Assembly (NCBI GenBank): GCA_019237175.1
Contig: JAFAHP010000140.1
Location: 1 to 34,083 of the forward strand
From: Alphaproteobacteria bacterium
GTDB taxonomy: Bacteria > Pseudomonadota > Alphaproteobacteria > ATCC43930 > CGMCC-115725
Length of the DNA: 34,083 nt
Direction: 5' to 3'
This document shows positions 1 to 34,083 of the stretch, one piece after another. Below the pieces are notes generated by a model. The model had not been told where the DNA came from. It was given only the letters and a program-made list of their open reading frames with translations, and searched no databases. Every line of letters starts with the position of its first letter. Position 1 is the first letter of the stretch. The translations under genes were made by a program, and so were the position numbers.

Positions 1-1
1 C

Positions 2-469
2 GAGACGGCCATCGCGCTCGACCACAGCCGCGCTCCGGCCTATGCCCGGCTGGGCTGGTGCAAATTTCTGACCGGTGCTGTCGACGAGGCGATCCCCTAT
101 TTCGAGGACGCCATCCACCTTGGTCCGCACGAGCCCGGCATCGCGATCTGGTACGGACGAATAGGTGTCATTTCGTTGCTCCAGTCCCATGTCGACGAGG
201 CGATCGGCTGGCTGGAAAAGGCAAACAGTGAAAATCCCCGACTGGGGTATGTCCATGCCTATCTGGCTGCCGGCTATGCGCTGAAAGGGGATCTCGAACG
301 CGCTCGGACCGAGCTGGCCCAGGCGCAGGCTCTGAGCAAGAACTATTCGAGCCTCGCCAGCGTCAAGAAATCGAATTGGTTTGACGACCCCAAGATCCGA
401 GCCTTGGCCGAGGCGAATTTTTTCCCGGCGCTACGCCGCGCCGGATTGCCCGAAGGCGGATCGTCCTAA
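2..469 (+). CDS. C-terminal part of a TPR-repeat protein (5' end outside window)
   Basis: The reading frame is open from the first complete codon and ends at TAA 467-469, leaving 155 residues. It contains helical TPR-like units, for example around 'AYARLGWCKFLTGAVDEAI' and 'YVHAYLAAGYALKGDLERA', with the usual small and aromatic spacing. The tail ends with a 'FFPALRRAGLPEGG' stretch. That kind of ending is common in alphaproteobacterial adenylate/guanylate cyclase-TPR or winged-helix-TPR proteins, where the TPR block follows a signalling domain. The signalling part would lie upstream of the window, so cyclase identity is inferred. The TPR assignment is seen directly. No downstream gene is closely coupled to it. 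Confidence 0.75.
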   Translation, partial: ETAIALDHSRAPAYARLGWCKFLTGAVDEAIPYFEDAIHLGPHEPGIAIWYGRIGVISLLQSHVDEAIGWLEKANSENPRLGYVHAYLAAGYALKGDLERARTELAQAQALSKNYSSLASVKKSNWFDDPKIRALAEANFFPALRRAGLPEGGSS

Positions 470-553
470 CCCTGTCGCGAATGCGCCGAACCGGCGATCA
501 CCGAGCGCGTTTGCCGGCAAACGATCGGCGGGATCGACCAAGGCGAGGCGGTG

Positions 554-859
554 ATGGCAAAACTGTCGATAGCGCTCGAAGCGGCGGGGCTGATGGCGGC
601 ACTGCTCGTGGCGGGATGCGAGGGACTGCCCGAGGCAGCCACCCCGCCGCCCACACCGCTCGCGGCTCCCTTTTATCCGCCATGGACCTTGAACCAGTCA
701 CCGGAGCGGATTGCGTTGCGGTGGTACCCCGACGCGACACCTTCGGCCGCGGCCGAACAGGTCGCCCGCGCCCACTGCGGATCATGGAATAGATCCGCCG
801 TACTCGTCTCCGACACGCGCGACGGCAGCGCCGAGATCGCCGAATACCAATGCCGCTGA
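554..859 (+). CDS. Small putative lipoprotein
   Basis: A 101-residue protein with an N-terminal hydrophobic stretch ending in 'LLVAGC', a plausible lipobox with Cys at about residue 22. It is probably exported and lipid-anchored. The rest is a Pro-rich spacer ('EAATPPPTPLAAPF') followed by a compact domain containing 'RWYPDATPSAAAEQVARAHC' and ending 'AEIAEYQCR'. The two cysteines in the domain could form a disulfide. ATG 554 is preceded by GTG 551 and a purine-rich 'aaggcgagg', so either start works. No known family was recognised. It stands alone, 55 bases before the broken RidA gene, on the same strand. Confidence 0.6.
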   Translation: MAKLSIALEAAGLMAALLVAGCEGLPEAATPPPTPLAAPFYPPWTLNQSPERIALRWYPDATPSAAAEQVARAHCGSWNRSAVLVSDTRDGSAEIAEYQCR

Positions 860-914
860 AATCGACCGGCACCTTGACTATGCTGCGCCGGTGGAAAATG
901 GCGGAGAGAACGCA

Positions 915-1375
915 ATGGCGTTTGAAGCGAGGCTGAAGGAATTGGGGATCACGTTGCCGCCGGTTGGGGCGCCGTGGGGCAGTTACGTGCACGCCAAACG
1001 CATCGGCGATCTGTTGTACCTGTCCGGCAAGCAGCCGCCCGACGCCGACGGCGGGACGCCGCGCGGGAAGCTCGGCGCCGGCATGTCGGTCGAGGAAGGT
1101 TATCGGCATGCGCGCGGGGTCGGGTTGATGCTGATCGCGGCGATGCGCGACGCGTTGGGCGGCGATCTCGACCGGGTCGAAGACATCGTCAAGGTACTCG
1201 GCATGGTCAACGCGGCCCCTGATTTCGAAGATCACCCAAGGTGATCAACGGCTGCTCGGATTTGTTTGTCGAGGTGTTTGGCGAGCGTGGCCGGCACGCG
1301 CGTTCGGCGGTCGGGATGAGCTCGCTGCCGGGCGGCATCCCGGTCGAAATCGAGGCTATCGTAGCGGTCAAATGA
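915..1375 (+). pseudogene. RidA/YjgF-family protein, frameshifted
   Basis: The frame from ATG 915 encodes a RidA-like protein (the YjgF/YER057c/UK114 family, which hydrolyses reactive enamines/imines). Visible are 'LKELGITLPPVGAPWGSYV', 'LLYLSGKQPP' and 'VKVLGMVNAAPDF'. It stops early at TGA 1242-1244 after 'FEDHPR'. The missing C-terminal third is intact in the frame beginning at 1238: it continues 'KVINGCSDLFVEVFGERG', then 'HARSAVGMSSLPGGIPVEIE', and ends 'AIVAVK' before TGA 1373-1375. Restoring one base, most simply one C in the run at 1235-1237, rejoins both parts into a full-length protein of about 153 residues. Either this is a recent single-base deletion or a sequencing/assembly error. 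Without repair the product would lack the strand that helps build the trimer interface. Confidence 0.85.
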
Positions 1376-1446
1376 CCAGTGAGGGTTAGCGCTTCGCTAT
1401 CGGCATGGCCGAGCGGCGACCTGCAGCGCGGCGCGTTTAAACCGTG

Positions 1447-2715
1447 ATGAGAGGGGGTCTGGGGCAATCGACCGAGCCCGTGCCGGCAAGCCGGCAGGTC
1501 CGCCGGTTGATGTGGTTTTTCGCATTGGTCTATATCGTCGAGGGTCTGGGGCAGACCGGCGGCTTGATCGCCCAGCCCCTCAACTACTATTTAAAACAGG
1601 TTTTTGACTGGACCCCGCTGCAGGTCACGGCGGGGCTGACGGTGCTCAACCTGCCCTGGATCATCAAACCGGTCTACGGCATCGTTTCGGATTTCGTCCC
1701 GCTGTTCGGGTATCGACGAAAAGCCTATTTGATCCTCGCCAATATCGCGGCGGCCGCGGCGTATTTCTGGGTGACGCGCCTCAGCGCACCGCGCCCGTTG
1801 ATCCTGGTGCTGCTCCTGACCGCTTACGCGATGGCGATCTCGAGCACCTTGTGCGGCGCGGTGCTGGTCGAGAACGGCCAGCGGCTCGGACAAAGCGACA
1901 GGTTCGTCAATCAGCAATGGCTGTGGTTCAACATCGCCGCGGTGGCGAGCGCCTTGCTCGGCGGCGAATTGGTCGCACGATTGTCGCCGCAGGGCGCCCT
2001 GCATATGGCGTCCGCGATCATTGCGATTGCCCCTTTTGCCGCCATCTTCGCCACGCTGTTTCTGATTGACGAAACTCCGAGCCGTCTCAATCTCGCCGAA
2101 CTCAAGGACACCTTTCGCGGATTGTCGGCAACCTTCACGAAGCGGGAGTTGTGGTTGATCGGCGTTTTTCTGTTTCTCTATTACCTCAATCCGGGATTCG
2201 GGTTACCTCTCTATTACTACATGACCGACACGCTGAAGTTTTCGCAGGACTTTATCGGCATACTTGGTGCAGTCAATTCGACCGGTTGGATCGTCGGCGC
2301 CATGCTGTATCGCCGATTGTTCGACCGAATGACATCGCACCGGCTATTAAATATCAGCATTTTAACCGGCGCGATCACGACCGTGGCATTCCTGCTGCTC
2401 TCGAACCACGCAAATGCCGTAGTCATCAACTTTTTCAGCGGTATGGCGGGCATGATCGCGTTTGTCGCGACCCTCAGCCTCGCCGCCGACTTTTGCCCAA
2501 AACGCGCCGAAGGCTTTGCCTTTGCGGCACTGATGTCGGTTCTCAACCTGTCCTCGGCGGCGTCGGACAATCTCGGTTCGTTTTTGTACGAACACGCCTT
2601 TCACAACCGGTTGGCGCCGCTGATTATCGTTTCGGCCGCCTCGACCGCAATAATCTTGCTGTTCGTCCCGCTGTTGCGGCTCGGCGACAAACCTCCCGGG
2701 GTGGCTGCCGGCTGA
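1447..2715 (+). CDS. BT1/MFS-type membrane transporter
   Basis: A polytopic membrane protein of about 422 residues with roughly 12 hydrophobic segments. The N-terminal part contains 'GLIAQPLNYYLKQVFDWTP', 'LPWIIKPVYGIVSDFVPLFG' and 'YRRKAYLIL'. This arrangement, with a 'KP.YGI.SD..P.FGYRR.' loop after the second or third helix, is typical of the BT1 (folate-biopterin transporter) branch of the major facilitator superfamily. The second half shows a matching hydrophobic pattern ('FFSGMAGMIAFVATLSLAAD'). Substrate in bacteria is usually unknown. The start is uncertain: GTG 1444 and ATG 1447 are adjacent and neither has a convincing ribosome-binding site. The gene is alone, convergent with the following lpd-like gene. 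Confidence 0.8.
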   Translation: MRGGLGQSTEPVPASRQVRRLMWFFALVYIVEGLGQTGGLIAQPLNYYLKQVFDWTPLQVTAGLTVLNLPWIIKPVYGIVSDFVPLFGYRRKAYLILANIAAAAAYFWVTRLSAPRPLILVLLLTAYAMAISSTLCGAVLVENGQRLGQSDRFVNQQWLWFNIAAVASALLGGELVARLSPQGALHMASAIIAIAPFAAIFATLFLIDETPSRLNLAELKDTFRGLSATFTKRELWLIGVFLFLYYLNPGFGLPLYYYMTDTLKFSQDFIGILGAVNSTGWIVGAMLYRRLFDRMTSHRLLNISILTGAITTVAFLLLSNHANAVVINFFSGMAGMIAFVATLSLAADFCPKRAEGFAFAALMSVLNLSSAASDNLGSFLYEHAFHNRLAPLIIVSAASTAIILLFVPLLRLGDKPPGVAAG

Positions 2716-2889
2716 GACCAACCGGCAAAAACATCAACCCCTCGTGCCCGGCTGAAGGCCCACGGGTCGAGCCCGGCCAAGGGGTCATTGCTGAATGCGG
2801 TTGGTATGAACGCGCAACCACCTCCCTGGTGCGCCGAGTGACGAGATCTGTCCCGGAGCACCCAAGCGCCGCGCGGCGGGTGCAGATGC

Positions 2890-4287
2890 TCAGATATGGA
2901 TCGCGCGTCCCGCGACGGTGAGAGCAGCTTCTTTGACCGCTTCGTTCAAGGTCGGGTGAGCGTGAGGAGTGCGGGCGATATCCTCGGCCGAGGCGCCGAA
3001 TTCGATCGCGAGTGCCGCCTCGGCGATCAGGGTCCCGGCGTCAGGTCCGATAATGTGCACGCCCAGTACGCGGTCGGTCGAGACTTCGGCGAGGATCTTG
3101 ACAAAGCCTTCCGTCTCGCCGTTGGCGCGCGCCCGAGGATTGGCGGTAAACGGGAACTTGCCGATCCGATAAGCAATGGCCGCCGATTTCAGCTCTTCTT
3201 CGGTCTTGCCGACCGAGGCAACTTCGGGTGACGTGTAAATCACTGCCGGGACCGCGTCATAGTTGATGAACGGCTTTTGTCCGGCGAGACGCTCGGCGAT
3301 CGCGATCCCCTCCTCTTCGGCTTTGTGCGCCAGCATCGCGCCGCGGATCACATCGCCGATCGCATAAATGCCCGGGATATTGGTGGCAAAGCCGTCATCG
3401 ACGATGATCCGTCCTTGTGCATCGCACGCAACGCCAACCGCATCGAGCCCCAGCCTTTGCGTATACGGGCGGCGGCCGACCGCGATCAACACCGCCTCAG
3501 CCTCCAGGATGCGGCGTTCGACGCCCTCGATCTCGAGCGAGAGGGAATCAGGACTTTCTCGCACGGCGGCGAGTTTGGCGCCGAGTTCGAACCTGATCCC
3601 CTGCCGCGTCAACGCCCGCTGTAGTCCGCCAGAGAGCTCGCGATCCATCGTCGGGACGATACGGTCGAGGAGCTCGATCACCGTGACCTGCGAACCGAGC
3701 CGGTGCCACACCGAGCCGAGTTCAAGCCCGATATAGCCGCCGCCGATCACGGCGAGCCGATTGGGGACGTGGTCGAGCGCCAAGGCGCCGGTCGAGGAGA
3801 GGATCCGCCGCTCGTCGACCGCTATAGCCGGCAATGGGGCACTCTCAGAGCCGGTCGCGATGATAATCGCCCCAGCCTCGATCTCGTGAGCCTCGTTGTC
3901 GGCCGCGCTGAGGACCACCCGTCCCGGCGCCACGAGGCGGCCGGCTCCTTTGAGCCAATCGACCTTGTTCTTGCGAAACAGAAACTCGACGCCGCGCGTC
4001 AGCGTGGTCACAACCCGATCCTTGCGGTCCATCATGCGCGCGAGATCGAGCCGCACCTCGCCGAGATCGACCCCGTGATCCGCCAGCGAATGGCGCGCAT
4101 CGGCGAACTTTTCCGAGGACTGCAGCAACGCCTTCGACGGAATGCAGCCGATATTGAGGCATGTCCCGCCAAGACTCGCGCGCATGTCGACGCAGGCTGC
4201 TCTGAGCCCAAGCTGAGCCGCGCGGATCGCCGCGACATAACCTCCCGGTCCGCCGCCGATAACCACGACATCATAGCGATCGGTCAT
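2890..4287 (-). CDS. lpd: Dihydrolipoamide dehydrogenase (E3)
   Basis: A 465-residue flavoprotein disulfide reductase. It reoxidises dihydrolipoamide of 2-oxoacid dehydrogenase or glycine cleavage complexes with NAD+. The FAD-binding motif 'VVVIGGGPGGYVAAIRAAQL' is at residues 7-26, the redox-active pair Cys43/Cys48 lies in 'GGTCLNIGCIPSK', and the NAD-binding 'VIGGGYIGLELGSVW' is mid-protein. The second FAD motif 'GIYAIGDVIRGAMLAHKAEE' and the C-terminal active-site base segment 'HAHPTLNEA' are also present. Length and order are standard for E3. It is not next to any E1 or E2 gene in this window, so the complex it serves cannot be read from context. ATG 4287 is followed directly by the dinucleotide-binding strand, which supports this start. 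Confidence 0.93.
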   Translation of the reverse strand: MTDRYDVVVIGGGPGGYVAAIRAAQLGLRAACVDMRASLGGTCLNIGCIPSKALLQSSEKFADARHSLADHGVDLGEVRLDLARMMDRKDRVVTTLTRGVEFLFRKNKVDWLKGAGRLVAPGRVVLSAADNEAHEIEAGAIIIATGSESAPLPAIAVDERRILSSTGALALDHVPNRLAVIGGGYIGLELGSVWHRLGSQVTVIELLDRIVPTMDRELSGGLQRALTRQGIRFELGAKLAAVRESPDSLSLEIEGVERRILEAEAVLIAVGRRPYTQRLGLDAVGVACDAQGRIIVDDGFATNIPGIYAIGDVIRGAMLAHKAEEEGIAIAERLAGQKPFINYDAVPAVIYTSPEVASVGKTEEELKSAAIAYRIGKFPFTANPRARANGETEGFVKILAEVSTDRVLGVHIIGPDAGTLIAEAALAIEFGASAEDIARTPHAHPTLNEAVKEAALTVAGRAIHI

Positions 4288-4680
4288 GCGAGCTTCTCGT
4301 TGCGCACAAAAGCATTGGAACTAAGAAGCACGCCGTTTGCGGCGAGTCGAGGATGGGGTTGCGCGGCGCCGCTGTGGAGCAGGGCGGCCGGGAGCCTTGA
4401 CGCAAAAATGCGCGCTGCCGGCCCAAGCCTACCCCCGCCTCCTCGGCGAACGCGCCGGCGCCGCCGATGGCGAGATGCGCATTGCGCCGGTCACCCCGCG
4501 GCAAACCCGCTTCGGCCGCCGCTCGAGCGGGGATGTCCCCCGCCCCGATGGTCGCCGCCCCACCCTGTCGCAGACCGCTAGGCCCGGACCCCACTGTGGG
4601 ACCCGGCGATTACCCAACTCGACAAGCCCAAACTGCACCATCAGCAAGCCGGCCTGGCGTAAATATGCCGGCCGCCGCGT
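4288..4680. other. Intergenic stretch without a recognisable gene
   Basis: These 393 bases lie between the start of lpd and the end of the small minus-strand gene at 4681. Open frames exist on both strands but they are Arg/Pro/Gly-rich and match nothing I recognise. The lpd promoter should lie at its left end. It may be decayed coding sequence, but I cannot name a parent gene. Confidence 0.5.
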
Positions 4681-4860
4681 TCACTCCAGCCCTCGAGCGT
4701 GCACGCTGCCGGGTGGCGTGACGGTCGCAAGGATTTCGCAGTCATCCGAAGGCACTTGCACGGCAGAGAAGTCTCCTTCCCGGCTCCGCACCACGTAAAA
4801 GTCGATACCCATACAGGAGGCGAGCTTTTCGGCCCGATCGCGGGCTTCCACTTCGGTCAT
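4681..4860 (-). CDS. Small hypothetical protein (59 aa), coupled to upstream gene
   Basis: A small soluble acidic protein: 'TEVEARDRAEKLASCMGIDF' followed by 'YVVRSREGDFSAVQVPSDD'. It looks like a helix followed by a short beta hairpin. ATG 4860 overlaps the upstream stop in a TGATG arrangement, and GTG 4863 is an alternative giving a 4-base overlap. A 'gggagag' sequence lies in the right place for either start. Tight coupling to the 64-residue gene upstream suggests co-translation. No known function or domain was recognised. Small proteins of this style are frequent in rhizobial genomes. Confidence 0.6.
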   Translation of the reverse strand: MTEVEARDRAEKLASCMGIDFYVVRSREGDFSAVQVPSDDCEILATVTPPGSVHARGLE

Positions 4861-5054
4861 CACGTGAGCTCTCCCTTTTCAGAGCCGGTATTACTCACGG
4901 GTGAGCCTTCGGAACACCGCTCGATTTCATCGGCGTAATCGGCCAGCTCCGCGGTCCAAAGCCAAAGCTGCCTACTGACGCTTGGCCTAAGTGAAATGTT
5001 CATCATCGCACGGCATTTTCGTGCAAGGTCACGAAGCTCTTGTGGATCATGCAT
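4860..5054 (-). CDS. Small hypothetical helical protein (64 aa)
   Basis: The protein begins 'MHDPQELRDLARKCRAMMN' and continues 'RQLWLWTAELADYADEIERC'. It appears all-helical and resembles the short rhizobial hypothetical proteins with an ELxxxARKCR start followed by a WxxELADxADExE helix; this is family recollection, not a search. The start is supported by a strong 'gggaggaa' six bases upstream of ATG 5054. It is the first gene of a two-gene unit with the 59-residue gene. A decayed sequence resembling its second helix lies at 6058-6189. Function unknown. Confidence 0.65.
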   Translation of the reverse strand: MHDPQELRDLARKCRAMMNISLRPSVSRQLWLWTAELADYADEIERCSEGSPVSNTGSEKGELT

Positions 5055-5417
5055 TCATTTCCTCCCAAGAGAACAGATGCAAGTGCCACTGCTATACTTG
5101 TAAGCCCTTTGGTTAAGGCAGACAACAAGCGTTTCTGACGCAGGTTCCGTTGTGCGCTGTGGCCAAAAAATGTCAACCCAAGACCGAATCGGCAACCTTG
5201 GAACCGTTTATTTTCAGTTATGTTCAACCCGTAGTCGGATGTTCTCTGTTCCGATTGCTTGATGCTACCGTAGATCTGGACTGGGGTCATACATCACAGC
5301 TTCCCGATCATCAGACTAAAATCCGATGTAAATCTCGGAGAGTAGGGGAACTCGATGGTTGACAATGGCTTGGAGCCGCGGCGTGGCAATCGCCGGGGAA
5401 TTTACGTGGAGGTGACG
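5055..5417. other. Divergent intergenic region
   Basis: This gap separates the minus-strand small-gene pair from the plus-strand peptidoglycan-binding gene, so it should hold both promoters. It is less GC-rich than its surroundings. One GGAAC-N16-TGTT element at 5200-5224 is the only regulatory-looking motif I can point to. No RNA gene was recognised. Confidence 0.5.
5200..5224 (+). promoter_or_regulatory. Candidate EcfG-type general-stress promoter
   Basis: GGAAC at 5200-5204 is followed after 16 bases by TGTT at 5221-5224. The alphaproteobacterial EcfG sigma factor is known to use GGAAC, a 16-17 base spacer, then CGTT, so this matches except for one base in the -10 element. It lies about 190 bases upstream of the gene starting at 5418, which would mean a long leader. 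The assignment is tentative. Confidence 0.25.
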
Positions 5418-5885
5418 ATGAGAAACTTGATCCGAAACCTGGTCTTAGGGACCGCCTCGGTACTCGCTTTGGGTGCCGGAGGCGCGACCCTGAGCTACTC
5501 TTCCAACGTCGGCAATAGGGCAAATGCCGCAAGCATCCCTGCTGCATGGCAAACTACACGGACTGGCGACAATCTCGGAACCAAAGACAGCCGCTGGGCG
5601 CAGGCGCAGCTGCGCAAAGACGACATCCGCTGGGCGCAGGCCGAACTTCGGTATCGCGGGCTCTATAATGGATCGCTCGATGGCGTCTTGGGTCCCGAGA
5701 CAAAGCACGCCCTGCAACAGTTCCAACAGAAGAACGGTTTACTTCAGACGGCATCGCTTGATGCTCAAACTTGGGAAGTGCTGACCGGCAATGCCAACCT
5801 CGCGGCGGGATCGAGCGCGCCGCCCGATACTGAACGCGGCGGACCCACTACGAAGCCGTCTAAAGAAAGCGATTTGGGTAAATAA
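5418..5885 (+). CDS. Secreted peptidoglycan-binding domain protein
   Basis: A 155-residue exported protein. The N-terminus 'MRNLIRNLVLGTASVLALG' is a classic signal peptide, probably cleaved in the Ala/Ser-rich stretch near residues 35-45. The domain from about residue 75 to 125 is a PG_binding_1 repeat: 'AQAELRYRGLYNGSLDGVLG', then 'ETKHALQQFQQKNGL' and a closing 'LDAQTWEVL'. A partly duplicated 'RWAQAQLR...RWAQAELR' precedes it. The tail is low complexity. The start at ATG 5418 is chosen because 'ggaggtgacg' precedes it; the upstream in-frame ATG at 5355 would bury the signal peptide. Single-domain proteins like this bind cell wall without an obvious catalytic domain. Confidence 0.85.
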   Translation: MRNLIRNLVLGTASVLALGAGGATLSYSSNVGNRANAASIPAAWQTTRTGDNLGTKDSRWAQAQLRKDDIRWAQAELRYRGLYNGSLDGVLGPETKHALQQFQQKNGLLQTASLDAQTWEVLTGNANLAAGSSAPPDTERGGPTTKPSKESDLGK

Positions 5886-6057
5886 GGCGGATCAACGTAG
5901 TCGGTTAACGAAGGCTCCGCCGCCGACCACATGGGGGTGGGCGTCTGACAATTCTGTGGTCGGGCCTGCCAACCGGTTAGCCCTGGGAGCGAGCGCGATC
6001 GCTCGGCCGATTAGAGGATGAGTGGCGCTTTGCGGCTTGCGGGCTTCTCCGCAGTGA

Positions 6058-6189
6058 TCACGCAGGCTCCCTCTGCCTGCGGCCGGTCTTATGGCTCGGT
6101 ATGCGTTCGCGACGCCGTTCGATGTGATCTGCCGCGTCAATCAGCTCGACCGCCCAGAGCCGTAACTGTTTGATCTGAGGCGTCGGCAA
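6058..6189 (-). pseudogene. Decayed relative of the 64-aa helical protein
   Basis: In this frame the sequence 'LPTPQIKQLRLWAVELIDAA' followed by 'DHIERRRERIP' resembles the second half of the protein at 4860-5054 ('PSVSRQLWLWTAELADYADEIER'). No matching first half or start signal is visible; upstream in the same frame the DNA belongs to the 3' end of the molybdoenzyme gene. It is best read as a truncated relic left by duplication or rearrangement. The rest of the gap, 5886-6217, holds nothing else I recognise. Confidence 0.35.
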
Positions 6190-6217
6190 CCGCAGAGCCT
6201 CACCGCCTCGCGAAGGG

Positions 6218-8575
6218 TTATGACCGGCGCGCCGCTCGGATCGCGCGCCAGACCCGCTCGGGGCTGGCGGGCATTTCGACGTGGCGCACGCCCAGTTCGC
6301 AAAGCGCGTCGACAACGGCGTTGATCACAACCGCCAATGCCGGGGTGGTGCCACCCTCGCCGGCAGAACGCACACCCAGCCGGTTTGTCGGTGTTGGCAC
6401 CTCGCTGAGTGCCGTCTGTAGTATCGGGAAGGTGTCGGCGCGCGGCATCGCGTAATCCATAAAGCTCGCCGCCAGCAGTTGTCCGGTGTCCGGGTCATAA
6501 TGGCAATTCTCTAAGAGCGCCTGGCCGACGCCCTGGGCGATGCCGCCATGGGTTTGACCGTGCACGATCATCGGGTTGATGGCACGACCGACATCATCGA
6601 CCGCGCTGTAGCCGACGATATCGACCGCCCCGGTTTCGGGGTCGACCTCGACCTCACAGACTTGCGTGCCGTAAGGAAAACTCGCGACCGGCAGGGTCTG
6701 GTCCGAGATCGCGGCGATCGGCCGGCGCAATTCTTGCGGCAGGTCCTCACGCGTGGCGGCTGCCGCGGCGGCCTCGAAGAGGCCGATGTCGCGATCGGTG
6801 CCGGCCACGCGAAACCGCCCCTCCAGAAACTCGATGTCGGGCTCGCCGGTTTCGAGAAGAAAGCTCGCGATCTTGCGGCCCTGATCGATAATATCGTCGG
6901 TCGCCTGGCCAATGATCGAGGTCGCCAGTTTCATCGAGCGGCCGGAATGTGAGCCGCCGCCGACCTGCACGCGCGCGGTGTCATGCGCGACCAAAGCGAC
7001 ACTGTCAAACGGCACGCCCAGCCATTCGCTGACAAGCTGGGCAAAGCTCGTCTCGTGACCTTGTCCCGAGGCCATGGTACCGATGACAAGCTCGACCTTG
7101 CCGTCGGGCAACACCGCGATTTCGGCGCGCTCGCGCGGCGCGCCCGAGGTGATCTCAATGTAATTGGCAATACCAATGCCGCGCAATTTGCCGCGGCTCT
7201 TGGCTTCGGCGCGGCGCGCCGGGAAACCGTCCCAGTCAGAAAGCGCCAATGCAGTGTCCATCGCCTGCGGGTAATCTCCGCTGTCATAGGTGAGGCCGAG
7301 CGGGTTCGAATAAGGTTGCGACGCGGGCGGGATCAGATTGCGGCGGCGCAGTGCGGCCGGGTCGAGGCCCAATCGGTCGGCCGCCAGATCGATCAGACGT
7401 TCGACCACAAAAATCGCCTCGGGCCGCCCGGAGCTGCGATAGGGGGTGGTCGGCATGGTATTGGAGAGCGCTCCCCGCCCGCGAAAATACGCGGCCGGGA
7501 TGCGATAAACGCTCGACATCAGGCCAAGCCCTTTTTGCAGCGGCCCAAAGGCCACGGCATGGCCGCCGAGATTGCTCAAATTGGCGCCGCGAACGGCAAG
7601 AAACTGGCCGTCGGCATCAAGGGCGAGCTCGGCTGCGACCGTCAGATCGCGGCCCTGCCAGTCGCTGAGAAAGGATTCGCTGCGCTCGCAGGTCCATTTT
7701 ACCGGCCGGCCAGTCCGGCGCGCCGCCCAAGCGAGCAGTGCATATTCGGGGTAGAAAAGATTGCGCGTGCCGAAATTGCCGCCCATGTCATGGCACAGCA
7801 CGCGGACCTGTTCGGTCGCCACTCCCAATATTTGGGCAAGGTCGAACCGGACTTTGGCAACACCGCGGCCGCTGCCGGTGTAGAGCGTGTACTGACCCGT
7901 CGCCGGATGGTAATCGGCGACATTGGTGCGCGGCTCCATTGGCACCCCGGTAACCCGCTGCGCCCAGGTTTCGAGCCGAACAACATGGGCTGCGCGAGAA
8001 AACGCGGCGGCCGTCGCGGCCTCGTCGCCGAGTTCGATATCGATGCAGAGATTGCCGGGGGCGGTCTCCCACAACAGCGGCGCTTCGGGCTTTAAGGCAT
8101 CGCCGGCACGCGTCACATTGCCAACCGGCTGATAGCCGATATCGAGCATTTCGACAGCATCTTTCGCGGCGGCAGTGGTTTCGGCGACGACAATCGCGAC
8201 CGGTTCGCCAACATAGCGGGTCTTGTCGGTCGGCAGCGGGAAGTGGGTTGTTGCGATCGGTTCGATCCCCCGGGTTCGCGCCTGCACATCGGGCGGCGCG
8301 CTCAGCCCTGGATTGTGCGGGATCGGCCCGAGCCCGTCGGCGATATAGTCGGCGCCCGTCAGAATGGCGAGCACCCCCGGTATGGCCAGCGCCATGGTTT
8401 TGTCGATCGGGCCGAGGCGCGCGTGCGCGTGCGGCGAGCGGACAATGACGGCATGGGCCATCCGCGGCAATGCGATGTCATCGGTAAAGCATCCTCTGCC
8501 GGTCAGCAGCCGAAGATCTTCCTTGCGCCGCACCGGCTGCCCGATACCCGTCCCCGCAATCACTGCCGCAACCAT
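6218..8575 (-). CDS. Xanthine dehydrogenase/aldehyde oxidase-family molybdenum subunit
   Basis: A 785-residue Moco-binding large subunit of the xanthine dehydrogenase/CO dehydrogenase (CoxL) superfamily, which hydroxylates carbon centres of aldehydes, purines or related compounds. The N-terminal a/b hammerhead domain begins 'GQPVRRKEDLRLLTGRGCFT'. The Moco region includes 'HDMGGNFGTRNLFYPEYALL', 'PYRSSGRPEA' at about residue 379, 'MASGQGHETSFAQLVSEWLG' and the C-terminal 'SAGEGGTTPALAVVINAVVD' with the catalytic Glu near residue 740. The active-site loop lacks the AYRCSFR signature of form I CO dehydrogenase, so CO oxidation is unlikely. ATG 8575 follows a strong GGAGG; the frame stays open upstream but that part is antisense to the antitoxin gene. 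No FAD or 2Fe-2S subunit gene lies nearby. Confidence 0.9.
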   Translation of the reverse strand: MVAAVIAGTGIGQPVRRKEDLRLLTGRGCFTDDIALPRMAHAVIVRSPHAHARLGPIDKTMALAIPGVLAILTGADYIADGLGPIPHNPGLSAPPDVQARTRGIEPIATTHFPLPTDKTRYVGEPVAIVVAETTAAAKDAVEMLDIGYQPVGNVTRAGDALKPEAPLLWETAPGNLCIDIELGDEAATAAAFSRAAHVVRLETWAQRVTGVPMEPRTNVADYHPATGQYTLYTGSGRGVAKVRFDLAQILGVATEQVRVLCHDMGGNFGTRNLFYPEYALLAWAARRTGRPVKWTCERSESFLSDWQGRDLTVAAELALDADGQFLAVRGANLSNLGGHAVAFGPLQKGLGLMSSVYRIPAAYFRGRGALSNTMPTTPYRSSGRPEAIFVVERLIDLAADRLGLDPAALRRRNLIPPASQPYSNPLGLTYDSGDYPQAMDTALALSDWDGFPARRAEAKSRGKLRGIGIANYIEITSGAPRERAEIAVLPDGKVELVIGTMASGQGHETSFAQLVSEWLGVPFDSVALVAHDTARVQVGGGSHSGRSMKLATSIIGQATDDIIDQGRKIASFLLETGEPDIEFLEGRFRVAGTDRDIGLFEAAAAAATREDLPQELRRPIAAISDQTLPVASFPYGTQVCEVEVDPETGAVDIVGYSAVDDVGRAINPMIVHGQTHGGIAQGVGQALLENCHYDPDTGQLLAASFMDYAMPRADTFPILQTALSEVPTPTNRLGVRSAGEGGTTPALAVVINAVVDALCELGVRHVEMPASPERVWRAIRAARRS

Positions 8576-8579
8576 CGTT

Positions 8580-8584
8580 CCTCC
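8580..8584 (-). promoter_or_regulatory. Ribosome-binding site fixing the molybdoenzyme start
   Basis: GGAGG on the minus strand, four bases before ATG 8575. It decides between this start and longer in-frame candidates up to 8959, which lack family similarity. Confidence 0.75.
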
Positions 8585-8680
8585 GATTTTAGATTTAGAG
8601 GTGTCGGTGTCAGAGAGCATCTTGATCAAAACATAGCGCTGGCCAATATGGTCACCTAAAGACGACCATGGACATACCTG

Positions 8681-8935
8681 ATGACCGAACCCGAGGTTAA
8701 GCACATCCCAGCCGCGAACTTCAAAGCGGAGTGCCTGCGCCTGCTCGATGAAGTGGCGAATACCCGTCGCCCAATTATCGTCACCAAACGAGGGAAGCCG
8801 GTGGCGAAACTGGTGCCAATCGATCAGGACGCGATCGACATTTTTGGGCGAATGGCCGGCACGATCACGATCTGCGGCGATATCATCTCGCCGATCGAGG
8901 ACCTCGACTGGACCGGCGATGCCGACAACATCTGA
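8681..8935 (+). CDS. Phd/YefM-family antitoxin
   Basis: An 84-residue protein of the Phd/YefM type. 'VKHIPAANFKAECLRLLDEV' followed by 'RRPIIVTKRGKPVAKLVPID' is the standard N-terminal DNA-binding fold of these antitoxins. The C-terminal tail 'GRMAGTITICGDIISPIEDL' is the usual toxin-binding region. It would neutralise the PIN ribonuclease encoded immediately downstream and repress the shared promoter. The gene is divergent from the molybdoenzyme gene, with a 105-base gap between starts that must hold both promoters. It overlaps the toxin gene by 17 bases. Confidence 0.9.
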   Translation: MTEPEVKHIPAANFKAECLRLLDEVANTRRPIIVTKRGKPVAKLVPIDQDAIDIFGRMAGTITICGDIISPIEDLDWTGDADNI

Positions 8936-9350
8936 CCGGCAGAAGTTGTTACTTGACACTCACATCTGGCTTTGGCTGGTCGGCGGAAGTGGTCAGCTTG
9001 ATGCGGCTTCGCGGCAAACGATAAGCCGAGCGTTGGGTTCTGGAAGGTTGTGGATCGCAGCGATTTCACTGTGGGAAATCGCCCTTTTGGCAGCGCGAGG
9101 CCGGATTCTCCTGGGGAAGTCGATAGGCTTGTGGTTCCAAGAGGCGTTAGCCGCGCCCGGGCCAGCTATCGAGGCGTTAAGTCCCTCCATTGCGGTTGAG
9201 AGCTATGCACTGCCCGGGCAATTCCACCATGACCCTGCCGACCGGATGATCGTCGCCACGGCGAGGGTTACCGGGGCAGCCTTGATGACCAGAGATCGGC
9301 GAATTCTCGACTATGCCGCGCGCGGGCATCTGGCGGCGATTGCCGCTTAA
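8919..9350 (+). CDS. vapC: VapC-family PIN-domain toxin
   Basis: A 143-residue PIN-domain ribonuclease, the toxin partner of the Phd-type antitoxin. Metal-binding acidic residues are in place: Asp13 in 'LLLDTHIWLWL', Glu53 in 'ISLWEIALLAARG', Asp105/Asp108 in 'HHDPADRMIVATA' and Asp126 in 'LMTRDRRILDY'. VapC toxins cleave tRNA or rRNA; the target here is not predictable. ATG 8919 lies inside the antitoxin gene, giving a 17-base overlap consistent with translational coupling. The TAA stop at 9348-9350 interlocks with the TAA stop of the convergent VOC gene at 9347-9349. Confidence 0.9.
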   Translation: MPTTSDRQKLLLDTHIWLWLVGGSGQLDAASRQTISRALGSGRLWIAAISLWEIALLAARGRILLGKSIGLWFQEALAAPGPAIEALSPSIAVESYALPGQFHHDPADRMIVATARVTGAALMTRDRRILDYAARGHLAAIAA

Positions 9351-9739
9351 TCGGGGCCGGCCTCGCCTCCCAACGCTCCCTTCTCCTTCATCGAGCGTTC
9401 GTCCCACAGACGGATCAAATAGCCGTCGGGATCGGCGAGTTCTGCGCCATAACCCCAAAAGGATTTGCGCGGCGGATGGGTAAACGCGACACCGCGCGCC
9501 GACCAATCGGCAAATGTCGCGTCCACATCATCGACTTGAAACCACAGGGCGCATCCATTCGCAGCAATTGCCGCTGAAACTTCGTGCAAAAAGATCGTGA
9601 ACCCGCCGCTGTCTTGCAGCGCGATGACGCGTCGCTCGGGAAGCTCGAACTCGATTGTCATGCCGAGGGATTCGACATACCAGTCGCGCGAGCGATTTGC
9701 ATCGCTGACCGGGATGCTGAGATGGTCGAATTTCATCAT
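9347..9739 (-). CDS. VOC-superfamily (glyoxalase/dioxygenase-like) protein
   Basis: A 130-residue protein built of two beta-alpha-beta-beta-beta modules. The start 'MKFDHLSIPVSDANRSRDWY' is typical of the vicinal oxygen chelate superfamily, and the second module ends 'YGAELADPDGYLIRLWDE'. His6 and Glu100 are candidate metal ligands, and 'LHE' at 51-53 may supply another. Members include glyoxalase I, fosfomycin-resistance enzymes and extradiol dioxygenases; nothing here distinguishes the reaction. ATG 9739 and ATG 9736 are adjacent possible starts. The gene is convergent with vapC and shares stop-codon bases with it. Confidence 0.85.
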   Translation of the reverse strand: MMKFDHLSIPVSDANRSRDWYVESLGMTIEFELPERRVIALQDSGGFTIFLHEVSAAIAANGCALWFQVDDVDATFADWSARGVAFTHPPRKSFWGYGAELADPDGYLIRLWDERSMKEKGALGGEAGPD

Positions 9740-9865
9740 GACCTGAACCTTGCGTCACTGCTCGCAGGATTTTAGCTGACTGCGCAATTTTCAGGCACCC
9801 TTATTGTCACGGCAGGACGAGTTCCGGCTATCGACAACCCGCCGCATGCGCGCCGCCAGTTTCCG

Positions 9866-9893
9866 TGGATGCCCGAACAGGTCCGGACATGCC
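9866..9893. repeat. Degenerate copy of a palindromic intergenic repeat
   Basis: TGGATGCCCGAACAGGTCCG followed by GACATGCC resembles the sequence at 11486-11513 (TGGATGGCCGGAACAAGTCC, then GGCCATGA). Both sit just outside gltD, one downstream and one upstream. This copy has lost part of its stem pairing. Confidence 0.5.
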
Positions 9894-9937
9894 GAGTCTA
9901 TTGCAGTGGGCATGAGCCACCTGAACGGACTTACGCG

Positions 9938-11389
9938 TTACCGCGGCAGCAGGCTCGAGCCCATCAGGAATTCGTCGATCGCGCGGGCGCATTGCCGGCC
10001 TTCACGGATCGCCCAGACGACCAGCGACTGGCCGCGGCGCATGTCGCCGGCGGCGAACAGTTTCGGCACCGAAGTGTGGTAGTCGACGGTGTTGGCGCGG
10101 ACATTGCCGCGAGCGTCCAATTCGGCACACGACTGCTCGATCATTCCGGGTTTGACCGGCCCCAGAAAACCCATTGCCAACAGCACGAGATCGGCCTTCA
10201 ATGTAAATCCACTGTCCGGGATCTCGTGCATCTGATAGCGGCCGTCGGCGCTTTTGATCCAGTCGACGCGAATGCATTCGAGGGCGGCGATAGTCCCGTT
10301 ATCGCCCAGTGCCCGTTTGGTCAACACCGCCCAATCACGCTCGCAGCCTTCTTCCTGTGACGATGACGTGCGCAATTTCATCGGCCAGTCGGGCCAGACG
10401 AGCGCCTTGTTTTCGCGTTCGGGCGGCTTGGGCAGAATTTCAAGCTGAGTGATCGAGGCGGCACGCTGGCGCACCGCAGTGCCGATACAGTCGGAGCCGG
10501 TGTCGCCGCCGCCAATGACGACGACATGCTTGCCCTCGGCGCTGATCGTGCCGTTGGGCGCGGCGCGCTCCTCGCTGTCGCCGGCATTGCGCTTGTTCTG
10601 CTGCGGCAGGTAATCCATTGCGAAATGGATGCCGTCGAGCTCGCGCCCCGGGACCTCGAGATCGCGCGGCATCTCGGCGCCGCCGGTCATCGCTATAGCG
10701 TCGAATTCATCGAGCAGTGCAGCCATTGAGATATCGGCGCCGACCGTGGTTTCGGTGCGGAAGCTCGCACCTTCCGCCGTCATCTGGGCAATGCGGCGAT
10801 CGATCAGCAACTTGTCCATCTTGAAATCGGGGATGCCGTAGCGCAGCAATCCGCCGATGCGGTCGGCCTTTTCGAAGACAGTGACGGCATGCCCGGCACG
10901 TGCCAATTGTTGGGCGCAGGCAAGACCGGCCGGACCCGACCCGACAACCGCGACGCTCTTGCCGGTCAGCCGCACCGGACGCATCGGCCCGATCCAGCCT
11001 TCCCGCCAGCCGCGGTCGACGATCGCGCATTCGATGGTTTTGATCGTTACCGGATTGTCGTCGATATTCAACGTGCACGCCGCTTCGCATGGCGCCGGGC
11101 AGACCCGGCCGGTGAATTCCGGGAAATTATTGGTGGAATGCAATGTCTGCAGCGCTGCGCGCCACTGGTCGCGGTAGACGAGGTCGTTCCAGGTCGGGAT
11201 CAGATTGTTGACCGGGCAGCCGTCGTGGCAAAACGGAATGCCGCAATCCATGCAGCGCGCCGCCTGTTCGCGGGTCTCGGTCTCGGGCAGCGGCTTGACA
11301 AACTCGCGCCAGCTGCGCCGGCGAATATCCGGCTTGTCGTAAGCGCGGTCGCGGCGCTCGATCTCGAGAAACCCCGTCGGTCTACCCAT
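9938..11389 (-). CDS. gltD: Glutamate synthase (NADPH) small subunit
   Basis: A 483-residue beta subunit of NADPH-glutamate synthase (GOGAT). It passes electrons from NADPH through FAD to the large subunit. The N-terminal Fe-S domain has '[18 protein letters not shown]' (Cys46, 49, 54, 58) and '[18 protein letters not shown]'. The FAD-binding motif is '[20 protein letters not shown]', and the NADPH-binding motif is '[16 protein letters not shown]'. Length matches the family. It lies downstream of gltB on the same strand with a 168-base gap containing a palindromic repeat. Together the pair assimilates ammonium with glutamine synthetase. Confidence 0.95.
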
Positions 11390-11431
11390 GACCGCCAGTC
11401 CAGGATATAGATTTCAAGAGGCAATGAAATC

Positions 11432-11514
11432 CGTCATCTCCGGGCGCGCCCCGGGCATCCACGGAGCACCCTCGTTCGCTGTGCTTGGATGGCCGGAACA
11501 AGTCCGGCCATGAC
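11432..11514. repeat. Palindromic intergenic repeat between gltB and gltD
   Basis: The stretch contains two palindromic cores: a CCGGGCGCGCCCCGGG-like block near 11440-11456 and GGCCGGAACAAGTCCGGCC at 11491-11509, within TGGAT...CATGA flanks. Similar units are common between genes in alphaproteobacterial genomes. In the gltBD transcript it would fold into strong hairpins and could affect the ratio of the two subunits; that role is inference. Confidence 0.65.
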
Positions 11515-11557
11515 ACGCTGTCAAACCATAAGAAGGAAAGCGAATGCAAAGATGGGG

Positions 11558-14500
11558 TCATTCGGCCGCCGCTGTTTGAGCGGCCTCGCGCTCCGCCTGC
11601 AATTCGAGCAGCGCGCGCCGGTAATCTTTTGGTGTGATCTTGACGAACGAGGCCAGGGTGTTGTCCCAGTCTTCGAGGAGGGCACGCGCGCGGGCGCTGC
11701 CGGTGTAAAGGTGATGGCGTTCAAGCACGATGCGCAGCCTCGCCGCGTCGAAGCGCAGCGGATCGCCCATGCCGTTGTCGTACACGCTCGGCGCGCGCTG
11801 CCGCGGCCGATCCTCAGGCTCGGCATCGTCGTCGGCCTCCTCTGCGGCGATCGGTTCGAGTTCGACCTCGGTCCGGTTGCAGAGACTGACGAAACAGCCC
11901 TTCGGATCCCACACATAAGCAATGCCGCCCGACATGCCGGCAGCAAAATTGCGTCCGGTATCGCCGATGACAACGACAACGCCGCCCGTCATGTATTCGC
12001 AGCCATGGTCGCCCGTCCCTTCGACGACCGCGATCGCACCCGAATTGCGTACCGCAAAGCGCTCGCCGGCGACCCCCTCGAAATAGGCTTCGCCGGCAAT
12101 GGCGCCGTAAAGCACCGTGTTGCCGATGATGATGTTTTCGGTCGGCGCGCGCCGCGCTGCCGGCGGCTGGCGCACGATCAGCCGCCCGCCCGACAAGCCC
12201 TTGCCGGTATAGTCGTTGGCATCGCCATAGAGCTCGAGCGTCAGGCCATGCGCCAAAAACGCGCCGAAGCTCTGCCCGGCATTGCCGCGAAATGTTGCCC
12301 AGATCGTGTCCTGCGTGAGGCCGGCATGGCCATACCGCCGCGCCACTTCGCCCGACAGCATCGCGCCGACGGTGCGGTGGACGTTGCGGATCTCGCGTTC
12401 GATGCGCACCGGCTCGCGATGCTCCAGCGCCGGCTGTGCCTCGGCGATCAACTCGTTGTCGAGCGCTTTGTCGAGATGGTGCTGCTGTCGCTCGCAATTA
12501 TAGATCGCGATTCCGGGCTTCGCCGGTTCCTGGTACAAGAGGCGCGAGAGGTCGATCCCTTTGGCCTTCCAGTGATCGATCACCCGCACCATGTCGAGCT
12601 TGTCGACCCGACCGATCATCTCGTTGAAGGTGCGGAAGCCGAGCTTCGCCATCAGCTCGCGTACTTCCTCGGCGACGAAGAAGAAATAATTGATGACGTG
12701 CTCGGGCTGGCCGGTAAAGCGGGCACGCAATACCGGATCTTGCGTCGCAATACCGACCGGGCAGGTATTCAGATGACACTTGCGCATCATGATGCAGCCC
12801 GCGGCGATCAAGGGTGCCGTGGCAAAACCGAATTCGTCGGCGCCGAGCATCGCTCCCACGACCACGTCGCGGCCGGTGCGCAGCCCGCCATCGACCTGGA
12901 CCGCGATCCGGCCGCGCAGCCCGTTGCGCACTAATGTCTGCTGCGTCTCGGCGAGCCCGATCTCCCAAGGCGAGCCGGCATGGGTCAACGAGGTCAGCGG
13001 GCTGGCGCCGGTACCGCCCTCGAACCCGGCGATGGTGACATGGTCGGAACGCGCTTTGCTGACCCCGGCGGCAACGGTGCCGACGCCGACTTCGGAGACG
13101 AGCTTGACCGAGATGCGTGCCCGCGGATTGGCATTCTTCAAGTCATGGATCAGCTGCGCCAGATCCTCGATCGAATAGATGTCATGATGCGGCGGAGGCG
13201 AAATGAGGCCCCCCCCCGGTGTCGAGTAGCGCACCCCGGCGATGATCTTGTCGACCTTGCGGCCAGGCAGTTGACCGCCCTCGCCGGGCTTGGCCCCTTG
13301 CGCCATCTTGATCTGCAGATCGTCGGCGTTGACCAGGTACTCGGCCGTAACGCCGAACCGTCCCGATGCGACCTGCTTGATCGCCGAGCGCATCGAGTCG
13401 CCGTTGTCGAGCGGCTTGAATCGCGACGCCTCTTCGCCGCCTTCGCCGGTATTGGATTTGCCGCCGATGCGGTTCATCGCGATCGCCAATGTCGTGTGCG
13501 CCTCGCGGCTGATCGAGCCAAAGCTCATGGCCCCGGTCGCGAAGCGCTTGACGATCTCGCTCGCCGGCTCGACTTGGTCGAGCGGCACCGGCTCTGAGGC
13601 AAATTCGAACGACATCAAACCCCGGATGGTCAGCAATCGCTCGCTCTGGTCGTTGATCGTCGCTGCAAAAGCCCGGTATTCGGCGAGCGAGTTACCGCGC
13701 ACCGCATGCTGCAGTTTGGCGATCGATTGCGGCGCCCAGGCATGATCCTCGCCGCGCAGGCGAAACGCATAATCGCCGCCGACATCGAGCATGTCGTGGT
13801 AGAGCGGGTCTTCGCCATAGGCATGGCGATGGCGTTCGACCGCCTCTTGGGCGATCTCGCGCAGCCCCACACCCTCGATCGTGGTCGCCGTACCGGTAAA
13901 GTACTTCTCGACAAAATCGCTGGCGAGCCCGACCGCATCAAAGATCTGCGCACCGCAATAGGACTGATAGGTCGATATCCCCATCTTGGATATGACCTTC
14001 AGAATCCCCTTGCCGACCGCCTTCAAATAATTCTTCTGCACGTCTGCGGCGGTCAGCGCCAAATCGTTCTCAACACGGATCTGCTCGAGCGTCGTGAAGG
14101 CGAGATAAGGATTGACCGCTTCCGCGCCGTAGCCGGCGAGCGCGCAGAAATGGTGGACTTCGCGGGCCTCGCCGGTTTCGACGACGATCCCGGTCGAGGT
14201 GCGCAGCCCCTGCCGGATCAGATGATGGTGCACGGCCGAAGTCGCCAGCAAAGCCGGGATCGGCACCCGTTCGGCCGAGGTCGCCCGATCGGACAGGATC
14301 AGAATGTTGTGCCCGGCGTCGACTTTCTCCGTCGCTTCGCGGCACAGCCGGTCGAGTGCCGCCGCCATGCCATCGGCTCCCTCGGCCGCCGGCCAGGTGG
14401 CGTCCAGCGTGTCGGTGCGAAAGGCGGGAACCAGGGTTTCGATCGTGTGGATCTTTTGCAGATCGCGGTCGGTCAGGATCGGCTGCGCGACCTCGAGCCG

Positions 14501-16225
14501 ATAATGGGTTCCGGCTTCGTGACCCAAGAGATTGGGCCGCGGCCCGATCATCGACACCAGTGACATCACCAACTCTTCGCGGATCGGGTCGATCGGCGGA
14601 TTGGTGACCTGCGCGAAATTCTGCTTGAAGTAATTGTAGAGAAGCTTGGGCTTCTCTGACAATGCCGCTATCGGCGTGTCGGTCCCCATCGAGCCGACCG
14701 GGTCGTCGGCGGCGCGCGCCATCGGCTCGAGAAAGAACTGCAAGTCTTCGAGCGTATAGCCAAACGCCTGCTGCAGATTAAGATGCGCGTTGGGATCATT
14801 GGGCAGGGCACTGGCGGCATAAGCCTGCCCCCGCGCGTCACTCGGCAGATCCGGCAGATTGGCGAGCTTGAACTGGGTCGCCTGCAGCCAGGCTTCGTAG
14901 GGGTGTTCGGCGGCCAGATTTCGCTTGATCTCGTCGTCGTCGATAATGCGCCCTTCTTCAAGGTCGATCAGCAGCATCTTGCCGGGCTGCAGTCGCCATT
15001 TGCGGCGGATGTGCTCCTCCGGAACCGGCAGTACCCCGGTCTCGGACGCGAGAATCACATGATCGTCATCGGTGATCGCATAGCGTGCCGGCCGCAGTCC
15101 ATTGCGATCGAGTGTCGCGCCGATCTGGCGGCCATCGGTAAAGGCGATCGCCGCCGGACCGTCCCACGGCTCCATCAATGCTGCGTGGTATTCGTAAAAA
15201 GCGCGCCGCTGCTGATCCATCAGCGGGTCGCCTGCCCATGCCTCGGGGATCAGCATCATCATCGCGTGCGCCAGCGAGTAGCCGCCGCCAATCACCAGCA
15301 ACTCCAGCGCATTGTCGATGCAGGCGGTGTCCGACTGATTGGGGCCGATCAGCGGCACCATCTTGGCGAGATCGGAACCCAGTAACTCCGACGTCATCGC
15401 CTGGCGGCGCGCGTGCATCCAGTTGACGTTGCCGCGGACGGTGTTGATCTCGCCATTATGGCACAAGAACCGATAAGGATGGGCGAGCCGCCACGACGGA
15501 AATGTGTTGGTCGAAAACCGCTGATGAACGAGTGCGAGCGCCGAGACCGTCAGCGGATTGCGCAGGTCTTTGTAAAAACTGCCGACCTGCGGCGCCAGCA
15601 GCAGCCCCTTGTAAACCAGCGTCCGCGTCGAAAATGACGGAATGTAAAGCTCGGGCAGACCGGGCAATCCGTGCTTGGCGGCAAGTGCGGTGACACTGTT
15701 CAGCGCTTGTTTGCGGATCGTCAGGATTTTGCGCTCAAAAGCGTTCTGATCGGGGAGCGCCGGATCGGCTGCGACGATAGCTTGCCGGATCGTCGGCATG
15801 GTTTCGATGACACGCGCGCCGAGCCCGGTCGTATCGGTCGGCACGTCGCGCCAGCCAATTAGCGACTGCCCTTCGGCACGGATAAAATGCTCGACGTGAG
15901 CCGCGGCAAAATCACGCGCCCCCTCGTCGCGCGGCAAAAAGCACATTGCGACCGCATAATGCCCGGGATCGGGGAGGCGCCATCCGCGGCTCCCCGCCCA
16001 GTCGCGCAGCAGCGCGTCAGGCATCTGGATCAGACAGCCGGCGCCGTCGCCGACCAGGGGATCGGCGCCGACTGCGCCACGATGGTCCAGATTTACCAGA
16101 ATTTGCAGCCCGCGCTCGATGATGTCGTGCGATTTTCGCCCTTTGATGTTGGCGACAAAGCCGACGCCGCAGGAGTCATGTTCGTTGCGCGGATCGTAAA
16201 GTCCCTGTCTCCCGGGCACGGCCAT
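11558..16225 (-). CDS. gltB: Glutamate synthase (NADPH) large subunit
   Basis: A 1555-residue alpha subunit of GOGAT. It makes two glutamates from glutamine and 2-oxoglutarate. The N-terminal amidotransferase nucleophile is Cys19 in '[14 protein letters not shown]', to be exposed after removal of a short propeptide. The FMN/synthase domain includes '[20 protein letters not shown]'. The 3Fe-4S cysteines are Cys1144, Cys1150 and Cys1155 in '[18 protein letters not shown]'. The C-terminal GXGXG beta-helix domain follows ('[13 protein letters not shown]', '[20 protein letters not shown]'). Domain order and length are as expected. It is the first gene of gltBD and is transcribed away from the membrane-protein gene at 16539. 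Confidence 0.97.
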
Positions 16226-16538
16226 ATCGGATGCTCTTCACCTGAACTAGTTGCAAAAATCACCGCGGCGCATCGCGAGCGACCACAGCAATTTGATAAT
16301 AGCCACGTCCACGCGAGCGAATCGAGGCTTAATCGTGTGCTAACCATGGCAATCGTCTGGATTCCTGTCGGCAAGTCGGCCGCGATGGCGGGACCACCGA
16401 ATTCGTGCGGCATAAAGTCCGAGCGCGCCTGCAAAGTCGACGCCGGAGTTTAATGACAAGATCCGGCAACGCGTTGCGAGGGGATAAAACGATCTCGCCC
16501 GTTTCGATCAGGCATCCGCCGTTTTTCTGTGCATATCG
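16226..16538. other. Divergent intergenic region upstream of gltB
   Basis: These 313 bases separate the starts of gltB (minus) and the GT-C-like membrane protein (plus) and should hold both promoters. I see no convincing sigma-54 GG-N10-GC element, repeat or RNA gene in it, and no strong ribosome-binding site for either flanking gene. Confidence 0.45.
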
Positions 16539-18773
16539 ATGCCATCTTTACCAACCGTCCTCCTCTGCGCGCTGACCGAGCTGCTGGTGAGCTTGGGCGT
16601 CGGGTTGCCGGTGACGCGCCGGCTGGTTGCCTCTCGCGCGTCTGCGTTCGCCATCGCGCCGATTGTGGGCTGGGCCGTGTTTAACGGGCTGGCGCTTCCG
16701 GTCCTGACGATGCTCGGCTTTACGCGTCCAACGGCGGTCTTCGTTTGTGCTTCTGCCATTGCTGGCGGGATTGCGGCTTTGCGGCGCGGATCCGTTCGCC
16801 AACAGGTAGTAGCCGAAGGAGTAGAGGTCCCGCTCGGACTCGTCACACCCGCAGCAGTGCTGGCGATTGTTCCGATGCTGGCGGTTTGGCCGAAATATGC
16901 GATGGGTGGGGTGCTTCTCAGCGAGGCGATGTTCGACCACAGCAAGGCCGCGATCGTCGACGAGATCGTCCGCCTCGGCCTGCCACCCGGTAATCCTTTC
17001 TTTGGCGATAGCGGGCCTCGCCTCGTCTACTACTATTTGTGGCATTTCAGCGCCGCTATTCCTGCTGCTATGTTTGGCGCCAATGGCTGGGAAGCCGACG
17101 CCGCGCTGACTTGGTTCAGTGCTTTCGCATCGCTGAGCCTGATGATCGGGCTGGCGCGAATGCTTGGCGGTAACAGGACGGTACCGCTTGTCGTCGTGCT
17201 GCTTAGCCTTTCAGCCTCCCTGAGGCCGGCGCTGAGCCTTGTCTTGCCTCGCGGTTTTCGCGATCAGGCACTATCGCAAAATCCCTGGCCGCAGAGTTGG
17301 TTATTTCAAGCGAGCTGGGCGCCGCAGCACGTAATGTCGGCGGGCTGTGTCGTGGCCGCTGTGTTGGTGCTCTGGCGTCTGGCGGTCTCGCGCGATCGGC
17401 TGATGGTGCCGTTGCTGGCCGTTATCGCCGCGGCCGGGTTCGAGAGTTCTGCCTGGGTCGGCGGTGTCATTTTTGGCGCAGCCGCACCGGCAATCACCAT
17501 CGCGTTTTTAACGATGGCCGAGAATAATCGAGCCCGCGTCGACCTAATTCTCGCCACCGCAACGGCGGCCATCCTAGCGCTGGTGATAGCATTTCCGTTT
17601 ACCCGCGAGGAGTTTGCTGCAACGGCGGCGCGGCATGCCGGCATGCCCATCGCCTTTCGCCCGTTCGCGGTGCTGGGGCAAATGGTCCCGGTGCCGATCC
17701 GTCCGTTTCTAAATCTCGCCGGATATTGGCTGGTCTTGCCGGCGATCGAGTTTCCGGCGGTCTTTTTTGCGGGAACCTGGGCGATTGCCGCCGCTGTTGC
17801 CGCGCGGGGCGCCCCCACCCTAACCCTCCCCTCCCCGGGCGTGACCTGGGGATCACGGGGGAGGGAAGGGTGGGGGGACCGACGGCTGGTGACCGCATTG
17901 GCCCTGCTCGCCGGCACCAGCTTTGCGGTCCCGTGGATTTTTGCCAGTACGATCGCCAACAATGACCTCGGTTGGCGCGGCGTGCTGCCCGGCCTGCTGA
18001 TATTGACGGCCTTCGCCGCCGTCGGCCTCGGCCGCTGGCTAGCGGGGTTTTCGATCGGGGGCCATCGGCACGGGCGGCCCCCCTCACCCTTCCCTCTCCC
18101 CCCTAGGGGGGAGAGGGTTGAGAAGGGTCGGCGAGGCGAACCCCCGGAACGCCCGCCCTCGGCGGGCGGCCGTCCGGGGGCTAACCCGGAGCTGGTTGAG
18201 GGGGGTGGTACCCGATGGGGCCTTGTTTTAGTCAACGCACGAGGGTGGGCTTGGGCGAGCTGCGTGGTCTGGGCGCTGGGCCTGTCCGGCGGTTTGCAGG
18301 TCGCGCGCGATAATGTTTCCGGTCTGCCAGCCCGGTCGGCGAGCGTCTTCGCGCAAGCGCCCGCACTCTGGGCGGCGGTGCGCCGGGATACGGGCCCCAG
18401 CGAGCGTGTCGCCAACAATCCGGCGTTCCTCGCCGACAGTGTGCGGTGGCCGGTCAACATTTCCTGGGCGCTGCTGGCCGACCGCCGGTCCTGCTATGCC
18501 GGCTGGAACCTGGCGCGGGCCTTTGCCCCGTTGCCTGAGGAGAAGATCGACGCGACGGATGCGCTGTTCCAGCGGGTCTTTGCCGGCGACGGCACGCGCG
18601 ACGATATCCGCCTGCTGGCGACCGATTTCGACTGCCACGTGGTCGTCCTGACGCCGAGCGACGGCGCCTGGCTTCATGATCCATTCGCAGCCAGCCGTTA
18701 TTTCCGCTTGGTCGAAGAACACGCCGGCAAATGGCGGGTCTATCGAATTGCCGGCGACGCCGGCCGGGAGTGA
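16539..18773 (+). CDS. GT-C-like polytopic membrane protein with repeat-derived insertions
   Basis: A 744-residue integral membrane protein with about 12 hydrophobic segments up to residue 540 and a soluble C-terminal domain of about 150 residues. A large loop after the early helices carries acidic residues: 'LSEAMFDHSKAAIVDEIVRL' and then 'YYYLWHFSAAIPAAMFGANG'. This organisation suits a GT-C glycosyltransferase that uses a polyprenyl-phosphate sugar, but no specific family is recognised. Two regions, about residues 425-447 and 515-560, are Pro/Gly/Arg-rich and come from palindromic repeats translated in frame (see the repeat entries). The second includes 'GANPELVEG', a peptide I associate with translated interspersed repeats. 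The 3' end overlaps the convergent GT2 gene by 34 bases. No clear ribosome-binding site precedes ATG 16539. Confidence 0.7.
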   Translation: MPSLPTVLLCALTELLVSLGVGLPVTRRLVASRASAFAIAPIVGWAVFNGLALPVLTMLGFTRPTAVFVCASAIAGGIAALRRGSVRQQVVAEGVEVPLGLVTPAAVLAIVPMLAVWPKYAMGGVLLSEAMFDHSKAAIVDEIVRLGLPPGNPFFGDSGPRLVYYYLWHFSAAIPAAMFGANGWEADAALTWFSAFASLSLMIGLARMLGGNRTVPLVVVLLSLSASLRPALSLVLPRGFRDQALSQNPWPQSWLFQASWAPQHVMSAGCVVAAVLVLWRLAVSRDRLMVPLLAVIAAAGFESSAWVGGVIFGAAAPAITIAFLTMAENNRARVDLILATATAAILALVIAFPFTREEFAATAARHAGMPIAFRPFAVLGQMVPVPIRPFLNLAGYWLVLPAIEFPAVFFAGTWAIAAAVAARGAPTLTLPSPGVTWGSRGREGWGDRRLVTALALLAGTSFAVPWIFASTIANNDLGWRGVLPGLLILTAFAAVGLGRWLAGFSIGGHRHGRPPSPFPLPPRGERVEKGRRGEPPERPPSAGGRPGANPELVEGGGTRWGLVLVNARGWAWASCVVWALGLSGGLQVARDNVSGLPARSASVFAQAPALWAAVRRDTGPSERVANNPAFLADSVRWPVNISWALLADRRSCYAGWNLARAFAPLPEEKIDATDALFQRVFAGDGTRDDIRLLATDFDCHVVVLTPSDGAWLHDPFAASRYFRLVEEHAGKWRVYRIAGDAGRE
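17811..17877. repeat. Palindromic repeat inside a coding region (unit 1)
   Basis: The left arm CCCCCACCCTAACCCTCCC pairs imperfectly with the right arm GAGGGAAGGGTGGGGGG around a CCCCGGGCGTGACCTGGGG-like centre. It adds about 22 residues ('PTLTLPSPGVTWGSRGREGW') to the membrane protein without breaking the frame. Confidence 0.75.
18081..18128. repeat. Palindromic repeat inside a coding region (unit 2)
   Basis: Hairpin with arms ACCCTTCCCTCTCCCCCCTA and TAGGGGGGAGAGGGTTGAGA plus AGGGT. It resembles unit 1 in its ACCCT/AGGGT arms. It is translated as 'SPFPLPPRGERVEKG'. Confidence 0.75.
18141..18180. repeat. Palindromic repeat inside a coding region (unit 3)
   Basis: CCCCCGGAACGCCCGCC pairs with GGCGGGCGGCCGTCCGGGGG across a short CTC loop. 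It directly follows unit 2 and is followed by a segment translated as 'GANPELVEG'. All three units keep the reading frame open. Confidence 0.7.
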
Positions 18774-19471
18774 GCGCTGCGAGCGGTCGCGACCCGAATA
18801 AAGGCTGCGGCGATCCGCAACGCGGCGCGCAGCGATCCGCGCAGCGATCCTGCGACCTTGGAGGCGCCGCCGCGACGCCGGCGATAGGGCATCGGCACTT
18901 CGAGAATGCGCAATCCGGCGCGTGCCGCCCGCATCTGCATTTCGAGATTCCAGCCATAGGTCATCTCGCGCATGTCCAACGCGTCGAGACAGGCTCGGCG
19001 AATGGCGCGATAGGCGCACATATCGGTGTACCACACGCCATAGAGCAGCTTGGTCCCGAGCCCGGCGGCCCGGCCCGCCAACAGCTGATGCCACTTCATC
19101 GCGCCCGGCTCGCGCGCGCCGCGGCTGCGCGATGCGATCACAAAATCGTATTCGTCGCGGCGGATCGGGTCGACGAGCCGCGCCATCAGGTCGCCGCGGT
19201 CGGCGCCGTCGCCATCCATAAACACGATGATCCCACACGCCAGCGGCACCGCGCCGACCCCGGCCATGCAGGCGCGTCCATAGCCCTTGGCGCCCAACTC
19301 AATCACGCGCGCCCCCGTGGCAGCGGCGACCACGGGGGTGCCGTCGCTGCTGCCGCCGTCGACGACAATGATTTCGCGCACGAGGTCACGCGGGATTTCC
19401 GTCACGACACCTCTGATCGACTGCACCTCGTCGAGTGCCGGAATGACGACGGCGACCGCTAAAGGCTCCAT
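18740..19471 (-). CDS. GT2-family glycosyltransferase, DPM1-like
   Basis: A 243-residue single-domain GT-A glycosyltransferase. 'LAVAVVIPALDEVQSIRGVV' is the nucleotide-binding first strand, 'IIVVDGGSSDGTPVVAA' follows, and the metal-binding acidic motif is 'FMDGDGADRGDL' (Asp86, 88, 91). The protein resembles the dolichol-phosphate-mannose synthase-like subset that loads sugar onto a polyprenyl phosphate. No C-terminal membrane helix is obvious. ATG 19471 overlaps the radical SAM gene by 13 bases; GTG 19492 is an alternative. It is the last gene of the six-gene operon. A polyprenyl-phosphate-sugar maker beside a convergent GT-C-like membrane protein is a sensible donor/acceptor pair, by inference. 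Confidence 0.88.
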   Translation of the reverse strand: MEPLAVAVVIPALDEVQSIRGVVTEIPRDLVREIIVVDGGSSDGTPVVAAATGARVIELGAKGYGRACMAGVGAVPLACGIIVFMDGDGADRGDLMARLVDPIRRDEYDFVIASRSRGAREPGAMKWHQLLAGRAAGLGTKLLYGVWYTDMCAYRAIRRACLDALDMREMTYGWNLEMQMRAARAGLRILEVPMPYRRRRGGASKVAGSLRGSLRAALRIAAAFIRVATARSAHSRPASPAIR

Positions 19472-20541
19472 CGCAATCCGCAATTGCGGCACGGCTGGGC
19501 CGGCGCCTCGCTCACCAATGCGGCGCGAAACTCTCGATACGCCGCGCCATTCCAGATCTCGCGCAAGCTCTCTTGGGTGGCATTGCCCAGCGTATAGGTC
19601 TCATAGCCGCGCGCCGAGAATGGTGCAATGCAGCAGGGTAATGCCCGGCCGTGGGCGGTAAAATACATCAACGACCATGGTCGGCGGCAGGCCGACCATG
19701 GCGCTTTTCCCACGCCGCGCTTCAGGCTAGTGCCGGGCTCGGTAGCGCCCGACGCGTCGATTGTAACGCCAAGCGCCCTGCCGAGCGCTTCAGCCGCGGC
19801 AATCGCCTGATCTTCCTCGCGCCGCGTCCTTTCAAACAGCGACGAATCCGCGCGCGCGAGGCCGCGGCCAAGATCGTCGAAGACAAGGCGTTGAAGATAG
19901 ACCTCGCTGATGCCGATCCGTGCCGCCAGCCGGACAAAGTCCGGGAGCTGCGCGATCGTTTCTTTGAGCCCGGTCAGCCACAACGAGACGCGCGGGGTCG
20001 ATGCGCCGAGTTCTCTTTGCAAGGCGACGAACTCGCTGAGGTTGCGGACGATGCGATCGAAGAAGTCCTTGCCGCGCACCTTGAAAAAGCTTTGGGCCTC
20101 GGCCGCGTCGAGCGATACGCGCAGCTCGTCGAGCCCGGTGGCGATGAGGTCCGCGCGTTTGCGCGGTGCCAACAGCGTGCCGTTGGTGTTGAACAGCACA
20201 TAAACGCCGCGTTCTTTGAGATAGCGGATCATGCGCGGCAGGTTCTTGACGAGCATCGGTTCGCCGACGCCGTGCAGCACGGCGCGCAGCAAACCCGGGA
20301 GCTGGTCGACGATCGAGGTAAAAAGCTGCCAGCTCATATCGGCCGGCGGCTCCAGCGCCTCGAAGGTGCGCGGACAGGTTTCGCACAACAGATTGCAGCG
20401 GTTGGTGACTTCGAGATAGACGCAGACCGGTGGCGCCTCGGCGACAGGCGAGCGCTCCTCGCCGACGGCCTCGAAATAGCGGCGGGCCGCAATCGGCGTC
20501 TCCTGCGGTATCTGCTGCATCGGCGGAGGCTCGCGACTCAT
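19459..20541 (-). CDS. Radical SAM/SPASM-domain protein
   Basis: A 360-residue radical SAM enzyme. The [4Fe-4S] motif CxxxCxxC is Cys49, Cys53 and Cys56 in 'EVTNRCNLLCETCPRTFE'. The barrel includes 'VLHGVGEPMLVKNLPRMIRY' and 'VLFNTNGTLL'. A C-terminal SPASM-type auxiliary cluster region has 'WSACRRPWSL', 'ALPCCIAPF', 'LGNATQESLREIWNGAAYRE' and a final 'PCRNCG'. SPASM enzymes modify peptides, sugars or small molecules; the substrate here is unknown and no small precursor peptide gene lies within the operon. ATG 20541 overlaps the preceding gene's stop by four bases, which fixes the start. Confidence 0.92.
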   Translation of the reverse strand: MSREPPPMQQIPQETPIAARRYFEAVGEERSPVAEAPPVCVYLEVTNRCNLLCETCPRTFEALEPPADMSWQLFTSIVDQLPGLLRAVLHGVGEPMLVKNLPRMIRYLKERGVYVLFNTNGTLLAPRKRADLIATGLDELRVSLDAAEAQSFFKVRGKDFFDRIVRNLSEFVALQRELGASTPRVSLWLTGLKETIAQLPDFVRLAARIGISEVYLQRLVFDDLGRGLARADSSLFERTRREEDQAIAAAEALGRALGVTIDASGATEPGTSLKRGVGKAPWSACRRPWSLMYFTAHGRALPCCIAPFSARGYETYTLGNATQESLREIWNGAAYREFRAALVSEAPAQPCRNCGLRWSL

Positions 20542-21329
20542 CGCACCCCTCCCAGGCCATCACCCATGGCCGCGGCGAGTAAACCCTCAAGGTCAAGCCG
20601 ACCAATGCAATCGGCGGTAGCTGCGGGCGAAAACGGATCGAGACCGTTGACCGGCGGTGAGGTCAATTCGCGGCACAGCCGGTACAACGCCGGGGCGTCG
20701 TCAACATCGTACCACGGATCGAGCTCGACCACGGGCAATCCAAGCGTCCGCGCCCGCGCCCTTGTCTGCGCGGCGACGGCGCTCGTGCTCCACTCGACAC
20801 GTTCGAACAAGTGGCAGTGTGGCGCCTTGATGCCCAGCACGTAATAGCCGCCATCCTCGGCCGGGCCGACGACAACCCGGTCACCGTCTTCGGCGAGGGT
20901 GGCGACCGCTCGCGACAGGAGTGCTGTCGGCAAATTCGGGCTGTCGGAATTCAGCAGGCACACCGCACCATATTGTTGAGCGAACAGCGATTGCGCGGCA
21001 TGCAACAGACATCGGCCGAAGCCCACGATATTGGGCGCGGATACCGCAGTCCCGTCGGCGAGGACGAGGCGCGTGCCGGAGGCCAGCATGCCGTCGAACG
21101 AAGTCTCCGATCCTGCCGGTGCGTATGCGACATAGCCCTCGATCGGCATGTCGCGGGCGGCCCGTGCGATGTTCTCGGTGATGTCGCGCAAAAAACTGGC
21201 GCTGAGCGCCGAGGCCATCGCCGGTGTCAACGGCGGCACCAGCCGGGTTTTGACCTGCCCCGGGACCGGCGCCTTCGCCATTACCGCGATCGCACAGCCG
21301 CCGGCGCGACCCGCCACGCTTTTTGTCAC
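20538..21329 (-). CDS. TIGR04282-type transferase (CofC-like, DUF2064)
   Basis: A 263-residue nucleotidyl/glycosyl-transferase-fold protein. 'CAIAVMAKAPVPGQVKTRLV' near the N-terminus, 'LLNSDSPNLPTALLSRAV', 'VVGPAEDGGYYVLGI' and 'LDPWYDVDDAPALYRL' are hallmarks of the family annotated as 'transferase 1, rSAM/selenodomain-associated' and often labelled as an arsenosugar biosynthesis glycosyltransferase. That label comes from gene neighbourhood, and neither ArsM nor ArsS is seen here. The family resembles CofC guanylyltransferase, so it may activate a phosphorylated substrate. GTG 21329 is chosen because it gives a 4-base GTGA overlap with the molybdoenzyme gene and includes the first strand; an internal ATG would cut that strand. 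Confidence 0.88.
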   Translation of the reverse strand: MTKSVAGRAGGCAIAVMAKAPVPGQVKTRLVPPLTPAMASALSASFLRDITENIARAARDMPIEGYVAYAPAGSETSFDGMLASGTRLVLADGTAVSAPNIVGFGRCLLHAAQSLFAQQYGAVCLLNSDSPNLPTALLSRAVATLAEDGDRVVVGPAEDGGYYVLGIKAPHCHLFERVEWSTSAVAAQTRARARTLGLPVVELDPWYDVDDAPALYRLCRELTSPPVNGLDPFSPAATADCIGRLDLEGLLAAAMGDGLGGVR

Positions 21330-22066
21330 GATCCGCTGAACCAATTGTAGCCACGATCTGCCCAGAACCCGCCGGGATAACGGTTGGTGACATAAATCGT
21401 CGTCACCCATTTGGGGTTCTTGAACCCGAGCTTGGTCGGGATCCGCACCTTGAACGGGTAGCCATATTTGACCGGCAGGATCTCGTCGGCAAATTTGACG
21501 GCCATAATGGTTTGCGGATGCAGCGCGGTTGGCATGTCGATGCTGCCATAATAACCATCTGCGCACTGAAAGCCGACATATTTCGCGGTAAGGTCGGCTC
21601 CGACGCGCTGCAGGAACGCACCGAGCCTCGGGCCGCTCCATTTGCCGATCATGCTCCACCCTTCGACGCAGACATGGCGCGTGATCTGGCTTTCCTGCGG
21701 CAGGGCATAGAGTTGATCGACCGACCATGGCCGCTTGTCGCCGATCAGCCCCGACAATTCGAGGCGATAATCGGCAGCCGTCAACCTCGGAGCATCCTCG
21801 GCGGGGAAGAATGCATTATAGCGAAAATCCTTGACGACATCGGTTTCGGCAAAGGTCGGGGCCAGCCGCCGATCGCTGAACAGAAACATCTGAGCCCGAT
21901 CATTCCACTGCGACATCAGCTTCAAGACCTTTTGCACGCTGTTATGATCGGAAATGTCGCAGCCGGTCAGCAAAGTCAGCGCTCCCAGACCCAATGTCTG
22001 GCGCAAAAAGAGCCGCCGCTCGATGCCGGCCGCACTCGGGGTGGGCTCCAGCAGCACAGGGCTCAT
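21326..22066 (-). CDS. Sulfite-oxidase-family molybdopterin oxidoreductase (MsrP-like)
   Basis: A 246-residue protein with the single Moco domain of the sulfite oxidase family, as in the periplasmic methionine-sulfoxide reductase MsrP/YedY. The probable Mo ligand is Cys133 in 'ITRHVCVEGWSMIGKWSG'; further family landmarks are 'ADYRLELSGLIGDKRPWSVD' and 'LPVKYGYPFKVRIPTKLGFK'. The leader 'ERRLFLRQTLGLGALTLLTG' followed by Cys36 combines a twin-arginine-like motif with a lipobox, so it is probably exported folded and tethered on the periplasmic side. The substrate is not evident. It overlaps the cytochrome b gene (ATGA) and the TIGR04282 gene (GTGA), and the cytochrome is its likely electron partner, in the manner of MsrQ but from a different haem family. 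Confidence 0.9.
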   Translation of the reverse strand: MSPVLLEPTPSAAGIERRLFLRQTLGLGALTLLTGCDISDHNSVQKVLKLMSQWNDRAQMFLFSDRRLAPTFAETDVVKDFRYNAFFPAEDAPRLTAADYRLELSGLIGDKRPWSVDQLYALPQESQITRHVCVEGWSMIGKWSGPRLGAFLQRVGADLTAKYVGFQCADGYYGSIDMPTALHPQTIMAVKFADEILPVKYGYPFKVRIPTKLGFKNPKWVTTIYVTNRYPGGFWADRGYNWFSGS

Positions 22067-22767
22067 CGCCGTTCCTCCTCGAGGGAATGCGGTGCATCCG
22101 ACGCGAGGCCAAAAACCATCGCAACCAGGGTCTTTGGCACCAGTGCCGTCAGCGCCAGATGCACGACGAGAAACGCGACGATCGCCGCCATGCCAAAGAA
22201 GTGAACGATGCGGGCAAATTCGTAGCCGCCGAACAACCAGGTCAATTCCTGCAATTGCACCGGCTTCCAGATTGCAAGACCGGACAGGATCGTGATCAGG
22301 ATTACGGCGAGGACACCCCAGTAGAACACCTTTTGTACGGCGTTGTACTCGCCCAGTTGATGGCTCAGCCGGCCGCGCAATGCTGCAACAAAGTCGCGCC
22401 AAAACGCATCCACCGTGATGGGAAGGAAATCGCGGCGGAAATGCCCCGACACCAAGCCGACGACGATGTAAGCGAGGTAGTTCAGCACCAGCACCCACAT
22501 CGCGGCGAAATGCCACAACAATGCATTCGCCAGACCGTCGTCGTTGCTGACCGCCTCGGTGACGGTGAAATCGCCTCCCAAGGTCCAGTTGTAGGGGAAG
22601 CCCCAATGGATCGGCAGTGCCGGATAATAGTTATAGATGCGCCAGCCGCTGCCGATCATGACGAAAATCGCCAATGCATTGATCCAGTGCATGATCCGCC
22701 GACTTAGCGGATGGAGTTGCACATTGGCCGCCGGCGACGCGGTATGAAATCGGGCTGGAGCGCTCAC
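22063..22767 (-). CDS. Cytochrome b (b561/Ni-Fe hydrogenase b-type)
   Basis: A 234-residue membrane protein with four or five hydrophobic helices. Candidate haem histidines are in 'LHPLSRRIMHWINALAIF' (His19, His27), 'ALLWHFAAMWVLVLNYLAY' and 'ARIVHFFGMAAIVAFLVVHL'. This matches the prokaryotic cytochrome b561 / b-type subunit fold that links the quinone pool to periplasmic oxidoreductases. It probably serves as redox partner of the MsrP-like enzyme encoded next. The GTG start at 22767 is preceded by GGAGG and overlaps the stop of the upstream gene as GTGA; the open frame further upstream is antisense-like noise. Confidence 0.88.
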   Translation of the reverse strand: MSAPARFHTASPAANVQLHPLSRRIMHWINALAIFVMIGSGWRIYNYYPALPIHWGFPYNWTLGGDFTVTEAVSNDDGLANALLWHFAAMWVLVLNYLAYIVVGLVSGHFRRDFLPITVDAFWRDFVAALRGRLSHQLGEYNAVQKVFYWGVLAVILITILSGLAIWKPVQLQELTWLFGGYEFARIVHFFGMAAIVAFLVVHLALTALVPKTLVAMVFGLASDAPHSLEEERR

Positions 22768-23606
22768 GACAAAACCTCCAATCCATCGGCGCGCAGCCGC
22801 TGGTGCGCCAGCGCACCCTGCAGGAATGCAATGAATTTCCCGGTGTTGGGGCTCAGTGAATGCTGCGTCTGGGCGAGCCAATAGACGACCGGAGGATAGC
22901 TTGCCGCTGGTAGGCGTTCGGCAATCATCAATGCGGGATCGGCCGCCACGTCGGTGGCGTAGACGATTGCCAGCGGCACTTTGCCTTGAGCCAAAAGATA
23001 TACGGCGTCGGCGGTGCCGACGACACCGATCGATTTGGCGCTGACCGCCTGCCACAGCCCTAGCGATTGCAACGCCTTTTGACTCGCGGCGCCGGCCGTG
23101 GCCGCCCATGGATCGACGATGGCGATCGGTTGTTTGCCCGCGGCCGCCGCCAAGCTTCCGGCGGCTGGAGACCCGGTGCCGGCGGCGCCCGCGCTGCCGG
23201 CAAGTGCGGCAACGACGAGCTGGTTGCGCCACACGCGTTCCAGTGTGCCGGGGCTGATCAACCCGCGCTTCGCCGCGGTGCCGGCGTTCGCCTCGCCTTC
23301 GCCGATCAGCACGTCAGCGCGCGCATGATGCGCGATCTGTTCGAGCAGCACCGCGGTCGGCGAGGCAAACACCCGAACATGGATGCCGGTCTCAGAACGC
23401 CACAAGGCGGCCACATCGGTGATCGCGTACGACAATGTCGGCTCGCAGAACACGACGACATCTGGCGCCACCGGGTAGTCGGCGTGTGCCGGGACGGCGG
23501 CCAGTAAGATAATCGGCAGCAACCACCCAATCGCGGCGGCGCGGCGGTTGTGGAGGATCGACCTGACACCCAGTCTTCCGCCGGAAGATCTCGCCATGTT
23601 CGGCAT
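22764..23606 (-). CDS. ModA-like periplasmic solute-binding protein
   Basis: A 280-residue exported protein. The signal peptide 'AAIGWLLPIILLAAVPAHA' ends near residue 42. The mature part starts 'DYPVAPDVVVFCEPTLSYAI' and contains 'VRVFASPTAVLLEQIAHHAR' and 'ADVLIGEGEANAGTAAKRGL', which parallel the oxyanion-binding loops of molybdate-binding ModA. Later segments 'GVVGTADAVYLLAQGKVPLA' and 'IVYATDVAADPALMI' also fit the type II binding-protein fold. No permease or ATPase gene accompanies it, so classical import is not supported. ATG 23606 follows 'agaggg'; it is the first gene of the operon. A partner or ligand-delivery role for the molybdoenzyme is possible but unproven. Confidence 0.82.
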   Translation of the reverse strand: MPNMARSSGGRLGVRSILHNRRAAAIGWLLPIILLAAVPAHADYPVAPDVVVFCEPTLSYAITDVAALWRSETGIHVRVFASPTAVLLEQIAHHARADVLIGEGEANAGTAAKRGLISPGTLERVWRNQLVVAALAGSAGAAGTGSPAAGSLAAAAGKQPIAIVDPWAATAGAASQKALQSLGLWQAVSAKSIGVVGTADAVYLLAQGKVPLAIVYATDVAADPALMIAERLPAASYPPVVYWLAQTQHSLSPNTGKFIAFLQGALAHQRLRADGLEVLS

Positions 23607-23674
23607 TGCCCTCTTGGCTTCCCTGTTCCGGGATATGCTTGAACTTTCCGGCGGGGTCACGAGCGAATTCGATC

Positions 23675-23696
23675 GCGACAAATTGGCGACAAATCG
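23675..23696. promoter_or_regulatory. Tandem 11-base direct repeat upstream of the six-gene operon
   Basis: GCGACAAATTG is followed immediately by GCGACAAATCG, starting 69 bases upstream of the ATG at 23606. On the operon's strand it reads CGATTTGTCGCCAATTTGTC GC. The one-helical-turn spacing suits a regulator binding two half-sites. A loose resemblance to RegA/RegR-type redox regulator boxes (GCGRC...GNCG) is noted but not relied on. Confidence 0.4.
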
Positions 23697-23844
23697 CGGT
23701 TAGGGAAGTTCCGGTCACGACAATGTGACGCTTGTCGGTGAGGCGGTCGGGCCACGGGGACTGTATCCCAGGAGCCTCGCTCCGAGGTGACGGCGATGTC
23801 CGCACCCCTGATTGGGCAAACCGAGGCGATGCCGATAGCGCGAA

Positions 23845-24417
23845 CTATCGCGCCTCGGTCCAGCTCTCGGAAAAAGCCAGCGCGCAGGTACTAAACGGCC
23901 GCCCTTCGCGCTGCATCGGCCAGGCGCGACCCGAAGCTTGCACCCCGTCGACGCTGAGCCGCGCGCCCAAGGCCGGGATCAAGAGAGTGCAAACGCCGTA
24001 GCGGCGGCCGCCCTCGCCGGGCTGGGTGTGGATCAACAGCGGTTCGCCGATGTCGTACCAGGTCAGCACGACTTCCTCGTCGGTCGTTACGATCCGCTCG
24101 GTCCAGAAATAATGCGGGTCGCCGGATTTGACGAATTCCGCGTCGGTAACCGGAATCCCGGTGTCGGCGGTCTCGGGATTGAGCATGCCTTGCACCGTGG
24201 TCTGCAACCAGCGCGCCATCGCGATGTTGTCGGAATAGATGCGCCAGCGGTCTTCGGTCAGCTCGCTTTTCACATAAAGGACATGGCCCGGGCCGCCCGG
24301 ACAGGTGATGATCCGCCAAAAGCTGGCGTTTGTGGTTTGCGGGCCGCCATCGGTCCCGCTCAGCCGGATAAAGGGGTTTTCGCCGGTCAGGATTACATGA
24401 TTTGGGTCGGCGGGCAT
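23845..24417 (-). CDS. Conserved-looking hypothetical protein (190 aa)
   Basis: A soluble protein without signal peptide or membrane helix, apparently beta-rich. Landmarks are 'NPFIRLSGTDGGPQTTNASF', 'VLYVKSELTEDRWRIYSDNI', 'EFVKSGDPHYFWTERIVTTD', 'EEVVLTWYDIGEPLLIHTQP' and the end 'FSTCALAFSESWTEAR'. The domain is not recognised. ATG 24417 has an excellent 'aaaaggag' five bases upstream; the frame extends further but without similarity or start signals. It points the same way as the operon at 23606 but is 238 bases away, so it is probably a separate unit. Confidence 0.7.
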   Translation of the reverse strand: MPADPNHVILTGENPFIRLSGTDGGPQTTNASFWRIITCPGGPGHVLYVKSELTEDRWRIYSDNIAMARWLQTTVQGMLNPETADTGIPVTDAEFVKSGDPHYFWTERIVTTDEEVVLTWYDIGEPLLIHTQPGEGGRRYGVCTLLIPALGARLSVDGVQASGRAWPMQREGRPFSTCALAFSESWTEAR

Positions 24418-24425
24418 CCGAACTC

Positions 24426-24437
24426 CTTTTCGAAAAG
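24426..24437. promoter_or_regulatory. Perfect 12-base palindrome at the ribosome-binding site
   Basis: CTTTTCGAAAAG is its own reverse complement and overlaps the Shine-Dalgarno of the 190-residue gene. It may be a chance palindrome, a small hairpin limiting translation, or an operator. Confidence 0.3.
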
Positions 24438-24597
24438 AAGCCGCGAGAGGGGGGAAAGCGGCGGGTCGTGTGACCAATGGTAAAGCATCGAGGGCGACGG
24501 CGCTATCGCGGGACGCCGCCGCCACGCCCCACCGCAAGGCCGCGTGTACATTTTTTTCGACGGCCCCAGCGGCGGACAAATAGTTTTTGGTCAGTGG

Positions 24598-24951
24598 TCA
24601 GGCCGACAGCAGGGGACCGTGATCGTCGCAGTGGTCGCCGTGTGGATGATGGAGATGGTCGCCGACACGGTAATCGGTGTGGTCGCCATGCGGCACCGCC
24701 TCGTGGCCGCAACCCGGGCCGTGGACATGCGCGGCATCATGGCCGCCACAGCTATGACCGGAAGTGCAATGGTCGGGGTTGTCGGCCGACACCTCGATCA
24801 CATGCTCGTCGACGTGCCCTTCATGAGGATGGTGGAGATGGCCGTCGTGCAGGTAGTCGGTATGCCCGCCATGGCGCACCGCCGGATGGCTGCAGCCTGG
24901 TCCATGTTGATGGGTGTGGCCGGGATGTTGGCTAGCAGTACAGGTCGGCAT
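24598..24951 (-). CDS. Histidine-rich metal-binding protein with two tandem repeats
   Basis: A 117-residue protein of which about 28 residues are His, with several Cys and Asp. Two copies of a unit are visible: 'HQHGPGCSHPAVRHGGHTDY' followed by 'LHDGHLHHPHEGHVDEH', and 'HVHGPGCGHEAVPHGDHTDY' followed by 'RVGDHLHHPHGDHCDDHG'. No signal peptide is evident, so it is probably cytosolic. Such His/Cys spacing suits storage, buffering or delivery of zinc, nickel or cobalt. ATG 24951 follows 'aaaggaag'. It lies next to a TonB-dependent uptake locus, which supports a metal connection. The metal and partner are unknown. Confidence 0.8.
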   Translation of the reverse strand: MPTCTASQHPGHTHQHGPGCSHPAVRHGGHTDYLHDGHLHHPHEGHVDEHVIEVSADNPDHCTSGHSCGGHDAAHVHGPGCGHEAVPHGDHTDYRVGDHLHHPHGDHCDDHGPLLSA

Positions 24952-25033
24952 GAGTTCTCTTCCTTTCCATTTTAACTATCTGTCTATACTCAAAGCGACC
25001 GTCAGAGCCGAGATACCGCGTCGTCCGGGCCCG

Positions 25034-25303
25034 CTACTGCCAGGGTCCGGCGCTCTGACTATCCGGGGCAGGCGAAACGCTCGGTAGTTGCGACAGCGCG
25101 GCGCCCAAGGAAGCGTTCTCCCCGCCCGGCAGGTTGCTCAAGCGGCGCTGATCGAGTGTATAGACCGTTGCACCTAGAGGCGGGGCGATTTCGGCGCGTG
25201 CCCGGTCGAGTCGGGCAGCGGGAGCGGCATAATCCGAAGAGGATTCTTGACCAGCGCACGCGCCAACCGCGATCAGCGTGCACATCACGATCGCCTGCTT
25301 CAT
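25034..25303 (-). CDS. Small lipoprotein resembling the receptor plug start
   Basis: An 89-residue protein with leader 'MKQAIVMCTLIAVGACAGQE', where 'VGAC' is a plausible lipobox. The mature part 'ARAEIAPPLGATVYTLDQRR' then 'LSNLPGGENASLGAALSQLP' closely follows the pre-plug segment of the receptor encoded divergently, 'ARINIEPRIGASTYTLGPSA' then 'IQNLPEAQNTPIDNAILQMP'. It ends shortly afterwards ('SVSPAPDSQSAGPWQ') before any barrel. It may be a truncated duplicate of a receptor gene that acquired a lipoprotein signal, or a real accessory protein that interacts with the receptor or TonB. The ribosome-binding site is weak. Confidence 0.65.
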   Translation of the reverse strand: MKQAIVMCTLIAVGACAGQESSSDYAAPAARLDRARAEIAPPLGATVYTLDQRRLSNLPGGENASLGAALSQLPSVSPAPDSQSAGPWQ

Positions 25304-25461
25304 CGTCGGGAGCTGGGCCGGTTCCTTCTTTTTTCAAGCCGAACTCGATCGGGGACGCGGTAAGGAGCAGCCCCCGCATAGGGTGGCCCCGCCAGCTCGC
25401 GCTTCCCGCCGCTATAAATCGGCTACTAGCTCCCTTGTCGAGCGCGGTAGACGTTTGTTAC

Positions 25462-25474
25462 GTTATATCATCGC
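25462..25474. promoter_or_regulatory. Candidate Zur-like operator half
   Basis: GTTATATCATCGC resembles the alphaproteobacterial Zur palindrome GTTATANNATAAC, with a perfect left half and a poor right half. It lies 50 bases upstream of the TonB-dependent receptor start, in the divergent promoter region shared with the small lipoprotein. The match is incomplete and could be chance. Confidence 0.25.
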
Positions 25475-25523
25475 GACCGATCAATTCCGATTCCGAACCT
25501 GCGATCAACGTGAGGCAAGGGGT

Positions 25524-27797
25524 ATGGGTCACATATTCAAGCGCGCAGGAGCTGCGCTCGGGCTCGCCGTCCTGGTCGCACTGGCCATTTCTGATGGCGC
25601 CAAAGCGGACGATGCACCGGTGTTGTTGACCGGGCTGCCTCCGATCACGAACGGCGCGCCCGGCGGGTCAAATGGGCTGCTTGTTCTCGGCGCAAATTCG
25701 CCCACCGACAGCACCGCACCCGCCTCGTCGCAGGGCAATGTCTCGCTCGACATCAACGTAATTGCCAAACAATTAAATGAGGCGCGAATCAACATCGAGC
25801 CGCGCATCGGCGCCTCGACATACACCTTGGGGCCGAGTGCCATCCAAAACCTGCCGGAAGCACAAAACACGCCGATCGATAATGCCATCCTGCAAATGCC
25901 CGGCGTCGACCAAGATAATTTGGCGAATGGCGGGCTCCATATCCGCAACGAGCACTTGAACGTCCAGTATCGCATCAACGGCGTCATCATTCCGGATGGT
26001 GTGAGTTTCTTCGGTCAGGATTTGAGTATTCGCTTTGTCGATTCGATGTCGCTGATTACGGGTTCTTTGCCCGCCGAATACGGTCTGCGAACCGCCGGCA
26101 TCATCGATATCCAGAGCAAGAGCGGCCTCGGAAACCCGGGCGGCTCGGTCGAAATGTACGGCGGCAGTTATACTACCCTCAACCCCAGCATGGAGGTCGG
26201 TGGCGCGGTCGGCAACTACAACTATTTCGTAACCAGCAATTACTACCAAAGCATAAATGGGATAAATGACGTAACGTCAAAATATTACCAGATACATGAC
26301 GACACTCAGCAGGTCCATGCCTTCGCCTATATCGATAAAATTCTCGATCCTCACAACAGAATCAGCGTGATGGGCGGCGAGTTCAACGGTGACTTTCAGA
26401 TACCAAACAACCCCGGCCAGTCGACGTTTCCTGGCATTACAGAAATCAATGGTCTCCCTTCATCGCAGTTCAACTCCGCTCACCTCACCGAGTTTCAGGT
26501 CGAGGGCAGCCAGTTCGGGGCGGTCTCATTTTTGCACTCATTGGGGCCTCTCGACTTCCAGATCTCGGATATAGTCAAGTACAGTTTCCTGCATTATTAT
26601 CCCGATCTGTTCGGTGACCTCGCGTTCAACGGCATCGGCGAGAATGCCGGCCGGACCAGCTTGGCGAACTTTGTTCAGGCAGAAGGGACTTACCGGTGGA
26701 CAGCCAACCACACGGTGCGCGGCGGTATCCTCTTCACCACCGAACACGTGACCTCAAACGAAAACGCGGCGGTGCTAGACCAGATCGGGGCCGACAGTTT
26801 TGGAAATCCGATCTATGCGACAGTCCCTTCATTTATAGCCCAGAGCAGCGCCCAGACGAGTTTTACCTATAGCGGCTATCTCCAGGACGAATGGAAAGTA
26901 TTGCCGGCGGTGACCGTCAACTATGGGGTCCGCGGCGATGTCATAAACGGTTTCACCACCGGACAGCACCTCAGCCCGCGTGTTAACGCGGTGTGGCAGG
27001 CGACGCCGACGACGACCTTTCACGCGGGCTATGCCACTTATTACACACCACCGCCGCAGGAGCTGGTTGCAACCGAGAATATCTCTGCGTTCGCGAATAC
27101 GACCGGGGCGCCCGCTTCTACTCAGAATTCCCCGATCAAGAACGAAACGGCCCAATATCTGGATGTCGGGGTAAAGCAGCAGGCGCTCCGCGGGCTCACA
27201 ATAGGCGTCGATGTCTATTACAAGCACGCGAACAATCTGCTCGACGAGAGCCAGTTCGGCGCACCCATCATTCTGACGCCGTTCAATTATCGCGTCGGCA
27301 TCAACAAGGGCGTCGAGCTGACGACCGAATATAACGTTGGAAATTTCACTTTCTACGGCAATCTCGCGATTGCAAACCAGCTGGCAAGCGGTATCGAATC
27401 AGCGCAGTTCAATTTCACTCCGGCGCAGCTTGCCTCGGCCGACAGCATGTTTGTCAACACCGATCACAGCCAGCTCAAAACCGAATCGGCCGGTGTAGCC
27501 TATCTGTGGCACGGGACACGGTTTACCGCTGACATAGTCGCCGGCTCCGGCCTGCGAACCCAGCCGCCCAACGATCCGACCTTCAATGGTGAGACGGTCC
27601 CGTCCTACGAACAGGTAAATCTGGGCATCTCCCATGTCTTTCCGGCGAGTTTTGGTGGCCCGGTGACCGTGCGTCTCGCTCTCATCAATCTGTTCGACAA
27701 GATCTACCTGTTGCGCAGCATGACTGGGGTTGGCGAGTTTGCCAATCAATTCGGACCACGCCGTGCCCTCTACGCGGGTCTCAAAAAGGAGTTCTGA
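25524..27797 (+). CDS. TonB-dependent outer-membrane receptor
   Basis: A 757-residue outer-membrane receptor. The signal peptide 'FKRAGAALGLAVLVALAISD' precedes a probable cleavage after 'GAKA'. The plug domain (about residues 85-200) contains 'YTLGPSAIQNLPEAQNTPID', 'LNVQYRINGVIIPDGVSFFG' and 'SLITGSLPAEYGLRTAGIID'. The beta barrel follows and ends with aromatic Phe in 'RRALYAGLKKEF', as expected for BAM-assembled barrels. ATG 25524 has 'aagggg' directly upstream; the longer open frame from 25278 is antisense to the lipoprotein. TonB, ExbB and ExbD homologues follow downstream, so uptake should be energised locally. The His-rich neighbour hints at a metal or metallophore ligand, but substrate is not determined. 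Confidence 0.9.
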   Translation: MGHIFKRAGAALGLAVLVALAISDGAKADDAPVLLTGLPPITNGAPGGSNGLLVLGANSPTDSTAPASSQGNVSLDINVIAKQLNEARINIEPRIGASTYTLGPSAIQNLPEAQNTPIDNAILQMPGVDQDNLANGGLHIRNEHLNVQYRINGVIIPDGVSFFGQDLSIRFVDSMSLITGSLPAEYGLRTAGIIDIQSKSGLGNPGGSVEMYGGSYTTLNPSMEVGGAVGNYNYFVTSNYYQSINGINDVTSKYYQIHDDTQQVHAFAYIDKILDPHNRISVMGGEFNGDFQIPNNPGQSTFPGITEINGLPSSQFNSAHLTEFQVEGSQFGAVSFLHSLGPLDFQISDIVKYSFLHYYPDLFGDLAFNGIGENAGRTSLANFVQAEGTYRWTANHTVRGGILFTTEHVTSNENAAVLDQIGADSFGNPIYATVPSFIAQSSAQTSFTYSGYLQDEWKVLPAVTVNYGVRGDVINGFTTGQHLSPRVNAVWQATPTTTFHAGYATYYTPPPQELVATENISAFANTTGAPASTQNSPIKNETAQYLDVGVKQQALRGLTIGVDVYYKHANNLLDESQFGAPIILTPFNYRVGINKGVELTTEYNVGNFTFYGNLAIANQLASGIESAQFNFTPAQLASADSMFVNTDHSQLKTESAGVAYLWHGTRFTADIVAGSGLRTQPPNDPTFNGETVPSYEQVNLGISHVFPASFGGPVTVRLALINLFDKIYLLRSMTGVGEFANQFGPRRALYAGLKKEF

Positions 27798-27901
27798 ATC
27801 CGGCGCTTCGTTGGCGGCTTCGCTCCGCTGGAAAGCGGGAATCGAGCCGATCGGCTGACGATCGATTCAGGCTCCACTAAATTGCCACGATGATCGTCAC
27901 G

Positions 27902-28071
27902 TCTAGTGGTACGAAACAGACAGATGGCTCCCAATTCTTCTTTTTCCGTCACCCCCGCGCAAGCGGGGGCCCAGGGCTGCGAGTGCAGTGTTTGGCCGCT
28001 CTGGGTTCCCGCTTTCGCGGGAATGACGATAAGAGAATGCAGGTACCATCCGTTAGAATTGCACCACTAGA
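27902..28071. repeat. Possible small MITE-like element with 9-base terminal inverted repeats
   Basis: TCTAGTGGT at 27902-27910 is inverted as ACCACTAGA at 28063-28071, and the next few bases inward also partly pair. The interval is 170 bases, has no coding capacity, and encloses a separate palindromic repeat. It sits between the receptor and exbB genes. Transposon origin is inferred from the structure alone. Confidence 0.4.
27947..28028. repeat. CGTCA-type interspersed palindromic repeat
   Basis: The left arm CGTCACCCCCGCGCAAGCGG (continuing GGGCCCAGG) and the right arm CTGGGTTCCCGCTTTCGCGG (continuing GAATGACG) are imperfect inverted copies about 30 bases long. Repeats with these arms are widespread in alphaproteobacterial intergenic regions. 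Transcribed, this would form a long hairpin between the receptor gene and exbB. Confidence 0.8.
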
Positions 28072-28149
28072 TAGGATTACCCAGCGGCTCCGAGGGATAT
28101 ATGGTCGGCTCAAATCGGCCCCCAACGACTTGTTCGCAGAGGCTTGCCC

Positions 28150-28833
28150 GTGCCCAATTCTCCCGTCTCACTTTCGGTTGTCAGCCTTTTTCTGCACGCT
28201 GATATCGTCGTCAAGGGTGTGTTGTTGCTATTGCTCGCCGCCTCCGTGTGGAGCTGGGCGGTCATTATCGACAAGTTGTGGCGCCTTGCCGCGGTCGGGC
28301 GGTCGGTTGAGGCGCATGAGGCGCTCCTCGCCGCGGCACATGGCGCACCCGACCTGATGGCACCATCTCGCCGACCGGGCGGCGGCGACCCGGCCGGCGC
28401 GGTGCTGGCGGCCGGCTTGCACGAGAGCGCCGAAGCGGCATGGGTTGCGCCCGAAAGCCCGGCCGAGCGGCGCGAGCGCATCGAGCGGGCGATGCGGCTG
28501 GTGCTGAACGCGGAATTGCGCCGGCTTGAAGCCCGCTTGCCATTCCTCGCAAGCCTGGCCTCGGCGGCGCCGTTTATCGGGCTGTTCGGCACGGTGTGGG
28601 GGATCATGCGCAGCTTTACCGGCATCGCCGCCGCCAACAATACCAGCCTTGCCGTCGTCGCCCCCGGCATCGCCGAAGCCTTGTTCGCCACGGCCATGGG
28701 GCTCGCCGCGGCGATCCCCGCAGTCGTCGCTTACAACAAGATCACCGTTGATCTCGGCCGCTTTGCCGGACGCATGAACGGTCTGATCGGGCGCTCGAGC
28801 ACCATCCTTTCGCGCGTCGCGGCGGAAACCTGA
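28150..28833 (+). CDS. exbB: ExbB/TolQ-type proton channel subunit
   Basis: A 227-residue inner-membrane protein of the MotA/TolQ/ExbB family. Helix 1 is 'VLLLLLAASVWSWAVIIDKL', and the family core is 'ASLASAAPFIGLFGTVWGIM' then 'VVAPGIAEALFATAMGLAAA' and 'IPAVVAYNKITVDL'. With its ExbD-type partner it forms the proton channel that powers TonB or TolA. Sequence alone is close to both ExbB and TolQ; the following TonB-like gene and nearby receptor favour ExbB. GTG 28150 is preferred over TTG 28144 because 'agagg' is spaced correctly for it. It is the first of three tightly packed genes. Confidence 0.82.
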   Translation: MPNSPVSLSVVSLFLHADIVVKGVLLLLLAASVWSWAVIIDKLWRLAAVGRSVEAHEALLAAAHGAPDLMAPSRRPGGGDPAGAVLAAGLHESAEAAWVAPESPAERRERIERAMRLVLNAELRRLEARLPFLASLASAAPFIGLFGTVWGIMRSFTGIAAANNTSLAVVAPGIAEALFATAMGLAAAIPAVVAYNKITVDLGRFAGRMNGLIGRSSTILSRVAAET

Positions 28834-28835
28834 CC

Positions 28836-29270
28836 ATGGCGATGGCAACGCGGCCCGTCGGCGAGAGTAGCGAGGAGCGCTATCAGCCGCTGGCCGAGAT
28901 CAATGTGACGCCGATGGTCGATGTCATGCTGGTGCTGCTGGTGATCTTTATGGTGACGGCACCGCTGTTGATGGTCGGCGTGCCGCTCGATCTGCCAAAG
29001 ACGCGCGCCGCGGCGATCACCGAGCACAAGAAGCCGATCATCCTCAGCCTCGACCGCGGCGGCGAAGTATTCATCGGTGACGATAAGGTGGCGCCAGGCG
29101 AGCTTGAACCCCGGCTTGCGGCACTCGCCGCCGAAGATCCCAAACGCATCGTCTTTGTCCGCGGCGACAAGACGATCACTTACGCGCAGCTGATGGACAT
29201 GTTGGGCGAGGTCAATCGCGCCGGTTTTGCGAAAGTGTCGCTGGTCGCCGAAGCCTCCGGGTCGAAGTGA
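28836..29270 (+). CDS. exbD: ExbD/TolR-type proton channel subunit
   Basis: A 144-residue protein with one N-terminal membrane helix. 'LAEINVTPMVDVMLVLLVIF' holds Asp29, the proton-carrying residue conserved in ExbD and TolR. The periplasmic domain contains 'IILSLDRGGEVFIGDDKV' and 'RIVFVRGDKTITYAQLMDML'. The gene starts two bases after the exbB stop and overlaps the tonB start by four bases, so the three are co-translated. ExbD rather than TolR is favoured by context. Confidence 0.87.
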   Translation: MAMATRPVGESSEERYQPLAEINVTPMVDVMLVLLVIFMVTAPLLMVGVPLDLPKTRAAAITEHKKPIILSLDRGGEVFIGDDKVAPGELEPRLAALAAEDPKRIVFVRGDKTITYAQLMDMLGEVNRAGFAKVSLVAEASGSK

Positions 29271-30019
29271 ACGGGTTCAGGCTGCCGCTCATTCTCTCGC
29301 TGGCGGCCCATGCGATCATCCTGGGACTGCTGGTGATGCTGCCGGCGCCGATACCGCCGGCGGCACCTTCGCTCCCGAGCGGGATTGAGGTCGCGTTCGC
29401 ACCGTCGTTGCCGGCGCCGCCGCCCCCGCCTGCGCCTCCCCCGGTCAAGGCCGAACCACCGCCGCCACCCCCGAAAACCGACACACCGCGTCCAGTGGCC
29501 CCGATCGAGCCACCGCCGCCTGCTCCCGAAGCGGCGGTCGTGGTTCCGGAACCGCTCCTGCTACCGCCGCCGCCAAAGCCGCCGGTCCCGCCGCGGCGGG
29601 TCGCGGTTCGGCGCGTCGAGCGGCCAGTGACGCGCCCGGAGGAAGCGCCGGTAGCGCCGGTTGTTCCCGTGGCGCCGGCCCAGCAGGCGGCACTCGCGCC
29701 GGCGCGGGTGCGCCCACCTGCGTCCGCGGCTGTCAGTCCGGGATATCAAGCGCTGCTCGGCGAATGGCTGAATAGCCATAAGCGCTATCCCGAGGGTGCC
29801 CGCGAACACGGCGAGCAGGGCCGCGCGATATTACATTTTGCGGTCGAACGCAGCGGCCGGGTCACCGAATTCGCGGTTGTCAAAAGCTCCGGTTACCCGG
29901 ATCTCGACCAAGGGCTGGAGGAGATGATGCGGGGTGCGATTTTGCCGCCTTTTCCTGCCGACATGCCGCAATCCAGCATCAGCGTCTCGGTGACGATCCG
30001 CTTCACGCTCGAGCAATGA
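29267..30019 (+). CDS. tonB: TonB-family energy transducer
   Basis: A 250-residue protein with an N-terminal membrane anchor ('LPLILSLAAHAIILGLLVML'), a long Pro-rich rigid linker from about residue 30 to 150, and a C-terminal TonB domain. The last contains 'YQALLGEWLNSHKRYPEGAR', 'GRAILHFAVERSGRVTEFAV' and 'VKSSGYPDLDQGLEEMMRGA'. The 'YP..A....QG...' pattern is characteristic. The GTG start overlaps the exbD stop as GTGA. It would span the periplasm to energise receptors such as the one encoded at 25524. Confidence 0.92.
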   Translation: MNGFRLPLILSLAAHAIILGLLVMLPAPIPPAAPSLPSGIEVAFAPSLPAPPPPPAPPPVKAEPPPPPPKTDTPRPVAPIEPPPPAPEAAVVVPEPLLLPPPPKPPVPPRRVAVRRVERPVTRPEEAPVAPVVPVAPAQQAALAPARVRPPASAAVSPGYQALLGEWLNSHKRYPEGAREHGEQGRAILHFAVERSGRVTEFAVVKSSGYPDLDQGLEEMMRGAILPPFPADMPQSSISVSVTIRFTLEQ

Positions 30020-30047
30020 ACGGATCGATCCACCGGGTGGCCGAGCC

Positions 30048-30398
30048 TTACAGGTTGGCGTTGATCGTGGCGCCGGGCTCGACATAGGCGCGGTCCCAGT
30101 CCGACCACCGCCCGAGGACCGGCTGGTCGGGATCGCGGTCGCGTCGCCAGCAGACCTCATCGCCCGGCGGTACGTCGATGATCTTGGTGGCGTTGTTGGG
30201 CAGCACGAATTCGAGGGTCGATAAATAGCCGGGTCCTCGCGACGCGCAATCCGGGTTGGATGTGATCACTGCCTCGACGTTGGTTGGGCCAAAATGCGGA
30301 TTGTTTAGCAGCAGAGTTCCCGGCGGAGGTGGCTGCGGCTGCCGCAATGCGCACGCGGCGACGCAAAAAAGCACAAAGGTCAACAGGATCGATCGCAC
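30048..30398 (-). CDS. Small putative lipoprotein
   Basis: A 116-residue exported protein. The leader 'RSILLTFVLFCVAACALRQP' has a plausible lipobox 'VAAC'. A short Pro-rich linker precedes a domain with 'TNVEAVITSNPDCASRGPGY', 'LEFVLPNNATKIIDVPPGDE' and 'VCWRRD', where two Cys could pair. No family recognised. GTG 30398 is chosen because it starts exactly at the signal peptide; the open frame upstream is Arg-rich and unlike a leader. The gene converges on tonB with a 28-base gap. Confidence 0.65.
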   Translation of the reverse strand: MRSILLTFVLFCVAACALRQPQPPPPGTLLLNNPHFGPTNVEAVITSNPDCASRGPGYLSTLEFVLPNNATKIIDVPPGDEVCWRRDRDPDQPVLGRWSDWDRAYVEPGATINANL

Positions 30399-30569
30399 GG
30401 ACTTGCTCTTTCGGTCGACGGGAACCGCGGCTCGGCGAACGCGGCGCCCGCACCCGCGCTGTGGAACCACGGCCTGCCCTCGCCCTCGGTTTAATCAATG
30501 CGAAGACCTTCTACCGGAACGCTGGCGACCGCACAATTCACCCGAGAACCGCGGCGCGACGATCACCTC

Positions 30570-31436
30570 TCATGCTCCGCCGAGATACTCTCTGATCCAG
30601 CGCTGGTAATTGTCGGCACGGGTGACCCGCCGCATCAATTCGGGAGGGGCTATGTTTTTGAGGTCGCGGGGGGATACGCCCTCGCGCAGCGCCTTCAAGG
30701 TGTCGTAGACCGCTTGTACCGCGGCCGAAAACGGGGCATGGGTCTGCAGCGCGACGCGGACGCGTCGCGCCGCCAGCCAATCGGGATCGCCGAGCTGACC
30801 GCTGCCGCCGCCGAGAATCAGCGGGATGGCGATCGCAGCCGACACCACTTCCACCGCTTCGACCGTAACCCCGCCGGCAAGAAACACCGCGTCGACGCCG
30901 GCCGCTTCATAGGCTTTGGCGCGCTTTACCGCCTCGTCGATGTTGGCGATTGCCAAGGCGCTGGTGCGACCGGCGATGACGAGGTTTTTGTCCTGGCGAG
31001 CCGACAACGCCGCCTTCATCTTGCCGACCCCTTCTTCGATCGAGCTGAGGCGCGGCTTGCCGTCGCTGCCATAGGGCCGCGGCAGCACCGTGTCCTCGAT
31101 CGACATCGCGCAAATGCCGGCGGTTTCCAGTTCCTCGACGGTGCGCCGCACACTGAGCGCGTTTCCGTAGCCGTGATCGGCGTCGACCAGCAGCGCCAGA
31201 TTGCCGGCGCGGCAAATTCGGTTCGCTTGATCGGCAAATTCGCTCAGGGTCAGGACAACGAGATCGGGGGCGCCGAGCACCGCCATCGATCCGATCGATC
31301 CCGAAAACATGCCGACCTCAAACCCCAGATCCTCGGCAATGCGCGCCGATATCGCGTCATACACGGAAGCCGGATGCACGCAGCGGGTTCCGGAAAGGAT
31401 TGCACGAAAACGCTCGCGCCGCTCGGTCCAGTTCAT
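30570..31436 (-). CDS. Oxaloacetate decarboxylase (ICL/PEP mutase superfamily)
   Basis: A 288-residue TIM-barrel enzyme of the isocitrate lyase/PEP mutase superfamily. It follows the Pseudomonas PA4872 oxaloacetate decarboxylase closely in layout. 'CVHPASVYDAISARIAEDLG' is near the N-terminus, the metal site is 'LVDADHGYGNALSVRRTVEE' (Asp85, Asp87), and 'AMSIEDTVLPRPYG' follows. A late His in 'VRVALQTHAPFSAAVQAVYD' is the position expected for the catalytic residue. It lacks the Lys-Lys-Cys-Gly-His loop of isocitrate and methylisocitrate lyases. ATG 31436 is preceded by 'ggaggag'. Expected reaction: oxaloacetate to pyruvate and CO2. The gene is monocistronic as far as visible. Confidence 0.85.
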   Translation of the reverse strand: MNWTERRERFRAILSGTRCVHPASVYDAISARIAEDLGFEVGMFSGSIGSMAVLGAPDLVVLTLSEFADQANRICRAGNLALLVDADHGYGNALSVRRTVEELETAGICAMSIEDTVLPRPYGSDGKPRLSSIEEGVGKMKAALSARQDKNLVIAGRTSALAIANIDEAVKRAKAYEAAGVDAVFLAGGVTVEAVEVVSAAIAIPLILGGGSGQLGDPDWLAARRVRVALQTHAPFSAAVQAVYDTLKALREGVSPRDLKNIAPPELMRRVTRADNYQRWIREYLGGA

Positions 31437-31570
31437 CTTGGCTCCTCCGGGTGTTGCATCGTCTAAAGTCAGCTTATCATGCCGAGCCGCGGGCCAAAGT
31501 GAATGATCGATCGCTCACGCGGGCACCCGAAAGCGAAAACCCGGCACCCCCAACGTTCCGTCCTCGCTCG

Positions 31571-32011
31571 TCATCCATCGCTCTCGATCACGTGAAGCGC
31601 GGCCCTGCCCCGGCGAACGGCGTTGGCCGACAAGCGGCGATCGAGTGTGGCCAATTGTCCGCGCCGTGCGACCGCCAGGGCCAGCAGATAAGTATCGGTG
31701 ACCCGCGCTGATGTCAGGATCCGACCCGGATCGACGATATCGGAACCCATCAGGCTGAAATTGTCCTTCCAGAACACATGTCCGGGCAGTGCGCGTAGCT
31801 GCGCGACAAGCGGTGCCACCGCAGCGGGCGAACCAGCCGAATTTGGATATCTCGGGTGACCGACGATCCGAATGACGCCGTTCTCAGTGATAGGGCATGT
31901 TGCCCAGGACGCCGCACCGGTTGCACCAAACCAACGGTGCGCCGCCTCGTGGCCAACATGGGTGGGATCAATCAGCGCTATCAAAAGATTGACATCGAGC
32001 AAAAAAGTCAC
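31571..32011 (-). CDS. vapC: VapC-family PIN-domain toxin
   Basis: A 146-residue PIN-domain ribonuclease. Acidic active-site residues are Asp6 in 'FLLDVNLLIALID', Glu43 in 'PITENGVIRIV', Asp106 in 'RVTDTYLLALA' and Asp124 in 'LATLDRRLS'. The pattern fits the VapC group common in mycobacteria and proteobacteria. The start overlaps the antitoxin stop by four bases (ATGA). It differs in sequence from the PIN toxin at 8919 and has a different antitoxin class, so the two systems are unlikely to cross-neutralise. Confidence 0.9.
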   Translation of the reverse strand: MTFLLDVNLLIALIDPTHVGHEAAHRWFGATGAASWATCPITENGVIRIVGHPRYPNSAGSPAAVAPLVAQLRALPGHVFWKDNFSLMGSDIVDPGRILTSARVTDTYLLALAVARRGQLATLDRRLSANAVRRGRAALHVIESDG

Positions 32012-32235
32012 GGCAGCTCGTCACGCAGCGCATTGACGATGTCGAGCGTGACAACGGCATCGGGCCGGTGCACGGGCAGCAATGGGACGCCATTGCGCTC
32101 GGTTGAGGGGGCCGGCGGGCGCAGTGAACGGCGCGCTAATTCCGAGACCACTTGGCCGATGGTCTGGTTGTGCTGCCGCGCGATCGCTCGGGCTGCCAAC
32201 AGGACATCGTCATCGATGGCAAGGGTAGTGCGCAT
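32008..32235 (-). CDS. vapB: VapB-type ribbon-helix-helix antitoxin
   Basis: A 75-residue protein. 'RTTLAIDDDVLLAARAIARQ' then 'HNQTIGQVVSELARRSLRPP' is a ribbon-helix-helix DNA-binding domain, followed by a flexible tail ('VVTLDIVNALRDELP') that should wrap the toxin. ATG 32235 has 'ggaag' six bases upstream; GTG 32238 is a possible alternative. It is the first gene of the vapBC unit and would autoregulate it. The promoter lies in the short gap before the divergent gene at 32383. Confidence 0.9.
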   Translation of the reverse strand: MRTTLAIDDDVLLAARAIARQHNQTIGQVVSELARRSLRPPAPSTERNGVPLLPVHRPDAVVTLDIVNALRDELP

Positions 32236-32382
32236 CACGAACTTCCAACCGTTGCATCACTCATCATACATCACATACGAGACTTCGGGATAGCGAGGGA
32301 TTCGGGTCGGAAGTCGCGTCATTGCCTCTCAGCGTCGCGAACTTTAAGGTTCGGCCAAAAGGCCGAGATGATGGAGATGATA

Positions 32383-33441
32383 ATGGACAAGCGGATTGCG
32401 GTGATCGGCGCCGGCGCCATTGGCGGATATACCGGTGGTCATCTGGCCCATAACGGGTTCGACGTGACCTTGATCGATCCGTGGCCCGAGCACCTCGAGA
32501 CGATCCGCCGCGACGGCTTCGCCCTCGAAGGCATGACGCCGGAGGAGTTTGTCTGCGCCCGCCCGAAAACCATGCACCTGACCGAGGCGCAACAGCTTGC
32601 GAAGCAAACACCCATCGACATCGCAATGGTCGCGGTCAAATCCTACGACACCGAATGGGCGACCCGGCTGATCGCGCAATATCTGGCGCCCGACGGCTAC
32701 GTCGTGTCGTTGCAGAATTGCATGAACGAAGAGCGGATCGCCGGGATTGTCGGCTGGGACAAGACGGTGGGCTGCATCCCGGCGCTGCTCGGCGCCGAGC
32801 TTTACGCCCCCGGCCGGGTACGACGGACCGCGGCCCGCGGCGCCTCACCCTACGAAGTGTACCGGGTCGGCGAGGTCCACAGCCGCATCACCCCGCGGCT
32901 CGAAGAACTGGCGGCGATGATCGCCACGGTCGATACCGTCAAGGCGACAACGAACCTGTGGGGCGAGCGCTGGTCAAAGTTATGTGTCAACGGGATGGCC
33001 AACGGGGTTGCCGCTGCCACCGGCATGTCCGGCAACGAGATGAACCGCGACGAGAAAATTCGCCGTCTCAGCATCCGGCTCGCAGGGGAGGGGGTGCGCG
33101 TCGGGCAGGCGCTCGGATATCAGCTCGAACATATCCGCATGCACGAGCCCGAAACCCTGGCCCGGGCGGCCGAGGGCGACCGCGCAGCGCTCGACGAGAT
33201 CGAAACCCAGATCATGGCGACACTGAATTCGAACACGCGCAGCGAACTGGCACGCCCGTCGATGGGCCAGGACATGTACAAAGGCCGGCGCACCGAGATC
33301 GATTTCATCAACGGCGTCATCGCCGCCAAGGGCGCCGAGACCGGCGTGCCCGCGCCGACGCATGTAAAGCTGATCGCCGCGGTCAAAGAGGTCGAGCATG
33401 GCAAGCGAGCGGCAGCGCCGGAAAATCTTTACGGGATCTGA
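32383..33441 (+). CDS. Ketopantoate-reductase-family (ApbA/PanE) oxidoreductase
   Basis: A 352-residue NAD(P)H-dependent reductase. The Rossmann motif GxGxxG is in 'RIAVIGAGAIGGYTGGHLAH' at residues 4-23. 'IAMVAVKSYDTEWATRLI' and 'WGERWSKLCVNGMANGVAAA' carry the conserved lysines and Asn expected for the active site. It is about 50 residues longer than typical 2-dehydropantoate 2-reductase, with an extra helical segment near 'GYQLEHIRMHEPETLARAAE', so it may act on another 2-oxo or 3-oxo acid. ATG 32383 follows 'ggag'; nearby ATGs at 32368 and 32371 are alternatives. The gene is divergent from vapBC. Confidence 0.87.
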   Translation: MDKRIAVIGAGAIGGYTGGHLAHNGFDVTLIDPWPEHLETIRRDGFALEGMTPEEFVCARPKTMHLTEAQQLAKQTPIDIAMVAVKSYDTEWATRLIAQYLAPDGYVVSLQNCMNEERIAGIVGWDKTVGCIPALLGAELYAPGRVRRTAARGASPYEVYRVGEVHSRITPRLEELAAMIATVDTVKATTNLWGERWSKLCVNGMANGVAAATGMSGNEMNRDEKIRRLSIRLAGEGVRVGQALGYQLEHIRMHEPETLARAAEGDRAALDEIETQIMATLNSNTRSELARPSMGQDMYKGRRTEIDFINGVIAAKGAETGVPAPTHVKLIAAVKEVEHGKRAAAPENLYGI

Positions 33442-33683
33442 TTGATGCCGGCTGTGGGCGACGCCCCAATCATGGGGTTTCCGCCGACCGGCAGGTCTCC
33501 GAAATCCGACGCTTTAGCGTATTGCGAAAATACGTAATCGACTGGATCGGCGGTGGTATCGTCCGGCGGCGGCGCGGCTCGCGGCCGCGATGATACTGGG
33601 TCGCCTGCGGCAAGAGCGAGGAGCAGTGCGACACACAGCAAAATGGCCGCACCACTTCCATCGGCGATCAAGCCAAGTGTCAT
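33429..33683 (-). CDS. Small hypothetical membrane-anchored protein
   Basis: An 84-residue protein with one N-terminal hydrophobic stretch, 'GSGAAILLCVALLLALAAGD', which could be a membrane anchor or signal. A Pro/Asp-rich segment ('RPRAAPPPDDTTADPVDYVF') and a Gly-rich tail follow. No family recognised. ATG 33683 lacks a good ribosome-binding site, and the last 13 bases overlap the convergent reductase gene. It is plausible but not certain to be real. Confidence 0.4.
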   Translation of the reverse strand: MTLGLIADGSGAAILLCVALLLALAAGDPVSSRPRAAPPPDDTTADPVDYVFSQYAKASDFGDLPVGGNPMIGASPTAGINQIP

Positions 33684-33694
33684 CAAATCAGAGT

Positions 33695-33970
33695 CTGGGC
33701 AGGAATCCGCTGCATGAGGCGCATTGCGTCTCTTCGAGACGCGCCACGGCGGAGGTTATTCTCGGGCCGCGCATAGAGGCTGGGCAAGAAACTCAAATGA
33801 GCTGGATCTGCGCCGTACGTCCTTCGAGGCCTCGCTTCGCGAGGCACCTCAGGATGAGGCATTTTTCTTAATGCCATCAATAATGTATTCCTCATGCTGA
33901 GGAGCGATCCGGCACAGCCGGAGCGCGTCTCGAAGCACGAATGCGCTTCATGCAGCGGATTCTTGCCCAG
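33695..33970. repeat. Composite inverted-repeat element, about 276 bases
   Basis: The outer arms are nearly identical inverted copies: CTGGGCAGGAATCCGCTGCA (continuing TGAGGCGCATT) from 33695 matches the complement of the sequence ending at 33970, CTGGGCAAGAATCCGCTGCA (continuing TGAAGCGCATT). Pairing extends to a shared CTTCGAGACGCGC. Inside lies a second palindrome with CCTCAGGATGAGG and CCTCATGCTGAGGAG elements, typical of dispersed rhizobial repeats. No transposase is encoded. The remaining 113 bases of the window, 33971-34083, show no recognisable gene. Confidence 0.8.
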
Positions 33971-34083
33971 CCTCGAAGCGCGGACCCGGGGGCTCGCAAT
34001 GACACCATAAAATATGCTGCGAATTTCTGGCTCAGGACGCTCGCCAACATGGTGCGCAGCTTCTGGCCGTCCCAAGACAGAGC

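Follow-up and report, generated by a model that had tools for sequence, protein, structure and literature searches.

A conserved radical SAM, DUF2064 and glycosyltransferase operon with an exchangeable molybdoenzyme module

Why should a periplasmic molybdoenzyme share an operon with a radical SAM protein and a glycosyltransferase? The question is raised by six overlapping genes on the minus strand (18740-23606) of an alphaproteobacterial contig, the whole of which (34,083 nt) we refer to as the window. The original prediction assigned each of these genes to a protein family, reported overlaps of 4, 4, 4, 4 and 13 bases, and read the layout as a single pathway towards a sugar-containing product. 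Coordinates and overlaps were reproduced exactly, and Pfam and NCBIfam searches agree with all six family assignments; what the gene list had overlooked is a probable GT-C membrane glycosyltransferase that forms part of the unit. The six genes, and the one that faces them, are as follows.

22764-23606, minus strand: ModA-like periplasmic substrate-binding protein (280 aa, ATG start)
22063-22767, minus strand: cytochrome b561-type membrane subunit (234 aa, GTG start, 4-base overlap with the modA-like gene)
21326-22066, minus strand: SUOX-family molybdoenzyme (246 aa, ATG start)
20538-21329, minus strand: DUF2064/TIGR04282 nucleotidyltransferase-like protein (263 aa, GTG start)
19459-20541, minus strand: radical SAM/SPASM protein with a reduced (twitch-type) SPASM domain (360 aa, ATG start)
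18740-19471, minus strand: GT2 glycosyltransferase (243 aa, ATG start)
16539-18773, plus strand: polytopic membrane protein facing the six-gene operon (744 aa, 34-base convergent overlap with the GT2 gene)

Judging from the overlaps, the six genes may well be translationally coupled, and identical 4-base overlaps are found at several cluster junctions on two annotated Methylobacterium plasmids. A scan of the operon region turned up no sigma-70-like promoter, a weak test in an organism this GC-rich, and the promoter and terminator scans as a whole were uninformative.

Is the arrangement peculiar to this genome? Relatives of the radical SAM protein are encoded in 199 stretches of the GTDB 220 genome collection, the best 80 of which belong mostly to Acetobacteraceae, Rhodospirillales and Methylobacterium. 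Our tallies are based on the 51 loci with adequate flanks, a sample picked by similarity to the 19459-20541 protein and in which one part of the Alphaproteobacteria predominates. Rather than occurring singly with unrelated partners, the homologues make up a conserved unit consisting of the radical SAM gene (51/51), a GT-C glycosyltransferase (50/51, of the GT87 type in 47 and of the candidate 744-aa type in three), the GT2 (49/51, stand-alone in 48 and fused to GT87 in one) and DUF2064 (48/51). The same gene order recurs in dozens of species, so that the six-gene arrangement reflects more than chance: it is a conserved operon and not a single-genome oddity. Within the order to which this bacterium belongs, the radical SAM gene is found in 15 of 43 genomes, 13 of which carry it on one contig with a TIGR04282 gene, while in the other two the radical SAM contig stops first. 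Second TIGR04282 copies in the order, which have other surroundings and several of which lie beside a different GT2, were kept apart from the cluster. Distances between radical SAM proteins correlate with those between their DUF2064 (rho 0.75), GT87 (0.65) and GT2 (0.61) partners, none of 500 permutations giving values as high, and more weakly with those of the cytochrome (CYTB, rho 0.39) and SUOX (0.28, the lowest of the five) proteins. In Miltoncostaea, GT87 and GT2 are a single fused protein; the unit is spread across the Alphaproteobacteria, and an actinobacterium carries the same gene set with the GT87-GT2 fusion. Among the carriers are culturable Methylobacterium species (M. radiotolerans, M. 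aquaticum and M. hispanicum) as well as numerous Acetobacteraceae, the cluster sometimes lying on large plasmids. The cluster is present in many soil and plant-associated bacteria, and the present locus is one version of it. Searching the literature for the gene combination, and for TIGR04282 or DUF2064 together with radical SAM, returned nothing relevant; the claim that no system of this composition has been described holds for the literature searched.

What might such a cluster make? The radical SAM protein matches PF04055 and PF13186 above the Pfam cut-offs, and its cysteines, a CX3CX2C motif (C49, C53, C56) followed by C285, C303, C304, C351 and C354, are invariant across 24 sequences; judged by these matches and motifs, it is a member of the SPASM/twitch radical SAM superfamily. 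Its nearest relatives are BtrN and PqqE by profile comparison and SkfB and DesII by comparison of a structure model (mean pLDDT 70.9). Among its nearest relatives of solved structure are BtrN, which acts on a cyclitol, DesII, which acts on an NDP-sugar, and BlsE, which acts on the sugar of a nucleoside. The DUF2064 protein passes the curated TIGR04282 cut-off (138.8 bits against 134), and its closest solved structure, 3cgx, bears the description 'putative nucleotide-diphospho-sugar transferase'. The GT2 matches PF00535 and has its best NCBIfam match in AglJ (110 bits, cut-off 325), with dolichyl-phosphate hexose transferase likewise below cut-off. It is probably of the polyprenyl- or dolichyl-phosphate hexose synthase type, although, since it reaches no NCBIfam equivalog cut-off, we infer its lipid-phosphate acceptor rather than read it from a family name.

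The GT-C enzyme appears to take an unusual form here. GT87 (PF09594-type), encoded between DUF2064 and the radical SAM gene, is absent at this locus, though common among the 51 and present in a genome of the same genus (G003). GT87 matches exist elsewhere in this bacterium's genome; we did not take them for the missing partner, and the one inspected does not lie beside other core genes. None of the four loci with the 744-aa gene (this locus, L020, L021 and L094, three of the four from one genus) has a GT87 gene, and the GT87 loci lack the 744-aa gene. Homologues in the 29-33% identity class lie on nine rhizobial plasmids, all nine of which also carry a UbiA resembling decaprenyl-phosphate phosphoribosyltransferase; this UbiA and an ArnE-like protein are their neighbours, and on symbiotic plasmids such as pNGR234a the family is annotated 'hypothetical protein'. 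A Pfam search with the 744-aa protein gave no match, its structure model has a mean pLDDT of 35, comparison with GT87 using a profile of only four sequences found no similarity, and literature searches with the NGR234 y4n gene names yielded nothing relevant. Because of the mutual exclusion with GT87 in four loci and the company that its rhizobial homologues keep, the 744-aa protein appears to be a candidate GT-C enzyme that takes the place of GT87 and is unrelated to it.

We suggest that an unusual sugar is probably built on a membrane lipid carrier and attached outside the cell membrane. The DUF2064 protein would convert a sugar phosphate into an NDP-sugar, the radical SAM enzyme would alter that sugar, nucleoside or NDP-sugar, the GT2 would transfer the modified sugar to polyprenyl phosphate and, after flipping, the GT-C enzyme would hand the sugar over to a periplasmic acceptor. 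A purine nucleoside phosphorylase, where present (13/51 loci, about a quarter, and not in the window), might supply pentose 1-phosphate or clear 5'-deoxyadenosine; the tethered SUOX enzyme, the cytochrome b561 and the binding protein might perform a quinone-linked redox reaction on the product, the acceptor or a periplasmic oxyanion. As a general description, that of a pathway for a sugar linked to polyprenyl phosphate, in which a twitch/SPASM enzyme modifies the sugar or nucleotide sugar and a quinone-linked periplasmic redox step is optional, we regard this scheme as evenly balanced between right and wrong. A bolder version, in which DUF2064, radical SAM and GT2 enzymes make a new and widespread class of lipid-linked sugar that the GT-C enzyme passes to a periplasmic acceptor and that a dedicated, tethered molybdoenzyme then reduces or oxidises, bringing cytosolic radical and periplasmic molybdenum chemistry to bear on one product, strikes us as rather doubtful.

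How closely is the molybdoenzyme tied to the remainder of the operon? The SUOX protein matches PF00174 (97.7 bits), contains a conserved RHVCVEGW and finds its closest solved structure in YedY/MsrP (1xdq). A lipobox-like LLTGC comes after its twin-arginine motif, signal and cysteine both being kept in relatives, so that the earlier description of the enzyme as tethered is reasonable. The cytochrome subunit matches PF01292 (79.3 bits), and cytochrome b561 genes occur in 34/51 loci. The ModA-like protein passes TIGR01256 (77.1 bits, cut-off 62.5) and has ModA proteins as its closest solved structures; neither modB nor modC lies within the operon. A relative at L028, a fragment only, scores 24.2 bits, and so the slot may not always hold a ModA. 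Of two SUOX subfamilies that occupy the same slot (36/51 loci in all), one comes with the ModA-like protein (15/51 loci) and the other with a PRC-type protein (18 loci), the two partners never appearing in the same locus. SUOX is missing from 15/51 loci, four of which have an acyl-CoA dehydrogenase/PhnD-like/radical SAM set nearby instead, and relatives of Rv1679-Rv1680-Rv1681 replace the module in G255, G238, G009 and Miltoncostaea. Elsewhere, in the same family, the SUOX-cytochrome pair stands alone, away from radical SAM genes. Together, the molybdoenzyme, the cytochrome b561 and the ModA-like protein form a module that can be exchanged. Given its absence from 15 loci and its separate existence elsewhere, its tie with sugar synthesis may be a loose one, and the single pathway of the original prediction, although correct in pointing to a conserved operon, is too strong a term where this enzyme is concerned.

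Taken further, the same observations raise the possibility, which we think real if somewhat unlikely, that the operon unites two neighbours, one a sugar-lipid cluster and the other a redox pair of SUOX and cytochrome b561, that have a transcript in common but not a product. The stand-alone pairs, the absence or exchange of the pair in relatives and the weak SUOX-radical SAM distance correlation are all in keeping with such a neighbourhood. However, the two SUOX subfamilies in one slot and the SUOX-cytochrome pair that is inverted yet still near in L042 and L094 suggest repeated recruitment.

Alternatively, the radical SAM enzyme might mature the adjacent molybdoenzyme or another periplasmic protein, with the glycosyltransferases modifying that same protein, by analogy with the TIGR04317 and TIGR04311 enzymes that are thought to serve tungsten and other metalloenzymes. 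These two families are indeed its best NCBIfam matches (138.1 and 110.8 bits), the peptide enzymes SkfB and SuiB are among its top structural matches, and SUOX is nearby in most of the loci. Yet the higher score is far under the TIGR04317 cut-off of 380, the DUF2064 and glycosyltransferase neighbours stay with the radical SAM gene in most of the loci that have no SUOX, G009 and G010 have close relatives of the SUOX protein but no radical SAM gene next to them, and the radical SAM-SUOX distance correlation is the weakest of the five, all of which makes maturation improbable.

We are more sceptical still of an arsenosugar-like route, in which the radical SAM enzyme would adenosylate a substrate, a nucleoside phosphorylase would release adenine, and the remaining ribose product would pass to DUF2064 and GT2, in the manner of ArsS in arsenosugars and of HpnH/HpnG in hopanoids. 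The TIGR04282 match, the nucleoside phosphorylase in some loci and the PhnD-like oxyanion-binding protein of one variant would suit it, but the radical SAM enzyme is of the SPASM/twitch kind and ArsS (TIGR04167, cut-off 300) is not among its 25 best listed NCBIfam matches, which score 138 at most, while the GT2 obtains 37.5 bits against the TIGR04283 cut-off of 182. With both cut-offs so far from reached, the TIGR04282 name does not imply arsenosugar synthesis. Nor is ArsM found among the operon genes and scanned neighbours, and in this bacterium's genome (assembly about 80% complete) no nucleoside phosphorylase of the cluster type was found, the only PF01048 match adjoining mtnA-like genes.

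Least credible of all is a system for a glycosylated RiPP or peptide cofactor, akin to those for mycofactocin or PQQ, for which the SPASM domain and the presence of PqqE, MftC and SkfB among the relatives might speak, but whose family cut-offs are far off (MftC, TIGR03962, 59.4 bits against 265; PqqE 63.5 against 381), for which the overlapping genes leave no space inside the operon, and for which no conserved small ORF, only small or spurious families, was found near the radical SAM gene across loci, a search that a distant precursor would escape. The largest of these small-ORF families is apparently antisense to the cytochrome gene. Arsenosugar synthesis and a RiPP system are not supported by the tests run.

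If the cluster does specify a polyprenyl-phosphate-linked sugar pathway, its product would be a novel sugar, lipid-linked or at the surface, on which radical chemistry has acted, DUF2064/TIGR04282 proteins would gain a role beyond arsenic metabolism, the 744-aa membrane family would become a candidate polyprenyl-phosphate-sugar glycosyltransferase, and there would be a tractable setting in which to seek the substrate of the orphan SUOX-cytochrome b561 pair.

Several known systems resemble parts of this locus. Mycofactocin and PQQ clusters likewise have a SPASM radical SAM enzyme, and mycofactocin a glycosyltransferase, but here no precursor peptide was found and scores are far under the cut-offs. 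The mycobacterial Rv1679-Rv1680-Rv1681 set (NF049984, NF049985, NF049973), for which our literature search found no paper, is absent from this contig, and its relatives elsewhere fall below the family cut-offs. MsrPQ/YedYZ, the periplasmic methionine sulfoxide reductase, also pairs a TAT-exported molybdoenzyme of the SUOX fold with a heme-containing membrane partner; our enzyme, by contrast, scores 83.9 bits against an equivalog cut-off of 207 (NF003767), is a predicted lipoprotein and is accompanied by a cytochrome b561 (PF01292) instead of MsrQ. Arsenosugar biosynthesis (ArsM, ArsS, TIGR04282, TIGR04283) similarly clusters TIGR04282, radical SAM and GT2 genes, with a phosphorylase in some relatives, but the present operon has a SPASM/twitch enzyme, a GT2 outside TIGR04283 and no ArsM, and adds a GT-C enzyme and the molybdenum module. 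Finally, there are the decaprenylphosphoryl-arabinose pathway and the arabinosylation of Nod factors by rhizobial noeCNHOP (PMC5080398, PMC2443382). Unlike these, the operon described here is without a UbiA phosphoribosyltransferase and has a GT2 and a radical SAM enzyme; like them, the operon would follow a polyprenyl-phosphate sugar logic, and the rhizobial homologues of the 744-aa protein lie near UbiA/HAD phosphoribosyltransferase-like genes.

The order of the cluster recurs in relatives, and its six overlapping minus-strand genes are borne out, as are the overlaps of 4, 4, 4, 4 and 13 bases between them; Pfam and NCBIfam matches agree with the families named in the original prediction, which overlooked a GT-C type membrane glycosyltransferase (PF09594; GT87) that is usually present in relatives. 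The source assembly comprises 4.0 Mb in 823 contigs (completeness ~80%), of which the window is one contig.

16539-18773, plus strand: 744-aa membrane protein facing the operon
18740-23606, minus strand: ModA-like protein, cytochrome b561, SUOX-family molybdoenzyme, DUF2064/TIGR04282 protein, radical SAM/SPASM protein (rSAM, 19459-20541), GT2 glycosyltransferase
23845-24447, minus strand: 200-aa protein upstream of the ModA-like gene, no Pfam or NCBIfam match
24598-24951, minus strand: 117-aa His-rich protein with HGxHTDYxxxDHLHHPH-type repeats, no family match
25278-27797, plus strand: TonB-dependent receptor
28144-30019: genes resembling ExbB, ExbD and TonB, judged by sequence

The 200-aa protein has a 90% identical counterpart at the same position in a same-genus locus (L021), and the His-rich protein is possibly metal-binding. 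No TonB receptor, ExbB, ExbD or TonB-like gene was found close to the rSAM cluster in the relatives' mapped loci.

With the window rSAM protein as query, the GTDB 220 genomes yielded 199 relatives; the best 80, which were retained, come from Acetobacteraceae, Rhodospirillales, Methylobacterium and one Caulobacteraceae MAG. Neighbourhood mapping by tblastn gave the recurrent order [binding protein] - cytochrome b - SUOX - DUF2064 - GT87 - rSAM - GT2. Annotated plasmids of Methylobacterium radiotolerans and M. aquaticum carry this gene set too, and there the cytochrome-SUOX, DUF2064-GT87 and GT87-rSAM pairs each overlap by 4 bases. Since rSAM occurs in only 3 of 398 genomes sampled evenly across the phylum (the window's own included), the system is patchy; within the window's order it is present in 15 of 43 genomes. 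TIGR04282 shares its contig in 13 of these 15; the rSAM contigs of the remaining pair, G005 and G021, stop before the expected DUF2064 position. A second TIGR04282 family in the order (L127, L129, L131), weakly similar to the window DUF2064, adjoins a different GT2. On a Miltoncostaea oceani plasmid (L102), 2741-4696 and 4720-5904 encode GT87+GT2 and DUF2064+NUDIX domain fusions.

We tallied neighbours in the 51 loci whose flanks extend at least 5.5 kb upstream and 2 kb downstream, a sample skewed towards close relatives of the window rSAM, with counts that are lower bounds because few query sequences were used: DUF2064 48, GT87 47, 744-aa protein 3, GT2 48 plus one fusion, SUOX 36, cytochrome b 34, nucleoside phosphorylase 13, DoxX-like 14 and aminotransferase 14. 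SUOX and cytochrome b form two subfamilies, one partnered by a ModA-like protein (15 loci), the other by a PRC-type periplasmic protein (18 loci), and these partners never share a locus. The pair also occurs apart from rSAM (G009, G010). Near rSAM in Miltoncostaea (Actinomycetota), G255, G238 and G009 stands a set of acyl-CoA dehydrogenase, PhnD-like binding protein and short radical SAM protein; in Miltoncostaea these proteins best match the Rv1679, Rv1680 and Rv1681 families, below cut-off. Further loci have neither the pair nor the acyl-CoA dehydrogenase/PhnD-like set. Distance correlations with rSAM (DUF2064 0.75, GT87 0.65, GT2 0.61, cytochrome b 0.39, SUOX 0.28) all exceed 500 permutations, and we use only their ranking because genome relatedness alone could produce them. 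The single pathway as originally proposed may or may not take in the molybdoenzyme.

The rSAM protein has a CX3CX2C motif, and its SPASM domain is reduced (C285-X12-G-X4-C303, C351-X2-C354). Its nearest solved relatives by profile are BtrN and PqqE, and by structural model (pLDDT 70.9) SkfB, DesII, SuiB, PqqE, BlsE, MoaA, viperin and BtrN, several of which use sugars, nucleosides or NDP-sugars. No conserved short ORF was found close to rSAM in the loci examined, which disfavours a peptide substrate encoded nearby. At its start the SUOX protein carries a twin-arginine motif and a lipobox-like LTGC; relatives keep both. The protein also retains RHVCVEGW, aligned with RMRCVEAW in YedY/MsrP.

The most economical reading of this gene content and order, with each step suggested by family membership, is that DUF2064 would turn a sugar phosphate into an NDP-sugar, rSAM would modify it by radical chemistry, GT2 would load it onto polyprenyl phosphate and a GT-C enzyme would transfer it on the periplasmic side; in the window variant, SUOX and cytochrome b561 may add a quinone-linked periplasmic redox step, with an oxyanion-binding protein. 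The relatives' nucleoside phosphorylase might supply pentose 1-phosphate or remove 5'-deoxyadenosine; the sole PF01048 match in the window's ~80% complete genome adjoins mtnA-like genes.

GT87 is missing from the window operon and adjoins rSAM in same-genus species (G003, G005, G001). The 744-aa-type protein occurs in four loci (the window, L020, L021, L094), all lacking GT87, and in none of the GT87 loci. Homologues (29-33%) lie on nine rhizobial plasmids, all of which also encode a HAD-UbiA relative of decaprenyl-phosphate phosphoribosyltransferase; in the pNGR234a and CCGE531 regions inspected, a single oxidoreductase gene separates the two, and genes for an ArnE-like SMR protein and for an epimerase are nearby. 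This neighbourhood resembles the rhizobial noeCNHOP route, which makes decaprenyl-phosphate arabinose and in which NoeP is the proposed transferase (PMC5080398). Given the exclusion, the neighbours and this resemblance, we propose that the 744-aa protein may be a polyprenyl-phosphate-sugar-dependent transferase replacing GT87. Profile comparison of the family, four sequences only, with GT87 gave no similarity, and structure prediction no usable model. This family, whose pNGR234a member lies at L137:8007-9983, is a conserved, unnamed gene of rhizobial symbiotic plasmids. Two insertions that keep the reading frame, PTLTLPSPGVTWGSRG... and SPFPLPPRGERVEKGRRGEPPERP..., occur in the window gene at ~17800-18220 (plus strand). 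They are missing from its homologues in L020, L021 and L094 and look like short mobile repeat elements within coding sequence; a scan of the window found no tandem repeat there. In L021 an unrelated 352-aa membrane-like gene (6726-7784; weak sub-cut-off TrbL_3 match) lies between rSAM and GT2.

A literature search, with most subscription journals outside its reach, found no paper on this gene combination, so that an earlier description is possible. Window proteins do not reach the NCBIfam cut-offs for MsrP, MftC, PqqE or TIGR04317. As for the arsenosugar system, the TIGR04282 protein passes its cut-off, whereas rSAM and GT2 fall below those for ArsS and TIGR04283. The cluster is real and conserved, and compared with known systems it combines known kinds of enzyme in a new way.
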